64,000 nt of DNA from Sedimenticola selenatireducens DSM 17993 (GTDB lineage: Bacteria > Pseudomonadota > Gammaproteobacteria > Chromatiales > Chromatiaceae). Position 1 is the stretch's first letter, and every line of letters begins with the position of its first letter. The translations under genes and the position numbers were made by a program. The stretch covers positions 186,265 through 250,264 of the forward strand of contig NZ_ATZE01000001.1 in NCBI RefSeq assembly GCF_000428045.1, read 5' to 3'. Below the pieces are notes generated by a model. The model worked only from the letters and a program-made list of their open reading frames with translations, was not told the DNA's origin and did not search any database. Shown here piece after piece: positions 1 through 64,000 of the stretch.

Positions 1-1
1 C

Positions 2-940
2 GGCAGGGATATCCTCGGCGAGATGGAGATCGCGGCGCGCATCATGATCACCGGTGGTGACGAGCGCGAAGACGCGCGCATGACACGAGCCGACCGGCTG
101 TTGATCCGTAACGCGATTTTTCTGGCCGCCAAAACGGTCAAAGAGAGCGAACGCACCCAGGTGATCACCGAAGATGTGGTGGCAGCGCTGCATGCGATTG
201 GGCGGGATCAGACTCTACCCGAGTCCCGACGTAACCGGGCCATGGAGATGGGGGATGGCATGGCGCTGTTCTGTTCCGGTCTCGCCGGCTACTTCTTCAA
301 CCGGCCGGGTACGCCCTGGCCGGAGTCCGATGTCACCATTCTGGAGATGGGCATACTGGCCCGGGAGGGCTACGAGGATCAGCTCACCGTCGCCTACATT
401 TCCATGATGAGCCACATCAACGATCTGGTGGAGCGGCATCAGCATGATGCCCGGCCGACACTGGTGATTACCGATGAGGGCCACATCATCACCACCAACC
501 CGTTGCTGGCTCGCTATGTGGTTAAGATCACCAAGATGTGGCGCAAGCTCGGCGCCTGGTTCTGGATCGCCACTCAGAACCTGGAAGATTTCCCAGACGC
601 CAGCCGCAAGATGCTCAACATGATGGAGTGGTGGTTGTGTCTGGTCATGCCCAAGGAGGAGGTCGAACAGATCGCACGGTTCAAGGATCTGACGGATGTA
701 CAGCGCAACCTGTTACTGTCCGCACGAAAAGAGCCGGGTAAATATGTGGAAGGGGTGGTGCTCTCCGATAACCTCGAAGCTCTGTTTCGCAATGTCCCGC
801 CGCCGTTATCCCTGGCACTGGCGATGACCGAGAAGCATGAGAAGGCGGCGCGGGCGGAGATCATGCGGGAGCGGGGGTGTTCCGAGCTGGAGGCAGTGTA
901 TGTGATGGCGGAGCGTATCGCAGAACATCGGAATGCCTGA
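2..940 (+). CDS. Conjugative transfer ATPase, TraC/VirB4-like (PFL_4706 type), C-terminal part only
   Basis: The reading frame is open from base 2, so the window cuts the gene and only about the last 312 residues are present. Visible are a Walker B-like LVITDEGH segment (about nt 463-486) and a following ATQNLEDFPDASRK segment, as in the motor domain of TraC/VirB4 ATPases. Proteins of this family energise type IV secretion pilus assembly and DNA transfer at the inner membrane. The order of the downstream genes (PFL_4709, 4710, 4711 and TraG_N types) is that of PFGI-1-like integrative conjugative elements, which supports the call. The Walker A half lies outside the window. The ATG at 23 is internal, not the start. 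Confidence 0.85.
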   Translation, partial: GRDILGEMEIAARIMITGGDEREDARMTRADRLLIRNAIFLAAKTVKESERTQVITEDVVAALHAIGRDQTLPESRRNRAMEMGDGMALFCSGLAGYFFNRPGTPWPESDVTILEMGILAREGYEDQLTVAYISMMSHINDLVERHQHDARPTLVITDEGHIITTNPLLARYVVKITKMWRKLGAWFWIATQNLEDFPDASRKMLNMMEWWLCLVMPKEEVEQIARFKDLTDVQRNLLLSARKEPGKYVEGVVLSDNLEALFRNVPPPLSLALAMTEKHEKAARAEIMRERGCSELEAVYVMAERIAEHRNA

Positions 941-1054
941 TCGCTGATAGGCGGGATTTTAAACTCTGTAGGAGGGCAGGGATGGGCATTGGGTGTTCGT
1001 CTATATAGATGGTATCTGCTGCAAACCGATGATGGTCTCTCTATCATAGGCCCG

Positions 1055-1924
1055 ATGAACCTCGTCTTAATCATAGCCGCTGTTGCCATCACGCTGATCG
1101 GGCTCTTTCCCATCATTCTGCACCGGGTCTACCGGGCACCCAGGCGGGTTGAAACCACCACGCCGGCGAGCCACTCGCTGCCCTTCAGCATGCACTACCT
1201 GCCCGGACCGAAAGGAAAACGGCTCTATTCCTGGCTGATTCCGGGAGAGCTCGAATTGTGTACTGTCATCCTGGTTCATGGCTGGGGGGCGAACGCACAA
1301 ATGATGCTCCCGCTGGCACGATGCTTTCATCGGGCCGGTATGAACGTGCTGCTCTATGATGCGCGTAATCACGGTAAGAGTGATCGGGACAGCTTCTCCT
1401 CGCTGCCGCGTTTCGCCGAGGATCTGGGTTGCGCCATTGAATGGGCAAAACAACGTGACGCCGGTCAGAAGATCGTGCTGTTTGGACATTCGATCGGTGC
1501 GGCAGCCGCCATGCTGGCCGCGTCACACAGAACCGACATTGATCTGGTGATCGGACTGTCTGGATTTGCGCATCCCAATCTCGTCATGAACCGGCATCTG
1601 GACCGTCCCTGGCTTCCCAAGGTGTTAAGACCCCTGATCATGAATTACATCCAGTGGGTTATCGGATATAGGTTTGAGGAGATCGCTCCCATGAACCGCA
1701 TCCGGTATATTCGATGTCCCGTCCTGCTGGTGCATGGGACAGAAGACGCGGTTGTGCCGATTAGCGATATGCATCTGATCGAGCAGAATGCGCTGCCGGA
1801 AAATCCCGTTCAACTCATTGAGATCGAGGGTGCCGGCCACAACTCGGTTGAACAGTTTCAGCAGCATGCAGACGATCTGATCGATTGGGTTCACGAACAC
1901 CTTAACCGCGTGCCGCCTGTTTAA
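1055..1924 (+). CDS. Alpha/beta hydrolase, membrane-anchored
   Basis: This is a 289-residue serine hydrolase fold. Visible are the oxyanion-loop segment LVHGWG, the nucleophile elbow GHSIG, the acid in VHGTEDAVV and the terminal histidine in GAGHNS, so the catalytic triad looks intact. Residues 1-25 form a hydrophobic segment (MNLVLIIAAVAITLIGLF), suggesting an inner-membrane anchor with the domain outside or at the membrane. I chose ATG 1055 because it begins the hydrophobic segment; a TTG at 989 would add 22 residues. The substrate cannot be told. It lies inside the conjugation operon, between the ATPase and the PFL_4709-type gene, and is not a core transfer gene, so it is probably an inserted accessory gene. 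Confidence 0.8.
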   Translation: MNLVLIIAAVAITLIGLFPIILHRVYRAPRRVETTTPASHSLPFSMHYLPGPKGKRLYSWLIPGELELCTVILVHGWGANAQMMLPLARCFHRAGMNVLLYDARNHGKSDRDSFSSLPRFAEDLGCAIEWAKQRDAGQKIVLFGHSIGAAAAMLAASHRTDIDLVIGLSGFAHPNLVMNRHLDRPWLPKVLRPLIMNYIQWVIGYRFEEIAPMNRIRYIRCPVLLVHGTEDAVVPISDMHLIEQNALPENPVQLIEIEGAGHNSVEQFQQHADDLIDWVHEHLNRVPPV

Positions 1925-2002
1925 CCGGCTCAAATAAACCAAGACAACTGGTGATTGGTTTTTCTCTGTAACGACTTTTCGGCCTGGTGCACACTCCAGG
2001 CC

Positions 2003-2467
2003 ATGATCCGCATCCTCTTCATCATGCTCATGTTGGCAGCCGTCCTCGGCTTTAACCGGACGCATGCAGCATCCGCCAATCAGAATACATTATGGGTAGA
2101 GATTTTCACCACAGCGGACAGAGAGGTACAGTGGGAACGCGAAGCTGAAACCGGGGCTGTACGGAACATTGATCTTCAGTTCTATGTGCTGGACGGCATT
2201 CAGCAGTTTGAGACACAACTTTCGAACAACCTCTCCACCGATCCGGATCTATCCAAACAGATCGCTTTACAACGCATCCAGCAGTTGGACGAACAGACGA
2301 TGGCAGCGGTTCAGAATGCAGCTGTCGGTCTGGCAAAATCCATGCAATACGGTATCGATCGTTATCCAGCTATCCTGTTTGATGGCGAGGCAGTGGTCTA
2401 CGGTCTGACCGATCTGAATATCGCGCTCGATCACTACCGGACATGGCAGGCGGGAGCCCGGCCATGA
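2003..2467 (+). CDS. Integrating conjugative element protein, PFL_4709 family (TIGR03757-like)
   Basis: This is a 154-residue exported protein with a clear signal peptide (MIRILFIMLMLAAVLGF...THAA). The mature part begins LWVEIFTTADREV and ends with YPAILFDGEAVVYGLTDL, the thioredoxin-like pattern of the ICE family TIGR03757/DUF1525 as I know it. It is a periplasmic component of the transfer apparatus of unknown exact role. ATG 2003 gives the signal peptide directly; an upstream TTG at 1955 would put 16 unlikely residues before it. Its stop overlaps the start of the next gene (ATG 2464), so the two are translationally coupled. Confidence 0.8.
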   Translation: MIRILFIMLMLAAVLGFNRTHAASANQNTLWVEIFTTADREVQWEREAETGAVRNIDLQFYVLDGIQQFETQLSNNLSTDPDLSKQIALQRIQQLDEQTMAAVQNAAVGLAKSMQYGIDRYPAILFDGEAVVYGLTDLNIALDHYRTWQAGARP

Positions 2468-3576
2468 AAGCACCATGCACCTTCGGTTTCCTGTTGGCGG
2501 CCGTACTCCTTTTACCCATACCCGGAAATACCGGCACCATCACAACCCCCGGCATCGTCGCCAAGACGACAGCCGCTGCGCTCTCCTGCATGCGCTGGAT
2601 GCCGATCGGTATGTGTTTCTGGCTACGCTGTTCCTGGTCCGGTTGCCGGGTCAGAACATCGATCAAGGTGGGTCACTACAATCCGGATCTGGTGGTCAGC
2701 AGCTACAACGAACTGGGCGGAAACCCCTGGGTGGAGATTCGGGCGACACTCGGTCTCGCACAGAAGACGGCTGCAACAGGTCTGCTGGGTGCACTGCTGC
2801 CGGTTCCTATCGACAGCGCAGGTAATCGCACGGAAGGGAGTGCGAATAAACGCGACCACAAGAACCTGGTTTTTCGCGAGGCCGATGCCATCGGCCATCC
2901 GCTCAGCTCCCTCTCCGGCATCGCTGCCGGGGTGGGGATGTTGTGCCAGTCCCAGACGGCTTCTTTCTTTCCCTATTTCATGTCGGGGCTCGATGCCCTG
3001 TCCTGGCGCCAGGAGGTCCCGGAGATTTTCTACCCGGCGAGTCTACTGCCGGGACTGCGCGAGATCGGTACCTGGCCCCTGCAGACCTGGGGCAGTGTGC
3101 ACCCTCGTACTGGATGGACTACCCAGGCGGAGGAGCCCAAGGCGGCCGCCATCAATGCCCAGCGGGCCGGAGATATCGTCACCCGTGCCGGACAGCCGCA
3201 TGTCTATGTGTCGCTCTCCAGCGCCTCTTATATGCACAACGACATTATCAGCCTCATCGATAACTGGGTAGACGATGGTCTCGGAGGAATGACCAACCAA
3301 TGGTTTCCTTCGTTTTCCGGTCAGAGGGTCTGGCCGCCCGGCCCATTGGTGGAGAAGGACCGGAGCACCGGTACCTGGCAGATGTTGGTTCCTCGCACGG
3401 AGACCAGTTGCAATGTGTTTGGCAACAACGATCTTGCGAGTCTCACCGGTTGGGGCGGTGGGCGCGTCGACAGTGCAGGGGACTACGCCTGGAACCTCTG
3501 GCGGCCCTACCAATGCTGCCGCCGTCGCGGCCAATGGTTCCTGTTCGACATTGACTGGTTCTCCTATCCGCCATGA
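2464..3576 (+). CDS. Integrating conjugative element protein, PFL_4710 family (TraU-like)
   Basis: This is a 370-residue exported protein with a signal peptide at residues 1-27 and many cysteines, as in TraU and the TIGR03756 family. It has MPIGMCFWLRCSWSGCRV near residue 45 and a later YQCCRRRGQW segment. TraU-type proteins are periplasmic and needed for DNA transfer and mating-pair stabilisation. The start ATG overlaps the stop of the previous gene by four bases, and its own stop overlaps the next ATG, so it belongs to a tight operon. The family assignment rests on motif memory and gene order, not on a search. Confidence 0.82.
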   Translation: MKAPCTFGFLLAAVLLLPIPGNTGTITTPGIVAKTTAAALSCMRWMPIGMCFWLRCSWSGCRVRTSIKVGHYNPDLVVSSYNELGGNPWVEIRATLGLAQKTAATGLLGALLPVPIDSAGNRTEGSANKRDHKNLVFREADAIGHPLSSLSGIAAGVGMLCQSQTASFFPYFMSGLDALSWRQEVPEIFYPASLLPGLREIGTWPLQTWGSVHPRTGWTTQAEEPKAAAINAQRAGDIVTRAGQPHVYVSLSSASYMHNDIISLIDNWVDDGLGGMTNQWFPSFSGQRVWPPGPLVEKDRSTGTWQMLVPRTETSCNVFGNNDLASLTGWGGGRVDSAGDYAWNLWRPYQCCRRRGQWFLFDIDWFSYPP

Positions 3577-4934
3577 AACCTAAATTGCGCTTTTCATCTT
3601 CACAGACCCATGTTTCTGCCTGGTTGCTCATCTCGATACTTGTATGGAGCAGTACAGGCACGGCTGCCCAAGCGCCGACCGAGGACAGTCTCTGGTATTA
3701 CGAGATTGGTGGAGCGGAACCCGTGTCCGTGCCGGCCAACCCTTCGGTGGTGTCTGTCGCCCTGGGTGGTTCGGCTCAGCTGGGTCTTGGCTACAGCTGC
3801 GGCAAGTTCGACCCGGTGGCAGCAGTCAGCAATACGTTGAATGACATCGGCGCCGGTGTCGACAATATGGTGAGTGCGATGACCGCGGCCGCCAGTGCGG
3901 CGATCGCAGCCCTTCCGGCACTGATTCTGCAGCGCGCCAATCCAGGTCTCTATGACATGTTTCAAAATGCCTTGCTCCAGGCCCAGGAGACCATGCAACT
4001 GGCCACCAAGTCCTGCGAGCAGATGGAGGCCGAGATCGCCCAGGGCAAGAACCCCTATGCCGACCTGATCACCTTGTCGAAAGGCAATGACTGGAAAGTT
4101 CAAATGGGAATTGGTGGCAACGATGCGGTGACCGCAAAGAGATCGGTCGAGACCTCGAACGGCGACAGCGGTATTCCGTGGGTTGGTGGCCAGGCGGGTG
4201 GGGCAGGACAGCCGACTCTCCAGTTCACCGGGGATATCGTCAAGGCCGGTTACAACATCAACATGAACCGGCCGATTACCGCGGCGGGTCCGGTCCCTCC
4301 GGCATCGGCAACCCGGCTCTCCGAAGTCTGGAATACGCCCGTGGATGCCCGTAACTGGGTCGTGGAGGTTGTGGGCGAAAATATCGTCACCACCTGCGAT
4401 ACCTGCCGCAAGGACAGCATTCCCGGGACCGGCCTGTTGCCCAAGCTGCACCAGGAGGCAGCCACCGTAACGGTGGATCTGCAGAGTCTGGTCAGCGGAG
4501 CGACATCACCGACACTGGCCAACTTGGACAAGATCACCGCCCCCGGTGTGGCCATTACCCGGCAGGTGATCGAGGCGATCCGCGAGATGCCGGTCACCGA
4601 GCAGGGTCTGATCATGGGCAGGCTGGTCTCTGAGATCAGCACCGCGCGCACGGTTGAAAAGGCGCTGTTTGCTCGGCGCCTGCTGCTGACCGGGCGGCAG
4701 GTACCGGAAGTGTATGCCACCGAGGTGGCGCGCGAGCATGCCGATACCTCCATTACGGAACTGGACAAGGAGATCGAGAACTTGCTGTTCGAGACGCGGG
4801 TGCGTAAAGAAGTTGTTTCCAATACCCTGACCACACTGCTGCAGCGTGCCGCGGCTAAGCGCCAGGCCTCTCTGAATGTTCCCCAAGTGTCACCTTTGGA
4901 TTCCAGGCCACTGAGCAACGGCCGTGTTCAATAA
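3573..4934 (+). CDS. Integrating conjugative element protein, PFL_4711 family (TraH-like)
   Basis: This is a 453-residue exported protein with an N-terminal signal (AWLLISILVWSSTGTAAQA). An Ala-rich helical stretch around residues 90-125 is followed by a KSCEQMEAEIAQGKNPY segment and a TTCDTCRKD cysteine pair near residue 275. The C-terminal third is predicted helical (EVAREHADTSITELDKEIEN). This order and pattern fit TIGR03755/TraH, a periplasmic pilus-assembly protein. It starts four bases inside the upstream gene and ends inside the next one, consistent with coupled expression. Confidence 0.82.
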   Translation: MKPKLRFSSSQTHVSAWLLISILVWSSTGTAAQAPTEDSLWYYEIGGAEPVSVPANPSVVSVALGGSAQLGLGYSCGKFDPVAAVSNTLNDIGAGVDNMVSAMTAAASAAIAALPALILQRANPGLYDMFQNALLQAQETMQLATKSCEQMEAEIAQGKNPYADLITLSKGNDWKVQMGIGGNDAVTAKRSVETSNGDSGIPWVGGQAGGAGQPTLQFTGDIVKAGYNINMNRPITAAGPVPPASATRLSEVWNTPVDARNWVVEVVGENIVTTCDTCRKDSIPGTGLLPKLHQEAATVTVDLQSLVSGATSPTLANLDKITAPGVAITRQVIEAIREMPVTEQGLIMGRLVSEISTARTVEKALFARRLLLTGRQVPEVYATEVAREHADTSITELDKEIENLLFETRVRKEVVSNTLTTLLQRAAAKRQASLNVPQVSPLDSRPLSNGRVQ

Positions 4935-5301
4935 AGTGCCATCCTTGCGCAGGCGTTGGTTTGTCGGCTTGTCGCTCATCACTGTCGGTCTGATCTTTGC
5001 TATGGGTGCGCTTCTCTGGCAGGTGGCGGAACTCTCGTCTCTCTCTGCTATATCGGAACAGGTTACACGCTTGAAACCTTTTGCCGGTGTCACCCGACTC
5101 CTACTCATCGCAATGCTGGCGGTCCTCTGGCCTAGACTGGTTGATCTGACAGTCCGCGCTGGGCGAGTTGATCCGACAGAACGATCCCAACTACTCGCAC
5201 TTCGTTGGCGTGTTGTCGCCTGGCTGCTGATCATCGAACTGATGATCGGTCAGGATCTCTTCGGCCGGTTTTTCCTGGCAACCAGCGGGCCTGTCGCATG
5301 A
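4924..5301 (+). CDS. Small inner-membrane protein of the conjugation operon
   Basis: This is a 125-residue protein starting at GTG 4924, eleven bases inside the upstream gene. Three hydrophobic segments are visible: FVGLSLITVGLIFAMGALLW, LLLIAMLAVLWPRLV and VVAWLLIIELMIG. No catalytic motif is present. Its position between the PFL_4711-type and TraG_N-type genes is typical for a small integral membrane component of this ICE class; I cannot assign it to a named family. Its stop overlaps the next ATG. Confidence 0.7.
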   Translation: MFNKVPSLRRRWFVGLSLITVGLIFAMGALLWQVAELSSLSAISEQVTRLKPFAGVTRLLLIAMLAVLWPRLVDLTVRAGRVDPTERSQLLALRWRVVAWLLIIELMIGQDLFGRFFLATSGPVA

Positions 5302-6863
5302 CACTCGACAGCTATCTCGAACTCTTCACGACCCTGTTTGGCTGGGCCTTCTACGGGGTGCTGTGGGATGTCTTGGTCGGAACCGGCATCGTCTACCTTC
5401 CGTTTCTGGGCATACTCATCGACAACTGGCGTGAGCCGGCACAGGGCGGTGAGTTCGGAACGGTCACCGGCCTTTCGCTGCGGCGGATGGAGATCGATCT
5501 CTTCATTGCACTGCTGGTCGTGGTGCTGGCCGGACAACCGGCTGCGTTGACACCATTGAATGCCGGCACACTCAGCTATACGCCACCTCCAACATTGAAT
5601 AACCCGGCGCCGGCGACAGCCACCGTAGCTGCGCCGCAGAGTACCTATGGTACAACCGGATTCAACGGCTCGCCCGCGACGGTGAATATCCCTGTCTGGT
5701 GGTACGCCGTGCTTGCCATGACCTCCGGCTTCAACCACGCGGCTATCGAAGGAATGCCCGCCGCCAGCGACATGCGCACGTTCGAGCAGCAGGCAAGGCT
5801 GGCCACCATTGCGGATCCGCGTCTCCGGCAGGAGATGAGTGAATTCTTCAGTCAGTGCTATATCCCGGCGCGCTCCAAGTACCAGGCAGAGCAGCCAAAT
5901 GCCGCTGCCGTCAGTGCACTGCTGACCACCTATGGTCCGGACGATCCCGACTGGATGGGATCTCACGTTTACCGGGATACCTCGGGCTACTACGATACCT
6001 TGCGTCCCACAAACCAGATTCCGGGCTGGGCCTACAATGCGGCTCGGGACACCGAATACGACCCGGCTACTCCACCCGCCTGGGGGAAACCCACCTGCAA
6101 ACAGTGGTGGGAAAGTGGTGCCATCGGTTTGCGCAAGAAGCTGATCGATGAGGCCGATGCTACCTCCGCCGGTTTCTCTGGCCTCGTCGTTGCGGTTGCA
6201 CCTGCCCTGGCGGGGGAGAAGCAGAACGACGCGGTCGCGAGGACTGTGCTGACGAATTCACCACCCTCCTGGTCGAACAACGACCTGGTGGCCAACAACA
6301 CAGGCAGTACCGGACTGCTGAGCACCGCGGAGAACATCGTAAAAGGCGGCCTGGCCGCTGGGGGTGTGCTCACAGCCTCGGCCCTGTTCTCCGTGACCAT
6401 CACAGCCGTCCTGCAGGCGCTGCCGATGGTACAGGCAATGCTGCTGCTGGGAATCTATGCCCTGTTGCCCATGGTCGTCGTGCTGTCGCGGTACTCCCTC
6501 TCCATGATGGTGGTCGGCGCTATGGCCATCTTTACCGTCAAATTCTGGAGCGTGCTCTGGTACCTCGCCATGTGGGTCGATCAGAACCTGATCCACTCCA
6601 TGTACCCGGACGTGAACATCTTTCTGCAGATCTTCGCCAACCCAGGGGAACACGATACCAAGCGGATGTTGCTTAATATGATTACGACCAGCCTTTATCT
6701 CGGCTTGCCGTTGCTGTGGAGTGGGATGATGGCTTGGGTGGGGATATCAATTGGTCGATCAATTACCTCCGCAACATCCCCGCTTTCTCAAACGGCAAGT
6801 GATGCGGGGAGGCAGGGGGGAGCGATCGGAAAGTCAATGACTAATAAGGGAATCAGGCGGTGA
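5298..6863 (+). CDS. TraG N-terminal domain protein (ICE conjugative transfer, inner membrane)
   Basis: This is a 521-residue protein with TraG_N (PF07916-like) architecture. Membrane segments lie at both ends of the N-terminal block (YLELFTTLFGWAFYGVLW; IDLFIALLVVVLAG). A periplasmic central region with CYIPARSKY follows, then a C-terminal cluster of at least four membrane helices (about residues 355-500). In F-like systems TraG N is needed for pilus assembly and mating-pair stabilisation. ATG 5298 overlaps the upstream stop; the frame is open further upstream but that would only repeat codons of the previous gene. It is the last gene of the + strand transfer operon and converges on the next gene with a gap of seven bases. 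Confidence 0.85.
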   Translation: MTLDSYLELFTTLFGWAFYGVLWDVLVGTGIVYLPFLGILIDNWREPAQGGEFGTVTGLSLRRMEIDLFIALLVVVLAGQPAALTPLNAGTLSYTPPPTLNNPAPATATVAAPQSTYGTTGFNGSPATVNIPVWWYAVLAMTSGFNHAAIEGMPAASDMRTFEQQARLATIADPRLRQEMSEFFSQCYIPARSKYQAEQPNAAAVSALLTTYGPDDPDWMGSHVYRDTSGYYDTLRPTNQIPGWAYNAARDTEYDPATPPAWGKPTCKQWWESGAIGLRKKLIDEADATSAGFSGLVVAVAPALAGEKQNDAVARTVLTNSPPSWSNNDLVANNTGSTGLLSTAENIVKGGLAAGGVLTASALFSVTITAVLQALPMVQAMLLLGIYALLPMVVVLSRYSLSMMVVGAMAIFTVKFWSVLWYLAMWVDQNLIHSMYPDVNIFLQIFANPGEHDTKRMLLNMITTSLYLGLPLLWSGMMAWVGISIGRSITSATSPLSQTASDAGRQGGAIGKSMTNKGIRR

Positions 6864-6870
6864 CCAAAAA

Positions 6871-7212
6871 CTACATATCTTCTTCGTACCAGCCATTTGG
6901 ATCTGTTCCTGCGTCCAGCTTATGGGTTCGGAAGTTGTATTCACCGATCAATCCTACGTCTCGCATTGGTTGATCATTATGTTCATCCAGGATTTCATCG
7001 GATGTGTCAGCACTTGCGGCTAAGAAGCCCATCAGGCCTGCAGTAATTTTGGCTAGGCTGCCAGTGACTGCTTTAGCGAGTCGACCCAACTGAAAGAGGT
7101 AACCGTTAACACCAAGCCTACGAATAGCCTTGATACTGTACCTCAACAATGCAACGAGAAGCCCTATAAGGCTCACTGTGAGTAATAAGAATGGGTTCAA
7201 TAAAATATTCAT
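6871..7212 (-). CDS. Small membrane protein of unknown function
   Basis: This is a 113-residue protein. An N-terminal hydrophobic helix (LLLTVSLIGLLVALLRY, about residues 9-25) is followed by an amphipathic middle and an acidic tail ending NGWYEEDM. It sits convergent to the TraG_N gene, where PFGI-1-like elements usually carry a small DUF3742 membrane protein. I do not see enough similarity to call that family. The short gap (56 bp) to the next minus-strand gene suggests shared transcription from upstream. Confidence 0.6.
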   Translation of the reverse strand: MNILLNPFLLLTVSLIGLLVALLRYSIKAIRRLGVNGYLFQLGRLAKAVTGSLAKITAGLMGFLAASADTSDEILDEHNDQPMRDVGLIGEYNFRTHKLDAGTDPNGWYEEDM

Positions 7213-7268
7213 TTCAATGAGACCTCGCCGGACTCGTTTCTGTCAATGACCTACAGGTTCGAGTTTCC

Positions 7269-8261
7269 TCAAAACTCCCCATCCCGAACCAGATTACCCT
7301 TGCCGACTATCTTGACGATCTTTGGTTGAACCGGATCGTTGTCCGGCAGGACTCCCTTACCTTTCTCGATGATCTTTGCGGCGACGCTGGTCAACCTGCT
7401 CAACGTGTCAGAGCCAGGCAGCGCCTTACCATCATCATAATAGTCAAACCAGGGTAACCCAGCGCTGGTGTAATCGCTGGCGGTCGGCGGTTTGTGCGGT
7501 GGTCGATGCCCGGTGATTGCCTGGTACTGCTCGCTGTTGGCCAGGTGAATGAAGCATCGGTAGCCGTGGTCCCGGTCCCATGCATCTATACCGTACTCGT
7601 CTTCATAAATCTCCTGCCGCATCAAGCCACCGGGAGCCAGTCCCATATCTGGCACAGCCGATTCGCATACGCAGAACTGGATATCCAGATCATCAATAGC
7701 AGGTCTCTTTGCCTGCTCACGACACAGTTCCACGTACACTTCGTGCTTCATCGGATAGACGATGATCTGAAGGCCGCCGTGTTCGGCCTTGCCGGTAATC
7801 TGCTCTTCGGCGGTGAAACCCTCGCCCAGGGGCATGGCGATGAACTGCCGAATGAAATCTTCCGAGACGTTGAAACCATCCAGCCAGGGCTGTTCCGGGA
7901 TGACTGCATAATCCTGCGGGTCGTTGGAAAGACCATTGCTCCATGTTTTCCCGGAAACCGCATTAATCTTGCCGGCAGCGATCTTCACTGCACAGGGGTA
8001 GTCGCCGGAGAAATTGATCCATAATGCCTCGGACTGATACATGGGGATGAAGACACCACCATGTTCTTGCCAGCTATCGGGCAAGCTGTCCGCGAAATCG
8101 TCCACGTGCTCCACGGGAAATCGACCCAGACCCGGGGGGAGGGGATACTCCCGGTTATCATCAGGTATGCGTAAAGTACGCTGGAAGTCGATCTGGCAGA
8201 TCGCGTTTTTATGAACCTCCGGAAACCGGAAAGTGAGTTGGTTGTTCTGTAGCTCGATCAT
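7269..8261 (-). CDS. Conserved-looking protein of unknown function, paired with an XRE regulator
   Basis: This is a 330-residue soluble protein with no signal peptide or membrane segment. It starts MIELQNNQLTFRFPEVH and contains HGGVFIPMYQSEALWINF, a GLQIIVYPMKHEVYVE strand region and GGLMRQEIYEDEYGIDAWD. I do not recognise a catalytic motif or a family. It lies 15 bases downstream of the XRE regulator on the same strand, so the two probably form one transcript. The pair separates the conjugation operon from the BREX operon. A toxin-antitoxin or BREX regulatory role is possible but is only inferred from the pairing. Confidence 0.65.
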   Translation of the reverse strand: MIELQNNQLTFRFPEVHKNAICQIDFQRTLRIPDDNREYPLPPGLGRFPVEHVDDFADSLPDSWQEHGGVFIPMYQSEALWINFSGDYPCAVKIAAGKINAVSGKTWSNGLSNDPQDYAVIPEQPWLDGFNVSEDFIRQFIAMPLGEGFTAEEQITGKAEHGGLQIIVYPMKHEVYVELCREQAKRPAIDDLDIQFCVCESAVPDMGLAPGGLMRQEIYEDEYGIDAWDRDHGYRCFIHLANSEQYQAITGHRPPHKPPTASDYTSAGLPWFDYYDDGKALPGSDTLSRLTSVAAKIIEKGKGVLPDNDPVQPKIVKIVGKGNLVRDGEF

Positions 8262-8276
8262 GTTTTTACTCCCTCA

Positions 8277-8645
8277 TTACCAGTCGCCATCACGCACATC
8301 CCGGGCGATACGCAGGATGGAGTTATCCGGCATCGTTTTGAGCTGGCGAATCAGATCGGCAAACAGCTGCGGCCGTTTGCGGATGATCTCCTGCAGATCC
8401 GATGACACCTTGCCGGCCATCGCCAGCAGCATATCCGCATCCTCATTCAGCTCATCCGCGAGTGCCCGGATTTTTGCCTCGGACGGCGGCGCCACGTCCC
8501 CGCGCTCGATCTTGCTGAGGTAGGCCGGCTCCACGCCGATACGTTGCGCCACCTGGCGCACCGAGAAGCGCCGGTCTTCGGCCTTGAGTGCTTCACGATG
8601 TTCACGGATGTATTCTCCAAATGTCATGTGTACTATATAGTACAC
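8277..8645 (-). CDS. XRE-family helix-turn-helix transcriptional regulator
   Basis: This is a 122-residue protein with a Cro/C1-type HTH at about residues 7-75 (SVRQVAQRIGVEPAYLSKIERG). The C-terminal helical part is RKRPQLFADLIRQLKTMPD. Two starts are possible. GTG 8645 has a good AGGAG seven bases upstream. ATG 8627 starts at MTFGEYIREH and lacks a spaced ribosome site. With the GTG start, the first six codons are exactly the 18-bp palindrome GTGTACTATATAGTACAC, a likely operator, which suggests autoregulation. The gene is divergent from the BREX operon, 143 bp away, and may regulate it. Confidence 0.85.
   Translation of the reverse strand: MYYIVHMTFGEYIREHREALKAEDRRFSVRQVAQRIGVEPAYLSKIERGDVAPPSEAKIRALADELNEDADMLLAMAGKVSSDLQEIIRKRPQLFADLIRQLKTMPDNSILRIARDVRDGDW
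8628..8645. promoter_or_regulatory. 18-bp perfect palindrome, probable operator of the XRE regulator
   Basis: GTGTACTATATAGTACAC is identical to its reverse complement. It coincides with the possible GTG start and first codons of the XRE gene, and contains TATAGT/ACTATA elements that could also act as a -10. HTH repressors of this type bind such dyads, so autorepression is likely by inference. Confidence 0.65.
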
Positions 8646-8729
8646 AATTTAGCTCCTTGGCAAGAGATAGTCATGGATTTACGAGCTTAACGATGACTAT
8701 TTGATCTCTTTTAACAACAGATAAATTAT

Positions 8730-8747
8730 GCCGGCTAGTTTGCCGGC
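8730..8747. repeat. Short inverted repeat upstream of the BREX operon
   Basis: GCCGGC-TAGTTT-GCCGGC forms a 6-bp stem with a 6-base loop just upstream of the -35 of the BREX promoter. It could be a regulator site or an mRNA hairpin of the divergent transcript. It does not resemble a rho-independent terminator because no U-tract follows on either strand. Confidence 0.35.
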
Positions 8748-8752
8748 GAAAC

Positions 8753-8780
8753 TTGAAAGTTTATTTAAGTGCGCTATAGT
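8753..8780 (+). promoter_or_regulatory. Sigma-70 promoter of the BREX operon, leaderless
   Basis: TTGAAA (8753-8758), a 16-bp spacer and TATAGT (8775-8780). The first BREX ATG is at 8789, only eight bases after the -10, so transcription would begin at or next to the start codon. No Shine-Dalgarno sequence is present in gtttcacc before the ATG. The operon therefore probably opens with a leaderless mRNA. Confidence 0.6.
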
Positions 8781-8788
8781 GTTTCACC

Positions 8789-9628
8789 ATGGGCGCAATA
8801 TCGAATCTGAATTTCGAAGCGGGGATCATTGGTTTGGCGGCAGGCCAGGCTATGGCGTGGGGATTTCGGTCGGGTGAACGGGGTACTCACACCAGCCGCA
8901 CCATGATGCTCGATGAGCTGTCGCATTTACTGGAGACCGTGCCCGGTGACGTTTCTCGTGAGCAGTATGCTGAGGCGGTCATGGATTATAACTGCCTGGG
9001 CAAGCGCACGGCCGCGACGCGCAAGCTTTCCTTGCAGCGCCTCACTGAGCTTTACGCCCTCGAGCCTCAAGTGATTCTGTTCCGGGTGCTGAGGGATCTC
9101 TGGGGAAGAAACGAGACCAGCCGTCCGCTTCTGGCATTGTTGCTAGCCTTGGCAAGGGACCCCTTGCTCAGGACCACCGCCACTGCTGTTATCCGTACCC
9201 CCTATGGTCACGAGTTCGCCCGGCAGTCCATGAAGGATGCCCTTACTGCCGCTGTTGGTGATCGCCTGAATGAAGCAACTCTCGATAAGGTCGTGCGTAA
9301 TTCATCTTCGTCGTGGACCCAGTCCGGGCATTTTCACGGTAGAGGGCGCAAGACCAGACAGAAAGTTGAGGCGACACCCGCCGCGACGGCATTCGCTCTA
9401 CTGCTCGGATTTGCAGTGGGGCGGCGTGGACGTTTGCTGTTCGAAACGCCATGGGCCGCTGTCCTCGACGCCAATCCCGATGAGCTCATCGATATGGCGG
9501 TCGACGCCAAACGGTTAGGGCTGCTCGATCTCAAACAGTCCGGTTCGATGATCGATGTGTCATTTCCGATACTGCTTACAGATAAAGAAAGGGAGCTGAT
9601 TCATGGGGCGCATCGACAGGCTGGCTGA
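8789..9628 (+). CDS. First gene of the BREX operon, in the brxA position (BrxA-like, not confirmed)
   Basis: This is a 279-residue soluble protein. Segments include VMDYNCLGKRTAATRKLSLQ, the conserved-looking SRPLLALLLALARDPLLR (about residues 111-128) and a C-terminal helical part ending just over the brxB start. In type 1 BREX the gene before brxB is brxA, a DNA-binding protein (DUF1819, usually about 200 residues). This protein is longer, and I could not confirm that family from sequence alone. Overlap with brxB (start at 9603) shows it belongs to the operon. It could be a divergent BrxA or a BREX-specific replacement. Confidence 0.6.
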   Translation: MGAISNLNFEAGIIGLAAGQAMAWGFRSGERGTHTSRTMMLDELSHLLETVPGDVSREQYAEAVMDYNCLGKRTAATRKLSLQRLTELYALEPQVILFRVLRDLWGRNETSRPLLALLLALARDPLLRTTATAVIRTPYGHEFARQSMKDALTAAVGDRLNEATLDKVVRNSSSSWTQSGHFHGRGRKTRQKVEATPAATAFALLLGFAVGRRGRLLFETPWAAVLDANPDELIDMAVDAKRLGLLDLKQSGSMIDVSFPILLTDKERELIHGAHRQAG

Positions 9629-10172
9629 GCGCTACAAGAGTTATATCTCTCTGCCGTGGCAGAAGGACCTGGCCGGCGCCCAGCGAGCCATCTTTGTCGT
9701 GTACGACAAGGCTGACGAACGCCGGTTACGGGCACGGAAAGACCTGTTCGCACTGTCAACGGCAGAAACAGGCCACGGGTGGCTCGAATGCGACTTAACG
9801 CAGGTCTTTGCCCAGTGGATGGCTGCAACGAATTATCGCGACAGCTACTTCGAGTCTCCGGAGGATCTGGAACTCAAGCTGGAGGACGATTTTCTCGAGC
9901 ACGTGGCCGATCGCGTGAGAGAGGTGTTGAATGCACCGGAAGCCGATGAGAATTCGGTCGTCGGTGTCTTTGGCATTGCATCGCTGTTCGGATTTGTACG
10001 TGTGTCCGAGCTTATGAACGAGATAGAGCGGGATATCAAAGGCCGCGTGGTGGTGTTCTTCCCCGGTGAGTACGAAAACAGCAACTATCGGTTGCTGGAC
10101 GCAAGGGATGGGTGGAACTACCTCGCAGTCCCGATCACCTTGCACGAAGATCGAGGAGTGTACGAGGTATGA
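9603..10172 (+). CDS. brxB: BREX protein BrxB (DUF1788)
   Basis: This is a 189-residue protein with the conserved C-terminal pattern of DUF1788/BrxB: GIASLFGFVRVSELMNEI, then GRVVVFFPGEYENSNYRLLD and GWNYLAVPI. BrxB is a core BREX component needed for host methylation and phage exclusion, with no known enzymatic activity. It overlaps the preceding gene by 26 bases and its stop overlaps the brxC ATG, so it is translationally coupled on both sides. Confidence 0.9.
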   Translation: MGRIDRLAERYKSYISLPWQKDLAGAQRAIFVVYDKADERRLRARKDLFALSTAETGHGWLECDLTQVFAQWMAATNYRDSYFESPEDLELKLEDDFLEHVADRVREVLNAPEADENSVVGVFGIASLFGFVRVSELMNEIERDIKGRVVVFFPGEYENSNYRLLDARDGWNYLAVPITLHEDRGVYEV

Positions 10173-13100
10173 AGAACCGGGATATCTACCAGAGGGACCC
10201 CGGCAAGATCACCTTGCTGAACAACGGCGTCGCAACCATGACCGACGCCCTCACCGACGATGAGCGCCGCACCCTACGGTTCGAGCTGGAACACTTCGTC
10301 TGCGAAGGGGAATACCAGCGGGGTCTTGTCCGCATCCTCGACTCCTACGTCAGCAATCAGGGACAACCCGAACAGCCGGCGGCCTGGGTTAGCGGCTTCT
10401 TCGGGAGTGGTAAGTCGCACCTGGCGAAGATGCTGCGCTTCCTGTGGACCGATTACACCTTCCCTGAGGATGGCGCCAGTGCGCGAGGCCTGGCGCGATT
10501 GCCAACCGATGTGCAGGATCTGTTGAAAGAGATAACGACGCTCGGAAAACGAGCACATGGATTGCATGCCGCTGCGGGGACGCTCGGCGCCGGTGCCGGT
10601 GACAGTGTTCGACTCGCTTTGCTGGGAATCGCATTCAAATCGGCAGAACTTCCCGAGAGCTACCCGCAGGCGCGTTTCTGCATCTGGCTGAGGAAAAACG
10701 ATATCTACGACCAGGTCTGTGCCGCTGTCGAGGCGGATGGCCGGGATTTCCGCCGTGAGCTGAATGATATGTACGTCAGCCCGCTGATCGCCAAGGCCTT
10801 GCTGGCAGCCGACCCGAATTTCGCCACCAGCGAAAAAGAGGCCAGGGCAGCGCTCCGGGCGCAGTTCCCGAAACCCAAAGACATTACCACCGACGAGTTT
10901 GTTGCTGTCCTGCAGGAGACCCTCGCGCCCGATGGTGAGACGCCATGCGCGGTTATCATCCTTGACGAGGTGCAGCAGTACATCGGCGATGACACCAGCC
11001 GTTCGTACATCGTGCAGGAAGTGGTCGAGGCCTGCAGCAAGCGATTCGGCGACCGTCTTCTGTTCCTGGGAACCGGGCAAACGGCGCTGTCCGGAACACC
11101 TGCGCTGCAGCGCCTCCAGGGTCGGTTCACGGTCAACGTAGAACTTTCCGACACCGATGTCGAAACCGTCACGCGTCGCGTCGTGTTAGCGAAGCGACCG
11201 GACCGCGTTAACGACGTTAAATCGACAATGGATGGCAACGCCGGTGAACTGGATCGACATCTGGTCGGAACCAAGATTGGTCCGCGTAGTGAAGATAAAT
11301 CCGTTCTGGTGGAAGACTATCCCCTGCTGCCTGTACGCCGCCGCTTCTGGGAGCATGCGCTGCGCGCAGTCGATCGGGCGGGTACCGCAGGGCAGCTGCG
11401 CACCCAGCTGCGTATTGTTTATGACGCCATCCGTCGCACGGCGGATGACCCGGTCGGCACGGTGGTGCCGGCGGACTTCCTGTTCGAGGAGATCTCGGCC
11501 AACCTGCTCCAATCCGGCGTGTTGCTGCGCGAGGTAAACGAGACGATCGTTGAGCAGGATGACGGCACGCCTGATGGACGGCTCAAATCACGTCTGTGTG
11601 CCCTGGTCTTCCTGATACGAAAGCTTCCTCGTGAGGCCGGCGTCGATATTGGCGTCAGAGCCACGGCGGATGCCTTGGCGGATCTGTTGGTCAAGGATCT
11701 GGCCAAGGATGGTGCCGCACTGCGGGGTCAGCTTCCCAAGCTGCTGGACGAGCTTGTTGCTGCGGGAACGCTGATGAAGCTCGATGACGAGTACAGCCTG
11801 CAGACCCGCGAGAGCAGCGAGTGGGAAGCGGAATTCCGCAACCGGCAAACCAAACTGGTTAACGACCCTACCCGGATGAGCAGCAAACGCGCCCAGCTGT
11901 TGGGCGCGGCGGTTCAGGATGCCATCGGGTCCGTGAAGCTCCTGCATGGCAAGTGCAAGGAGCCCAGAAAACTTGCCCTGCATTTCGGCTCAGAACCACC
12001 GCAGGGCACCGCCCATGAGATTCCGGTCTGGATTCGTGACGGCTGGGGCTCGGACGAGAAGAGCGTCATTGCCGATGCGCGTGCAGCAGGTCCCGACAGT
12101 CCCGTCATCCATGTGTTTGTGCCGAAATCGCGCGCAGACTCGCTGGCTCGGGTCGTCGCTGCGCAGAGCGCCGCGAAAGACACGCTCGAGTACAAAGGCG
12201 TGCCTTCAACTCCAGAGGGTATCGAGGCCCGGCAGGGAATGGAGACACGGCTGACCGAGGCAAGCAACAGTCTGCGGACCCTGGTTGCCGAAGTGGTCGA
12301 CGGCGCGAAGGTCTACCAGGGGGGCGGCAGCGAGCGGCTGGAAGTGTCCCTGCTGGAGAAGGTCAGGGAGGCCGCCAACGCCTCACTGGATCGGCTTTTT
12401 TACGATTTCAAGGATTCCGATGACCATCGCTGGCCGAAGGTGATCGAGCGGGCACGCAAAGGTGCCGAGCATCCCCTGGAAGCGCTGGACTACAGCGGCA
12501 AGACCGAAGATCACCCGGTCTGTTCCGCCGTGCTCTCTTTCGTGGGTTCCGGCAAGAAGGGCAAAGACATTCGCTCTCACTTTTCGGATCCGCCTTACGG
12601 CTGGTCCCGAGACGCCGTTGACGCCGCTCTCATCAGCCTGTTCGGTACCGGGCATTTGCGCGCGACCACCAGCGGTACGCCATTCAAACCGGGTCAGCTC
12701 GATCAGGCGAAGGTGTCGAGCACCGACTTTCGGGTCGAAAGTGCCACCATTGATACCCGCCAGCGTCTCAAGGTACGCAAATTGTTTCAGACCGGAGCGA
12801 TGGCCTGTAAGCCGAATGAAGAGGCTGCAGCTGCCGGAGAGTTTCTGAGCAAGCTGAGTGAACTTGCCCGCGGTGCCGGTGGAGAAGCGCCACTACCCGA
12901 ACGTCCGGATACCAGTCACCTATTGGATCTTCAGTCGTTCGCCGGCAACGAGCAGTTGGTCGGCATCCTCAATCGTCACGATGAACTCCTGAAGAACATC
13001 GAAGATTGGACAAAAGCTCGGGATCTGGCCGAAAAACGACTACCCGCCTACAAGCGCCTGTTGTCCCTCGCGCGCCATGCCGAAGGGCTGGATTCGGCGA

Positions 13101-13612
13101 AAGAAACGCAACCACAGATTGAGGCCATTGCCGCAAATCGCAGCCTACTGGATTCGGCCGATCCGGTGCCCGATCTGGCCAAAACGCTGGCGGATGCCTT
13201 GCGTGCCGCGCTGGCAGGGGCAGAGAAGCACTATGCGGAGATTTTCGAACAAGAATCGACGCGATTGGAGGCCGCAGAGAGCTGGCAGAAGGTCGAGCAG
13301 ACCGAGCGTGATCGGATCCTGAAAGGATTGAATATCGTCAAGGTCTCGAAGGGCGCAACGGGCACCGAGCAGGAGGTGCTCGATTCACTGGATCGAATCT
13401 CACTGGATGCCTGGAGGACCAAAACGGCTGCCTTACCGCAGCTATTCGCGGATGCCCGCATCCAGGCGGACAAGCTGGTGGAGCCCAAGACCCATCACGT
13501 CAAGCTGGGCAGCGCCACGCTGCGAACGCCCGAAGAGGTGCAGGCCTGGGTGAAAAAGACCGAGCAGGAGCTGCTTGAGCAACTCAAGCATGGACCCGTT
13601 GTGGTGTCATAG
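10169..13612 (+). CDS. brxC: BREX ATPase BrxC
   Basis: This is a 1147-residue large P-loop ATPase (DUF499/BrxC-PglY class). The N-terminus MKNRDIYQRDPGKITLLNNG matches the family as I know it. Walker A GFFGSGKSHLAK lies at about residues 76-87 and a Walker B-like VIILDEVQQYIGDD near residue 265. The C-terminal third is helical and acidic. BrxC is essential for BREX restriction and is thought to work with PglX and PglZ on DNA. I chose ATG 10169, overlapping the brxB stop by four bases; an upstream in-frame ATG at 10112 would lie wholly inside brxB. Length fits type 1 BrxC. Confidence 0.93.
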   Translation: MKNRDIYQRDPGKITLLNNGVATMTDALTDDERRTLRFELEHFVCEGEYQRGLVRILDSYVSNQGQPEQPAAWVSGFFGSGKSHLAKMLRFLWTDYTFPEDGASARGLARLPTDVQDLLKEITTLGKRAHGLHAAAGTLGAGAGDSVRLALLGIAFKSAELPESYPQARFCIWLRKNDIYDQVCAAVEADGRDFRRELNDMYVSPLIAKALLAADPNFATSEKEARAALRAQFPKPKDITTDEFVAVLQETLAPDGETPCAVIILDEVQQYIGDDTSRSYIVQEVVEACSKRFGDRLLFLGTGQTALSGTPALQRLQGRFTVNVELSDTDVETVTRRVVLAKRPDRVNDVKSTMDGNAGELDRHLVGTKIGPRSEDKSVLVEDYPLLPVRRRFWEHALRAVDRAGTAGQLRTQLRIVYDAIRRTADDPVGTVVPADFLFEEISANLLQSGVLLREVNETIVEQDDGTPDGRLKSRLCALVFLIRKLPREAGVDIGVRATADALADLLVKDLAKDGAALRGQLPKLLDELVAAGTLMKLDDEYSLQTRESSEWEAEFRNRQTKLVNDPTRMSSKRAQLLGAAVQDAIGSVKLLHGKCKEPRKLALHFGSEPPQGTAHEIPVWIRDGWGSDEKSVIADARAAGPDSPVIHVFVPKSRADSLARVVAAQSAAKDTLEYKGVPSTPEGIEARQGMETRLTEASNSLRTLVAEVVDGAKVYQGGGSERLEVSLLEKVREAANASLDRLFYDFKDSDDHRWPKVIERARKGAEHPLEALDYSGKTEDHPVCSAVLSFVGSGKKGKDIRSHFSDPPYGWSRDAVDAALISLFGTGHLRATTSGTPFKPGQLDQAKVSSTDFRVESATIDTRQRLKVRKLFQTGAMACKPNEEAAAAGEFLSKLSELARGAGGEAPLPERPDTSHLLDLQSFAGNEQLVGILNRHDELLKNIEDWTKARDLAEKRLPAYKRLLSLARHAEGLDSAKETQPQIEAIAANRSLLDSADPVPDLAKTLADALRAALAGAEKHYAEIFEQESTRLEAAESWQKVEQTERDRILKGLNIVKVSKGATGTEQEVLDSLDRISLDAWRTKTAALPQLFADARIQADKLVEPKTHHVKLGSATLRTPEEVQAWVKKTEQELLEQLKHGPVVVS

Positions 13613-13620
13613 GGGCAGGG

Positions 13621-16600
13621 ATGAAGACGCTATCAACAGAGTTCCGCCGACAACTCGAGCGAACGGTCGTTGCGGCCCGCGATATCGCCGAGGCCGGGGC
13701 GAAGGTGGCGCTCGAAGCGCTTGCCGTACAGCACCATGAACCCTATGGCCACATGGATGGGGCGCAACGCACCCTGCGCCGACGGCTCCGCGCCCATGCA
13801 CGCCAGCTCGGCGACCGGCCGGATGCTCGCTCGGGTGGTCACGGTATTGACCACCTTGTTCACGAGTGCGCCTACGAGCACTGGCACGGCATGCTGTTTG
13901 CCCGGTTTCTTGCAGAGAACCACCTGCTGATCGAGCCCGAGATGGATGTCGCCATCACGCTGGATGAGTGCGAGGAGTTGGCGAAGGAAGCGGGTATAGA
14001 CAAATGGGCACTGGCGGCTCGCTTTGCGCACCGCATGTTGCCGCAGGTGTTTCGGCCGGATCACCCCGTGTTCGTGGTTCAGTTTGCCCGCGAACACCGG
14101 CTGAAGCTAGAAAAGCTGGTCGAGGGGCTGTCGGCAGAGATGTTTCTGGCGACGGATGCACTTGGCTGGGTTTATCAATTCTGGCAGACGCGAAAGAAGG
14201 GCGACGTCAACGCCGCCGGAAACAAAATTGGTGCGGACGAACTGCCCGCGGTTACGCAGCTGTTCACCGAGGACTACATGGTGGACTTTCTGCTCGATAA
14301 CACGCTTGGCGCATGGCACGCGGGTAGGGTTCTCGCCGCGAATCCAAAATTGGCCGATACCGCACAGAGCGAGGACGAACTTCGCCGAGCAGTGTCGCTG
14401 CCCCGCTGCCCGTGGGAATATCTCCGCTTCATCAAAGACCAGGGTGACAAGTGGGTGCCCGTTGCCGGCAAGTTTGACTGCTGGCCCAAAGCTGCGAGTG
14501 CTCTCAAGGTACTCGACCCATGCATGGGCAGTGGACACTTCCTGGTGGCGATGTTCGAGCGGCTTGTCGCGCTTCGGATGAATGAGGAAAGCCTAGATGA
14601 GCAGGAAGCGGTATCAGCGGTCATTCGCGACAACATTTACGGGCTGGAGCTTGACCCGCGCTGTACGCAGATAGCCGCGTTTAACGTGGCACTGGTGGCG
14701 TGGCGGCGAGTGGGCCACTGTGGGTTGCCTGCAATGAACCTGGCCTGCTCAGGCATCGCTCCCAATACACGTGAAACCGATTGGGTCGGGATTGCGGGTA
14801 ACGACCAGAATCTTAAGCACGACATGGAACGTCTGTACCGTTTGTTCAAGAACGCGCCAGTATTGGGTAGCCTCATAAATCCACGTGTTGGTGAAGATGA
14901 TCTTTTTGTGGCTGCGTACCATAAACTCCAGCCGCTACTGGAAAGCGTACTTGCGAAAGAGACGAATGACGACCCTGCGTTTGAGATGGCGGTTACCGCG
15001 AGCGGTCTGGCTAAGGCGGCTGAAATACTCGCGAGCCAGTTCACACTCGTCGCCACCAATGTGCCTTACCTGAAGGCGGAGAACCAAGGGCCGGAGCTAA
15101 AAGAGTTCATTGAGGTAAATTTCAATGATGCAAAAGCCGACCTCGCAACGGCGTTCGTTAGAAGATGGTTTTCAATCCGCTCGCAGAACGCTTGTCTTGC
15201 CGTTGTGTTGCCACAGAATTGGCTGTCACAGCCGAGATACTTGAAGTTTCGTGACGCCCTAATCGAAGCAGGAGGAATCAGCTGCATCGCGAGGCTCGGC
15301 CCGCGGGCTTTCCAATCAATAACAGGCGAAGTCGTAAACGTCCTTCTTGGCGTATTTGCTCCGCTGCAAGCAGGAACTCGTGCGTGGGGTCTCGACACGA
15401 CAACCGAGAAGACTCCCGACTCAAAGAAAACAAAACTGCTCGAGGGGAGTTGGTCCGGGCTTCAACTGAGAGGTTCGGCGGGAGGGACACGAGATAATCG
15501 AATTTCCTTTTTAGATTCCGATGGTGAGGATTCGTTGGCCTCGATGGGGCGGACTTTCAAAGGCATTACCTCGAACGATGACCCGAGTTTTCTGCGGTGT
15601 TTTTGGGAGTTGGATCGCTGTCCGGCAAATTGGGAGTTCCACCTAACCGCTGTCGAAGGATCAGCTGTGTATGGTGGTCGCAGTAATCTCATCCTATTTG
15701 AGGGGGGAAGTGGGAGGATGCGGGCGCTCTCGGCAAGCCAATCTAAGGATCGGAAAAGAGACCTGCAAGGAAACCAGGCTTGGGGAAAGCGCGGAATAGC
15801 GATTTCGCTGATGGGCAGCTTTCCGGTTACGCCGTATTGTGGAGAAAAGTTCGACACAAACGTTGCTGTGTTTCTCCCCACTGATGCAGCACGCAATCCC
15901 GCGCTGTTTGCATATTTTTCCGACCCTGAGTTTGCCACAGATTTGAGGTCTGTGGATGGTGCATTAAAGCTAACCAATTCCTCGATTAAGGCAGTTTCCT
16001 TTGACCTTGTGCACTGGCAAGAGGTCGCAGCGGAGAAATATAGACACGGATTGCCGAAGCCGTTCTCCAGTAACCCGACGCAATGGCTGTTCAACGGCCA
16101 TCCGGCCGGGGCAGATCAGCCTTTGCATGTGGCCGTGGCGCGCTTGCTCGGTTATCAGTGGCCGCGTCAGACCGGGTCAAGTTTTCCCGATTGCCCGGCA
16201 CTCGGGCTGGATGGTCTGGAAAAGCTGGCGGATAGCGATGGGATTGTTTGTATTCCTGCCGTTCGCGGCGAGCGCCCTGCGCACGAGCAAGTGTTGCAGA
16301 TGCTGCAGGCCGCCTATGCACCCTCACCCCCGGCCCCTCTCCCGGAAGGAGAGGGGGGATGGAATGACGGCATACTTGCGAAGCTGCTGGCCGATACAGG
16401 CAGTTCAAATCTCGATGACTGGCTGCGTGACGGATTCTTCGAACAGCACTGCAAGCTGTTCCACCACCGCCCCTTCATCTGGCACATCTGGGACGGTCGC
16501 AAGCGTGACGGCTTCCATGCCCTTGTCAACTATCACAAAATCGCCGGGAGCGATTTTGAACAGCCGCAGGCTGGCCCGAAGGGCGAATCCCAGGGACGGG

Positions 16601-17115
16601 GTTCGCACAAGCTCGCCGAAGGCGACGGCAAGGGCCGGCGCCTGCTGGAGTCCCTCACCTATAGTTACCTTGGCGACTGGATAACCCGGCAGCAGGATGG
16701 TGTGAAGCGCGCTGAAGATGGCGCTGAGGATCGTCTGGCCGCCGCGCTGGAGTTGCAGAAGCGCCTCGTCGCCATACTCGAAGGCGAACCGCCGTTTGAC
16801 ATCTTTGTCCGCTGGAAGCCAATTGAAGAACAGCCTATCGGCTGGGAGCCGGACATCAACGACGGCGTGCGCCTGAACATTCGCCCCTTCATGGCCCAGG
16901 ACATCCCCGGCGGAAAGAAAGGTGCCGGCATCCTGCGGACGAAGCCGAACATCCACTGGAAGAAAGACCGCGGCAAAGAACCTTTGCGCGATCAGGCTCA
17001 GTTCCCCTGGTTCTGGAAGGACGGGAAGTTCACCGGCGAACGGGTTAACGACGTGCATCTGTCGAATGCGGAAAAGCAAATAGCCCGCGAGCGGGTGGAG
17101 GGTAAGTCATCATGA
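13621..17115 (+). CDS. pglX: BREX adenine-specific DNA methyltransferase PglX
   Basis: This is a 1164-residue N6-adenine methyltransferase. The SAM-binding motif I LDPCMGSGHFLV lies at about residues 298-309 and the catalytic motif IV appears as TNVPYL (about 479-484), the NVPY form usual in PglX rather than NPPY. PglX methylates a non-palindromic site to mark self DNA and is also required for defence. It begins nine bases after brxC. Around residues 902-914 the sequence reads PSPPAPLPEGEGG; this is encoded by a GC-rich hairpin repeat (16321-16359) that looks inserted in frame. The stop overlaps the ATG of the next gene. Confidence 0.93.
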   Translation: MKTLSTEFRRQLERTVVAARDIAEAGAKVALEALAVQHHEPYGHMDGAQRTLRRRLRAHARQLGDRPDARSGGHGIDHLVHECAYEHWHGMLFARFLAENHLLIEPEMDVAITLDECEELAKEAGIDKWALAARFAHRMLPQVFRPDHPVFVVQFAREHRLKLEKLVEGLSAEMFLATDALGWVYQFWQTRKKGDVNAAGNKIGADELPAVTQLFTEDYMVDFLLDNTLGAWHAGRVLAANPKLADTAQSEDELRRAVSLPRCPWEYLRFIKDQGDKWVPVAGKFDCWPKAASALKVLDPCMGSGHFLVAMFERLVALRMNEESLDEQEAVSAVIRDNIYGLELDPRCTQIAAFNVALVAWRRVGHCGLPAMNLACSGIAPNTRETDWVGIAGNDQNLKHDMERLYRLFKNAPVLGSLINPRVGEDDLFVAAYHKLQPLLESVLAKETNDDPAFEMAVTASGLAKAAEILASQFTLVATNVPYLKAENQGPELKEFIEVNFNDAKADLATAFVRRWFSIRSQNACLAVVLPQNWLSQPRYLKFRDALIEAGGISCIARLGPRAFQSITGEVVNVLLGVFAPLQAGTRAWGLDTTTEKTPDSKKTKLLEGSWSGLQLRGSAGGTRDNRISFLDSDGEDSLASMGRTFKGITSNDDPSFLRCFWELDRCPANWEFHLTAVEGSAVYGGRSNLILFEGGSGRMRALSASQSKDRKRDLQGNQAWGKRGIAISLMGSFPVTPYCGEKFDTNVAVFLPTDAARNPALFAYFSDPEFATDLRSVDGALKLTNSSIKAVSFDLVHWQEVAAEKYRHGLPKPFSSNPTQWLFNGHPAGADQPLHVAVARLLGYQWPRQTGSSFPDCPALGLDGLEKLADSDGIVCIPAVRGERPAHEQVLQMLQAAYAPSPPAPLPEGEGGWNDGILAKLLADTGSSNLDDWLRDGFFEQHCKLFHHRPFIWHIWDGRKRDGFHALVNYHKIAGSDFEQPQAGPKGESQGRGSHKLAEGDGKGRRLLESLTYSYLGDWITRQQDGVKRAEDGAEDRLAAALELQKRLVAILEGEPPFDIFVRWKPIEEQPIGWEPDINDGVRLNIRPFMAQDIPGGKKGAGILRTKPNIHWKKDRGKEPLRDQAQFPWFWKDGKFTGERVNDVHLSNAEKQIARERVEGKSS
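16334..16356. repeat. Palindromic repeat inside pglX (9-bp stem)
   Basis: CCCCTCTCC-CGGAA-GGAGAGGGG is a perfect 9-bp stem with a 5-base loop, preceded by CCCTCACCCCCGG. This resembles the short dispersed CCCTCTCCC...GGGAGAGGG repeats normally found between genes in many gammaproteobacteria. Here it is read through in frame and adds a Pro/Glu/Gly-rich loop to PglX. Confidence 0.6.
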
Positions 17116-19913
17116 CAAACAGTGTGCAACCAGACTGGCTCTGGCCAGGCTCCCGCTGGTGGAAGTTTGATTTCCATACCCATACGCCCGCGTCCACCGA
17201 TACGCCTTGGGCGAAGCAGAACCTCGCGCTTTCACCGGAAGACTGGTTGCTAAAATATATGGCAGCCGGCGTCGACTGCGTCGCGGTGACCGACCATAAC
17301 AGTGGCGCCTGGATCGATGGTCTCAAAGTTGCTTACGATCAGATGAAACAGCAGGCCGAGAACGGAACACCGCCCGGCGGCTTTTGCGAGATGACGCTGT
17401 TCCCGGGGGTGGAAATCTCCGTCAATGGCGGATTTCACCTGCTCGCCATCTTCGATCCATCGGCGACGACCAGCGACATCGATTCCTTGCTGGGCAAGGT
17501 TGACTACCAAGGCACAAAGGGCGATAGCGACGGGGTGACGCGCGCCAGCGCCATTCAAGTCGTGCAAGCCGTACTGGATGCCGGCGGCATCCCAATCCCG
17601 GCCCATGCTGATGATGGCGGCAAGGGGTTGCTTCGAGTCAATGCCGGGACGCGGGAGTGTGCTCTTGACGCCAACACGGTTCGCCAAGTTATGGATATGG
17701 AACATCTGTTGGCGGTGGAGTGGCTGGATAACACAGTGCCCACGCCGGCATGTGTAGAAAAGCAGACTGAGCGACTCGCACGAATCCTTGGCAGTGATTG
17801 CCACAGTTTTCAAGGCAATGCTGTACCCGGGTCTCGCTTTACCTGGATCAAGATGGCGATCCCCACCCTTGAAGGGCTGCGCCTCGCACTGCTGGATGGC
17901 AATGGCATCTCGGTCCGTCGGAGCGAGGAAGGGGCGTTTGAGCCGTTTCAGACGCCGGCGAACTTCATCACCAGCATTGAAGTCGAGTCCGCCCGCTTCA
18001 TGGGTAACGGCACGGCTGAGCACATTGCATTCAGCCCCTACTACAATGCGCTGATTGGAGGGCGTGGAACGGGCAAATCTACTGTCGTCCACGCTTTCAG
18101 GCTCGCATACCGGCGAGATGAAGAGCTTCGGCGCTTAGGCGATAAATCGGAACCCTATCGCCGATTCAGCAGCTTTTCAGAGACAGTGAAAGGGCATGAC
18201 GGCAATGGCGCGCTTCGCGAGAGCACTGAAATCCGCCTCCAGTTGATGCGCGATGGGGTTCTGAACCAGCTTCGTTGGCGTCAAAACGGTGCAGGTATTG
18301 TCGTTGAGGAACAAGGCGAAGACGGTGTTTGGCGTGCATCATCCAGCCAAACCGTCTCCGGCGAGCGTTTTCCAGTTCGCATCTTCTCTCAAGGGCAGAT
18401 TGCGGCAATGGCGGGAGAGAGTCGCCAGGCCCTACTCGATGTTATCGATGAGGCTGCCGAGGTTGGTGATCTCCATCGTAACTTTGAAGAGGTGAAACGG
18501 TCCTATTTCTCGCAGCGAGCGCGGTTGCGTGAGTTGGACGGAAGACTGGACGGTAGATCCGAGCTGGAACGAAAGCTGGCCGATCTCAATCGCAAGATTG
18601 AAGCGCTTTCACAGTCCCATCATGCCGAGGTGTTGAAGGCCCATCAGCAGGGACTCAAACAGCAGCGTGAAGTAAATACCACCATCGAACAGTTGCAGGC
18701 CACACCTGATCGCATTGAGTCCCTGGCACAGGATCTACTGCTCGACGACTGGCCTGATGGCACCTTCAATGCGGAACAGGATGCGGACGCGCTTGCGTGG
18801 CGGGCCGAAGCAGAAGGGGCATTGCGAGAGGCCCGTGAGGCGCTTGCAATGGCTGCGCAAGCGCTGACTGCTAAGGTGCAGGCGCTCAACGAGGATCGAC
18901 GCTTGGCAGATTGGCGGCAACGCGCGGGCAAAGCGCAGGCGGAGTATCAGGCATTGCAAGCCGCCCTTGCCGAGCAGGGCGTTATGGATCCGCAAGCCTT
19001 TGGTCGCCTGGTGCAAGAGCGCCAGCAGCTGGAGGGACAGTTGAAGCTGCTCGACCGGATTCAGCAGGACCGGGAGCAGTTGGAGGCCGAGAACGCGATC
19101 CAGTGGGTCCGAGTGCTTGATGCGCGTATCTCCATCACCACAAGGCGCTCGGAGTTTGTATCGACGACGTTGGAGGCCAATGCGTTCGTACGTATGGACG
19201 TGATTGGCTTCGGATTTGATGCGCGCAGTATTGAGCGCAATTTGCGCGATCTTCTGGATGTGCAGGACGACCGGTTTGAAAGCGATATCTTGCGGTTTGA
19301 TGCTGGCGAGCCCGCAGGAGGGCTCGCACTTGATTTGGCTAGTGCCGTTGAACGTGCTGATGTTGTGGAAGACGTCAAGCGCCGACTGATCGAGCTGGAT
19401 GTGGCTGGTGGTCACTTTAGAAATTACCTACAGCGTAAATTGGATAAGCCGGAATTCGCCGACCACATTCGTTGCTGGTTCCCCGATGATGATCTGCGCA
19501 TTGAGTACAGCCGCTCAGGAGATGGCCGAGACTGGTCTGCCATTACGCAAGGCTCGCAGGGCCAGCGCTCGGCGGCGTTGCTGGCATTTCTGCTCGCGTT
19601 CGGTGACGAGCCGCTGATCCTCGATCAACCCGAGGACGATCTGGACAACCATCTGATCTATGAACTTATCGTCCGCCAGATCCGCGAGAACAAGCGTCGT
19701 CGGCAACTGATCATCGTGACGCATAACCCCAACGTTGTGGTGAACGGTGACGCAGAGATGGTGCACGCCTTTGATTTCCGTGGTGGTCAATGCCGCGTCA
19801 TCGAGCAAGGGGCCTTGCAGGAGAAGGCGGTACGTGAAGAGGTCTGCCGCGTCATGGAGGGCGGTCGCGAGGCATTCTCGCGGCGCTGGGCGCGCTTGGG
19901 TCGGGAGGTCTGA
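17112..19913 (+). CDS. PHP-domain and SMC/ABC-type ATPase fusion (TrlF-like), embedded in BREX
   Basis: This is a 933-residue two-part protein. The N-terminal PHP phosphoesterase domain (about 15-285) shows metal-ligand motifs DFHTHTPAS (H22, H24), AVTDHNS (D61, H62) and LGSDCHSF (about 225-232). The C-terminal part is an SMC/RecN-like ATPase with Walker A GGRGTGKST (about 316-324). A long coiled-coil region follows (about 470-670), then a signature-like SQGQRSAALLAF, Walker B LILDQPEDD (about 835-843) and a THNPN switch. PHP domains hydrolyse phosphoesters and SMC-type ATPases bind DNA ends, so a nucleic-acid nuclease sensor is inferred. It overlaps pglX by four bases and is followed directly by the AlbA_2 gene. 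It is not a core BREX gene. Confidence 0.85.
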   Translation: MTNSVQPDWLWPGSRWWKFDFHTHTPASTDTPWAKQNLALSPEDWLLKYMAAGVDCVAVTDHNSGAWIDGLKVAYDQMKQQAENGTPPGGFCEMTLFPGVEISVNGGFHLLAIFDPSATTSDIDSLLGKVDYQGTKGDSDGVTRASAIQVVQAVLDAGGIPIPAHADDGGKGLLRVNAGTRECALDANTVRQVMDMEHLLAVEWLDNTVPTPACVEKQTERLARILGSDCHSFQGNAVPGSRFTWIKMAIPTLEGLRLALLDGNGISVRRSEEGAFEPFQTPANFITSIEVESARFMGNGTAEHIAFSPYYNALIGGRGTGKSTVVHAFRLAYRRDEELRRLGDKSEPYRRFSSFSETVKGHDGNGALRESTEIRLQLMRDGVLNQLRWRQNGAGIVVEEQGEDGVWRASSSQTVSGERFPVRIFSQGQIAAMAGESRQALLDVIDEAAEVGDLHRNFEEVKRSYFSQRARLRELDGRLDGRSELERKLADLNRKIEALSQSHHAEVLKAHQQGLKQQREVNTTIEQLQATPDRIESLAQDLLLDDWPDGTFNAEQDADALAWRAEAEGALREAREALAMAAQALTAKVQALNEDRRLADWRQRAGKAQAEYQALQAALAEQGVMDPQAFGRLVQERQQLEGQLKLLDRIQQDREQLEAENAIQWVRVLDARISITTRRSEFVSTTLEANAFVRMDVIGFGFDARSIERNLRDLLDVQDDRFESDILRFDAGEPAGGLALDLASAVERADVVEDVKRRLIELDVAGGHFRNYLQRKLDKPEFADHIRCWFPDDDLRIEYSRSGDGRDWSAITQGSQGQRSAALLAFLLAFGDEPLILDQPEDDLDNHLIYELIVRQIRENKRRRQLIIVTHNPNVVVNGDAEMVHAFDFRGGQCRVIEQGALQEKAVREEVCRVMEGGREAFSRRWARLGREV

Positions 19914-19914
19914 C

Positions 19915-21177
19915 ATGTTTGCGACACGCAGCGAGTTGCTGGAGAAGATTCGTTTGGGCGAAGACAATTTCCTGGAGTTGAAGGAGGTTCGTTTCGCCGG
20001 CGGCAAGATACGTGGGCCGGAGCAGAATGACCTTGCCGATGAATTGGCCGCCTTTGGCAATACCCGCGGTGGTGTGCTGCTCCTGGGCGTCCATGACAAG
20101 ACTCGCGAGGTGCTGGGAATCCCCGTCGATCGGCTCGATGCCGTTGAGGCGCTGGTACGCCAGGCCTGCGAGGATTCGATCAAGCCACCTGCTGCGCCCG
20201 TGATTGAACGCCTTAGCCTGTCCGACAGCGCTGGCGTCGAACAACCGGTGATTCGTGTCGAGGTCCCACCCAGCCTATTTGTGCACCAAAGCCCGGGCGG
20301 ATATTTTCACCGTGTTGGATCGTCGAAGCGGCCGATACCGCCCGATCAACTGGCTAGATTGTTCCAGCAGCGTAGTCAGGCACGATTGATTCGTTTCGAT
20401 GAGACGCCGGTCCCGCGAGCAACGCTGGCGGATCTGGACGAAGCACTGTGGCGACGATTTGCTACGCCGCGGTCAACCGACGCATCGGAGCAGCTGCTAT
20501 CCAAACTTGCCATGGCTTCGCAAGATGATGCCGGCGTGTGGCGGCCCACAGTGGCCGGCGTGCTTCTGGCTTGTCGGGAACCCGAACAATTTCTGTCCAG
20601 TGCATTCATTCAAGCCGTCGCATATCAAGGTACGGCGATTTCACCGCAAATGGAATCGGCGTACCAACGTGATGCCCGAAATATCACCGGTTCTCTGGAT
20701 CGCCAGATCTTCGAGGCTTGCGATTTCATTCGAAAGAACATGCGGGTAGCAGCCAAGAAGAGCTCGGAGGGTGGACGCGAGGATATTCCGCAGTTTGACA
20801 TGCTTTCCGTCTTCGAAGCGGTCACCAATGCGGTAGCGCATCGCGACTATTCGATGGCGGGGAGCAAAGTGCGCCTTCGGTTATTCGATGATCGCTTGGA
20901 GTTGTACACGCCGGGACTCCTGCCCAACACCATGACCCCAGAAAGCCTGCCCTATCGGCAAGCCGCTCGAAACGAAGCCATTACCAGTCTGCTGGCGCGT
21001 TGCCCCGTCGAACGAGACGACTTCAAGAGCCATCGCACACACATTATGGACAAACGGGGAGAAGGAGTACCGATCATCCTATCTCGAAGCGAACAGCTTT
21101 CAGGCAAGATTCCAGAATATCGCCTGATCGACGAATCGGAGCTGCTGTTGAAAATCTATGCCGCGGCTGTTTCTTGA
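19915..21177 (+). CDS. AlbA_2/Schlafen-type protein with RecG-like C-terminal HATPase domain
   Basis: This is a 420-residue protein of the COG2865 type. The N-terminal AlbA_2 (Schlafen-like) domain, about residues 10-130, starts with EDNFLELKEVRF and includes LAAFGNTRGGVLLLGVHD. The C-terminal half contains EAVTNAVAHRDYS (about 300-312), as in the HATPase_c_4 domain, then a winged-helix-like tail. Such proteins bind nucleic acid and are often annotated as transcriptional regulators; some Schlafen relatives are nucleases. It begins one base after the stop of the PHP-ATPase gene and runs into the pglZ start region, so it forms a two-gene cassette with its neighbour inside the BREX operon. Confidence 0.85.
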   Translation: MFATRSELLEKIRLGEDNFLELKEVRFAGGKIRGPEQNDLADELAAFGNTRGGVLLLGVHDKTREVLGIPVDRLDAVEALVRQACEDSIKPPAAPVIERLSLSDSAGVEQPVIRVEVPPSLFVHQSPGGYFHRVGSSKRPIPPDQLARLFQQRSQARLIRFDETPVPRATLADLDEALWRRFATPRSTDASEQLLSKLAMASQDDAGVWRPTVAGVLLACREPEQFLSSAFIQAVAYQGTAISPQMESAYQRDARNITGSLDRQIFEACDFIRKNMRVAAKKSSEGGREDIPQFDMLSVFEAVTNAVAHRDYSMAGSKVRLRLFDDRLELYTPGLLPNTMTPESLPYRQAARNEAITSLLARCPVERDDFKSHRTHIMDKRGEGVPIILSRSEQLSGKIPEYRLIDESELLLKIYAAAVS

Positions 21178-21187
21178 GGCCGAACCA

Positions 21188-23536
21188 GTGTTGGACATTC
21201 GAGAAGCCGAAAAAAAATTAACGGTAGTCGAGGCTCTGGTGCTGTCACTCGAGCGTGCTGCCAGGTTCAATCCAAACGATGTTGTACACCCGTATGCCAT
21301 CTTGTGGACTGATCATGATTCACAGTGGCAGCCGATCATTCCCCAACTCCGCCGCTTGCTGCCCCAGCTGTTGACTTTCGGTGAATACCAGCCCGAGCAG
21401 CGAATAGGGCCGGCCATCTGGCTGCGTAGTGTTGTAGACAGGGCGTTACCGGAAGTTGAAATACCTGACGGGACGACGCCGATCGTGTACCTGCCGGCAG
21501 TGAGCCGGCAGGTACTACGGGCAATCGAGGAGTGCCCAGATCGCCTCAAGCCGCTGGTGGAGCTCCAATATCGTGGCGTTTGCTGGACGCAGAAGAACGG
21601 CAAGGACTGGACTGTCGAAGCCTTCCTGGTGGCGGAGGAAGGAGGCCTTGGGTTGGACGTGGCGCGTGATGCGACCACTCGTCGTGCCATGCTCGGCGCA
21701 TTGGCAGAACTGGCCACGACGTCGGTTGATAGGCTGCGGGGAAAACATCTCGAGGCCGAGGATTTCGACAAGCTCTTTTCCGACGATCCGGCAAAGGATC
21801 TGTTGCTCTGGTTGAGCGATCCGGAGACGGCAAAGACGGGGTGGAACGGAGGACGTTGGGCCGCTTTTAAGTCCCGCTGTAAGGCGGACTTCAAGTTTGA
21901 TCCGGACAAGGACGGCGAGTTGGTCGGTGCGGAGCTACTCGGCAAGCGGGAAGGTCATTGGGCCATAGTATGGGAGCGATTTTCCGAGTCGCCTGTGCTC
22001 TATCCCGGCATACCGGAGCTGTTGCGTCAGGCAATGCCGGGCGATCTGTTCATCGAGCCTTCTTCCTGGCCTCAGAACAATGAGAGTGAAGAGACAACGC
22101 TGCGGAAAGCGCTGTTTGGGCTTGAGAAGGCGACGCCCGCTGATGGGCGTAAACGGATCCTTGAGCTCGAGAAGTTACATGGTCTAAGACGGGAGTGGGT
22201 CTGGGCGAAGTTAGGGCAGGCACCACTCGCGGTAGCCCTGGGCCATCTGGCAGCTATTTCCGAACACGCGAGCTCCAAGCTGGGCGGTGCCTCGACTGCT
22301 GAAATGGCAAAACTATATGTCGATGCTGCATGGGAAGTCGATACTGCAGCGTTGTCTGCGATGGCTTCGATCAAGTCTACTGCCGATGCGCAAGCAGTGG
22401 GGAAGGCATTGAACGCTGTTTATCGGCCGTGGCTTGAGTCAGCAGCAGAACATCTTCAGCAGTTGGCTGAGAAAGAACCGCTGCCTGGACACATTGGCCA
22501 GGGGCTGGAGGACGTCATCGTTGAATCAGGCGGTCTGATTCTATTTGCTGATGGACTTCGATTCGATGTATCTCAGCGCCTCGTCGAACACATGCGATCG
22601 AAAGATTGGTCAGTTACTATGTCAACCCGGTGGGCAGGACTGCCTACCGTAACCGCAACGGCCAAGCCGGCGGTTTCGCCCGTTTCAGATGGCATCAAAG
22701 GTTTGTCACTCGGAGAGGATTTTCTCCCTGTTATGGCTGATACGAACCAGCCGTTAACCACGGACAGGTTTCGAAAACTGCTGAAGTCGGCGGGATACCA
22801 ATACCTGAGTGCCGACGAAACGGGTGATCCCTCGGGGCGTGGCTGGACGGAAAACGGCGAGCTCGACAAATTGGGTCACTCCCTGCAGGGAAAACTCGCC
22901 GGCAGTGTGGAAGAGCAGATTGATCTGATTCTGGAACGTATCGAGACATTGCTCGATGCCGGCTGGCGTGAGATTCGTGTGGTAACAGACCACGGCTGGC
23001 TCTGGCTGCCTGGCGGGTTGCCGAAGGTTGATTTGCCCAAGTATCTGACAGCAAGTCGCTGGGCCCGTTGCGCAGCGATCAAAGGGGCATCCAAGGTGGA
23101 TGTGCCCACCGTGCGATGGCACTGGAATGCTCACCAACAGGTTGCAGTGGCCCCTGGGATTTCCTGTTTCGGCGCCGGCAATGAATACGCACACGGTGGA
23201 CTGAGTCTGCAAGAGAGTCTGGTCCCTGTCATCCGGGTGACCGCGGGTGAGACAAAAGCCAAGGCAGCTGTAAAGATTGCAGATCTCTTCTGGGCAGGGC
23301 TGCGTTGTCGTGTGCGGATTGAAGGAGCACAGCCTGGATTGTCTGTGGATCTGCGGTTGAAGGTGAATGACCCGGAATCTTCCGTGACTAAAACACGGCC
23401 GGTTGACGCCGATGGGGCAGCCAGTTTGCTGGTGGCAGATGACGAATTGGAGGGTACGCCGGCGGTTCTAGTGGTATTGGATGCCAGCGGCCATGTGATT
23501 ATGAAACAACCCACGATCATCGGGGGTGACGATTGA
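21188..23536 (+). CDS. pglZ: BREX phosphatase-domain protein PglZ
   Basis: This is a 782-residue protein with an alkaline-phosphatase-like PglZ domain in its C-terminal half: ILFADGLRFDVSQRLVEH (about 452-469), LPTVTATAKPAVSPV and VVTDHGWLWLPGGLPK (about 598-613). PglZ is a core BREX protein required for both methylation and phage exclusion. I chose GTG 21188 because GAGG stands eight bases before it. An in-frame ATG at 21158 adds ten residues but has no ribosome site and lies inside the AlbA_2 gene. The stop overlaps the brxL start. Confidence 0.9.
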   Translation: MLDIREAEKKLTVVEALVLSLERAARFNPNDVVHPYAILWTDHDSQWQPIIPQLRRLLPQLLTFGEYQPEQRIGPAIWLRSVVDRALPEVEIPDGTTPIVYLPAVSRQVLRAIEECPDRLKPLVELQYRGVCWTQKNGKDWTVEAFLVAEEGGLGLDVARDATTRRAMLGALAELATTSVDRLRGKHLEAEDFDKLFSDDPAKDLLLWLSDPETAKTGWNGGRWAAFKSRCKADFKFDPDKDGELVGAELLGKREGHWAIVWERFSESPVLYPGIPELLRQAMPGDLFIEPSSWPQNNESEETTLRKALFGLEKATPADGRKRILELEKLHGLRREWVWAKLGQAPLAVALGHLAAISEHASSKLGGASTAEMAKLYVDAAWEVDTAALSAMASIKSTADAQAVGKALNAVYRPWLESAAEHLQQLAEKEPLPGHIGQGLEDVIVESGGLILFADGLRFDVSQRLVEHMRSKDWSVTMSTRWAGLPTVTATAKPAVSPVSDGIKGLSLGEDFLPVMADTNQPLTTDRFRKLLKSAGYQYLSADETGDPSGRGWTENGELDKLGHSLQGKLAGSVEEQIDLILERIETLLDAGWREIRVVTDHGWLWLPGGLPKVDLPKYLTASRWARCAAIKGASKVDVPTVRWHWNAHQQVAVAPGISCFGAGNEYAHGGLSLQESLVPVIRVTAGETKAKAAVKIADLFWAGLRCRVRIEGAQPGLSVDLRLKVNDPESSVTKTRPVDADGAASLLVADDELEGTPAVLVVLDASGHVIMKQPTIIGGDD

Positions 23537-25587
23537 AAGTAGAACTCGATCCACTTGACCGTCTGGCGGCGACGGCGTTTGAAGGTTACCTTGTCCGCAA
23601 GGACCTGGTGCGGAAATATAGCCGTCAGTATCCGGTTCCGACATACGTGGTGGAGTTCCTCCTGGGACGCTACTGCGCGAGCACGGACGATCAGGAGATT
23701 GAAGAAGGGCTGACCATCGTCGAGCGTCAGCTCTCCGATCGGACGGTCCGTACGGGCGAAGAGGAGTTGTTCAAAGCGCGGTCTCGTGACAAGGGTTCGA
23801 TCAAGCTGATCGATATCGTCCGTGCCAAGCTTGACGCCAAAACCGACTCTTTCGTCGCTGAGTTACCGAGTCTGGCGATTAAGGATGTACGAATAGAAGA
23901 TAGCCTGGTCAAGCAACACGAGCGTATGCTGACAGATGGTTTCTATGCAGAAGTGACATTGAGCTATGACGCCGCGATTGCTCAGGAGAAAAGCGGGCGA
24001 CCCTTTGCCATAGACAGTCTGCGCGCCATTCAGCTTTCCAAAGCCGATGTACTGGATACGCTCAAGCGCGGCCGTCACGATTTCACTACGGAGGAGTGGA
24101 AACGTGTTCTGCTGCGTAGCGTCGGTCTGGAGCCGGCCGCATTGTCGGAGCGTGCACAACAGGTCGCGCTCGTCAGGATGGTGCCGTTCGTGGAGCGCAA
24201 CTACAACATGGTCGAGCTGGGTCCACGCGGAACGGGGAAGAGCCACCTTTACCAGCAGATATCTCCGTATGCACACCTGATCTCCGGCGGCAAAGCGACC
24301 GTTGCCAAGATGTTCGTCAACAATGCGAATGGTCAGCGTGGTTTGGTGTGTCAATACGATGTCGTTTGCTTCGACGAAATCTCCGGCGTCTCGTTCGATC
24401 AAAAGGACGGCGTCAACATCCTCAAGGGTTACATGGAATCCGGCGAGTTCTCCCGCGGCAAGGAAAGCATCCGTGCCGAGGGTGGGATCGTCATGGTCGG
24501 CAATCTCGATGTCGAGGTCGAGCATCAGCAGCGTGTAAGTCACCTCCTGAGTCCTCTCCCACCAGAGATGAGAGACGATACCGCCTTTATGGACCGGATC
24601 CACGCCTACGTGCCCGGTTGGGACTTCCCCAAGCTCAACCCAAACGAGCACTTTACCGACCATTTTGGATTGGTGAGCGACTTCCTGTCCGAGTGTTGGA
24701 GCAGGTTGCGCACGGGTAGCCGTATTTCGGTGCTGCAGGGGCGAGTGAATTTTGGCGGCGCACTCAGCGGCCGTGATATCACGGCGGTCAACAAGACCGT
24801 AAGTGGCCTGTTGAAGCTGCTGTATCCCGATCCGGAGATGGCGGTGCCGGACGAAGAACTGGAAGAGATGGTTCGTGTCGCCCTTGAAGTCCGTCGCCGA
24901 GTGAAAGAACAACAGAAGCGCGTGTTCAAGAGTGAATTCCGGAATACGCACTTCAGCTATGCGATGGGTGAGGACGGTGTGGAGAAATTCGTATCAACGC
25001 CAGAGCTCCACAGCGACGAAGCCATTGAGTTGGATCCGCTGCCACCCGGACAGGTGTGGGGAATCAGTCCTGGTGGAGCGGAAACCGGCCCCAGTCTGTA
25101 TCGACTCGAAGTGACGGCAGGGAAGGGCAGTGGCGTCAAAATTCTGAATGCTCCGGTTCCACCGGCGTTCCGCGAAAGCGTCCGGTACGCCGAGCAGAAT
25201 CTGTACACAAGGGCAAAGCAATTGGTAGGCGATCGAGACCCACGCTCCCATGATTTTTCCTTGCAACTTCGTGCTATGGATAACGACCGCGGTGGAACCT
25301 CTCTCGGCTTGCCCGTTCTGATGGCCCTTTGTAGCAGCTTGCTCGAAAAAAGTACGAAGGGTGGTCTGATTGTCGTCGGCGCCCTAAACCTTGGTGGATC
25401 GGTGGAACCTCTGGTAAATGCGGTCGGTATCGTTGAAGTCGCTGTAGAGAAAGGTGCCGATACGGTGTTGATGCCGGTGTCCGCCCGTAAACAGCTGTTC
25501 GAGCTTTCGGACGACATGGCAACGCGGATCAATATCCAGTTCTATTCAGATACGCCGGATGCATTGCTGAAGGCGCTACTTGAGTAG
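23533..25587 (+). CDS. brxL: BREX AAA+ / Lon-like protein BrxL
   Basis: This is a 684-residue protein that marks type 1 BREX. Its AAA+ core has Walker A GPRGTGKSH (about 230-238) and Walker B VVCFDEIS (about 277-284). A C-terminal Lon-like domain has GGTSLGLPVLMALCSSLL and GADTVLMPVSARKQL. BrxL forms ring oligomers on DNA in characterised systems. The start is TTG 23533, overlapping the pglZ stop, with a GGGGGTG stretch just upstream. The Lon Ser position seems present (TSLG), but where Lon has its catalytic Lys this protein reads GGSVEPLVNAVG, so protease activity is doubtful. It is the last gene of the operon. Confidence 0.92.
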   Translation: MKVELDPLDRLAATAFEGYLVRKDLVRKYSRQYPVPTYVVEFLLGRYCASTDDQEIEEGLTIVERQLSDRTVRTGEEELFKARSRDKGSIKLIDIVRAKLDAKTDSFVAELPSLAIKDVRIEDSLVKQHERMLTDGFYAEVTLSYDAAIAQEKSGRPFAIDSLRAIQLSKADVLDTLKRGRHDFTTEEWKRVLLRSVGLEPAALSERAQQVALVRMVPFVERNYNMVELGPRGTGKSHLYQQISPYAHLISGGKATVAKMFVNNANGQRGLVCQYDVVCFDEISGVSFDQKDGVNILKGYMESGEFSRGKESIRAEGGIVMVGNLDVEVEHQQRVSHLLSPLPPEMRDDTAFMDRIHAYVPGWDFPKLNPNEHFTDHFGLVSDFLSECWSRLRTGSRISVLQGRVNFGGALSGRDITAVNKTVSGLLKLLYPDPEMAVPDEELEEMVRVALEVRRRVKEQQKRVFKSEFRNTHFSYAMGEDGVEKFVSTPELHSDEAIELDPLPPGQVWGISPGGAETGPSLYRLEVTAGKGSGVKILNAPVPPAFRESVRYAEQNLYTRAKQLVGDRDPRSHDFSLQLRAMDNDRGGTSLGLPVLMALCSSLLEKSTKGGLIVVGALNLGGSVEPLVNAVGIVEVAVEKGADTVLMPVSARKQLFELSDDMATRINIQFYSDTPDALLKALLE

Positions 25588-25770
25588 GGCGTTGATTTGC
25601 GGCGAAATGTGACCCAGTGTTTGAGTTGAATATTGAAACCACGCACTCTTGGATGCCCTCCCGAAGTGGAAGATATTATTCGGTTCAGATGTAGTAGTTC
25701 AGACTTGGGCTAACTTTTCGATACAAGCGTCTTCAAACGTGGGTCACTCTCACGTGCAATCCAACACCAT

Positions 25771-26430
25771 TCAGCGTTCGGTCGGGTACCCAGCCTGCTG
25801 CCATTCCGGAAAACCGTCACTGAGACGCCTCGCGTTTAGCCCCTTCTTCCGCAATTTCGCCACGGCATCGAACGCCAGGACACAATGCGGTCCCCGGCAA
25901 TAGGCTACGACCTCTAAGCTGGGATCCAACTCCTTAAGACGCCTTTCTAACTCCTTGAGCGGAATGTTGATCGCGCCGGGCAGGTGTCCCGACCTGTACT
26001 CTTCTTGTGGACGTACATCCAGCACGGTCACCAGGCCATCACGCGCACGTTCCAACAACTGGTCCGCCGGCACCGGCTCCAGGCTGTCTTTGACTCTGAG
26101 ATAATCATCCACCAGGCGGTCCACATCCGCCAGATGACGCTCTGCCACTTCCCGTAAAGAGCCAAGCAGTGCCGAAACGTCCATACCACTCAGCTGGTAA
26201 TAGACCTTCTGACTCTCCTTCCGGGTAGTGACCAAACCGGCTTGACGCAACTGCTGCAGGTGTTGCGAGGTATTGGCCACGGTCAAGCCTGAAACCTGCG
26301 CCAAAGCATCTACGCTGCGTTCTCCCTGAGCCAAAAACTCCAGCAGTTCCAATCGATAACCGTTGCCCATCGCCTTGGCGACACGGGCAAATTGGTTGAA
26401 AAGATCATGTTTGAAATTAGTAGTTGACAT
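25771..26430 (-). CDS. ArsR-family regulator fused to a rhodanese domain
   Basis: This is a 219-residue protein. Residues 5-95 are a winged-helix ArsR domain (RSVDALAQVSGLTVANTSQH, then VYYQLSGMDV). Residues 115-219 are a rhodanese with LDVRPQEEYRSGHLPGAIN and the active-site loop AYCRGPHC. The HTH part has no cysteine, so the signal is probably read by the rhodanese cysteine as a persulfide; this is inference. ATG 26430 has AAGG upstream; a TTG at 26451 would add seven residues. It is divergent from the fatty-acid hydroxylase operon, which it probably controls through the inverted repeat at 26454-26473. Confidence 0.85.
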   Translation of the reverse strand: MSTTNFKHDLFNQFARVAKAMGNGYRLELLEFLAQGERSVDALAQVSGLTVANTSQHLQQLRQAGLVTTRKESQKVYYQLSGMDVSALLGSLREVAERHLADVDRLVDDYLRVKDSLEPVPADQLLERARDGLVTVLDVRPQEEYRSGHLPGAINIPLKELERRLKELDPSLEVVAYCRGPHCVLAFDAVAKLRKKGLNARRLSDGFPEWQQAGYPTER

Positions 26431-26453
26431 ATTGCCCTTAGAGGTCTTCAATA

Positions 26454-26473
26454 ATTCAAGAGATCAATTGAAT
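26454..26473. promoter_or_regulatory. Inverted repeat, candidate operator for the ArsR-rhodanese regulator
   Basis: ATTCAA-GAGATCAA-TTGAAT lies between the divergent regulator and the + strand operon. ArsR-type sulfide sensors such as SqrR and BigR use ATTC...GAAT type dyads. The spacing here is wider than the published SqrR ATTC-N8-GAAT pattern, so the match is only suggestive. Confidence 0.45.
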
Positions 26474-26525
26474 AGTAAATGCTCGAAGAAATTATAGCAG
26501 CATAACCGTTTGAGGGAAGGGAAGC

Positions 26526-27386
26526 ATGAACTGGAATGATTGGATTCTTGGGAATGAGCTGCCCATCCGTCTGGGTTTCTTCTTCGGCATTTTTGTCGTG
26601 ATGGCGGCCTGGGAGGTGCGCTCACCCCGCCGCACACTGACCGTTTCCAAGGCGGTTCGCTGGGTTAACAACCTGGGCCTGGTCTTTCTCAACAGTCTGG
26701 TGCTGCGTGTGCTGTTTCCGGCGGCCGCGGTGGGCGTCGCCGTCCTTGCCCAGCAGCGGGGCTGGGGGCTGCTCAATCTTTACGAGATACCCTTTGTGCC
26801 ATCCGTTGTCATTGCGGTTGTAACGATGGATTTCGTTATCTACCTGCAGCATGTGATGGTTCACGCCATACCCATTCTTTGGCGCCTGCATCGGGTACAC
26901 CATGCCGATCTCGATTACGACGTGACCACCGGCGCGCGCTTCCATACCTTCGAGATCATCCTCTCCATGTTGATCAAGTTCGCCACCATCATGGTGCTGG
27001 GTCCACCGGTGGTCGCGGTGGTGATTTTCGAAGTACTGCTAAATGCCACCGCCATGTTTAACCATGCCAACGTGCGACTTCCCGAAGGGCTGGACCGGAT
27101 GCTGCGTTGGTTCGTGGTCACCCCTGACATGCACCGGGTGCACCACTCAGTGGAGGACGACGAGGCCAACAGCAACTTCGGCTTCAGCCTCCCCTGGTGG
27201 GACAGGCTGTTCGGCACCTACCGCGATCAACCGAGAGGCGGTCACGAGGGCATGACCATCGGCATCCACAAGTTCCGGGATCCGAAACAGGTGGACCAGT
27301 TGCCGGGTATGCTGGCGCTGCCCTTTATCGGCAAGATCAGCGGGTATGCCATCAACCGGCGTGAGTGGAGCGGCGATGAAAAGTAG
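26526..27386 (+). CDS. Sterol desaturase / fatty acid hydroxylase family protein
   Basis: This is a 286-residue integral membrane di-iron enzyme. It has several membrane helices and the histidine clusters QHVMVH, WRLHRVHH and DMHRVHHS, as in the FA_hydroxylase superfamily. These enzymes hydroxylate or desaturate lipids; the substrate here is unknown. A GAGGGAAGGGAAGC ribosome site precedes ATG 26526. Its last codons overlap the start of the VTT-rhodanese gene, so it heads an operon divergent from the sulfur-type ArsR regulator. A link between lipid modification and sulfur stress is suggested only by position. Confidence 0.85.
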   Translation: MNWNDWILGNELPIRLGFFFGIFVVMAAWEVRSPRRTLTVSKAVRWVNNLGLVFLNSLVLRVLFPAAAVGVAVLAQQRGWGLLNLYEIPFVPSVVIAVVTMDFVIYLQHVMVHAIPILWRLHRVHHADLDYDVTTGARFHTFEIILSMLIKFATIMVLGPPVVAVVIFEVLLNATAMFNHANVRLPEGLDRMLRWFVVTPDMHRVHHSVEDDEANSNFGFSLPWWDRLFGTYRDQPRGGHEGMTIGIHKFRDPKQVDQLPGMLALPFIGKISGYAINRREWSGDEK

Positions 27387-28359
27387 ATCGCTGCGTTGGC
27401 TGTTGGTCGCCCTGTTGGCGATGGGTGTTGCACTGACGGTGCTCTATCAGGATCGTTTGGATGTCGCCGCCTTGCAGCAGTGGATCCAGCAGGCCGGTGC
27501 GGCTGCGCCGCTTCTGTTTATATTGATCTACGCCATCGGCGCCCTGTTCTTCCTGCCGGGATCGGCACTGACTCTGGCGGGAGGCGCCTTGTTTGGACCA
27601 GTCTGGGGCACCTTGTGGAACCTGACCGGTGCCACCCTGGGTGCTGCACTGGCTTTCCTCGCTGCCCGCTACCTGGGGGCAGAGTGGGTGCAACGGCGCG
27701 CCGGACCGAAGCTGAAACGACTCACCGACGGAGTGGCAGCGGAAGGTTGGCGCTTCGTGGCGTTCGTCCGTTTGGTGCCGCTGTTCCCTTTCAATCTGCT
27801 CAATTATGCACTGGGCCTGACCCGCATCTCTTTTCTGCCATACCTGTTGGCTACCTGGATTTTCATGTTGCCCGGCGCGCTTGCCTATACCTATCTGGGT
27901 TATGCGGGACGCGAGGCGGTGGCCGGTGGCGAAGGAGTGATTCAAAAGGGGTTGCTGGCGCTGGCGCTGTTGGCGGTCGTCGCCTTCCTGCCGCGTTTGA
28001 TCGCCAAGTTACGCGAGCGCCCCATGCTCGAGGTGAGCGAGCTCAAGCAGCGTTTGGACGCAGGAGAAAATCTGCTGGTGCTGGATGTGCGCACCGCCTC
28101 CGATTTTGTCGGTGAGCAGGGGCACTTGGTCGCTGCCCAAAACCTGCCACTGGAAGAGTTGCCGGCGCGCGTGGAGGAGCTGGAGCCCTGGTTGGAACAG
28201 ACCGTGGCGCTGGTATGCCGTACCGACCGACGTTCCGCCAAAGCCGCCGCCATCCTGGCGGGGGCCGGTTTCTCTGACGTACACGTGGTGGGCGGCGGCA
28301 TGACAGCCTGGCTCGGCCATGGCTGGCCCGTCGAAGAGGTTCAACTGAAAAAGGAGTGA
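27376..28359 (+). CDS. VTT (DedA/TVP38-type) membrane protein fused to a rhodanese domain
   Basis: This is a 327-residue protein. The N-terminal part (about 1-210) is a VTT/SNARE-associated membrane domain: GALFFLPGSALTLAGGALFG, GATLGAALAFLAARY and FVRLVPLFPFNLLNYALGL. The C-terminal part (about 215-320) is a cytoplasmic rhodanese with LLVLDVRTASDFVGEQGHL and the active-site loop VCRTDRRSAKAA. The fusion suggests sulfur transfer coupled to a membrane transporter. ATG 27376 overlaps the upstream stop by a few bases. It is followed after six bases by a DsrE-like gene. Confidence 0.88.
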   Translation: MKSRSLRWLLVALLAMGVALTVLYQDRLDVAALQQWIQQAGAAAPLLFILIYAIGALFFLPGSALTLAGGALFGPVWGTLWNLTGATLGAALAFLAARYLGAEWVQRRAGPKLKRLTDGVAAEGWRFVAFVRLVPLFPFNLLNYALGLTRISFLPYLLATWIFMLPGALAYTYLGYAGREAVAGGEGVIQKGLLALALLAVVAFLPRLIAKLRERPMLEVSELKQRLDAGENLLVLDVRTASDFVGEQGHLVAAQNLPLEELPARVEELEPWLEQTVALVCRTDRRSAKAAAILAGAGFSDVHVVGGGMTAWLGHGWPVEEVQLKKE

Positions 28360-28365
28360 TGTGAC

Positions 28366-28710
28366 ATGAAGACCTTACTGATTCTCAATGATCCCCCCTA
28401 CGGCACCGAACGCAGCTTCAACGGCCTGCGTTTGGCCAAGGCGCTGGCCGGCGAAAAAGTGGAGGTGTCGCTATTTCTGATGGCGGATGCCGTGGCCTGC
28501 GCCAAAGCCGGACAGAAGGTGCCACAGGGCTATTACAACCTGGAGCTGATGGTGAAGTCGGTCGCGCGTACGGGTGAGGTTCTCTGTTGCGGCACCTGCA
28601 TGGATGCACGCGGCCTGGCCGACGACGAACTGGTGGAGGGAGCTCGGCGCAGCACCATGAAGGAACTGGCGGAGCAAACCGTCGCTGCCGATCGGGTTCT
28701 CGTCTTCTGA
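28366..28710 (+). CDS. DsrE/YchN-like sulfur-relay protein
   Basis: This is a 114-residue DsrE/F-fold protein starting MKTLLILNDPPYGTERS, with a cysteine cluster VLCCGTCMDARGL (about 64-76) that could carry persulfide. Relatives move sulfane sulfur between rhodaneses, TusA and DsrEFH in sulfur-oxidising bacteria. It lies between a rhodanese fusion and a sulfide:quinone oxidoreductase-like gene, which supports a sulfur-relay role. The start has an AAGGAGTGATGTGAC leader with a good ribosome site. Confidence 0.85.
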   Translation: MKTLLILNDPPYGTERSFNGLRLAKALAGEKVEVSLFLMADAVACAKAGQKVPQGYYNLELMVKSVARTGEVLCCGTCMDARGLADDELVEGARRSTMKELAEQTVAADRVLVF

Positions 28711-28761
28711 TCCGCCAGCACGAAGAGGTCTGCAAAAGAGATACCGGTGGAGAAATCAAAG

Positions 28762-29967
28762 ATGAAGGTCCTCATAATGGGTGCTTCTTTCGGTGGGATG
28801 ACCGCGGCCTATGAGCTGCGCAAACGCCTTTCGCCTGGGCAATGTGAGATCAGGGTGATTTCGAAAGATCCCCGATTCACGTTTATCCCTTCGCTGCCAT
28901 GGGTTGCCCTTGGGTCGCGAAGCCTCGATCAGATCAGCTTCGATCTTGCGGGCTCCTTTACACGTAAGGAAATTGAATTCGTGCATGGCGGCGTCACCCG
29001 CATAGATCCGGAATCCCGGCGCGTGTACACAGACGCTGGGGAATATGCGTATGACGTTTTAGTCATCGCCACCGGACACCGCAGTGCCAACGAAGCTGTT
29101 CCCGGTCTCGGACCGTTCGACGGTCCCGGACACTCGCTCATGTCACCGCCCGAAGCGGAAGAAGCGAGGGATGCGCTGCAGACATTCCTTGGCGATCCTG
29201 GTCCGCTCGTTGTGGGTTGTGCGCCGGGAGCAAGTTGCATAGGTCCGGCCTACGAGTTTGTCTTTCAGGTGGATCATCTGTTGCGCTCCCGGCGAATGCG
29301 CCACAAGGTCCCCATCGTTTTTGTCACGCCAGAACCCTTTCTCGGGCATTTCGGCGTGGGGGGCGTCGGCAAGGCGCGGCAGTTTCTCGAGGGGGAGTTC
29401 GAACAGCGGGACATTCGTTACTTTACCTCGGCGGCTGTATCCAGGATCGCCGAGTCTGCGGTCGATCTCGCCGACGGGACGAACTTCGAATCCGCATTCT
29501 CGCTCTTCATCCCGCCGCTGGCGGGCGTGAAGCCCTTGGCCGAGGCACCGAATCTGGCCAATCCCAAGGGATTTGTGCCGGTCGAAGAAAACTATCGGCA
29601 CCAGACGTTTTCCGATATCTACGCGGTTGGGGTGGCCGTTGCATTGCCACCGGTCGAGCAGACGCCTGTTCCCGTGAACTTCCCCAAGACCGGTCACATG
29701 ACGGAACAGATGGCAAGGATGGCGGCCCACAACATCGCGGCCAGGGTGCTGGGAAACGAGAAGATTGCCCGTCCGTTGCACGCTGAGTGCATCCTGGACA
29801 TGGGTGACCGGGCAGTAATGATCAAGGCGGATCCCTTCCGTCCGCCGCGCAACATTGCCCGCTTCAGCGAGGGCCGGCACTGGCTGTGGGCCAAGAAGGC
29901 CTTTGAGCGCTATTACCTGTGGAGGAGCAGACGCGGCAAAACGGTAGCTGGCGAATGGGGATGGTGA
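28762..29967 (+). CDS. Sulfide:quinone oxidoreductase-like flavoprotein
   Basis: This is a 401-residue FAD-dependent oxidoreductase. An N-terminal Rossmann motif is MGASFGGMTAAYELRKRL. The SQR-type segment GCAPGASCIGPAYEF holds C153 and C159, and a third cysteine is C343 in AECILDMGDRAVM. Three conserved cysteines with this spacing are expected for type I SQR, which oxidises sulfide to polysulfide and reduces quinone. The C-terminus is basic and amphipathic (KKAFERYYLWRSRRGK), suitable for membrane attachment. ATG 28762 opens directly on the first beta strand with GGAG nine bases upstream; GTG 28747 is an alternative. Confidence 0.82.
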   Translation: MKVLIMGASFGGMTAAYELRKRLSPGQCEIRVISKDPRFTFIPSLPWVALGSRSLDQISFDLAGSFTRKEIEFVHGGVTRIDPESRRVYTDAGEYAYDVLVIATGHRSANEAVPGLGPFDGPGHSLMSPPEAEEARDALQTFLGDPGPLVVGCAPGASCIGPAYEFVFQVDHLLRSRRMRHKVPIVFVTPEPFLGHFGVGGVGKARQFLEGEFEQRDIRYFTSAAVSRIAESAVDLADGTNFESAFSLFIPPLAGVKPLAEAPNLANPKGFVPVEENYRHQTFSDIYAVGVAVALPPVEQTPVPVNFPKTGHMTEQMARMAAHNIAARVLGNEKIARPLHAECILDMGDRAVMIKADPFRPPRNIARFSEGRHWLWAKKAFERYYLWRSRRGKTVAGEWGW

Positions 29968-30012
29968 AGGGTGCATTTTCGATCTGGGTGTTACCACTGA
30001 GAGGGATATGAA

Positions 30013-32319
30013 ATGTTGAAACGACTGATCTGGCTTGCCATGGACTTTCCTAAGTCCACCATCCTTCTGGTGCTTTTGGCCACTATCGCCTTCGGTACTC
30101 AGTTCCCGAAGATCCACATCGACACCGATCCGGAGAACATGCTGCCCGCCGATCAGGCGGACCGGGTGCTCTACAACCGGGCCAAACAGGATTTCGGCAT
30201 TCACGACTTGATCGTACTCGGCATCACCGACGAGGCCGGAATGTTCCAAGCCGACAGGTTATCCCGGGTTGCGCGAGTGGTTGAGCGCCTGTTGGGTATT
30301 CATGGCGTGATCACCGCGGATGTCATCAGTCTGACCACCACCGACGATGTACGCTCCAGGGGGGGACTGCTCGAAGTGCGCCCGCTGATGCAGCGGGTTC
30401 CGCAGAACCAGGCGGAGATCGACTCGCTGCGTAAGGCCATTGCCGACAACCCGCTGTTCACCGACAAGCTGGCCTCCGCAGACGGCACAGCGCTTGCTGT
30501 TTACATTCCTATCGAGAGCAAAGACCAGGCAGCGCGTATTGGCGACGAACTGCGCGCCATCCTGGACGAGGAGCTGACCCCGCAACAGCAATACCACATG
30601 GCAGGTCTGCCCATCGCCGAAGACAGCTTCGGCATCGAGATGTTCCGCCAGATGGGCATAGTGTCGCCAGCCAGCGGGGGCATGCTGTTTCTGCTGCTCT
30701 GGTTCGCGTTTCGTAAACTCACCCTGGTTGTGCCGGTGATGGTGGTGGCCATGTTCACCGTGGCCTGGGGTATGGGGCTGCTGATTGGCATGGGCTACAC
30801 CGTGCATATTATGTCGAGCATGATCCCGGTGTTCCTGATGCCGATTGCTGTGCTCGACTCGGTGCACATTCTCAGCGACTTCTACGACCGCTATCCGCGG
30901 CTCAAGGACCGGCGGGCGGCCCTGCGCGAGAGTATCGAGGAACTCTACACTCCGATGCTCTACACATCGGTGACCTCGGCTGCCGGTTTTGCCTCGCTGA
31001 TGCTGGCCGACATCCCGCCGGTGCAAGTGTTCGGCGCCTTCGTCGCCTTCGGTATCCTGGTCGCATTCTTACTAACCGTTACCCTGGTCCCCGCCACCAT
31101 CGTGCTGATCCGCGAGGAGCGGTTGCAGGCGGTTATCGGCTCCATGGACAGCGAGGGCGGCCGGCTCGGCAAGGTGTTGCGGGAATTCGGGCGTTTTGCG
31201 TTCGGGCGCGCGGTGCCGGTGGCCCTGCTCGCCGCTCTGGTCCTAGGCCTGGGTTTCTGGGGGGTGTCGCGCACCGTGGTCAATGACAACCCGGTGGCCT
31301 GGTTCCCGGAGAGCCACGATCTGCGCGTGGCCGACCGGGTCATGAACCGACAGTTCGGTGGCACCTACATGGCATACCTGCTGATCGAAGGCAAGGCGGC
31401 CGGCGACATGAAGCGACCTGAGGTCATGGCCTACATGGAGGGGCTGCAACGGACCCTGGAGACCGATCCCAAGGTGGGCAAAACCTCTTCGCTGGCGGAT
31501 GTGATCAAGCAGGTTAGCTACGTAGTTCACGATGCTGATCCACAGCACAGGCGTATTCCTGAAAAAGCCGATGAACTGGCGCAGTACCTGTTCCTGTATG
31601 AGACGGCCGGTGACGCAGGAGACCTGGACAATTTCGTCGACTATGACTATCGCAGCGCCAACATCTGGGTGCAGATGCAGGCGGGGGACAACCTGGAGAT
31701 GGCGCGGGTGGTGGAACTGGTCGACCGGCACCTGGAGAGAGCGCCGCCGCCCGTGGGTGTGCAGGTGCGCTGGTCTGGTCTCACCTACATCAACAAGGTA
31801 TGGCAGGACGAAATGGTGGTGGGGATGATGAAGGCGGTGATGGGCGGCTTCGTCGCCGTGTTCGTACTAATGGCCTTCCTGTTCCGCTCTCTGAGTTTGG
31901 GCTTTCTCTCCATGCTGCCCCTGACTTTTGCCATCACCCTCTCTTATGGCCTCGCTGCCTTCGCCGGCAAGGAGTATGACATGCCCATGTCGGTCTGCTC
32001 AGCCCTGACCCTGGGACTCTCCATCGACTTTGCCATTCACTTCGTGCAGCGCTACCGGTGCAACCTGGCGCGACTGGGCGGGGATCTCAGCGCTACCAAC
32101 GCCGTGGTCTTCGGTGAGACGGCGCGGGCCATCGTGCGCAATGCGCTGGTGATCGCCGTGGGCTTCTCGCCCATGGTGCTGTCACCCCTCGGCCCTTACA
32201 AAACAGTGGGTGTGTTCTTCGCGTTGCTGATGTTGTTCTCCGCACTTACCGCCCTGGGTCTGCTGCCAGGACTGTTGAAGCTTACCCACGGTCGGTTGTG
32301 GCAAGCCAAGACCACCTAA
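30013..32319 (+). CDS. RND/MMPL-family exporter (HAE3 type)
   Basis: This is a 768-residue inner-membrane protein with the duplicated RND layout. There is one N-terminal helix, a large periplasmic loop (DTDPENMLPADQ near residue 40), then a five-helix block. The second half repeats this (FWGVSRTVVNDNPVAWFP, then GMMKAVMGGFVAVFVLMAF). The FAIHFVQRYR segment near the end lies where sterol-sensing/MMPL domains carry charged residues. It is about 270 residues shorter than tripartite HAE1 pumps. The next two genes encode a LolA-like periplasmic protein and an outer-membrane barrel, so together they could export a lipid or hydrophobic compound. Confidence 0.88.
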   Translation: MLKRLIWLAMDFPKSTILLVLLATIAFGTQFPKIHIDTDPENMLPADQADRVLYNRAKQDFGIHDLIVLGITDEAGMFQADRLSRVARVVERLLGIHGVITADVISLTTTDDVRSRGGLLEVRPLMQRVPQNQAEIDSLRKAIADNPLFTDKLASADGTALAVYIPIESKDQAARIGDELRAILDEELTPQQQYHMAGLPIAEDSFGIEMFRQMGIVSPASGGMLFLLLWFAFRKLTLVVPVMVVAMFTVAWGMGLLIGMGYTVHIMSSMIPVFLMPIAVLDSVHILSDFYDRYPRLKDRRAALRESIEELYTPMLYTSVTSAAGFASLMLADIPPVQVFGAFVAFGILVAFLLTVTLVPATIVLIREERLQAVIGSMDSEGGRLGKVLREFGRFAFGRAVPVALLAALVLGLGFWGVSRTVVNDNPVAWFPESHDLRVADRVMNRQFGGTYMAYLLIEGKAAGDMKRPEVMAYMEGLQRTLETDPKVGKTSSLADVIKQVSYVVHDADPQHRRIPEKADELAQYLFLYETAGDAGDLDNFVDYDYRSANIWVQMQAGDNLEMARVVELVDRHLERAPPPVGVQVRWSGLTYINKVWQDEMVVGMMKAVMGGFVAVFVLMAFLFRSLSLGFLSMLPLTFAITLSYGLAAFAGKEYDMPMSVCSALTLGLSIDFAIHFVQRYRCNLARLGGDLSATNAVVFGETARAIVRNALVIAVGFSPMVLSPLGPYKTVGVFFALLMLFSALTALGLLPGLLKLTHGRLWQAKTT

Positions 32320-32332
32320 AGGAGGTGTCGTC

Positions 32333-33187
32333 ATGAAATGCACAAGTTTACTCATCATCCTTAGCTTCGCCTGCAGTGTTGCAGTTCAGACACCATCTTT
32401 TGCCGCGGCCCCCACCGCGAATGAAGCGGTACCGGGCCTCCTGCCCTCCAGCCGCATAAGTCCATCCGTGGACAAAATCGTCGCGCGCTCTCTCGAGACT
32501 TTTTATTACGCGGGAGAGGATCAGCGCACGCGGGTCAGCATGCGGTTGATCAACTCCCAGGGCAAGGAGCGCAAGCGCGTGATGACCCTGCTGCGCAAGG
32601 ACCTGGGTACGTCGGGAGAGCAGCGTTACTACATCTATTTCCACGAACCCTCGGATGTGAAGGGCACCGCCTTCATGGTGTGGAAATACCCGGCCCGAGA
32701 AGACGACCGCTGGATCTTCATCCCGGCAATCAAGCTGGTCAGGCGCATCGCAGCCGACGACAAGCGCTCATCCTTCGTCGGTTCCGACTTTACCTACGAG
32801 GACGTCTCCGGCCGCGATCTGGAGGACGAGACCCATAACCTGTTGGGGGAGGAGACGCTGGGCGGTCGCCCGGTCTTCAAGATCGAGAGCGCTCCGCAAG
32901 CCAAGGTGGAGTATGTTCGCCGCCTCTCCTGGATCGATCGGGAGCGGGGCCTGCCGCTCAAAGAGGAGTACTACGATGCGCGGGGTGAACTGCTGCGCAC
33001 TTTTTCGGCCGACGAGGTGCGCGAGGTTGACGGTCACTGGACCGCAACGCGCCGCACCATGCACGATGCTCAGAGCGGCCATCGCACCGAGGTGGTATTC
33101 GATGAAGTGAACTATGACGTAGGGCTCGGTGAAGATCTGTTCAGTGAGCGCTACCTTCGCCGCCCGCCTGGGCAGTGGGTCCGATGA
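32333..33187 (+). CDS. LolA-like outer membrane lipoprotein-sorting family protein
   Basis: This is a 284-residue exported protein with signal peptide MKCTSLLIILSFACSVAVQ...SFAA. The mature part includes RTRVSMRLINSQGKERKRVM, YYIYFHEPSDVKGTAFM, DRWIFIPAIKLVRRIAADD and SFVGSDFTYEDVSGRDL, as in the PF17131-type family found next to RND exporters. These proteins are thought to shuttle lipids or partner with RND pumps in the periplasm. A GGAGG ribosome site precedes ATG 32333. Its stop overlaps the start of the outer-membrane gene. Confidence 0.85.
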   Translation: MKCTSLLIILSFACSVAVQTPSFAAAPTANEAVPGLLPSSRISPSVDKIVARSLETFYYAGEDQRTRVSMRLINSQGKERKRVMTLLRKDLGTSGEQRYYIYFHEPSDVKGTAFMVWKYPAREDDRWIFIPAIKLVRRIAADDKRSSFVGSDFTYEDVSGRDLEDETHNLLGEETLGGRPVFKIESAPQAKVEYVRRLSWIDRERGLPLKEEYYDARGELLRTFSADEVREVDGHWTATRRTMHDAQSGHRTEVVFDEVNYDVGLGEDLFSERYLRRPPGQWVR

Positions 33188-34440
33188 GCACAGAGAAAGG
33201 GGTCAAGAAATTGGGGTTTGACTCCTTTTTCTTCCTGTTCTTTATGCTGGTTTGGAGTGCCACTGTTTCTGCAGGAGATTCCGGTTGGATGCCGCAGATC
33301 CACGGCTTCCTCCAGGCTCACGCAGCGGCACGTCTGGGCAATGTCGATTGCGCTGTGCAGACCGCCTGCGACTGGCCCTTCAACGAACAGCGCCTGCAGC
33401 TCAAGGCGGAGGGGAGCGGAATGGGGGGTTCGCTGGGCTATGCCGCCAAGCTTGATCTGCTGCACGACGCCGCCCTCGATGACTCGGATTCGGATGTCCG
33501 GGAACTCTATGCCGACTACAATGCCGAACATTTAACGCTCCGTGCCGGCCGCCAGGTGAACACCTGGGGTGTGGCGGACCTGCTGTTCATCAATGACACT
33601 TTTCCCAAAGACTGGGTCTCTTTTTTCGGTGGCCTGCCTCTGGAATATCTAAAACTCGGCAGCGACGCCCTGCGCCTTGACCTCTATCCCGAGTTCGCCG
33701 ATGTGCAGATTCTGCTGGCCGACTTTCGCGAGGACAGACTGCCGGACAGGGATCGCTTCGTCCTGCCGGGTCCGGAGATCTCCGCTGCCTTGGACGAACC
33801 CTCGGATCTGGAGGCCAGTCTGCGCGTCTCGCGCTATTTCGGCAGTTGGGACGGAGCCGTCTATCTCTCCCGCACCCACTATCGTGCTCCGGCAATGAGC
33901 CAGATAGCAGGGCAGTGGCGCGGCGAATACCCGCGCCTGAATGCCTATGGTGCCAGTCTCTCGGGACCGCTGGGAAACGGCGTGCTCAACTTCGAAGCAG
34001 GTTATTACGACTCGGTTAGAGATCGAGATGGCACCGATCCGGCGGTAGAGAACAGTCAAACGCGGCTGCTTATCGGCTACAGCCGCCAGGTTGCCGAGGA
34101 GACGACGCTTGGGTTTCAAGCTTATGCCGAGTGGATGCACGACCATGACGCCTACCGCCGCACCCTGCCGGCGGGAGTGCCGGAACGTGATGAGCTGCGT
34201 ACGGTGGCGACCCTGCGTTTCACCCAGTTTCACCTGCATCAGACGCTGCGTCTCAGCCTTTTCGCCTTCTGGGGTGTCAGCGAGGGCGATGGTTACATCA
34301 TCCCATCTGTGCGTTATGCCTTCAGCGATAACCTGTGGGGTGAACTGGGGGCGAACCTGTTCGTGGGCGACCGCAACGGCCAGTTCGGTTCCCTCGGCGA
34401 CAACGACAACGTCTACGCGACACTGCGTTACGCGTTTTGA
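33184..34440 (+). CDS. Outer-membrane beta-barrel protein of the RND exporter cluster
   Basis: This is a 418-residue protein with an N-terminal signal (FDSFFFLFFMLVWSATVSAG). Many alternating hydrophobic strands follow, including LTLRAGRQVNTWGVADLLF, and the C-terminus is TLRYAF, a typical terminal beta-barrel signal with final phenylalanine. The substrate is unknown. ATG 33184 overlaps the stop of the LolA-like gene by four bases, so the two are coupled. It is probably the outer-membrane partner of the RND/LolA-like pair. Confidence 0.78.
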   Translation: MSTEKGVKKLGFDSFFFLFFMLVWSATVSAGDSGWMPQIHGFLQAHAAARLGNVDCAVQTACDWPFNEQRLQLKAEGSGMGGSLGYAAKLDLLHDAALDDSDSDVRELYADYNAEHLTLRAGRQVNTWGVADLLFINDTFPKDWVSFFGGLPLEYLKLGSDALRLDLYPEFADVQILLADFREDRLPDRDRFVLPGPEISAALDEPSDLEASLRVSRYFGSWDGAVYLSRTHYRAPAMSQIAGQWRGEYPRLNAYGASLSGPLGNGVLNFEAGYYDSVRDRDGTDPAVENSQTRLLIGYSRQVAEETTLGFQAYAEWMHDHDAYRRTLPAGVPERDELRTVATLRFTQFHLHQTLRLSLFAFWGVSEGDGYIIPSVRYAFSDNLWGELGANLFVGDRNGQFGSLGDNDNVYATLRYAF

Positions 34441-34455
34441 GGAGGAGTAAGCATC

Positions 34456-34769
34456 ATGTCCGGCATCACCATTATGTCCAAGCAGCCGCCGGGCGGGCGC
34501 TGCTCCCTGTATATGCGCTACGCCGAGACCTTGAAGCAGAGCTGGGTATCGAGTTGGAGATCCGTTTCTGCGACGATGGCGCGGAGGTCCCACCGCCCGC
34601 GATGTTAATTTATGGCGCACTGATTACCCCTTCGGACGGAGTGATCCTCTCTCCCGAGGATATCGCCGGACAGCTGCGGGACCGTCTCTCCGCGGATGAG
34701 GTCGCCAAGCTTGCCCGGCTGCTGGAGGAGACCCAGGAGCAGTGGATGGAGGAGTGGAGCGATGGGTAG
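34456..34769 (+). pseudogene. Small unknown gene with a probable frameshift
   Basis: A strong GAGGAGGAG site (34439-34447) lies eight bases before ATG 34456. That frame reads MSGITIMSKQPPGGRCSLYM and RYAETLKQ, then degenerates and stops near 34606. The next frame continues sensibly from about 34534 with ELGIELEIRFCDDGAEVPPP and IYGALITPSDGVILSPEDI to a stop at 34769. Joining the two frames near 34534 gives one coherent protein of about 104 residues with one cysteine in each half. I interpret this as a one-base deletion or a sequencing error. The alternative TTG 34437 start gives an unlikely His/Arg-rich N-terminus. The family is unknown to me. Confidence 0.6.
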
Positions 34770-34802
34770 AGTAGAACCGGATCCGAACCTTGGGTGGGCC
34801 TT

Positions 34803-35390
34803 ATGACACACGAATACTGGATAGCAATGATCGTGCTCCAGGCGCTTCTCTTCAGCGGCGGCGCCGCGGCAGCCGATGTCGAGCATAGCCGCGATCCGGC
34901 GACGGGACTGGAGACCTGGCAGTGGCAGGGCGACACAGCGTCGTTCACCTTCACCCAGCGACTTCCGGATCAGTCCCGCGCCTATTTTCAGGGCCGTGGT
35001 TTTGCGTCGGCCGATGCCGAGCCGGTGGCCATGGCCTGCGTCTTTCAGGCAATCATCCGCAACCGTGCAGGTTCCGGTGCACCGATCGATCTCGATCTCT
35101 CGGGATGGCGGGTGATACCCGCGCAGGGGAGTCCGCATCCACCGCGGCTGGAAGCGGATTGGCAACAGGAGTGGGAGCGCCGCCAGCTTTCCGGACCGGC
35201 GCGCACCGCTTTTCGCTGGTCGTTGTTCCCGACCCGGCAGACTTTCCAGCCCGGTGACTGGAACATGGGCATGGTGACTTTCGGCCCGCCGCCGGGAGAC
35301 CGTTTCGATCTCGAACTGACATGGAAGCGGGGCGGCACGCCTGGGCACGTACGCCTGGAGTCGATGCGCTGCGCACCCGATCAACCCTGA
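34803..35390 (+). CDS. Exported protein of unknown function
   Basis: This is a 195-residue protein with a signal peptide (IAMIVLQALLFSGGAAAADV) and then a beta-rich region. It contains GLETWQWQGDTASFTFTQRL, a LDLSGWRVIPAQGSPHPPRL segment and a C-terminal FGPPPGDRFDLELTWKRGG. No catalytic motif or metal site is evident and I do not recognise a family. ATG 34803 is preferred over GTG 34794 because it starts the signal peptide. It lies between the frameshifted small gene and a TlpA-like thioredoxin, and is probably periplasmic. Confidence 0.65.
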   Translation: MTHEYWIAMIVLQALLFSGGAAAADVEHSRDPATGLETWQWQGDTASFTFTQRLPDQSRAYFQGRGFASADAEPVAMACVFQAIIRNRAGSGAPIDLDLSGWRVIPAQGSPHPPRLEADWQQEWERRQLSGPARTAFRWSLFPTRQTFQPGDWNMGMVTFGPPPGDRFDLELTWKRGGTPGHVRLESMRCAPDQP

Positions 35391-35402
35391 GAGGAGAATA
35401 AT

Positions 35403-35963
35403 ATGCTGCGAACCCTGCTACTGATCACTGCGCTGCTGCCGCAACTCGCCGTCGGAGCAACGCCGCTGCCACAGACGCTGACCCCGGTCGAAAGTCGGCC
35501 CATGGCGCCCGACTTTTCGCTGCAGGACCTGGACGGTGAGGTCCACCGGCTCTCCGCGCTGCGCGGCCGGCCGGTGATCGTCAACTTCTGGGCCACCTGG
35601 TGTCCACCCTGCCGCGAGGAGATGCCCTCCATGCAGCGTGCCTGGGAGAGGCTTCAGACAGAAGGGGTAACCCTGCTGGCGGTCAATGTCGGCGAGGACC
35701 CCGATACCGTGTTTCAGTTCACCGGCAGCTACCCGGTCGAGTTCCCCATCCTGTTCGACCGCGAAGGAACGGTCAGCGGCGCCTGGCCGATGCTCGGATT
35801 GCCCACCACCTTCGTCGTCGACCCCCAAGGGCGCATCGCCTACCGCGCCATCGGCGGACGCGAATGGGACGACCCGACACTGCTGCAGCCCGTGCTCGAA
35901 TTGCGCAATTCGGCAGCGAACGCCACCACCCCTCAGCAACCAGCAACAGGAAACCTGCAATGA
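35403..35963 (+). CDS. TlpA/ResA-like periplasmic thioredoxin
   Basis: This is a 186-residue protein with a signal peptide (MLRTLLLITALLPQLAVGA) and a TlpA-type fold: PDFSLQDLDGEVHRLSALRG, then the active site NFWATWCPPCREEMPS, and the cis-proline region LPTTFVVDPQG. It would reduce disulfides in the periplasm, for example in cytochrome c or copper-site assembly. GAGAGGAG precedes the ATG. Its stop overlaps the start of the PLP enzyme gene. Confidence 0.88.
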   Translation: MLRTLLLITALLPQLAVGATPLPQTLTPVESRPMAPDFSLQDLDGEVHRLSALRGRPVIVNFWATWCPPCREEMPSMQRAWERLQTEGVTLLAVNVGEDPDTVFQFTGSYPVEFPILFDREGTVSGAWPMLGLPTTFVVDPQGRIAYRAIGGREWDDPTLLQPVLELRNSAANATTPQQPATGNLQ

Positions 35964-37132
35964 ACGAGACGATGCCGAAAAAACTTGCGACCCGCTGCAT
36001 CCACGCCGGTGAACTGGCGGACGCCCATGGCAGTCCGCACACGCCGATATACAACACGACCACATTCGCCTTCCCCTCGACCGCCGCCATCCTGGACGTG
36101 GTGGAAGGACGCACTGAGGGAAGCCTCTACACCCGTTACGGGCTGAACCCGTCTATTAAGGCGCTGGAGGCCAAGCTTGCCAGTCTGGAAGGTGCCGAGG
36201 CGGCACTGGTATTTGCTTCCGGCATGGCCGCGGAGTCAGCTCTGTTCCTCACACATGGCCGCGAGGGGATCGTCTGTATCGGCGACGCCTACGGCGGCAC
36301 CCTGGAGCTCATTGGACAGCAGCTCCCGCAGCTCGGTATTCCCACTCATCTAATGCTGGGGAACGAGTTGGATCGCCTGGACGCTCTGCTCGCCGGCGGC
36401 GCCCGGCTGGTGTTCTTCGAAACGCCAAGCAACCCGACCCTGGAGCTGTTCGACATCGCCGCCATCGCAGAGCAGGCGCACGCTCACGGCGCTCTGCTGG
36501 CGGTGGACAACACCTTCGCCTCCCCGGTCAACCAGCAGCCGCTGGCGCTGGGCGCGGACCTGGTGGTGCACAGCGCCACCAAGTACCTGGGCGGCCACAG
36601 CGATATCACGGCGGGCGCGCTGATGGGATCGAAGGAACTGCTGGATGCCGTGTGGCCCTGGCGCAAGAACCTTGGACAGACCCCGGCTCCGGAGACGGCC
36701 GCGCTGCTGGCGCGCAGTCTGCGCACCCTGGTGGTGCGGGTGCATCACCAGAATGCTTCGGCGCTGGCGATCGCCCGGGCCATGGAGGCCCACCCCAGGG
36801 TTGCGCGGGTCCTCTACCCGGGTCTGGAATCTTTCCCAGGGCATGCGCTGGCCAAACAGCAAATGGCGGGCTTCGGTGGCATGCTCACCATCGAGATTGA
36901 TGGCGGCGGCGAAGCCGCTGCAGCGGCGGTGGATCGTTTCAAACTGTTTGCTATTGCCGCCAGCCTGGGTGGCGTCGAGAGCCTGGCCACCCAGCCGGTC
37001 ACGACCACCCATCACGGACTTACCCCGGAGGAGCGGTCACGGCGGGGCATTAGCGATGGCATGGTTCGCCTCTCCGTGGGACTGGAGGATTCTCAGGACC
37101 TGATCGACGATCTGACGCAGGCCCTGCGATGA
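35960..37132 (+). CDS. Cystathionine gamma-synthase/lyase family PLP enzyme
   Basis: This is a 390-residue Cys/Met-metabolism PLP enzyme. It starts MNETMPKKLATRCIHAGE, has TTFAFPST and YTRYGLNPS near the N-terminus, and carries the PLP-lysine motif VVHSATKYLGGHSD (about 194-207). The C-terminal SLGGVESLATQPVTTTHHG is also typical. Members make or cleave cystathionine and can release H2S or persulfide from cysteine; which reaction applies cannot be told from motifs. ATG 35960 overlaps the TlpA stop by four bases. It is coupled in turn to a cysteine desulfurase, suggesting a sulfur-amino-acid to sulfane-sulfur route. Confidence 0.87.
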   Translation: MNETMPKKLATRCIHAGELADAHGSPHTPIYNTTTFAFPSTAAILDVVEGRTEGSLYTRYGLNPSIKALEAKLASLEGAEAALVFASGMAAESALFLTHGREGIVCIGDAYGGTLELIGQQLPQLGIPTHLMLGNELDRLDALLAGGARLVFFETPSNPTLELFDIAAIAEQAHAHGALLAVDNTFASPVNQQPLALGADLVVHSATKYLGGHSDITAGALMGSKELLDAVWPWRKNLGQTPAPETAALLARSLRTLVVRVHHQNASALAIARAMEAHPRVARVLYPGLESFPGHALAKQQMAGFGGMLTIEIDGGGEAAAAAVDRFKLFAIAASLGGVESLATQPVTTTHHGLTPEERSRRGISDGMVRLSVGLEDSQDLIDDLTQALR

Positions 37133-38280
37133 CCCTGCCGATTTACCTGGACTTCAACGCCACCACCCCGGTGGCTACCGAAGTGGCGAACGCCATCGAG
37201 CCTTATCTGCGCGAGCACTTCGGCAATCCTTCGTCCAATCACCTCTTCGGTCAGCGAGCCCATGATGCAGTGGAACGGGCGCGGGCCCAAGTCGCTACAC
37301 TGATCGGCGCCAAGCCCGAGGAGATCGTCTTCACCGGCTGCGCTACTGAAGCGAACAACCTGGCCATTCTGGGGGTGGCTCGCGCCATGAAAGGGCGGGG
37401 CCGGCACTTGATCACCAGCGCGGTGGAGCACCCGGCGGTTAGCGCGCCCATGACGCACTTGCGCGAGGAGGGTTGGGAGGTCAGGGTGTTGCCGGTGGAT
37501 GCAACCGGGCGGGTCGTACCCGCGGACCTGGTGTCAGCCTTGCGCGCAGACACGGTGCTGGTCTCGGTGATGCACGCCAACAACGAGGTGGGTACACTGC
37601 AGCCGATCGCGGAGTTGGCGGCTTTGGCCAAACGCCACGGAGCGCTGTTTCATACCGACGCCGCGCAATCGGTCGGCAAGGTCCCAGTCGATGTCGATGC
37701 GCTTGGCGTAGACTTGCTGATCCTTGCCGGTCACAAGTTCTACGCACCCAAAGGGATCGGAGCGCTGTATGTAAGAGAAGGCACGCCGATCGAGCCCATC
37801 CTGTTCGGGGCGGGACACGAGCACGGCCTGCGCCCGGGAACGGAGAATCTGCCCCACATCGTCGGTCTCGGTATGGCAGCGGAGATGGCGCAACGAAAGC
37901 TGCCCGAGGTCACCGAACGCCTGCACAAACAGCGTGATGCCCTGCACCAGCGTCTCGCCGCCGTTATCCCCGGTCTGATCCTGAACGGCCACCCCGAGCA
38001 GCGCCTCCCCAACACACTGAATCTCTCTTTTCCGGGAGTGAGCGGCCGTGCATTGCTCGATCGCACGCCCTCGGTCGCCGCGTCCGTGGGTTCCGCCTGC
38101 CACGAAGAGGTAGATGCGGTCAGCGGCGTACTGGGCGCCATGGGTGTAGAGACCGATCGTGCCGGCGGCGCGGTGCGCCTCAGTATCGGCGAACCCACAA
38201 CGGATGATGAAATCCGCCTGGCCGCCGATGCTTTGATCGGGACCTGGCGCAGCCTGTCATCTCATTCCAACCAGCTGTAA
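37129..38280 (+). CDS. Cysteine desulfurase (NifS/IscS family)
   Basis: This is a 383-residue PLP enzyme with IYLDFNATTPVATEV at the start, a EHPAVSAPMTHLR segment, PLP lysine in LAGHKFYAPKGIG (about 202-214) and the catalytic cysteine in SVGSACHEEVDAVSGVL (about residue 324). It transfers sulfur from cysteine as persulfide. No IscU, IscA or SufE gene is adjacent. It sits in a sulfur/redox operon after the gamma-synthase/lyase gene (4-base overlap), so a dedicated persulfide supply is more likely than housekeeping Fe-S assembly; this is inference. Confidence 0.9.
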   Translation: MTLPIYLDFNATTPVATEVANAIEPYLREHFGNPSSNHLFGQRAHDAVERARAQVATLIGAKPEEIVFTGCATEANNLAILGVARAMKGRGRHLITSAVEHPAVSAPMTHLREEGWEVRVLPVDATGRVVPADLVSALRADTVLVSVMHANNEVGTLQPIAELAALAKRHGALFHTDAAQSVGKVPVDVDALGVDLLILAGHKFYAPKGIGALYVREGTPIEPILFGAGHEHGLRPGTENLPHIVGLGMAAEMAQRKLPEVTERLHKQRDALHQRLAAVIPGLILNGHPEQRLPNTLNLSFPGVSGRALLDRTPSVAASVGSACHEEVDAVSGVLGAMGVETDRAGGAVRLSIGEPTTDDEIRLAADALIGTWRSLSSHSNQL

Positions 38281-38290
38281 GGAGAACCTG

Positions 38291-39223
38291 ATGCAAAGAT
38301 TTATTGCGCTGTTTCTGACCCTGTTGCTTCCAGCCTTGTCTGTGGCTGGGGATTCTTTGCCCAGCCCGCAACAAGTCTCGGATCGCACCTGGGCCTGGAT
38401 TGGGCCCTACGGTCCGCCCACCCGGGAGAACGGCGGCTTTCGCATGAATCTGGGATTCGTGGTCGGTGACAAGGCCGTGGCGGTGATCGACTCGGGTTAC
38501 GGGGAGGCAATGGCCGAGGCCATGCTCACCCGGATTCGCGCCATCACGGACCGCCCCATCAAGTATGTGATCAATACCAACTCCCAACCCCATCGTATCA
38601 TGGGCAACTCGGCGTACCGGCGTGCCGGGGCCGAGGTGATCGCAGCGGCTGAAGCGGTTCCCCGTATCACGTCGGAGGGTCCGCAGTTCGCCGCCACAGT
38701 CGCGGAACTCCTGGGTCTACCGTCGGGCAGTGTCGCTCCGCCTGAAGCACCCGACCGAATTCTGGAGCAGGAGACGTTCCTGGACCTGGGCGGGGTGGGG
38801 CTGCGCCTGATTCCCGTAGGCCAGGCTCACACCGCGGGTAGCTTAATCGCGGTGGTGGAATCGGACCGGGTGGTGTTCGCAGGTGATGTGCTCTATGGCG
38901 GTCGTTTGCTTGCGGTGTTATCCCAGAGTCGAGTGGCGGGTTGGATCGAAGCCTACGAGAGGCTGCGGGAATTTGGTGATTTCCGGTTTGTGCCAGGGCA
39001 CGGAAATCCCGGGATACTCGCCAATTTTAAGCAGCCCACTTACAAGTACCTGACGACGCTAAAGCAGTACATGGATCAGGCCGTGGACGAAGGCGTCGAT
39101 CTCCAGGATGCCATTGGTTCGTTGGACCAGTCGCCCTGGAAAGATCTTGCTGATTTCGATGCACTGGCTGGCCGTAATGCTCATCAAGCCTACCTGCAAA
39201 GCGAGGCGGCGGCCTTCGAGTGA
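38291..39223 (+). CDS. Exported MBL-fold protein (SoxH-like) with an altered metal motif
   Basis: This is a 310-residue protein with signal peptide MQRFIALFLTLLLPALSVAG. The MBL fold is recognised from GFVVGDKAVAVIDSGYGEAM, the later VGQAHTAGS, VVFAGDVLYGG and FVPGHGNPG. The canonical HxHxDH segment is replaced by INTNSQPHRIMGN, so both histidines, the aspartate and the following histidine are changed while the surrounding residues align. The later His and Asp ligands remain. It may bind a different metal, only one metal, or act non-catalytically. An AAGGAGAACCTG leader precedes ATG 38291. It is followed by a multiheme cytochrome. Confidence 0.8.
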   Translation: MQRFIALFLTLLLPALSVAGDSLPSPQQVSDRTWAWIGPYGPPTRENGGFRMNLGFVVGDKAVAVIDSGYGEAMAEAMLTRIRAITDRPIKYVINTNSQPHRIMGNSAYRRAGAEVIAAAEAVPRITSEGPQFAATVAELLGLPSGSVAPPEAPDRILEQETFLDLGGVGLRLIPVGQAHTAGSLIAVVESDRVVFAGDVLYGGRLLAVLSQSRVAGWIEAYERLREFGDFRFVPGHGNPGILANFKQPTYKYLTTLKQYMDQAVDEGVDLQDAIGSLDQSPWKDLADFDALAGRNAHQAYLQSEAAAFE

Positions 39224-39241
39224 CGCAGGGCGAAAAATCCC

Positions 39242-40477
39242 ATGAAGAGAAAGACCCTTATCGTCTGGTCCATCCTGGCTGTACTGTTGGCATTTTTGGG
39301 TTGGAGATTCGTGCGGCCCATGAACATCTTCCTGGTCTCCGAGGCCTTCGAGCGTCCGGTCGACTCCAGCAGGATTCCGGCAGGGCTCAAAGGGCTCGGC
39401 GCCGAAGAGTGCGGTGAATGCCATAAAGAAGAGTATCTGGAATGGTCCAGCTCCATCCACAGCCAGGCCTGGACGGACCCCTATTACCAGGTGGACTATC
39501 TCTTTGATGGCGCGCAGCAGATCTGCCTGAACTGCCACATTCCGCTCGATCGGCAGCAGGAGCACAAGGTGCTCGGTTTTCGGGACAGCGAGAAGTGGGA
39601 CCCGATCCTCGCACCGAATCCGGATTTCGATCCGAAGCTCCAGAACGAGGGCGTTACCTGCTCCGGGTGTCACGTGCGTAACGGCACCGTCCTTGGCGCC
39701 TATGGCCACGAGAACGAAGATCACCCGGTCGAGACCATGGAGGACAGCAACGTCATCTGCATCCAGTGCCATGTAGTACAGGGTGAGCGCTGGGATACAT
39801 TCTATCGCATGCCCCCATGCGGCACCGTGGCGGAGATCAGGGCGGGATACGGAAAACAATCGGACCGGTCAGGAGATCTGACCGTTTCGGATCTGGGGGA
39901 GCTAGGCTGCGTCGAGTGCCACATGCCGGATGTCAAACGACCACTCGTGGAAGGCGGCAAGCGCCGTTTTGCCCGCCGCCACACCTGGCGCGGCGGACAG
40001 GATCCGGAGATGGTCAAGGAGGCCCTTAAGATTGCCCTGGAGGAGCATGCACTGCCTAAGAACGGGAAGCGACGCTTTGTGCTGACGCTGACCAACTCCG
40101 GCGCAGATCACTATGTGCCCACCGGTACGCCGGACCGGCATCTGACCGTGGAGCTGCGCCTGCTCGATGGCCGGGGTGAGGTGCTGGAGCAGGAGCGGCA
40201 CACCCTGAAGCGGACGATCATGTGGCGGCCGTTCATTATCGATCTTTGGGATAATCGCCTGGCTCGCAAGGAATCCAGAAGTTACGCACTGGAATTCGAC
40301 AGCAACCGGGAACCGGATGCTGTGGCGGTCGAGGCGGTGGTGCGCTATCACCTGCTCGACGAGGCGAGGCGCAAGCGCATCGGCTACCAGAACGAGGAGC
40401 CGATCTCCTATGAGGTGTTTCGCAGGCGATTGTCGGTTCGGCCGACTTTCGTCATGGAGGATAAAGAAACCTGGTGA
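39242..40477 (+). CDS. Pentaheme c-type cytochrome
   Basis: This is a 411-residue protein with an N-terminal membrane anchor (LIVWSILAVLLAFLGW). Five CxxCH heme motifs follow: CGECH, CLNCH, CSGCH, CIQCH and CVECH (about residues 57-230). The C-terminal third is heme-free and beta-rich (RRFVLTLTNSGADHYVPTGT). The layout resembles cytochrome c-554-like proteins that pass electrons between the quinone pool and periplasmic enzymes. It lies 18 bases after the MBL gene, so a periplasmic redox partnership is possible. Heme attachment would need the Ccm system, parts of which occur near the end of this window. Confidence 0.9.
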   Translation: MKRKTLIVWSILAVLLAFLGWRFVRPMNIFLVSEAFERPVDSSRIPAGLKGLGAEECGECHKEEYLEWSSSIHSQAWTDPYYQVDYLFDGAQQICLNCHIPLDRQQEHKVLGFRDSEKWDPILAPNPDFDPKLQNEGVTCSGCHVRNGTVLGAYGHENEDHPVETMEDSNVICIQCHVVQGERWDTFYRMPPCGTVAEIRAGYGKQSDRSGDLTVSDLGELGCVECHMPDVKRPLVEGGKRRFARRHTWRGGQDPEMVKEALKIALEEHALPKNGKRRFVLTLTNSGADHYVPTGTPDRHLTVELRLLDGRGEVLEQERHTLKRTIMWRPFIIDLWDNRLARKESRSYALEFDSNREPDAVAVEAVVRYHLLDEARRKRIGYQNEEPISYEVFRRRLSVRPTFVMEDKETW

Positions 40478-40580
40478 TTTGGTCCTATTGGGGGGCAACC
40501 CGAGGAGGGGATCGCCAGGATCAGCGCGACGCATCCCTTCAATCCCACTCCGCTAGAGGTTCGGTATCGGGAGGAGTTAC

Positions 40581-41285
40581 GTGACAGAGGAATCAACTGA
40601 GAGGGCCATGATGAGCTCTCAAAATGAATCTCCGGGCTTGTCGAGTGGCTTGGTCGATCCTGCCGCCTATCATTCATGGTACGAGACACCGCGCGGGGCC
40701 TGGATAGCCGAGCAGGAACTCGGCCTCATGTTGTCTTTGTTACGGCCTCATCCGGCCAGACTACTGCTCGACGTGGGCTGCGGCACCGGCTGGTTCAGCA
40801 GCCGTTTCGCCGATACCGGACTCGGTGTCATTGGCCTGGATCCAGACGTTCTGGCCCTGCGCTTTGCCCGACAGCGGGATGGTCGGATCGGCTGCATCAA
40901 GGGACAGGCCGAAGCGCTGCCCTTTGCTGACGCTGCTTTCGACTATGTGGCGGCGGTCACCAGTCTCTGTTTCGTGTCCGATCCCATACTTGCGCTACGG
41001 GAGATGTGGCGGGTGAGCGGCCAAGCCGTAGTACTCGGACTGTTGCACCGGCACAGTCTGTTGTGGTTAAGAAAACGGGGGCGGGGCAGTTACCGAGGTG
41101 CCCGTTGGGACCTGCTGGACGAGGTGCGGTGCTGGACCAGGGAATTGGCGCCGGCGCCTAATATCCAGGCAGGCTGGGCTGTCTTTCTCCCTTCCGGCGG
41201 TACCATCGCCCGAAATATAGAAGCTTTCCTGCCAAATCAACTCCCTATAGGCAGTTTTCTGGCAGTGTGCCTGCGGCGCCAATAG
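40581..41285 (+). CDS. Class I SAM-dependent methyltransferase
   Basis: This is a 234-residue protein with methyltransferase motif I LLDVGCGTGWFSSRFAD (about 57-73), an acidic residue in VIGLDPD and a ALPFADAAFDYVAAV segment, as in Methyltransf_11 proteins. The substrate is unknown. GTG 40581 is preferred because GAGGAG stands five bases upstream; ATGs near 40608 are alternatives. It is the last gene of the + strand run. Confidence 0.8.
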   Translation: MTEESTERAMMSSQNESPGLSSGLVDPAAYHSWYETPRGAWIAEQELGLMLSLLRPHPARLLLDVGCGTGWFSSRFADTGLGVIGLDPDVLALRFARQRDGRIGCIKGQAEALPFADAAFDYVAAVTSLCFVSDPILALREMWRVSGQAVVLGLLHRHSLLWLRKRGRGSYRGARWDLLDEVRCWTRELAPAPNIQAGWAVFLPSGGTIARNIEAFLPNQLPIGSFLAVCLRRQ

Positions 41286-41644
41286 CCTGCGAATAACTCG
41301 TGAGAAGCAATCGCAACGTGAAAATCTATCCTGGATTTGATTAATTAATATGTGTTTTCTCGAACTTCGTTGTGCGGCGCCTGATTGGATGGGGGATATG
41401 AGACCAAATACAGGGAGCCTTTGAACGACTGATTCAAGTCTTTCTTTAGGTAGTTATTGTTGCCGCCTGAGTCACCTGGTTATGGGTGAGTGGATCATCT
41501 GCCATTTCTGCGTTCCTCCGTTAGAGCTATCAAGGTTTTTCTAAGCGTGTTGGTCGAAGAGTGATTCTGGTGGACGGCAATAACTGGCGGGTACTCGTAT
41601 CGGGGAAGTGTATCAACAGCATCACAACTCGCCTCAAGCACCCT
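41286..41644. other. Intergenic region between convergent methyltransferase and merA genes
   Basis: This stretch of 359 bases lies between a + strand gene and the end of the minus-strand mer operon. I see no convincing terminator hairpin, repeat or full gene. A 19-codon minus-strand frame (41446-41505) with a GGAGG site exists but is too short to call. Confidence 0.5.
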
Positions 41645-43520
<1,876 letters not shown>

Positions 43521-43524
<4 letters not shown>

Positions 43525-43799
43525 GGCCTCACCGTGGATGGGTATCCCACATTTTCCGTGGCTTTCGTCAATGCCTCGGTTGCGGTGACCTGGTCATCGA
43601 AAATGACGGTGGCGCTCATGCTGTCGTAGTCCACCTCAGCGCTTTTTACACCATCGACTTTCTCCAGCGCCTTGCGCACCGTGATCGGACAGACCGGGCA
43701 GTTCATTCCCGGAACGGAGAGGGTGATCGATCGCTCTGTTGCCCAGACGGGTACGGTCAACTGGCTTGCCAGCATCAGTGTCAGAAAAAGATGTTTCAT
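43521..43799 (-). CDS. merP: Periplasmic mercury-binding protein MerP
   Basis: This is a 92-residue protein with a signal peptide (MKHLFLTLMLASQLTVPVWA) and one HMA domain with GMNCPVCPIT. It binds Hg(II) in the periplasm and hands it to MerT or MerF. ATG 43799 is preceded by GAGGAGTTCAAT, which decides it over an upstream in-frame codon at 43817. Confidence 0.95.
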
Positions 43800-43809
43800 A
43801 TTGAACTCC

Positions 43810-44157
43810 TCAGACAATCAGGGGGATCCAGTAGGGGCTTGCCACCAATACGGTAGCTATGAAAAGCACACCCCAAAATATCTGACGATAGCGCCGCCTG
43901 GTGGCGGGTAAAGCGCAGACACTGCCTTCCGGGCATCGCGCTATCGGGCGATAGAGTTGCCAGCCGGCCCAGGCGAGCATGACAGCGACAACACCAATGA
44001 AGATAGGACGGTAGGGTTCGAAGGCGGTCAATCCACTGACCCAGGATCCTCCGATGCCCAGCATAAGAAGAACCAACGGGCCGGCACAGCAGATGCTGGC
44101 GCCTATCGCTGCTGCAATCCCGCCAATGAGCGGAAGGGTGGGTGTCTCTTTTTGCAT
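43810..44157 (-). CDS. merT: Mercury transporter MerT
   Basis: This is a 115-residue inner-membrane protein with three helices. The Hg-binding cysteine pair is in IGASICCAGPLVLL (first helix) and a second pair in RCPEGSVCALP (loop). It takes Hg(II) from MerP into the cytoplasm. Its ATG abuts a 6-bp tandem repeat (44157-44180) that also occupies the usual ribosome-site position. Confidence 0.95.
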   Translation of the reverse strand: MQKETPTLPLIGGIAAAIGASICCAGPLVLLMLGIGGSWVSGLTAFEPYRPIFIGVVAVMLAWAGWQLYRPIARCPEGSVCALPATRRRYRQIFWGVLFIATVLVASPYWIPLIV

Positions 44158-44180
44158 ACTCGTACTCGTACTCGTACTCG
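44157..44180. repeat. Four tandem copies of TACTCG at the merT start
   Basis: Four exact 6-bp units on the + strand (44157-44180) form the merT leader directly upstream of, and touching, its start codon. Read on the mer strand they give CGAGTA repeats, the only purine-rich sequence available as ribosome site. Copy-number change would alter the leader in steps of six bases. Confidence 0.7.
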
Positions 44181-44198
44181 ATTCTCATTCGTAGTACG

Positions 44199-44230
44199 AG
44201 TGTAGAGTCCGTACCTTAGTACGGAGTCAA
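44199..44230 (-). promoter_or_regulatory. MerR-type promoter/operator of merTPFA
   Basis: On the minus strand TTGACT (44225-44230), a 20-bp spacer and TACACT (44199-44204). The spacer holds the dyad CCGTAC-TAAG-GTACGG (44209-44224), essentially the canonical mer operator. The overlong spacer is the hallmark of MerR-activated promoters. The -35 box overlaps the merR stop codon (44227-44229). Confidence 0.85.
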
Positions 44231-44628
44231 GTTTTTGAGTTATCCCCTAGCAACGTGTGGATTAGCGGGCAGGACTGATTGTCCGGTGTCGACTGGCAGC
44301 GCTGCATCCAGGCATCGAGCCCGCTGGCCAGGCGTTCCAGATCCGCCATTTTTTGCCGTATCACAGTCAGCTTGTGAGTTGCGATCTGCTGTACGTCGCG
44401 GCACTGGCCTTCATCGATTTCCAGCAGGGTCTCTATCTCATCCAGGCTAAACCCCAGTTCCTGGGCACGTTTGATGAAGCGAATCCTGTCCAGGGATTCT
44501 TCGGAGTAGCACCTGTATCCTTCATCCGGTTTTTCAGGCTGCGCCACCAGTCCACGCCGCTCGTAATAGCGGACGGTCTCAACGTTGATGCCGGCTGCTT
44601 TGGCAAGTTGTCCGATGGTTCGTTCCAT
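44227..44628 (-). CDS. merR: Mercury-responsive regulator MerR
   Basis: This is a 133-residue MerR-family activator/repressor with an N-terminal HTH (TIGQLAKAAGINVETVRYYE). The three Hg-binding cysteines lie in EGQCRDVQQ, QRCQSTPDN and SCPLIHTLL, matching the Tn501 MerR arrangement. ATG 44628 begins the family-typical MERTIGQLAK; the frame runs further upstream without a plausible start. Unlike most Tn21-type mer operons, merR is co-directional with and upstream of merT, and its stop codon overlaps the mer promoter. Confidence 0.93.
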   Translation of the reverse strand: MERTIGQLAKAAGINVETVRYYERRGLVAQPEKPDEGYRCYSEESLDRIRFIKRAQELGFSLDEIETLLEIDEGQCRDVQQIATHKLTVIRQKMADLERLASGLDAWMQRCQSTPDNQSCPLIHTLLGDNSKT

Positions 44629-44731
44629 ACTGCCCTCATGCTGCTGGCTGTCACCCGGATTGTCTATTATTGAACATCCCGTTTCAGCGCCGTGGCACAA
44701 ATTGATCAATCGCGTAAACGTGCTTCGCCGC

Positions 44732-45232
44732 TCACAGCCTTCGTAGATAGAGGATGATTTCCCATATCTGCTCTTCGCTCAGTACGGCCTTGAATACCGG
44801 CATGGCGGTTCCCAATGGCGCACCACCTTCCGCAATCGTCCAGTAGAGATACCCGTCGGACGCCATCGGCATTTTGCTGAATGCGGCAATGTTGGCAGGC
44901 CGTGGATTCAGGCTTTTCCCGGCTTCTCCGTCGCCGCGGCCGGAGGCGCCATGACAAGCCGCGCAATTGCCTGTGTACAAGGATTCTCCACTAGCAATCT
45001 TGCTTGGTGTGGGGGGCAGAGGATTCGTTTTGGACGCATACGCTTTGCCTACGCCATTCATCATCACATAACGATGACGAATCATGGACATGTTCATCAT
45101 GCCCTGGCCACGCATCATTCCGTCTCCCCGCATCATTCCCCTGTCGCCCATCATACCCATTTGCGCCAGCGTTGCCGCCACGATGAAAAACAGGGCAAGA
45201 AAGGCAGCGATGCCGATAACTATGGTTCTCAT
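44732..45232 (-). CDS. Methionine-rich monoheme cytochrome c
   Basis: This is a 166-residue protein with an N-terminal signal or anchor (IGIAAFLALFFIVAATLA). A Met/Gly-rich segment follows with repeats of the form RGMMRGDGMMRGQGMM (about 29-52), then a class I cytochrome c domain with NCAACHG and a distal methionine in GTAMPVF. Met-rich segments often bind copper(I); the role here is inferred. It lies 12 bases after a MerR-family regulator on the same strand, so it is probably metal-induced. Confidence 0.85.
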   Translation of the reverse strand: MRTIVIGIAAFLALFFIVAATLAQMGMMGDRGMMRGDGMMRGQGMMNMSMIRHRYVMMNGVGKAYASKTNPLPPTPSKIASGESLYTGNCAACHGASGRGDGEAGKSLNPRPANIAAFSKMPMASDGYLYWTIAEGGAPLGTAMPVFKAVLSEEQIWEIILYLRRL

Positions 45233-45244
45233 GGCTATCTCCTA

Positions 45245-45706
45245 TCAGGATCTATCCAGGTCTTCGATGATCGGGCAACCTGCCTCGGTGCTGCGACAGA
45301 GGTTGAGCAGCAGTGTCAGCTCTTTGCGCAGGGTTTCGAGTTCTTTCATGTGACCTTCGACTTCATCGAGCTTCCGGTGCGTCAACTCGCGAACCTCGTC
45401 GCGGGCGTGTTGAGGATCCTCCCGCATCTCCAGAAGCCGGGCGATCTCCTCCAGGGAGAAATTCATCGCCTTGGCGCGTTGGATGAACCGCAGTCGCGAA
45501 AGATCGTGGTCATCGTAGGCACGGATTCCGGACGCCGAGCGGCTGACCGGTCGCAGCAGATGGATCTTCTCGTAATACCGCAGGGTGTCGGCAGTGAGGC
45601 CGGTCAGACACGACATCTCACCTATGCGATATTGGGACTGGCCGGCATCCTGCTTGTGGTTCTGCGATTTCGAACTTCGCTCAGTCGTTGATGGTGCCGT
45701 GCTCAT
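45245..45706 (-). CDS. MerR-family metal-responsive regulator (second copy, ZntR/CadR-like)
   Basis: This is a 153-residue protein with an HTH YRIGEMSCLTGLTADTLRYY (about 26-45), a dimerisation helix and a metal-loop-like C-terminus LCRSTEAGCPIIEDLDRS with two cysteines. It differs from the mer regulator nearby and has an extended, polar N-terminus. The TTGGAGT/ACTCCAA dyads at 46025-46040 and 48360-48375 are the likely operators, resembling ZntR-type sites. It overlaps the thioredoxin-like gene start by four bases (stop 45703 region), so the operon encodes its own regulator. Confidence 0.85.
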   Translation of the reverse strand: MSTAPSTTERSSKSQNHKQDAGQSQYRIGEMSCLTGLTADTLRYYEKIHLLRPVSRSASGIRAYDDHDLSRLRFIQRAKAMNFSLEEIARLLEMREDPQHARDEVRELTHRKLDEVEGHMKELETLRKELTLLLNLCRSTEAGCPIIEDLDRS

Positions 45707-45996
45707 GCGCTGTTTGTCCCCGGTTCGGCAGTGAGGTATCGTTCGAATTCAGTGCGCAACGCGTTGATCGAAGGCAGGCCGGTAAATCTGAGTCGGCCAT
45801 CTATGGCAATGGCGGGGGTAGCAAGCACGCCCAGTTCAACCGCGTAATCGAACTCGTCAACCACATTGACCTCCCGCCAATCGATCCGGTCGGCGCTCAT
45901 CTCCTTGGCCAGTTGGCGCAGCAAGTCGATCACTCTGCCGCATTGGCCACAGCTAGGCGAGGCGAACACTTCAACCTTGATCGTCATATCCGTCAT
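45703..45996 (-). CDS. Thioredoxin-like small redox protein
   Basis: This is a 97-residue protein with a glutaredoxin/thioredoxin-like fold and CxxC active site (FASPSCGQCGRVIDLL), then VVDEFDYAVELGVLATPAIA with the cis-proline. No signal peptide, so it is probably cytoplasmic. Two starts fit. ATG 45996 is immediately preceded by GGAG. ATG 45987 has that GGAG nine bases upstream and may be the real one. A perfect palindrome lies just before it. It is encoded with a MerR-type regulator and a HMA protein, suggesting metal-thiol chemistry. Confidence 0.8.
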   Translation of the reverse strand: MTDMTIKVEVFASPSCGQCGRVIDLLRQLAKEMSADRIDWREVNVVDEFDYAVELGVLATPAIAIDGRLRFTGLPSINALRTEFERYLTAEPGTNSA

Positions 45997-46012
45997 CTCC
46001 AACCGGTTGGAG
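45997..46012. promoter_or_regulatory. 16-bp perfect palindrome before the thioredoxin-like gene
   Basis: CTCCAACCGGTTGGAG equals its reverse complement and shares the TTGGAG half-site with the operators at 46025 and 48360. It overlaps the ribosome site of the thioredoxin-like gene. It could be an internal MerR-type operator or an mRNA hairpin. Confidence 0.45.
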
Positions 46013-46024
46013 TGGGTTTCAACT

Positions 46025-46040
46025 CTGGAGTTCACTCCAG
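46025..46040. promoter_or_regulatory. MerR/ZntR-like dyad overlapping the end of the NHL gene
   Basis: CTGGAGT-TC-ACTCCAG is a 7-2-7 inverted repeat closely similar in half-site to the dyad of the upstream promoter (48360-48375). TTGAAA follows on the minus strand at 46015-46020. No well-spaced -10 was found, so promoter function is uncertain. Confidence 0.45.
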
Positions 46041-47024
46041 GACATTGGTAGGCCGCGTGGGTCGCCATTTCTCAATGCGATTGGCATCGTAGTTGGCCAC
46101 GTAGACTGTGCTGTCATTGTCCACGTCCACCGCGATGGCGCTGTGGGCCGGACCGGTGGCCGGTGTACCGAAGGCAGTGAGAAAGGTGCCGTCGGGCAGG
46201 AACTTCTGCACCCGGTCATAGTAATAATCGGCGGCGAACAGATTGCCATCCGGACCCAGAGCGATAGAGGTGACGGTGGCGAACCAACCGTTGAACGGCC
46301 CATGGATATTCATCCCGAACGGGCCGCCCCACTTGCGTAGAAATTCCCCATCCGGCCCAAACACCTGGATGCGGTCGTTGTAACCATCGGCGATGTAGAT
46401 GGTTCCATCCGAAGCGACGGCGACATCCGTCGGGTAGTTGAACTCCTCCGCCCAGAGGCCAATCTTTCCGGTTTGCCCCCACTGGGAGACTAAACGCCCG
46501 TCCGGCTTCAGGTGCTGGACGCGTTGGTTGTAGAAATCCGCCACGTAGAGATCGCCGTTCTGGGCCACGGCCACACCGCCCGGAGAACTGAATTCACCGG
46601 GATCGCTGCCCGCGCGTCCGATGCTTCGTCGCGGTGTGCCGTCCAGGGCGAAGACCTCGATGCGGTCGTTCCAGTAGTCCGCCACGTAGAGCTCATCCTG
46701 GTGGACAGTGAGGTTCATCGGCCGGCCAAGTTGGTTAGTTTCGTCGTCCTTGCCGCCGAACTGGCGCTTAAAATGCCCCTCAGTATCGAATACCTGAATG
46801 CGGGCGTTGCGCGCGTCACTGACAAAGACCTCATCGTCGTGCACTGCTATCCCGGTGGGCTCGTTGAATTGCCCCGGTCCTGATCCCTGCTCGCCCCAAG
46901 TTGCGAAGAGCGAATAGGACGGCACTCTCGGCGATGGCGCCCAGATGAACCAGGCGACCGCCAGAACACCCGCAAGACTCCCCGCGACCATAACCGCCAC
47001 TTTCAGAGCGCTGCTCCATTTCAT
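46032..47024 (-). CDS. Membrane-anchored NHL-repeat beta-propeller protein
   Basis: This is a 330-residue protein with an N-terminal membrane anchor (MVAGSLAGVLAVAWFIWA) and about six NHL repeats. Each has the pattern of a GxAV strand, LYVAD.YNDRI and QVF, e.g. GTIYIADGYNDRIQVFGPDG. Such propellers are periplasmic or surface binding scaffolds; ligand unknown. It lies between the outer-membrane transporter and the thioredoxin-like gene in the MerR-promoter operon. Its stop lies within an operator-like dyad. Confidence 0.85.
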   Translation of the reverse strand: MKWSSALKVAVMVAGSLAGVLAVAWFIWAPSPRVPSYSLFATWGEQGSGPGQFNEPTGIAVHDDEVFVSDARNARIQVFDTEGHFKRQFGGKDDETNQLGRPMNLTVHQDELYVADYWNDRIEVFALDGTPRRSIGRAGSDPGEFSSPGGVAVAQNGDLYVADFYNQRVQHLKPDGRLVSQWGQTGKIGLWAEEFNYPTDVAVASDGTIYIADGYNDRIQVFGPDGEFLRKWGGPFGMNIHGPFNGWFATVTSIALGPDGNLFAADYYYDRVQKFLPDGTFLTAFGTPATGPAHSAIAVDVDNDSTVYVANYDANRIEKWRPTRPTNVLE

Positions 47025-47047
47025 GGTTACTATGCTCTCCTTGCGGT

Positions 47048-47977
47048 TCAGAAGTTGAAGCGGATGCTGAAGCGAGCGATGTAGTCATTCTCCAGCGCCG
47101 TGCCGTTGAGATCCTGGAGGACGGGGATCTGTACCGTGCCCTCCACAATCCAGCGTTTGCTGACGTATTGAATGCCGGGGGTCAAAAACAGTCGCGTACC
47201 GCCGGAGTTGGGATCCGTGCTTCCGTTGATACGGTCTTTCCCCTGATGTACCAGGTTGGCCTCGATTACCCCGTAGAGAAAATCGGGCAGACCAGTGGTC
47301 AGCGTTTGCGGCCACAGCCGGTACTGCATTGAGCCGTCGAGGCGTGCCACATCGCCAGCCTCGAAGCTGTTGGCCTTGTTGTTGGCCTGATAACTGAGCT
47401 GAGTATCCACCTGGTAGTCCAGCGTCTGGTACGTTGCCACCACGCCGACCAGCGGATCCCAGGAACCCGAGCCCAGCTGTACGCTGGGCGGCAGCGGGCC
47501 GAGGGCGTCGCGTTCATCGTCGTCGCCGGTGGGTGCTTTGACGCCGGCGAACGGCGCCACCCGGAAGTTACGCCCCGGCCAGTCCCGCTGAACCAGCGTG
47601 TAGCGGCCGAACAGGGTGAGGTCGCCAAAGCCGCTGGCGCTTCGCGTCACACGCCGGCCGCCAACCACGACATCCAGTTCATTATCGAAGTAGGGCAACA
47701 CGCCGAACAGCGCCAGCCTGCCGGTGGCACCGTAACCCAAGACGGTCACGGCGGCCTGGGAGCGTCGGTCCCGGTCCAAACCGCTCGGGTCGTCGCCGGA
47801 CTGATTGACGACGACCTGTTCGCGGGCGATGAATTCGCCCTTGGCTACAGGCAGCGCCGTGTTGAAGGTGATAGGAGCGCCCCGGGCCCGGTCGATCCAC
47901 CCTCCGGTGCCGATCAACAGGACGGCCAGAGTGGCCGACCAGCCCTTGTTCACACGGTCTGCGCGTGCTTCGTTCAT
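47048..47977 (-). CDS. Outer-membrane transporter, phenol meta-pathway (PF13557)-like
   Basis: This is a 309-residue protein with a signal region (LAVLLIGTGGWIDRARGA). A beta-barrel-like sequence follows with GFGDLTLFGRYTLVQRDWPG, FAGVKAPTGDDDERD and a C-terminal YIARFSIRFNF that ends in phenylalanine. PF13557-type barrels are often annotated as transporters of aromatic compounds but also accompany metal-resistance genes. The gene lies 1 base from the HMA gene and 23 bases from the NHL gene, so it is co-transcribed. Confidence 0.78.
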   Translation of the reverse strand: MNEARADRVNKGWSATLAVLLIGTGGWIDRARGAPITFNTALPVAKGEFIAREQVVVNQSGDDPSGLDRDRRSQAAVTVLGYGATGRLALFGVLPYFDNELDVVVGGRRVTRSASGFGDLTLFGRYTLVQRDWPGRNFRVAPFAGVKAPTGDDDERDALGPLPPSVQLGSGSWDPLVGVVATYQTLDYQVDTQLSYQANNKANSFEAGDVARLDGSMQYRLWPQTLTTGLPDFLYGVIEANLVHQGKDRINGSTDPNSGGTRLFLTPGIQYVSKRWIVEGTVQIPVLQDLNGTALENDYIARFSIRFNF

Positions 47978-47978
47978 G

Positions 47979-48275
47979 TCACTCCCCCTCTGCTATCCGC
48001 GAGAATGAACGTAGCGTGAAGCCGGCGTCTTTCACTTTTTCCCGGGCAGTTTGTTCCGATAGCTGTGCCTCTTTGGTCATCGTGACCAGGATACGTCCTT
48101 GTTGGATGTCAACGTGGAGCTTCACCACGCCTTCGATCGCGCCGAGCTTCTTTTCGATTCCGTAGGCACAAAAGGGGCATGCGAGCCCGTCCACCTGCAG
48201 GGCGTACTGTTTTCCCGCGGCCAGGGTGGCCAGGTTCCAGAGCAACAACACCGGTACTATCAGATGGCGTTTCAT
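47979..48275 (-). CDS. Exported heavy-metal-associated (HMA) protein, MerP-like
   Basis: This is a 98-residue protein with a signal peptide (LIVPVLLLWNLATLAAG) and an HMA fold with metal site GLACPFCAYG, a CxxC in the MerP/CopZ position. It probably binds a soft metal in the periplasm. ATG 48275 has GAGG seven bases upstream; GTG 48278 is one codon earlier. It is the first gene of the operon driven by the MerR-type promoter at 48350-48380. It differs in sequence from the merP gene at 43521. Confidence 0.87.
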   Translation of the reverse strand: MKRHLIVPVLLLWNLATLAAGKQYALQVDGLACPFCAYGIEKKLGAIEGVVKLHVDIQQGRILVTMTKEAQLSEQTAREKVKDAGFTLRSFSRIAEGE

Positions 48276-48349
48276 CACATCACCTCGTTAGACCAGCTCC
48301 GAATTTGCAGATGTTTCTGCCAGGGATGGGAGATTTCACTGTGGTATGT

Positions 48350-48380
48350 AGCTTACAAGTTGGAGTGGACTCCAAGTCAA
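48350..48380 (-). promoter_or_regulatory. MerR-type promoter with 19-bp spacer for the HMA-NHL operon
   Basis: On the minus strand TTGACT (48375-48380), a 19-bp spacer and TAAGCT (48350-48355). The dyad TTGGAGT-GG-ACTCCAA (48360-48375) fills the spacer, as in MerR-family controlled promoters. The first gene starts about 75 bases downstream. The second MerR regulator in this operon is the likely partner. Confidence 0.75.
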
Positions 48381-48759
48381 ATCTCTCTTCTACAAATTTC
48401 TGCCGTACGTGATTGCAGCCGTAGGCGGGATTGATTTGATATTTGTAAAAACAGGAAAAAAAAGAAAAGTGCGATATACGTTGCACGCGCTTACCGGGGC
48501 TGGAATAGGAGTTATGTAGTCGATCCTGAATAACTCAGTTTTCAAACCGTCTCTGAATGAAGTTTTGAGGCATTGCCGTTATCAGGCACGGGTTACACCA
48601 CTCTAACCACTGAATTATTGGGTATCTACGTCGAATTAGTATTCGAGCCACGACGGGGAGTTAATAAAGTCCACGGCACTGAGTTTGCTGTGTGCGTGAT
48701 TTTTACGGGGAATAGTCCTGCACAGTAATGCTTGGTTATGTGAAGTCTTGCAAAGGACG
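48381..48759. other. Intergenic region with no gene seen
   Basis: About 380 AT-rich bases between the MerR-type promoter and the MFS relic. No coding frame with a ribosome site, repeat or RNA gene was recognised. Confidence 0.5.
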
Positions 48760-48831
48760 TCCGGTTCCTATCAGGGCAATCACTTGAGCTGCAAAAAGCT
48801 TGCGGAAGCTGGCATTGCGCAGCGGATTCAT
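48760..48831 (-). pseudogene. Relic of an MFS exporter N-terminus (24 codons)
   Basis: Read on the minus strand this gives MNPLRNASFRKLFAAQVIAL and then IGTG. The intact MFS gene at 54559-55950 begins MNPLHDAAFRKLFAAQVIAL and then VGTG. The similarity stops after GTG, and the following sequence is unrelated. It is a truncated remnant of a second copy, now next to the ArsR/CDF pair. Confidence 0.8.
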
Positions 48832-48868
48832 CTGATTCTTCAAGAAGTCGACAGCCGAAAATCTATCA

Positions 48869-49210
48869 CTACTCATCATCATGAGAATCGGGTTCGGCTA
48901 CATGTTCCAGCATATCGGCGATCACGCGGCTTACGTGTTGATCCGCCGCAGAGTAATAGATCTGTTTTCCCCGTCGTTGCCCCCGGAGGACACGAGCTGC
49001 ACGCAGCAGGCGGAGATGATGACTGACGAGAGAGTTGGAGAGGCCGAGGTGTACGGCGATATCGCCCACGCTCGTCGGTGTCTCCAGGCAAGCGAGAATG
49101 ATGCGGAGCCGGCTTGGGTCTCCCATCAGGCGAAACATCTCAGCGAGTTCGGTTGCGAGGTCCTCGCTGACCTCTGGTATTGGTGATGGGTTTATCGGTT
49201 GATCTGGCAT
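48869..49210 (-). CDS. ArsR/SmtB-family metal-sensing repressor
   Basis: This is a 113-residue winged-helix regulator. It has EMFRLMGDPSRLRIILACLE, SVGDIAVHLGLSNSLVSHHL and a C-terminal VSRVIADMLEHVAEPDSHDDE with His/Asp/Glu residues that could form the interfacial (alpha-5) metal site of zinc or cobalt/nickel sensors. ATG 49210 is chosen because it leaves the upstream operator (49228-49241) outside the gene. It is divergent from the CDF exporter, which it probably represses until metal is present. Confidence 0.87.
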   Translation of the reverse strand: MPDQPINPSPIPEVSEDLATELAEMFRLMGDPSRLRIILACLETPTSVGDIAVHLGLSNSLVSHHLRLLRAARVLRGQRRGKQIYYSAADQHVSRVIADMLEHVAEPDSHDDE

Positions 49211-49226
49211 ATTTAAACAATAACAA

Positions 49227-49255
49227 TTGAACATGTGTTCATGTGTGATTATAAT
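49227..49255 (+). promoter_or_regulatory. Promoter of the CDF exporter with embedded ArsR operator
   Basis: TTGAAC (49227-49232), a 17-bp spacer and TATAAT (49250-49255). The inverted repeat TGAACA-TG-TGTTCA (49228-49241) overlaps the -35 and spacer, like SmtB-type operators. Binding would block RNA polymerase. Confidence 0.8.
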
Positions 49256-49352
49256 CGGGCTTCCAATGTGTGACTACAGCACGACACAGAAAGATTCGAT
49301 GCCATTATGAACCCTGTCCGATTCATTTGCCTACCATTTCCTGGGTGCCGAG

Positions 49353-50309
49353 ATGCATTCTCATTCATCCCACCATTCTGAGCACTCTGGCCATTCCCAC
49401 CATTCCCATGGGGCGGGGGCGGTCTCGTTTGACGACGAACGGCGCGTGGCACGGGCGATGTTCCTGACCATCGGCTTCATGGTCGTCGAGGTTGTTGGTG
49501 GCGTTATCGCAGGCTCGTTAGCGCTGCTTGCCGATGCCGGTCACATGCTTACCGATTCTGCTGCTCTGGCTTTGGCATGGCTTGCCTTCCGTATAGCCCG
49601 TCGTCCGCCGGACATGCAACGCTCCTACGGATACCACCGTTTTCCGGTGCTAGCCGCGTTCGTGAACGGCGTGACCCTGGTCGGCATTGTTGTCTGGATA
49701 GCGGTTGAAGCAGTTCAGCGTCTGAATAACCCGGTTGAAGTGCTTGGTGGCGTCATGATGGGAGTAGCCATTGTTGGACTGCTGGTCAATATTGTCGCTT
49801 TTCGAATTCTGCATGGCGGACATAAGGAGAACCTGAATATTCAAGGAGCATTGCTTCACGTAATCGGAGATATGCTCGGCTCCGTCGCGGCTATTGTGGC
49901 ATCGGTCGTTATTTTCTATACGGGATGGACGCCGATAGACCCTATTCTGTCGTTGTTTGTCGCATTGCTTATCCTGCGCAGTGGATGGATGCTGGTGCGG
50001 CGATCGAGCCACGTTCTGATGCAGGGGACGCCGGACAATCTCGAGCCTGATGAAGTGAAGCGGGTTATCCTGCAGACCGTATCCGAGGTGGATGATGTTC
50101 ACCATATGCATGTCTGGTCTCTCACATCCGGCCACCCTGTCATGACGATGCATGCGCATATAACGAACAGCGCGAATCAGGAGCAGATACTCACCGATAT
50201 TCTTGCCTGTCTCAAGCAGCACTTTCATATCAGCCATGCGACTGTGCAGCTTGAGTATGGCAAATGCCTTGACGAAGATGGATGTGAAACGGGACTGAAA
50301 TGTAGCTGA
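49353..50309 (+). CDS. czcD: Cation diffusion facilitator, CzcD/ZitB-like
   Basis: This is a 318-residue CDF exporter with a His-rich N-terminus (MHSHSSHHSEHSGHSHHSHG) and six membrane helices. The transport-site motifs are LLADAGHMLTDSAA in helix 2 and LLHVIGDMLGSVAA in helix 5, both HxxxD, which indicates Zn-type CDF proteins. The cytoplasmic domain holds VDDVHHMHVWSLTSGHP. It exports Zn(II) or similar ions in exchange for protons. It is controlled by the divergent ArsR-type repressor. Confidence 0.92.
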   Translation: MHSHSSHHSEHSGHSHHSHGAGAVSFDDERRVARAMFLTIGFMVVEVVGGVIAGSLALLADAGHMLTDSAALALAWLAFRIARRPPDMQRSYGYHRFPVLAAFVNGVTLVGIVVWIAVEAVQRLNNPVEVLGGVMMGVAIVGLLVNIVAFRILHGGHKENLNIQGALLHVIGDMLGSVAAIVASVVIFYTGWTPIDPILSLFVALLILRSGWMLVRRSSHVLMQGTPDNLEPDEVKRVILQTVSEVDDVHHMHVWSLTSGHPVMTMHAHITNSANQEQILTDILACLKQHFHISHATVQLEYGKCLDEDGCETGLKCS

Positions 50310-50401
50310 TGAATTGCCCCGACCGCTTATGATTCAACTGAATAACCGGATTCCTAACCTAAATATTAATGACATGCCACCCTGGTGGAAGAGAGAAATA
50401 G

Positions 50402-51445
50402 ATGTTGAGAGATTTAAGGATAATTCGCACTGTGATTATTGGTGCTGGAATAATACTGATGGGAATGGGTGTGTCTGCTTGGTCATCGGAGACCGACAAC
50501 AACGCAGAGTTATCTCCAACAATATTCAAATTGGATGGAGTTGAGTACAGGGAATCTGACTTGTCGGACTCGCTGAAGCAGGTGCTCTATGATGCGAAGC
50601 TCAAATATTATAAAGAGCGAATCAATGTCATCGACTCGGCAGTGCTGGAACTCGAGATTGAAAGAAGGGCTGTGGAATCCGGCAAAACCAAGGAAGGAAT
50701 TGAAAAAGAAACCCTCGCAGTTCCGGCACCTGATGATGCGGACATCGAAATGTTTTACGAAAGCAATAAGGCCCGTATCGGCTATCCACTCGATATGGTG
50801 CAAGACCAGTTACGTGAGTTGCTGGTCCAACGGGAAAAAGAGGAGAAGAGAGTAGAGATTATCTCTGAAGCAAAGCGTAGCCGCGCCTTTGTCCTGGCGC
50901 TCCAAGCTCCTGTCGCACCCGAGGTCAAGATTGCGATAGAAGGGTTCCCCATCAAGGGAGATCCCAATGCGAAAGTTACCATCATTGAGTTCGCAGATTA
51001 CCAGTGCCCCCATTGTAAGACCGCAGCGAGCGCGATCAGTCAGATTGTCAAGCGCTACGGTAATGATGTGCGGGTGGTTTATATGGATTTTCCGATAAAC
51101 CGCTCGGGAATTTCCAGAGCCGTTGCCGAAGGAGCAGCATGTGCGGACCGACAGGGAAAATTCTGGCCCTATCATGATCTCGCTTTCGAGCAGCAGAATA
51201 AATTGGACCGTGACTCTGGTATTGGGTTTGCAAAAGAGCTGGGGATCGATGTCGATGCGTTTAAGGACTGTTTAAACTCACGGTTTCCACAAGATCGGAT
51301 CGCAAAAGCCGAAAGTGAGGCACTCCGTCTTGGATTGAAATCTACCCCAACACTCTTCTTGAACGGGCGCCAGCTTCATCTGCATGATTTGGATGCTGAG
51401 CTTTCAGAGGCTGTTGAACAGGCTATTGCGGAGGGAGGGACTTGA
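50402..51445 (+). CDS. DsbA-like thiol oxidoreductase with a SurA-like N-terminal domain
   Basis: This is a 347-residue protein with an N-terminal signal or anchor (TVIIGAGIILMGMGVSAW). A helical SurA-N/peptidyl-prolyl isomerase-like region is at about 40-165 (VIDSAVLELEIERRAVESG). A DsbA/Thioredoxin_4 domain at about 180-345 has active site FADYQCPHCKTA and cis-proline in STPTLFLNG. It would oxidise or isomerise disulfides of periplasmic client proteins. A AGAGAG ribosome site precedes the ATG. It is the first gene of the copper-delivery operon and overlaps the SCO1 start. Confidence 0.85.
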   Translation: MLRDLRIIRTVIIGAGIILMGMGVSAWSSETDNNAELSPTIFKLDGVEYRESDLSDSLKQVLYDAKLKYYKERINVIDSAVLELEIERRAVESGKTKEGIEKETLAVPAPDDADIEMFYESNKARIGYPLDMVQDQLRELLVQREKEEKRVEIISEAKRSRAFVLALQAPVAPEVKIAIEGFPIKGDPNAKVTIIEFADYQCPHCKTAASAISQIVKRYGNDVRVVYMDFPINRSGISRAVAEGAACADRQGKFWPYHDLAFEQQNKLDRDSGIGFAKELGIDVDAFKDCLNSRFPQDRIAKAESEALRLGLKSTPTLFLNGRQLHLHDLDAELSEAVEQAIAEGGT

Positions 51446-52101
51446 GAAATTTGCGCCTAAGTCGGGGAACTGTTTCATACCCACTTGTTATAGTCCTTCT
51501 TCTTACCGCAGCAGCAGCGGGATTCGTGGTTTCCCAGGCATTCAATGAAAGAAAATCGCCGGGGCCGGAGATTCTGGGTTTTCTATGGCCCGCTCCGAAA
51601 CCATTGGCGCCATTTGAGCTGGTATCAACAAAGGATGAGACTTTCAGTATCGATTCGCTCAAAGGCCATTGGACCTTCATGTTCTTTGGTTATACGTCGT
51701 GCCCGGATGTGTGTCCAACAGCGCTAACGAAACTGACCGGTGTGGTAAAGAATCTGCGTTCTAAAGGGGCGGACGATGATGTACAGGTCGTATTCGTTTC
51801 CGTGGATCCGGTACGGGATACGATCGCGCGCATGCAACAATATGTCGGCTATTTCGACAAGTCATTTGTCGGGGCGACTGCTGCGCTCGAACAGCTGGAT
51901 GTGCTTACCCGTCAACTCGGTATTCTGCATGAACGGACTGCTCCCGACGACAGTGGGAGCTATCTGGTCGACCATACTGCTTCAGTGATGCTGATTGACC
52001 CATCGGCTCGCCTGGTGGGCGTTTTTTCCGCGCCGCTGGAGGTGGAAAGTATCACATCGCGCTTTCAATCCATGCGAGCATTTCTGGAAAAGCAGATATG
52101 A
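51442..52101 (+). CDS. SCO1/SenC copper chaperone
   Basis: This is a 219-residue membrane-anchored thioredoxin-fold protein. An N-terminal helix (YPLVIVLLLTAAAAGFVV) is followed by the copper site FFGYTSCPDVCP (C87 and C91) with H178 in VDHTASVMLID. SCO proteins deliver copper to the CuA site of cytochrome oxidase. The start is TTG 51442, overlapping the DsbA stop by four bases. The next gene, a PCuAC chaperone, overlaps its stop, which is the usual partnership for CuA assembly. Confidence 0.92.
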   Translation: MRNLRLSRGTVSYPLVIVLLLTAAAAGFVVSQAFNERKSPGPEILGFLWPAPKPLAPFELVSTKDETFSIDSLKGHWTFMFFGYTSCPDVCPTALTKLTGVVKNLRSKGADDDVQVVFVSVDPVRDTIARMQQYVGYFDKSFVGATAALEQLDVLTRQLGILHERTAPDDSGSYLVDHTASVMLIDPSARLVGVFSAPLEVESITSRFQSMRAFLEKQI

Positions 52102-52547
52102 ACTTTAACATAATGGTTTTATTCGCTGGGCTCTGCTTCTCATTCGCCAGTAATGCGATTGCAGCCAGAGAGCCATCCTATCAGATAGAAAACCAATGGG
52201 TTCGGGAAGCGCCGCCCATGGCCTCGATGCTGGCCGGTTATCTCCAGATCAGGAATACCACGGATCGTGCGGCTATGCTCATCGATGTTAGCAGTCCGGA
52301 GTTCCGGAAAGTGGAGATACACCGGACGGAAGTGGAAAACGGTATTGCCCGCATGGTTCGCCAGGAAAGCGTCCAAGTTCCTGCAAACGGGGTATTGGTG
52401 TTTGAGCCCGGTAGCTACCATTTGATGCTGATGATGCCGACGGCCCCACTCAATGCCGGAGATACCGTCAGTTTTCGATTTGAATTCGAAGGAGGTCGGT
52501 CGTTTGATGTGATCGCACCCGTAAAGAGGGCGGATAGTCCGAACTGA
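52098..52547 (+). CDS. PCuAC-type periplasmic copper chaperone
   Basis: This is a 149-residue exported protein with a signal peptide (MVLFAGLCFSFASNAIA). The PCuAC copper motif is KVEIHRTEVENGIARMVR and, further on, GSYHLMLMMP, i.e. the H(x)10M(x)21HxM arrangement. It transfers Cu(I) to cytochrome oxidase together with SCO1. It overlaps the SCO1 stop by four bases. Confidence 0.92.
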   Translation: MNFNIMVLFAGLCFSFASNAIAAREPSYQIENQWVREAPPMASMLAGYLQIRNTTDRAAMLIDVSSPEFRKVEIHRTEVENGIARMVRQESVQVPANGVLVFEPGSYHLMLMMPTAPLNAGDTVSFRFEFEGGRSFDVIAPVKRADSPN

Positions 52548-52575
52548 GTACTATCTGACTATCGACCTCATTCTC

Positions 52576-52932
52576 ATGAACCTGGACAGAGCAAGTAAAT
52601 CAATGATGAGAGTTTTATTCGGAATTATTTCGGTTGCAGCGTTGTTTTCGCTGCCTGCCGCAGCTGTTACCGAGGCGCAGTTCGACAAGATAAAGAGTCT
52701 TGGCCATTTGAACGGAGTAGCCCTCCATTGCCGGTTTCTGGACGAGACCCGGCGTATGAAGGAGGTGTTGATCAAAACGCTTCCCAAGCGGAGAGAGCTG
52801 GGGCTTGCATTTGATGAGCAGACCAATTCTTCGTTCATGAAATTTATCAGCGATAATCAGAGTTGTCCCGACAGATTGAAATTTAGCCACAATGTGGATT
52901 CCGCGATCAAAGCGTTGGAAGAGGCATTCTGA
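52576..52932 (+). CDS. Small exported protein of unknown function
   Basis: This is a 118-residue protein with a signal peptide (MMRVLFGIISVAALFSLPAAAV). A helical mature part follows with two cysteines (VALHCRFLDETRRMK and SDNQSCPDRLKF) that could form a disulfide. It is lysine- and arginine-rich and has no recognised domain. It lies between PCuAC and the ZnuA/SCO fusion gene, so it may be a cofactor of copper delivery; this is only positional. Confidence 0.6.
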   Translation: MNLDRASKSMMRVLFGIISVAALFSLPAAAVTEAQFDKIKSLGHLNGVALHCRFLDETRRMKEVLIKTLPKRRELGLAFDEQTNSSFMKFISDNQSCPDRLKFSHNVDSAIKALEEAF

Positions 52933-52971
52933 GGTGGTTTTTTCTGATTCACGTTATTCAGTTTTCTGTTT

Positions 52972-52998
52972 CAAACAATTCAAACAATTCGGACAATT
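52972..52998 (+). repeat. Three tandem 9-bp repeats in the leader of the ZnuA-SCO fusion gene
   Basis: CAAACAATT, CAAACAATT and the variant CGGACAATT are arranged head to tail and end one base before ATG 53000. No Shine-Dalgarno site is visible in this leader. The repeats could change number by slippage without affecting the coding frame. Confidence 0.65.
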
Positions 52999-52999
52999 C

Positions 53000-54424
53000 A
53001 TGTTGGTGATTAGACGCTACTCGATATGCCGTCTGATGCTGCTTGTGCTGATGATTCCAATTTCCAGTCAGGCGGAAGAGCGCACATTCAAAGTTGTGGT
53101 CAGCATCAAACCTGTGCATTCGATTTTGGCCTCGCTGATGAAAGGAGGAGATGAACCGATATTGTTGGTTTCCGGGAGCGGATCACCTTTCGAGCATCAG
53201 CTGACCGATTCGCAGAAAAAGCAGATAGTGGATGCGGATATGCTGGTCTGGACTGGACCAGAACTTGAGGCTTTCATGATTGAGGCGGTTGAAGAACTAA
53301 GCGGTAAAACCAAAGTAGTGGAACTGCTCGACCAGACTGCCCTGAAGATTCTTCCGCACTGTTGCAAGGAAAATGCACGTGATCCGTTTTTCTGGATGGA
53401 CAGCCGTAATATCCTCATACTGACAGACGAGCTTGCCCGGATGCTAATGGATGCAAATCCGGCAAGGGCCCATCTCTATCAACGCAACCGGCGCGAACTG
53501 AACGCGAAGCTGGCGGAGATAGACCGCCGCTACGAATACGGCTACCGTGGCTTGAGCCAGGGGGTCGTGCTGCTCTATTACGACAGCCTGCAATATTTCT
53601 CCCAGGCTTATGCGATGCGCCTGGGGGATGTGTTGTCCCAGCTGCCGCCCGCACCGGTGCCAGCAGAGAAACTGTTGCAAGCGCGCAGTAACATCAGCAA
53701 CGGCAGCGTCCAATGCGTACTCACGGAAGCAGGAATGCCGGCAAACCACCTCTCCCTTTTAACGAATGGATTGTCGGTCAATATCGGAGAATTGGACAGC
53801 TTTGGAAGGCGCTTCCAGCCGGGACCTGAGCTCTATGCACAGATGATGGATTACAATACCGGGGTGATCAACACATGCCTGGGACGAAAGGGCCAGCCGA
53901 AAAACGTCTATCTTGACAGTGGCGGGACGGCACCCGGTGAAACGATAGGTGGGCCCTTCATGCTTACCGATCATTTTGGCAGACTTGTCACCGACAAGGA
54001 TCTGCTGGGCAACTACCATATTCTCTTTTTTGGCTACACATACTGTCCGGACATCTGTCCCATATCGCTTCAAGTTTTAGCTCGGGCTCTGAAAGTTCTA
54101 GGCGATGAGGGAAATCGATTTGTACCTTGGTTCATTTCCGTTGATCCTGAACGTGACAAGGCGGAAAAGCTGCGTGAGTATGTAAACTATTTTGGCCAGA
54201 ACATGGTTGGTTTAACAGGTAGTATCAGTATGATTGAAAGGGTTGCCAAGCAATATAAGGTCAGGTACGAAAAGGTGATGGAAGAGGGTGGCGATCCGAT
54301 GCTCTATACAATGGATCACTCCGCCAGCCTGTTTCTGATTGGACCTGACGGCCGATTCATCACCAAGTTTGCAAACGGTATTACACCCCAAGCATTGGCC
54401 GACGGTTTGCAGGAATATAGATAG
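53000..54424 (+). CDS. Fusion of a ZnuA-like metal-binding protein and a SCO1/SenC domain
   Basis: This is a 474-residue exported protein. A signal peptide (CRLMLLVLMIPISSQA) leads to a ZnuA-like solute-binding region (about 28-305: VVSIKPVHSILASLMKGG, SPFEHQLTDSQKKQI, VDADMLVWTGPELE). A SCO1 domain follows (about 312-474) with Cu site C349/C353 in GYTYCPDICP and H440 in TMDHSASLFL. The ZnuA metal-site segment that normally reads DPHxWLDP is DPFFWMDS here, next to a PHCCKEN cysteine pair, so the bound metal may differ. A frame is open upstream, but ATG 53000 starts the signal peptide. It ends the copper-delivery operon. Confidence 0.88.
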   Translation: MLVIRRYSICRLMLLVLMIPISSQAEERTFKVVVSIKPVHSILASLMKGGDEPILLVSGSGSPFEHQLTDSQKKQIVDADMLVWTGPELEAFMIEAVEELSGKTKVVELLDQTALKILPHCCKENARDPFFWMDSRNILILTDELARMLMDANPARAHLYQRNRRELNAKLAEIDRRYEYGYRGLSQGVVLLYYDSLQYFSQAYAMRLGDVLSQLPPAPVPAEKLLQARSNISNGSVQCVLTEAGMPANHLSLLTNGLSVNIGELDSFGRRFQPGPELYAQMMDYNTGVINTCLGRKGQPKNVYLDSGGTAPGETIGGPFMLTDHFGRLVTDKDLLGNYHILFFGYTYCPDICPISLQVLARALKVLGDEGNRFVPWFISVDPERDKAEKLREYVNYFGQNMVGLTGSISMIERVAKQYKVRYEKVMEEGGDPMLYTMDHSASLFLIGPDGRFITKFANGITPQALADGLQEYR

Positions 54425-54448
54425 TCTTCGTCCAGAAACTATAATTTC

Positions 54449-54520
54449 CGTCGTTCCGGAGAATGCCGGAACCCAGCAACTTGTTGAATTCCCTGGATCC
54501 CGGCCTCCGCCGGTATGACG
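54449..54520. terminator. Long imperfect inverted repeat between convergent genes, probable bidirectional terminator
   Basis: The left arm 54449-54475 (starting CGTCGTTCCGGAGAATGCCG) and the right arm 54494-54520 (ending CGCCGGTATGACG) are imperfect reverse complements. They resemble dispersed GTCATTCCGG...CCGGAATGAC elements of many proteobacteria. It lies between the + strand fusion gene and the minus-strand MFS gene. Confidence 0.55.
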
Positions 54521-54558
54521 AGTTTCAAAAAAACATGTGTTTCCGGACGGACACTACC

Positions 54559-55950
54559 TTAAGGCGATGAAGCTTGGGGCCATACTGTATGGTGATCGTC
54601 GATGACATAGGCATGGGCATGCCTCACCGGCCGGTGACGATGGGGGTGGCTATGGGGTTCGGGTCCTTCCCAATCCTCATGGTCATGCGCGTGATGGGAA
54701 TCGTGGGTGTGTTTGTGCTGGTGGTTTTTCTCCGCGTGTGTGTGCAACAGGATCACTTCATCATGCTTCGGCCATAACCGGGCGGCCAGGGTCGCAAACA
54801 CTAGAATACAGGCAGCCAGCACCAGCGCTGTCGTCTCCACACCGAAGCGTGTCCCAAACAGTCCGGCCACCAGGTAGAAGAGGAGCCAGCAGGCATGGGA
54901 GAGGGCGAACTGGGCGGAAAAATAGGCGGACCGGTCCGCCGGAGACGAAGAGCGGTTTACCACCCGGCCCGCCGGTGTCTGCACCAATGACCACCCCACT
55001 CCGATTAGAAACCAGATGGGCAGTACGCTGGAGAATGACGGTCCGGTGGAGATAAGTCCAACACCCAGCGCCATCAACACGGCTCCAAGTAACATAACGG
55101 GTCGGTCCGGAACACGATCAAGTACTTTCGGAAGAGTGATCGCAGCGATCATGGAACCAAGTCCCGATGCACCCAGCGCCATGGCAACATCGCTCTCACT
55201 GCCCCCCAGGGTCTCACGGATATAAATAACTGTATTGACGATAATCATGGCACTGGCGCTGGCGACTCCCAGGTAGAGGGCCAGCAGGCCGCGCAGCCGC
55301 GGGGTCTTCAGGTAGGAGCGGATGCCGAAACTGATTTCGTCCCACACGGATCCCTGCCTGTAGACCTCTTGGTTTGGTGGCAGCACCGTGAAGATGATCA
55401 GCACGGCAGAGATCAGGAAGGCGAACGAGTTGGCAATGAACAGGCCGGTATAGGTAATAAACAGCAACGCAAGCCCGGCCAGCGCGGGGCTCAGAAGGTT
55501 TTCCAGGTCGTAAGCCAGGCGGGACATCGAGAGGGCGCGCGTATACTGGCGTTCATCCGGGAGGATGTCGGGAATGGTGGCGGTGAATACGGGCTTGAAA
55601 CCTGCCGAGAAGAGACTCAGCAGAAAAATAAGCAGATATATCTGCCAGACTTCCGTCACGAATGGGATCGCCAGAATGATGCCCGCACGCACCAGGTCCA
55701 TGGCAATCAGAAAAGGTTTCCGCAGAAAGCGGTGCGCCAGACCGCCCACGATGGGGGCAAATACCACGTAGGCCACCATCTTGAATGCCAGCGCGGTGCC
55801 CAGCACCGAGGCGGCATTCCCACCGGCCATATCATACGCCAGCAGCGTCAATGCAACCGTGCTCAAGCCGGTGCCGACCAGGGCAATCACCTGGGCTGCG
55901 AACAGCTTGCGGAAAGCGGCATCGTGCAGTGGATTCATATGGTTCATCAT
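54559..55950 (-). CDS. MFS exporter with His-rich C-terminal tail, NreB-like
   Basis: This is a 463-residue major facilitator protein with about 12 helices (FRKLFAAQVIALVGTGLSTV at the start). A C-terminal tail of about 60 residues is very rich in His and Asp/Glu (HTHAEKNHQHKHTHDSHHAH). Such tails occur in NreB-type nickel exporters, so Ni, Co or Zn export is likely. ATG 55950 has AGGAA eight bases upstream; a Met three codons later is an alternative. An almost identical N-terminal fragment survives at 48760-48831. Confidence 0.85.
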   Translation of the reverse strand: MMNHMNPLHDAAFRKLFAAQVIALVGTGLSTVALTLLAYDMAGGNAASVLGTALAFKMVAYVVFAPIVGGLAHRFLRKPFLIAMDLVRAGIILAIPFVTEVWQIYLLIFLLSLFSAGFKPVFTATIPDILPDERQYTRALSMSRLAYDLENLLSPALAGLALLFITYTGLFIANSFAFLISAVLIIFTVLPPNQEVYRQGSVWDEISFGIRSYLKTPRLRGLLALYLGVASASAMIIVNTVIYIRETLGGSESDVAMALGASGLGSMIAAITLPKVLDRVPDRPVMLLGAVLMALGVGLISTGPSFSSVLPIWFLIGVGWSLVQTPAGRVVNRSSSPADRSAYFSAQFALSHACWLLFYLVAGLFGTRFGVETTALVLAACILVFATLAARLWPKHDEVILLHTHAEKNHQHKHTHDSHHAHDHEDWEGPEPHSHPHRHRPVRHAHAYVIDDHHTVWPQASSP

Positions 55951-55994
55951 GGCACAGATTCCTGGGAAACCGACAATGACATCTTAATTGCTGG

Positions 55995-56009
55995 TTACCA
56001 TCCAGGTAA
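55995..56009. promoter_or_regulatory. Short inverted repeat upstream of the MFS exporter
   Basis: TTACC-ATCCA-GGTAA stands about 45 bases upstream of the MFS start. It could be a regulator site; no matching regulator gene is adjacent. The rest of the roughly 270-bp gap to the next gene shows nothing recognisable. Confidence 0.3.
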
Positions 56010-56221
56010 TATTCGAGACAACAGGAGAACGGCTCTTCGATATCTGGCTGTATAAAGCTGGTAGAAAGATTTCTGATCCTATTAATATTTTCACGAAACT
56101 TTCCCGTATGCTGATGGTCACTAAAATCTATAGCAGACAAAAAGCTGATCCATTGAAGATTTAATGTCAATCTGGCTGTTTGTTGACAGTGAGACGTAAA
56201 AGCATCAACATTTAATTCGAA

Positions 56222-56596
56222 ATGCACAATAACTCGAAAATAATTATGGTTTTGCTGATCGTCCTCGCGATCGCACTGCTACCACTCCGCTTTGGACATG
56301 CGGTTGGAGTTGATGCTCATATAACGGCGGGAGAACCAAATTCGAGTCACCACGACATGCATGATTGTAATCTTGATGAGAACAGGCATGCATCTGATAG
56401 TTGTGATGGTTATTCACCAGACGGGTCATTAGTTGATGATTGTTGTGGTGATCAATGTTCAGGTGCCCAGCTCATCCTGACAAGCGTCTTCAATCTGCAC
56501 TTTACCCCTTCACATAGTTACGATATGGCTTGGTCGCAATGGCTGCCAGAACCAATAGTCTCTGCTGAATTCCGGCCACCAATAAATCTCTCCTAA
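56222..56596 (+). CDS. Small exported Cys/His-rich protein
   Basis: This is a 124-residue protein with a signal peptide (IIMVLLIVLAIALLPLRFGHA). A His- and Cys-rich middle (SSHHDMHDCNLDENRHASD, then DDCCGDQCSG) and a hydrophobic C-terminal part with WSQWLPEPIVSAEF follow. It resembles small exported proteins seen next to copper-handling genes, but I cannot name the family. It is probably a periplasmic metal binder and opens the + strand redox operon. Confidence 0.65.
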   Translation: MHNNSKIIMVLLIVLAIALLPLRFGHAVGVDAHITAGEPNSSHHDMHDCNLDENRHASDSCDGYSPDGSLVDDCCGDQCSGAQLILTSVFNLHFTPSHSYDMAWSQWLPEPIVSAEFRPPINLS

Positions 56597-56663
56597 CCAA
56601 CCCTATTCAAATTGCAGGGTCTGTTGCACCTCTGCAAATAGGTATTTTTGGGCCGCTGGCCCC

Positions 56664-56678
56664 GGGTTAGGAGAACCC
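56664..56678 (+). promoter_or_regulatory. Hairpin presenting the ribosome site of the cytochrome c lipoprotein gene
   Basis: GGGTT-AGGAG-AACCC forms a 5-bp stem with the Shine-Dalgarno AGGAG exactly in the loop. The TTG start lies nine bases after the loop sequence. A second GC hairpin, GGGCC-GCT-GGCCC, is just upstream (56650-56662). Confidence 0.5.
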
Positions 56679-56682
56679 ATCC

Positions 56683-57216
56683 TTGAAACTCAAAATTTTT
56701 GCTATTGGGCTGTTGCCCGTCGTGCTTGTCGCCTGTTCTTCTGAGCAGTCACCACCAAAAAACACAGCATCCTCTTTGCCCGAAACGGCAGTGTCGGCTG
56801 TTGTCTCCACTTCTCCTGTTATTGAAACGCTGGCTGCTGTAGAGCCACTCAAGCGTTGGTACGCTTTCCAGCATGTGAACCAGGGAGGCAAGGTCTACCA
56901 GGAAAACTGTGCATCTTGCCATGGCAAGCTGGGGGAGGGTGGCCCCGACTGGAAAAAAGTAGGACCCGATGGGAAATACCCGGCCCCGCCTCTCAACGGC
57001 ACCGGTCACGCCTGGCACCACCCGCTGAAGATGTTGCTTCACGTTGTAAAAAACGGAAGTCCGGGAGGACAGGGCAATATGCCTCCCTGGGGAGAAAAAC
57101 TTTCAGACGATGAAATGATCGCCGCTATTGCCTGGTTTCAGTCTAAGTGGCCCGATCAGATCTATGGCGCCTGGATGCAGCGGGAGGCGGCTTCGCTGAG
57201 CAATAAGAAGGGATGA
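56683..57216 (+). CDS. Cytochrome c lipoprotein (monoheme)
   Basis: This is a 177-residue protein with a lipoprotein signal (LLPVVLVACSS, lipobox LVAC, about residues 9-19). A Ser/Thr/Pro linker precedes a class I cytochrome c domain with CASCHGKLGEGG (about 83-94) and a distal methionine in GNMPPWGEKL. It is anchored to the periplasmic face. The start is TTG 56683, chosen because AGGAG lies nine bases upstream. Confidence 0.87.
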   Translation: MKLKIFAIGLLPVVLVACSSEQSPPKNTASSLPETAVSAVVSTSPVIETLAAVEPLKRWYAFQHVNQGGKVYQENCASCHGKLGEGGPDWKKVGPDGKYPAPPLNGTGHAWHHPLKMLLHVVKNGSPGGQGNMPPWGEKLSDDEMIAAIAWFQSKWPDQIYGAWMQREAASLSNKKG

Positions 57217-57270
57217 CGCAGCCCCATCACTAAAGATGGCCATATCAATCTAACAAAGGACAATTGAAAA

Positions 57271-57750
57271 ATGATGTTGAAAAAAAATAGAGCGACCCTT
57301 TTCGTGCTGTTTGTACTGCTGCTGTTTGGTCTTTTTCTGCTTGGCGAGGCGAGTGCGCACGGTGGAGCTACAGGCGTAGTCAAAGAGCGCATGGAGTTGA
57401 TGAAATCCATGGGCGATCAGATGAAAAAGATGGGTGCCATGGTGAAGGGGAAAGAGACCTTTGATGCTGCTTCGATAGCTGTTAGTGCACAGGAAATTAA
57501 ACAGGCAGCACCAGAAATTACCCATCTGTTTCCGGAGGGGAGTTCCCATAATCCATCTGAAGCGCTTCCCAGAATCTGGGAAGAGCGGGGACGATTCGAT
57601 GAGCTAACCGAAAAAATGATCTTGGAAGCCGGCAAACTGAGTGACCTGGCCATAGAAGAAGATCGGCGATCGATAGTGGTCCAGTTTACCAAGTTGGGAA
57701 AAACATGTTCTGCCTGTCATACAGATTTTCGGAAGAAGCAGGAAGAGTAG
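57271..57750 (+). CDS. Cytochrome c'-like (class II) protein
   Basis: This is a 159-residue exported helical protein with a signal region (TLFVLFVLLLFGLFLLGEAS). A four-helix-bundle pattern begins VVKERMELMKSMGDQMKKMG and the C-terminal heme motif is GKTCSACHTDFRKK (CxxCH about 20 residues from the end), as in cytochrome c'. Such proteins bind NO or take part in electron transfer. A AAAGGA site precedes the ATG. The next cytochrome gene starts 14 bases after its stop. Confidence 0.88.
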   Translation: MMLKKNRATLFVLFVLLLFGLFLLGEASAHGGATGVVKERMELMKSMGDQMKKMGAMVKGKETFDAASIAVSAQEIKQAAPEITHLFPEGSSHNPSEALPRIWEERGRFDELTEKMILEAGKLSDLAIEEDRRSIVVQFTKLGKTCSACHTDFRKKQEE

Positions 57751-57764
57751 CGGACGACAAGTAT

Positions 57765-58925
57765 ATGTACAGGATGATGAAAATAAACACTGGGGTAATG
57801 CTATTAGTACTGTCGGTCGTTATTGCATTCCCCGCATTGGCGAAAACTGCAGAAGCCCCGTCAGTAAAACGGGGTGAATATATTTACGCAATGGGCGGTT
57901 GTGAATCCTGTCATGTGGACAGTACAAACAAGCAATCCGGTCCGTCAGGGGGGGTGGCATTGGAGACCCCTTTCGGTACCTTCTTCACTCCAAATATTAC
58001 CCCTGATAGTGAGACAGGGATCGGGGGCTGGAGTGATCAACAGTTTCTGGATGCCATGCGGGAGGGTCTGTCACCGGACGGGGAGCACTATTTCCCCAGT
58101 TTTCCATACACTTCTTATACAAAGATGACTGACCGGGATCTTCTCGATCTGAAGGCCTATCTCTATTCATTGAAACCGGTGAGTCGCGCTACAAAGACCC
58201 ATGAGCTGTCGTTTCCGTTCAATCAGCGTTGGTTGATGGGAATCTGGAAGACCCTGTTTTTCGAACAAGAGCCGTTTCAGCCAATTGCAACGAATACCGA
58301 ATCCTGGAACAGGGGTGCTTATATCGTCAATGGTCCCGGACATTGTGCAGAGTGTCATACGCCCAGAAATATCTTCGGTGGTTTAAAGCGTGATGAATTA
58401 CTGGCGGGTACGCCGGACGGACCCGACGGAGAATCGGTGCCATCGATCAATCCGCAAAAGGGAGAGTCATTCAAACAGTGGACTGGGGATGAGATCGTCT
58501 TTGCGCTGCAGACGGGAATGCTTCCCGATGGAGATTTTATTGGCGGTTCCATGGGCCATGTCGTCGAAAATTCCACATCGAAGCTGAGCGATAAAGATCT
58601 TTTGTCCATTTCAGAATACCTGCAATCTCCAGAAACCTCAGAAAGCAGTGGATTCTTTTCCGCAGTCGCTGGATCGGCCGATGATGCCGGCCAGAAGGTG
58701 AGTATTACTACAAACTGGCTGAGAGGGATGTTGGGTGATGTGATCAGGTGGGTGATCTGGCTGTTTCTCATTGGTGGGCTTATCTGGTTGGTTTCGGTGA
58801 TGCTGCGAAGCAAGCGGCCGGATCTGAAGAAAAATAATATAAATGAGTTTGTAAGAAGTGCGAACCGCGTTAGAGAAGAGGTCGAACAGAATGAATCAGT
58901 GCAACAGAAAAAAGAGTTGGAATAG
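57765..58925 (+). CDS. Membrane-anchored diheme cytochrome c
   Basis: This is a 386-residue protein with an N-terminal signal (TGVMLLVLSVVIAFPALA) and two CxxCH motifs: MGGCESCHVD (about 43-52) and GHCAECHTPR (about 190-199). A C-terminal membrane helix is at about 325-345 (VIRWVIWLFLIGGLIWLVSV). The PFGTFFTPNITPD and FGGLKRDELLAG segments are typical of the diheme subunits of gluconate/alcohol dehydrogenases, though no catalytic subunit gene is adjacent. Starts at ATG 57774 or 57777 are also possible. Confidence 0.87.
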   Translation: MYRMMKINTGVMLLVLSVVIAFPALAKTAEAPSVKRGEYIYAMGGCESCHVDSTNKQSGPSGGVALETPFGTFFTPNITPDSETGIGGWSDQQFLDAMREGLSPDGEHYFPSFPYTSYTKMTDRDLLDLKAYLYSLKPVSRATKTHELSFPFNQRWLMGIWKTLFFEQEPFQPIATNTESWNRGAYIVNGPGHCAECHTPRNIFGGLKRDELLAGTPDGPDGESVPSINPQKGESFKQWTGDEIVFALQTGMLPDGDFIGGSMGHVVENSTSKLSDKDLLSISEYLQSPETSESSGFFSAVAGSADDAGQKVSITTNWLRGMLGDVIRWVIWLFLIGGLIWLVSVMLRSKRPDLKKNNINEFVRSANRVREEVEQNESVQQKKELE

Positions 58926-59035
58926 CATTAATTTTGAGTTCAGGAGATTGTAAGACAACCAGGTGTTTCTCGATCTATTTACAAATAAAACACCTTTGTT
59001 CTATTTGACCGATTGGAAAGTAAAGGAAAAACATC

Positions 59036-59878
59036 ATGCTGGAAAAAACTATTTCACGCGGCTGGGATTCATCATTATGTTGGCTCTCTTTAGTCATATT
59101 GATGTCAGTAACATCAGTCGTAAACGCTGATACACAGGAGATAGACAAAGAACTGATTAAACAGGAAGTACGGAAAGAGCTGCAGCGCCTGATAGATAAA
59201 GAGGGTGCACTCGACGCAGCTATCGAGCGGAGCATAATTTCTTTCGTGGAGAAGCAACGTGCGCTGGCGCGTTCCAATCAACAGCGCAGCAGCGCGGAAC
59301 AAGCCAAAAATGTACGCCCCGTATCGAATGAGGATCATATCTACGGGAATCCAAAAGCAGAGATCACATTAGTCGAATACTCGGATTTCGAATGTCCGTT
59401 CTGCAAGCGTTTCCATCCGACCGCAAAACAGCTTGTGGACCAGAGTGATGGGGCGGTTAACTGGGTATACCGTCATTTCCCCCTCGCATTCCACAATCCT
59501 GGCGCACAAAAGCAGGCGGAGGCTTCGGAGTGTGCAGGCAAGCTGGGAGGAGATGAAGCTTTTTGGCGATATTCGGAACTCATCTATGACCGCACGACAT
59601 CCAACGGCAATGGTTTTCCGATTTCCAAACTTGTCCCATTAGCCGAGGAGATCGGTTTGGAGAGTGATCCATTTAAACAATGCCTCGACGATGGAGAGAT
59701 GGCGTCAAAAGTTAAGGCAGACTATGAGAACGGTGTTGCATCGGGAGTAAGCGGCACACCCGGAAATATCTTTTTGCACAACAGCAGCGGTGATGCGGTG
59801 GCAATGGCAGGTGCATTACCGCTTGCAAGGCTTCAGGAAGCGGTGAATGCCTTATCCCGCAAACATGCTGACAAGTAG
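59036..59878 (+). CDS. Periplasmic DsbA-family thiol oxidoreductase
   Basis: This is a 280-residue exported protein with a signal region (LCWLSLVILMSVTSVVNA). An N-terminal helical extension with basic and acidic residues (about 33-90) precedes a DsbA/Thioredoxin_4 domain with active site DFECPFCKRFHP (CPFC) and cis-proline in VSGTPGNIFLH. It introduces or isomerises disulfides in the periplasm. Eleven bases separate it from ccmG, so it probably works on cytochrome c or copper-protein maturation. Confidence 0.85.
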   Translation: MLEKTISRGWDSSLCWLSLVILMSVTSVVNADTQEIDKELIKQEVRKELQRLIDKEGALDAAIERSIISFVEKQRALARSNQQRSSAEQAKNVRPVSNEDHIYGNPKAEITLVEYSDFECPFCKRFHPTAKQLVDQSDGAVNWVYRHFPLAFHNPGAQKQAEASECAGKLGGDEAFWRYSELIYDRTTSNGNGFPISKLVPLAEEIGLESDPFKQCLDDGEMASKVKADYENGVASGVSGTPGNIFLHNSSGDAVAMAGALPLARLQEAVNALSRKHADK

Positions 59879-59888
59879 GGAATAGCAC

Positions 59889-60476
59889 ATGGCAAATGAC
59901 TTGGCTGTTGAGAAACCCCGCTGTCTACGGTGGGGGACACTGGTACCATTTCTGGTTTTTGTCTTGATTTCCATTTTTTTGGCGATTGGACTGACTATGG
60001 ATCCGCGCCTGGTCCCGTCACCACTTATAGGTAAAGCTGTACCCGAGTTCAATCTGCCACCGGTGAAGGGCCGGTCAGCCGGTCTTTCTGCGGAGAGCCT
60101 CAAAGGTGAAGTTTCATTGGTAAATGTTTTTGCCTCCTGGTGCACAGCTTGCCGGCAGGAGCATCCAATACTAATGGCTTTGAGCCGGAAAGGAAGCGTT
60201 TCCATTCATGGACTGAACTACAAAGACAAACCAGATGATGCCGCCGCCTGGCTGGATGAGTTGGGTGATCCATATACGCGCACAGGCGCGGATATCGATG
60301 GAATGGTAGGGCTTGACTGGGGAGTCTATGGGGTACCGGAAACCTTTGTCGTCGATAGCCAAGGTGTTATCCAATACAAACATATCGGTCCCATTAACGA
60401 GAAGATATACCTGGATACCCTTCAGCCCATTATCGAAAATCTTCGAAAGCAGGAAACGGCTGCGACCGGAGACTAA
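59889..60476 (+). CDS. ccmG: Cytochrome c biogenesis thioredoxin CcmG/DsbE
   Basis: This is a 195-residue membrane-anchored thioredoxin-like protein. An N-terminal helix (LVPFLVFVLISIFLAIGL) is followed by the CcmG active site NVFASWCTACRQEHP. The characteristic IHGLNYKDKPDDAAAWL and GVYGVPETFVVD segments complete the match. It reduces apocytochrome c thiols for heme attachment. The presence of ccmF later in the same run supports the call. Confidence 0.93.
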   Translation: MANDLAVEKPRCLRWGTLVPFLVFVLISIFLAIGLTMDPRLVPSPLIGKAVPEFNLPPVKGRSAGLSAESLKGEVSLVNVFASWCTACRQEHPILMALSRKGSVSIHGLNYKDKPDDAAAWLDELGDPYTRTGADIDGMVGLDWGVYGVPETFVVDSQGVIQYKHIGPINEKIYLDTLQPIIENLRKQETAATGD

Positions 60477-60498
60477 AGTTGAGTGAAAAAATTACACA

Positions 60499-61899
60499 AT
60501 GAACAGGCGTGACTTTTTATACAGAACAGGTGCAGGACTGGCATGGTTGGTGACTCCGGCACTTGCGGTTGGTACCGAACAGAAAAAGAGATATCTCCTC
60601 CAGGCGGGCGAAGGCTTTAGCAATCTGGTTCCGGATGAAGATGTACAAACCGCAGTCTGGCAGTACAACCGGCAAACGCCGGGGCCAGTGATCAGAATCA
60701 AACAGGGCGAGACACTGCAGATTCCTTTTAGCAACAAATTGATACAGCCGACATCGATACATTGGCATGGATTGAGAATAGAAAACCGGATGGATGGCGT
60801 TCCCGGTATAACCCAATCGGTGATTGAACCGGGTACAGAGTTTCTATACGAGTTTACTCCTCCCGACGCAGGGACTTTCTGGTATCACACTCACAACCGC
60901 TCCTGGGAACAGATGGCAAGGGGACTTCACGGCGTCCTGATTGTCGAGGAGAAGGAGCCTATAGTCGTTGACCAGGATCTGGTCTGGGTGATCGACGACT
61001 GGTTGATCGATAGAGATGGGAATATTGATGAGTCCAGCCTTGGTGCCCTGCATGACTGGGCCCACGGTGGCCGGGTGGGAAATCTACTTACGGTAAATGG
61101 TAAAAGTCAGCCGGAATTTCCTGTATTCAGAGGTGAGCGAATACGCCTGCGCCTGGTCAACGTGGCGAATGCCAGGACGATGAATCTACGCTTTACTCAG
61201 GTATCACCCCAAGCCATTGCCATCGACGGTCAGCCCATTGTGCCTGCTCCGTTGGAAAACAGTGCACTCACCCTGGCACCCGGACAGCGAATAGACCTGA
61301 TACTCGATATGACTATGAGTCCGGGCGAACGCATGGCTATGGAATTCTACCTCGGTGAAGAGGCAATGGTAGCAGCGAGTCTTGTTTGTGATTTGTACAA
61401 GGTGGTACGTGAAGTACCGCTCGATACCAATATTCAGCTAACGAAGAATCCACTTTCCACAACGCTCGATATGGCGAATGCCAGAACCGTCGACCTATCA
61501 ATCGAAGGCGGTGCAATGGGTAGAATGAGAGAGGCGGTATTTAACGGCAGAAAACTGCCAATCCAAGAACTGGTCAAAGAGAAGAAGATCTGGGCAATAA
61601 ATGGAATAGCCGGTCTTTCGGATGAACCGCTGTTCAGCGTGGAACGGGGAGAGACCGTTGTCATTCAGATGGACAATAAGAACCGCTGGCCACACGCTAT
61701 GCACATCCATGGACATCATTTTATCAATATCGACGAAGGAGAAGGTTTTGATGTTGTGTGGCGTGATACCTTTCTGCTAAATCCAAATGGTAAAAAACGA
61801 TTCGGATTTGTTGCAGATAATCCAGGTAAATGGCTGATTCACTGTCATATGATCGAGCATCAGGCTGGTGGAATGGTGACCTGGTTTGAGGTGGTCTGA
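60499..61899 (+). CDS. Multicopper oxidase (CueO/CopA-like)
   Basis: This is a 466-residue multicopper oxidase, slightly shorter than CueO. A twin-arginine-like leader (MNRRDFLYRTGAGLAW) precedes three cupredoxin domains. Copper motifs are HWHGLR (H88, H90), WYHTHNRS, HAMHIHGHHF and the C-terminal HCHMIEHQAGGM with the type 1 cysteine. No methionine-rich insert as in CueO is seen. It would oxidise Cu(I) or another substrate in the periplasm. It follows ccmG and may be translated from the same transcript. Confidence 0.92.
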   Translation: MNRRDFLYRTGAGLAWLVTPALAVGTEQKKRYLLQAGEGFSNLVPDEDVQTAVWQYNRQTPGPVIRIKQGETLQIPFSNKLIQPTSIHWHGLRIENRMDGVPGITQSVIEPGTEFLYEFTPPDAGTFWYHTHNRSWEQMARGLHGVLIVEEKEPIVVDQDLVWVIDDWLIDRDGNIDESSLGALHDWAHGGRVGNLLTVNGKSQPEFPVFRGERIRLRLVNVANARTMNLRFTQVSPQAIAIDGQPIVPAPLENSALTLAPGQRIDLILDMTMSPGERMAMEFYLGEEAMVAASLVCDLYKVVREVPLDTNIQLTKNPLSTTLDMANARTVDLSIEGGAMGRMREAVFNGRKLPIQELVKEKKIWAINGIAGLSDEPLFSVERGETVVIQMDNKNRWPHAMHIHGHHFINIDEGEGFDVVWRDTFLLNPNGKKRFGFVADNPGKWLIHCHMIEHQAGGMVTWFEVV

Positions 61900-62054
61900 T
61901 TGTACTGCAAGTTAAGATGAGCTGTTGCACAGTATGATACTGGCATCAATCCATCAGTAACAGGAGTGCTTGCTACAGTAATCTTAAAGGACGGGTTCTG
62001 CATTCAGTCAGAGGCGGTGACCATTAGAATCTGTCGCAAGATATTCGGAGAAAG

Positions 62055-62582
62055 ATGATGAGTAAATCAAAGAGAATCAGGAGATCGAGCCCCACCAATC
62101 AGCAAGGCACCAGAAGAAATCTGTTTGGTCAGTCACAAAAGGTGATTATTGGAACAGTATCAATTGTTTTGATCGGCGTGCTTGTTTGGTTGCCAAAGGA
62201 AAACCAGGCTGGTTTTCCTGAAGTTACAGTATACAAATCGCCGACCTGTGGCTGTTGTGGGAAATGGATTGACCACATGAAGGAAAAAGGATTCAAAGTG
62301 ATAACCCACAATCGACAGGACATGAATCAGATCAAACAGGAGTATGGAGTGGACTACAAGCTGAGGTCTTGTCACACCGCGGTAGTCGAAGATTATGTGT
62401 TGGAAGGACACATTCCTGCTGAGGATATAAGGCGGCTACTGAAAGAACGTCCAGCAGTAGACGGGCTTGCGGTACCGGGCATGCCAGCCGGGTCTCCGGG
62501 GATGGAGAGCAAGAATGAGGACCTGTATGAAGTTATTGCTTTTGCAAAAGGGAAGAAGAACGCCATCTATGAAAGACACTAA
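62055..62582 (+). CDS. DUF411 metal-binding protein
   Basis: This is a 175-residue protein with an N-terminal helix (KVIIGTVSIVLIGVLVWL) and the DUF411 pattern. This includes VTVYKSPTCGCCGKWIDHM with the CxxCC-type cluster, LRSCHTAVVEDYVLEGHIPA and VDGLAVPGMPAGSPGME. DUF411 proteins bind copper and often sit with copper-resistance genes. ATG 62055 or 62058 are equally possible starts. It follows the multicopper oxidase after a 155-bp gap. Confidence 0.88.
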   Translation: MMSKSKRIRRSSPTNQQGTRRNLFGQSQKVIIGTVSIVLIGVLVWLPKENQAGFPEVTVYKSPTCGCCGKWIDHMKEKGFKVITHNRQDMNQIKQEYGVDYKLRSCHTAVVEDYVLEGHIPAEDIRRLLKERPAVDGLAVPGMPAGSPGMESKNEDLYEVIAFAKGKKNAIYERH

Positions 62583-62642
62583 GTAAAGATGGGCTCTAAT
62601 TGAATAGATTCAGGAATGCTCGGATGACCACATGAGTGTGAT

Positions 62643-63254
62643 ATGCCATCAATGAACAGAGTGTTACTACCGCTGATTATAGCCGTAGCATCCCTTTTAG
62701 CAGGGACAATGATCTGGTATCAGTTTTCGGACGCTCAAGAATCCGGTGAAGTAAAAGAGACGGAAATCGCAATCGAAAATATTGGCCCGTTGCGCAGGAT
62801 AAGCCCTCCGCGCCCGCTACCTGAATTTCGTTTTATCGACAGTTCGGGAGTGGAACACACATTGAGAGACTTCAGCGGTAAGACGCTTCTGGTCAATATT
62901 TGGGCAACCTGGTGCCCCCCTTGCCGGGAGGAGATGCCGTCTCTGGATCGCTTGAGCTCCAGGTTGGGCGGGAAAGATTTCGCTGTTGTTGCAATTTCAA
63001 CTGACCTGAATGGAATCTCTGTCGTTCAAGACTTCTTTCAACAAATCGGTATCAACTCTCTGGAGACATATATTGATTATAACGGTGAAACTGAGAACGC
63101 ATTGAAAGTGCCTGGGCTGCCGACGACGATACTTGTTGATACGAAGGGTAATTCAATCGGCGTCAAGGTGGGGCCAATGCAGTGGGATAGCGAGCCTGTT
63201 GTCGCAGTGATAAACGCTCAGATTGCATCTGAAGATAGATTGGAAAGCAAGTAG
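62643..63254 (+). CDS. TlpA-like periplasmic thioredoxin
   Basis: This is a 203-residue protein with an N-terminal anchor (VLLPLIIAVASLLAGTMIW). A TlpA/ResA domain has NIWATWCPPCREEMPSLDRL as active site and GLPTTILVDTKGN at the cis-proline. It is distinct from the TlpA-like gene at 35403. It would keep copper or heme-binding cysteines reduced. The next gene begins two bases after its stop. Confidence 0.9.
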   Translation: MPSMNRVLLPLIIAVASLLAGTMIWYQFSDAQESGEVKETEIAIENIGPLRRISPPRPLPEFRFIDSSGVEHTLRDFSGKTLLVNIWATWCPPCREEMPSLDRLSSRLGGKDFAVVAISTDLNGISVVQDFFQQIGINSLETYIDYNGETENALKVPGLPTTILVDTKGNSIGVKVGPMQWDSEPVVAVINAQIASEDRLESK

Positions 63255-63256
63255 AG

Positions 63257-63733
63257 ATGAATCCCTTCGACAGAAAAAACTTCAATTACTTAACCAGGCG
63301 AGCACACAGCTTACAGGATAGAGCGTTAGACAGGTTTAGCGGAAGAAGGAACTTGGTTATTGCCATGACAATTCCGATATTGCTGACTGCCTGTGACGTG
63401 CCCGGACCGGAAGCCAGACGACAGGCATTGCATCTCCCTCCGCCAGGTTTTAAGGGTATTGTAGAAAAAGGCATTGAGCCGTTTGAGAAGTATTGCATGG
63501 TATGTCACGGCGTAAAGGGAAGGGGAACTGATCAGGGTCCACCGCTGATTGATCGTGTTTATCGTCCGGATCATCATGCCGATCTTAGTTTTCATATCGC
63601 GGTGCGCGACGGAGTGAAGTCTCATCATTGGAGGCATGGCGATATGCAGCCTATCCCGCTGATTACACCGGAAGAGACGGAGCATATTGTCGCTTATATA
63701 CGCGAGGAGCAGAGACGAGTGGGAATAGAGTAG
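63257..63733 (+). CDS. Monoheme cytochrome c lipoprotein
   Basis: This is a 158-residue protein with a long basic N-terminus, a hydrophobic stretch ending in a lipobox (IPILLTACDVPGP), and a class I heme motif YCMVCHGVKGRG. The distal ligand may be the methionine in GDMQPIPLI. It is probably an outer-face lipoprotein electron carrier. The unusually long basic region before the lipobox leaves the start uncertain; an internal ATG at 63365 would give a shorter signal. Confidence 0.82.
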   Translation: MNPFDRKNFNYLTRRAHSLQDRALDRFSGRRNLVIAMTIPILLTACDVPGPEARRQALHLPPPGFKGIVEKGIEPFEKYCMVCHGVKGRGTDQGPPLIDRVYRPDHHADLSFHIAVRDGVKSHHWRHGDMQPIPLITPEETEHIVAYIREEQRRVGIE

Positions 63734-63781
63734 ATATATCTTTGATCTGAATTGCTGATATGAGTTAACAGGACGAAAAAT

Positions 63782-64000
63782 ATGATACCAGAAATCGGAC
63801 ATGTGGCACTGATCCTGGCGTTGGGTATGGCCATAATACAGGCTGTGTTCCCGGTCATCGGTGCGCATCGTGGGATTCATTCATGGATCGCGCTGGCGCG
63901 GCCGGTTGCCCGTGCTCAGCTGCTGTTCATGCTGATCTCCTATGGCTGCCTTACCTACGCCTTCCTCACCAACGACTTTTCGGTGCGCTATGTAGCGACC
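63782..64000 (+). CDS. ccmF: Cytochrome c heme lyase CcmF, N-terminal part
   Basis: This frame is open to the end of the window and encodes the first 73 residues. MIPEIGHVALILALGMAIIQ and ISYGCLTYAFLTNDFSVRYV are typical of the CcmF N-terminus. CcmF is the multi-helix inner-membrane part of the heme-ligation complex. Its presence after ccmG, DsbA and several cytochrome genes suggests a dedicated second maturation set in this cluster. Confidence 0.88.
   Translation, partial: MIPEIGHVALILALGMAIIQAVFPVIGAHRGIHSWIALARPVARAQLLFMLISYGCLTYAFLTNDFSVRYVAT

What the first reader, a model, noticed from the sequence alone, without database searches (positions are those of the whole stretch)
17112..21177. 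Two-gene PHP-ATPase plus AlbA_2 cassette embedded in a BREX operon
A PHP-phosphoesterase/SMC-like ATPase and an AlbA_2/HATPase protein sit between pglX and pglZ with tight overlaps on both sides. Other BREX loci carry a separate defence system at this place (for example PARIS in Salmonella). A PHP nuclease-like domain plus SMC ATPase plus nucleic-acid-binding partner has the layout of an independent anti-phage system. The genes may guard BREX or act as a second layer. Their activity is not shown by the sequence.
Basis: partly seen in the sequence, partly recalled or inferred. Interest (0 to 1): 0.85.

Follow-up and report, generated by a model that had tools for sequence, protein, structure and literature searches.

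The report
Swappable defence cassette inside BREX operon
Two genes sitting in the middle of a bacterial anti-virus operon look like a separate, swappable back-up weapon that has been plugged into several different kinds of DNA-marking immune systems.

Summary
In detail: in a type 1 BREX operon, pglX and pglZ enclose a PHP + SMC-like ATPase (TrlF family, NF045780, 604 bits against a cut-off of 350) and a Schlafen/AlbA_2 + HATPase protein (TrlG type). The pair is not a fixed BREX part. Of 67 PglZ-B BREX loci with both flanks visible, 15 have an empty junction and 52 carry genes, among them TrlF+TrlG (6), TrlF+GmrSD (5), Schlafen-cluster genes without TrlF (7), Septu-like, HEC-01-like, SIR2-HerA and Fic genes. 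The nearest relative in view (BrxL 95%) is empty; two others (BrxL 92%) carry a TrlFG about 29% alike. Of 31 other TrlF loci found by a TrlF search, 21 have TrlG next door; 1 of these is seen in BREX. A close relative sits in a DUF499/DUF1156 operon, remoter pairs inside type I R-M operons beside a PrrC-like gene. Best reading: a portable PrrC/PARIS-like guard, TrlF sensing, TrlG a Schlafen RNase; activity is untested. A two-gene insert at this junction, Schlafen genes around BREX, and TRL as a growth-arrest operon are published: new variant of a known kind.

The parts
8789..9628 (+). brxA
   Evidence: PADLOC BrxA 329 bits
9603..10172 (+). brxB
   Evidence: PADLOC BrxB 259 bits; PF08747
10112..13612 (+). 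brxC (start as listed by the ORF listing)
   Evidence: NF033441 807 bits
13621..17115 (+). pglX methyltransferase, left flank of the slot
   Evidence: PADLOC PglX 1444 bits; NF033452 259 bits, under its cut-off of 500
17112..19913 (+). TrlF-family protein: PHP domain + SMC/Rad50-like ABC ATPase with coiled coil
   Evidence: NF045780 604 bits; motifs; AF2 pLDDT 68.8, Foldseek to Wadjet JetABC, SMC, Rad50
19915..21177 (+). TrlG-type protein: Schlafen AlbA_2 domain + GHKL/HATPase_c_4
   Evidence: PF04326, PF13749; triad E16/E21/D61 aligned with SLFN13; AF2 pLDDT 78.2; Foldseek best to 3lmm (uncharacterised), then SLFN5/11/12/13/14 and SAMD9
21158..23536 (+). pglZ type B, right flank of the slot
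   Evidence: NF033450 937 bits
23533..25587 (+). brxL
   Evidence: TIGR02653 638 bits

Best explanation
The two genes are a portable back-up module (TrlFG) plugged into the pglX-pglZ cargo slot of a PglZ-B BREX operon and probably co-transcribed with it. Shown: domains, intact active-site residues, empty and alternatively filled slots in related BREX loci, and occurrence inside other methylation-based systems. Inferred: TrlF is an SMC-like ATPase sensor that keeps TrlG in check. When a phage blocks or overruns the parent system, or presents a DNA state that TrlF recognises, ATP turnover releases TrlG. TrlG then cuts tRNA or rRNA through its Schlafen site and stops translation, as PrrC does beside type I R-M and PARIS does beside BREX. 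In this copy the PHP site is also intact, so TrlF may add a metal-dependent phosphoesterase step. I put about 0.95 on the cassette and slot part, about 0.55 on an RNase-based guard, and about 0.35 on the trigger being inhibition of the parent system.
For: Slot: 15 of 67 determined PglZ-B loci empty, 52 filled with different genes. Nearest relative in view, L083 (BrxC 88%, BrxL 95%), is empty; L084/L085 (BrxL 92%) hold a TrlFG 28-30% alike. Mobility: the BREX/other label changes at least 7 times on the TrlG tree (58 rows) and 6 on the TrlF tree (53 rows), counting starred branches only. The pair in other modification systems: IncC plasmid hsdR-trlF-trlG-hsdS-PrrC-like-hsdM (the 95% identical gene of L190 is annotated anticodon nuclease; PF13166); viral-collection contig L236 hsdM-hsdS-PrrC-like-trlF-trlG-hsdR; L169 DUF499-trlF(70%)-trlG(80%)-DUF1156; L055 MmeI MTase-helicase-GIY-type gene-trlF-trlG. 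Fold and triad of TrlG. Both HxH histidines of the PHP motif are lost in 12 of 55 TrlFs and all 12 have a partner nuclease next door (7 TrlG, 5 GmrSD). Growth arrest by a TrlF-TrlG operon, lifted by trlG mutation or operon deletion (PMC7554251, passages, section 9 and section 10 part 1).
Against: No activity, target or trigger is shown. Of 19 non-BREX TrlG loci at 40% identity or more, 12 have no PF02384/PF01555 methyltransferase within 10 kb, though some of these lie near contig ends; nesting in methylation systems is frequent, not universal. Of 18 viral-collection TrlF loci mapped, only 1 has TrlG beside it. Over all TrlG rows the E/E/D triad is complete in 41 of 66: the TRL-like pYR3 copy has Q in second place, the IncC copy and L190 have Q and N in second and third, and eight rows of the L059 group have K in third, so either the catalytic role varies or the alignment does. 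Of 13 TrlFs with no TrlG or GmrSD neighbour found, 12 keep HxH but only 8 keep all seven PHP residues, so the link between PHP loss and a partner is loose. Models rest on 10-14 sequences. Trees are quick searches with long-branch warnings. Many slot genes were not matched to any known family.
Confidence: 0.55

Rival explanations
1. TrlF is the effector: an SbcCD-like machine in which the SMC-type ATPase feeds DNA to the PHP phosphoesterase, as one would expect for the single-gene Ppl; TrlG is an accessory or regulator.
For: The PHP metal site is complete here. TrlFs without a TrlG or GmrSD neighbour keep HxH in 12 of 13 rows, all seven residues in 8 of 13. The E. coli IncF relative at 50% identity has no TrlG in the stretch shown. 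The fold resembles Rad50 and Wadjet JetABC.
Against: HxH is lost in the TrlFs of two BREX-slot groups that keep the ATPase and a partner nuclease. TrlG lies next door in 21 of 31 TrlF loci. Of the growth-arrest suppressors published, those that regrew carried trlG mutations, none in trlF (PMC7554251).
Confidence: 0.25
2. The pair is an accessory BREX subunit of this subtype that helps BREX itself (DNA sensing, remodelling or regulation), not a separate weapon.
For: Tight overlaps on both sides; the same place in 6 of 67 determined loci, plus the window, L066, L167 and L171.
Against: 15 of 67 loci have nothing there, including the nearest relative in view; the pair also occurs with no BREX gene found nearby; the Salmonella pair at this junction is not needed for modification (PMC9009780).
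Confidence: 0.1
3. Defence-island hitch-hiking: the slot is simply a permissive insertion point and the pair acts wholly independently, without sensing the parent system.
For: The cargo is very diverse. Some pairs show no modification gene: L068 is flanked by genes on the other strand, L059 lies beside UvrD- and RecD-type helicases and L044 beside a TPR gene.
Against: Repeated placement inside operons, with 4-nt overlaps in L163 (hsdR/trlF, trlG/hsdS), and 7 of 19 loci near a methyltransferase against 1.5 expected suggest coupling; island clustering could also give the second figure.
Confidence: 0.3
4. Toxin-antitoxin-like or stress-arrest module unrelated to phage, as in the temperature-restriction reading of TRL.
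For: TRL arrests growth of P. laumondii at 36 C (PMC7554251).
Against: Company of defence genes; carriage of TrlG and TrlF relatives on plasmids, of a TrlF/Ppl relative in a P2-like phage and on viral-collection contigs; TRL's own benefit is left open by its authors.
Confidence: 0.12

Closest known systems
TRL operon trlR-trlF-trlG of Photorhabdus laumondii (PMC7554251)
   Same: Same two protein families in the same order; TrlG has the same AlbA_2 + HATPase_c_4 layout. The Y. ruckeri pYR3 copy named in that paper is 30% (TrlF) and 32% (TrlG) identical to the window.
   Different: No trlR next to the pair here; embedded in BREX; the window keeps the second Schlafen carboxylate (E21), where pYR3 has Q. 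No phage role was proposed: 'phage' occurs 0 times in that text. The Photorhabdus proteins themselves were not compared.
Ppl anti-phage protein (NF042955; Gao et al. 2020, recalled)
   Same: PHP + SMC-like ATPase, 513 bits over the whole length.
   Different: About half the curated cut-off of 1000; Ppl is recalled as a single-gene system, here paired with TrlG.
PARIS (AriAB) of the Salmonella BREX island
   Same: Two-gene ATPase + second-protein insert at the same pglX-pglZ junction (PMC9009780; PARIS named in PMC12205998; that they are the same genes is inferred). PARIS cuts tRNA after sensing Ocr (as stated in PMC12839542).
   Different: Different ATPase type and a Schlafen instead of a TOPRIM/DUF4435 partner; AriA model only 42 bits.
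PrrC anticodon nuclease in type I R-M (recalled)
   Same: tRNase-type guard nested in a modification operon; TrlFG sits in the same operons as a PrrC-like gene in L163 and L236, and TrlG with such a gene in L190.
   Different: Split over two proteins, with a Schlafen rather than a PrrC nuclease domain.
Schlafen RNase-kinase modules of BREX and BREX-related loci (PMC12839542, section 35 part 1)
   Same: Schlafen + minimal histidine kinase + wHTH linked to core loci of BREX and BREX-related systems in at least 1017 taxa; proposed backup effector.
   Different: The paper's main text has no hit for PHP, AlbA, Trl or Ppl. In the passages I saw it does not tie the Schlafen to a PHP-SMC ATPase partner or to type I R-M with PrrC. 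Its supplements were not readable here.

Membership tests
TrlF family (NF045780) | score above curated cut-off 350, full length | tested here: met
   604 bits, 13-930 of 933
Ppl (NF042955) | score above curated cut-off 1000 | tested here: not met
   513 bits
TRL operon | trlF followed by trlG (AlbA_2 + HATPase_c_4) | tested here: met
TRL operon | small regulator trlR upstream | tested here: not met
   pglX ends 4 nt inside trlF
Schlafen RNase | SLFN/AlbA_2 fold | tested here: met
   PF04326 56 bits; Foldseek 5yd0 E 1.1e-5, 9o0d E 3.3e-4
Schlafen RNase | three-carboxylate triad as in rSLFN13 E205/E210/D248 | tested here: met
   E16, E21, D61 by alignment, with the numbering of chain 5yd0 counted by hand; residue roles in PMC5862951 (passages)
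Schlafen RNase | tRNA/rRNA cleavage | not testable with these tools
   bench assay needed
PARIS | AriA ATPase with TOPRIM/DUF4435 AriB | tested here: not met
   AriA 42 bits against Ppl 429 bits; no AriB model hit for the partner
Type 1 BREX (host operon) | brxA-brxB-brxC-pglX-pglZ-brxL | tested here: met
   PglZ type B
BREX core component | present in all loci of the subtype | tested here: not met
   TrlF+TrlG in 6 and an empty slot in 15 of 67 determined loci
PrrC-like guard (works like) | activated when the parent modification system is inhibited | not testable with these tools
   only nesting shown

The most novel reading that the evidence does not exclude
TrlFG is a general, portable guard of methylation-based immunity: a split, Schlafen-based counterpart of PrrC that has independently entered BREX, DUF499/DUF1156 BREX-related systems and type I R-M operons, with a relative beside an MmeI-type methyltransferase. 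TrlF can act through its own PHP site or lose it and hand the cutting to a partner nuclease (TrlG or GmrSD). The published 36 C growth limit of Photorhabdus would then be heat-triggered misfiring of such a defence module.
Probability: 0.27. Interest if true: 0.8.

Novelty: new variant of a known kind. Interest (0 to 1): 0.58.

Why it matters
It shows that one junction in BREX works as a cargo bay for back-up defences. It also points to a PHP-SMC/Schlafen pair shared by BREX, BREX-related and type I R-M operons, which makes 'who guards the modification system' directly testable. And it offers a phage-defence reading for a growth-arrest operon whose benefit was left open by its authors.

Tried and rejected
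A fixed BREX subunit was rejected because of empty and alternative slots. Recent foreign DNA judged by base composition found no support: G+C equals that of the core. Filing the first gene as Ppl was rejected on its cut-off. Filing the pair as PARIS was rejected. Searches for print on this pairing: BREX + PglZ + 'PHP domain' + ATPase, 0 papers; TrlF alone, 38 papers of which 20 were listed, one of these on this gene; BREX + TrlF, 0; BREX + pglX + pglZ + 'between pglX and pglZ' (3 of 4), 29 papers of which 28 were listed and three opened in part, PMC12839542, PMC9009780 and PMC12205998; trlG + Photorhabdus + phage, 0; Schlafen + anti-phage + bacterial + PHP + SMC (4 of 5), 5 listed, of which PMC12904381 was not opened; Schlafen + phage + tRNA + AlbA_2 (3 of 4), 22 of which 20 were listed; PrrC + type I restriction + Schlafen, 0; Ppl/PHP terms (4 of 5), 1, not opened; TrlF + ATPase, 2, neither on topic by title. 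These cover only the held open-access library, no preprints and no supplements. The bacterial Schlafen preprint (Taboada et al. 2025) was seen only as a reference in PMC12839542. The viral-contig scan with TrlG gave 15 remote loci (23-32%); the one of them in which my map shows BREX genes, L204, has a Schlafen between its PglX- and BrxL-like genes. Mapping the published TrlG substitutions through pYR3 gave a consistent -2 offset only for the seven positions from 193 on; on that proxy N335 and G354 would fall on window N353 and G384 (read by hand), which I hold as a hint only. Rows dropped: TrlG tree, 12 of 70 (5 under 340 aa, 6 remote, and L168, taken as the same contig as L087 from its length); TrlF tree, 13 of 66 under 780 aa; slot tally, 13 of 80 loci with no pglX found upstream; G705 left out of the methyltransferase count (not among the 28 genomes searched).
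Full report
What is there. The window holds a complete type 1 BREX operon on the + strand, brxA to brxL, 8789-25587. PglZ is NCBI's type B (937 bits). PglX is well matched by PADLOC (1444 bits) but only 259 bits to NCBI's BREX-1 PglX model, whose cut-off is 500. Between pglX and pglZ lie two genes. Gene 1 (17112-19913, 933 aa) is a TrlF-family protein (NF045780, 604 bits, cut-off 350); it scores 513 bits to Ppl, below that model's cut-off of 1000. Its PHP residues (H22, H24, H62, E101, H165, D229, H231) and its Walker A, signature and Walker B motifs are all present. Its low-confidence model (pLDDT 68.8, 10 sequences) resembles Wadjet JetABC, SMC and Rad50. Gene 2 (19915-21177, 420 aa) has SLFN_AlbA_2 and HATPase_c_4 domains above Pfam's gathering scores. 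Its model (pLDDT 78.2, 14 sequences) matches best an uncharacterised protein, 3lmm, then the N-terminal domains of Schlafens 5, 11, 12, 13 and 14 and the SAMD9 tRNase domain, and with weaker E-values GHKL kinases. Residues E16, E21 and D61 align with E205, E210 and D248 of rat SLFN13, which are needed for full cleavage activity there (PMC5862951, passages).

The junction is a cargo slot. I searched one genome per species (GTDB release 220, contigs of 3 kb or more) with an alignment of five PglZ-B proteins; 263 relatives were confirmed and the best 80 kept. In 67 of the 80 both pglX and pglZ are in view: 15 have 142 bp or less, or an overlap, between them, and 52 carry genes. Six have TrlF + a gene of the TrlG (Schlafen) cluster, five TrlF + GmrSD, seven a gene of the Schlafen cluster without TrlF, ten GmrSD without TrlF and twelve an ATPase of the Septu/HEC-01 cluster; these sets overlap. 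Fifteen hold none of these; among them are SIR2-HerA (L091), Fic (L095), AIPR (L125, L154) and DUF3644 (L141) genes. The labels rest on BLAST clusters with representatives checked by Pfam and PADLOC, not on a test of every protein; L145, counted in the Schlafen cluster, showed only the HATPase part. The nearest relative in view, L083 (BrxA 82%, BrxB 87%, BrxC 88%, BrxL 95%), is empty, while L084 and L085 (BrxL 92%) hold TrlF/TrlG only 28-30% identical to the window's. So within closely related BREX operons the slot is empty, filled by this lineage (L087, L167), or filled by another lineage.

The pair lives elsewhere too. A TrlF search of 398 genomes of the phylum gave 32 hits above the cut-off, the window included. 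Of the other 31, 21 have TrlG directly downstream and 1 of those 21 (L066) is in BREX. In 3 of the 21 (L057, L060, L069) the contig ends within 300 nt of TrlG, so a pglZ could be missed there; no pglX was found upstream. Across the loci fetched by then, a sample chosen by PglZ, TrlF or TrlG and so not a census, 27 adjacent pairs had no pglZ in reach and 12 lie in BREX, window included. On a quick maximum-likelihood tree of 58 TrlG proteins the BREX/other label needs 9 changes, at least 7 on starred branches; for 53 TrlFs it needs 7, at least 6. Both trees carry long-branch warnings. The closest TrlG to the window outside BREX in this sample (80%, with TrlF 70%) lies between a DUF499 and a DUF1156 gene (L169). 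DUF499 is the marker ATPase of what PMC12839542 calls DUF499-centred BREX-related systems, built of that ATPase, an N6-methyltransferase and a helicase (passages); that DUF1156 marks the methyltransferase is recalled. A 78% TrlG without TrlF lies behind helicase, N6-methylase and hsdS-like genes (L170).

Nesting in restriction-modification operons. On the IncC plasmid pNDM102337 the order is hsdR-trlF-trlG-hsdS-AAA ATPase-hsdM with 4-nt overlaps on both sides of the pair. The ATPase gene is PF13166, and its 95% identical counterpart in L190 is annotated 'anticodon nuclease'. A viral-collection contig, L236, has hsdM-hsdS-PrrC-like-trlF-trlG-hsdR; its PrrC-like protein is 36% identical to the first. 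L055 has an MmeI-type methyltransferase, a helicase and a GIY-type gene before the pair, and L043 an N6/N4 methyltransferase. To put a number on this I took the 19 non-BREX TrlG loci at 40% identity or more whose genomes I searched: 7 have a PF02384 or PF01555 methyltransferase within 10 kb against 1.5 expected from genome-wide densities (simulated P 0.0002; hits and misses read from the tables by hand). Twelve do not, L169 among them because its DUF1156 gene is matched by neither family, and some of the twelve lie near contig ends; I did not annotate the neighbours of most of them. Defence-island clustering could contribute to the excess. On the other side, only 1 of 18 mapped viral-collection TrlF loci has TrlG beside it.

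How it may work. One pattern bears on who cuts. In 55 aligned TrlFs both histidines of the first PHP metal motif (HxH) are lost in 12, in two sequence types, and all 12 have a partner nuclease beside them: TrlG in 7, GmrSD in 5. Of 13 TrlFs with no TrlG or GmrSD neighbour found, 12 keep HxH and one (L061) has lost one histidine; but 4 of those 12 have changed other PHP residues, so only 8 of 13 keep all seven. K322 is invariant in all 55. The reading I prefer is that the ATPase is the constant sensor and that the cutting can be done by the PHP site, by TrlG or by GmrSD. In the window both the PHP site and the Schlafen triad are intact. With the PrrC-like company and the PARIS precedent I infer a guard that fires when the parent system is blocked. 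The firing signal is not shown. Against the RNase reading, the complete triad is present in only 41 of 66 aligned TrlG rows: the TRL-like pYR3 copy has Q in second place, the IncC copy and L190 have Q and N in second and third place, and eight rows of the L059 group have K in third.

What is known. The gene names come from the TRL operon of P. laumondii, whose deletion or trlG mutation lifts a growth limit at 36 C (PMC7554251; passages, section 9 and section 10 part 1 read). Inserts at this BREX junction are known: ATPase + DUF4435 in S. Typhimurium, absent from E. coli HS and not needed for modification (PMC9009780, passages); PMC12205998's figure legend lists PARIS in the Salmonella island (passages), and I take the two to be the same genes. 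A January 2026 survey describes auxiliary nucleases across BREX, among them Schlafen RNases with a minimal kinase in at least 1017 taxa (PMC12839542, section 35 part 1); its main text has no hit for PHP, AlbA, Trl or Ppl. So the kind is known. What I did not find in print, within the searches listed under Tried and rejected, is the TrlF partner in this setting, the sharing of the pair between BREX, BREX-related and type I R-M operons, or a defence reading of TRL.

Verdict. Observation confirmed. Interpretation as a separate, exchangeable cassette well supported; anti-phage action and mechanism inferred only. New variant of a known kind, interest 0.58.

Noticed in passing
window 2443-3576 and 5205-6863: TraU and TraG_N conjugation genes lie just upstream of the BREX operon, so the operon may ride on an integrative conjugative element.
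   Followed up: no
window 7269-8261 (-): 330-aa ORF beside brxA without any PADLOC, Pfam or NCBIfam match at E 0.001; possibly a regulator of the island.
   Followed up: no
L080:6224-9410 (-), L127:5223-8298: An Hsp70-like protein with a 417-438 aa companion occupies the BREX slot in two loci; the companion of L080 matched only weakly, below its cut-off, a coiled-coil model.
   Followed up: partly
L066:4614-12391: One BREX slot holds AIPR/AbiU, Septu-like PtuAB and TrlF-TrlG in a row; its sister TrlF-TrlG outside BREX (L063) also lies next to PtuA/PtuB-like genes.
   Followed up: partly
L135, L136, L138, L149, L159: TrlF with a degenerate PHP motif is followed by a GmrSD-cluster gene instead of TrlG in the BREX slot.
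   Followed up: partly
L071, L072, L075-L078: A short TrlF-like ATPase (about 630-680 aa) without the PHP part is followed by 377-378 and 304-313 aa genes in these six loci; one search lists 12 rows below the TrlF cut-off.
   Followed up: no
L165 (Yersinia phage vB_YenM_42.18): A P2-like phage carries a TrlF/Ppl-like gene between its replication and portal genes, a place typical of phage-borne defence genes (recalled).
   Followed up: no
L170:10174-11666 (-): A type I-like R-M operon with TrlG carries a ClpP/SDH-type protease gene and a 172-aa unknown where TrlF would be expected.
   Followed up: no
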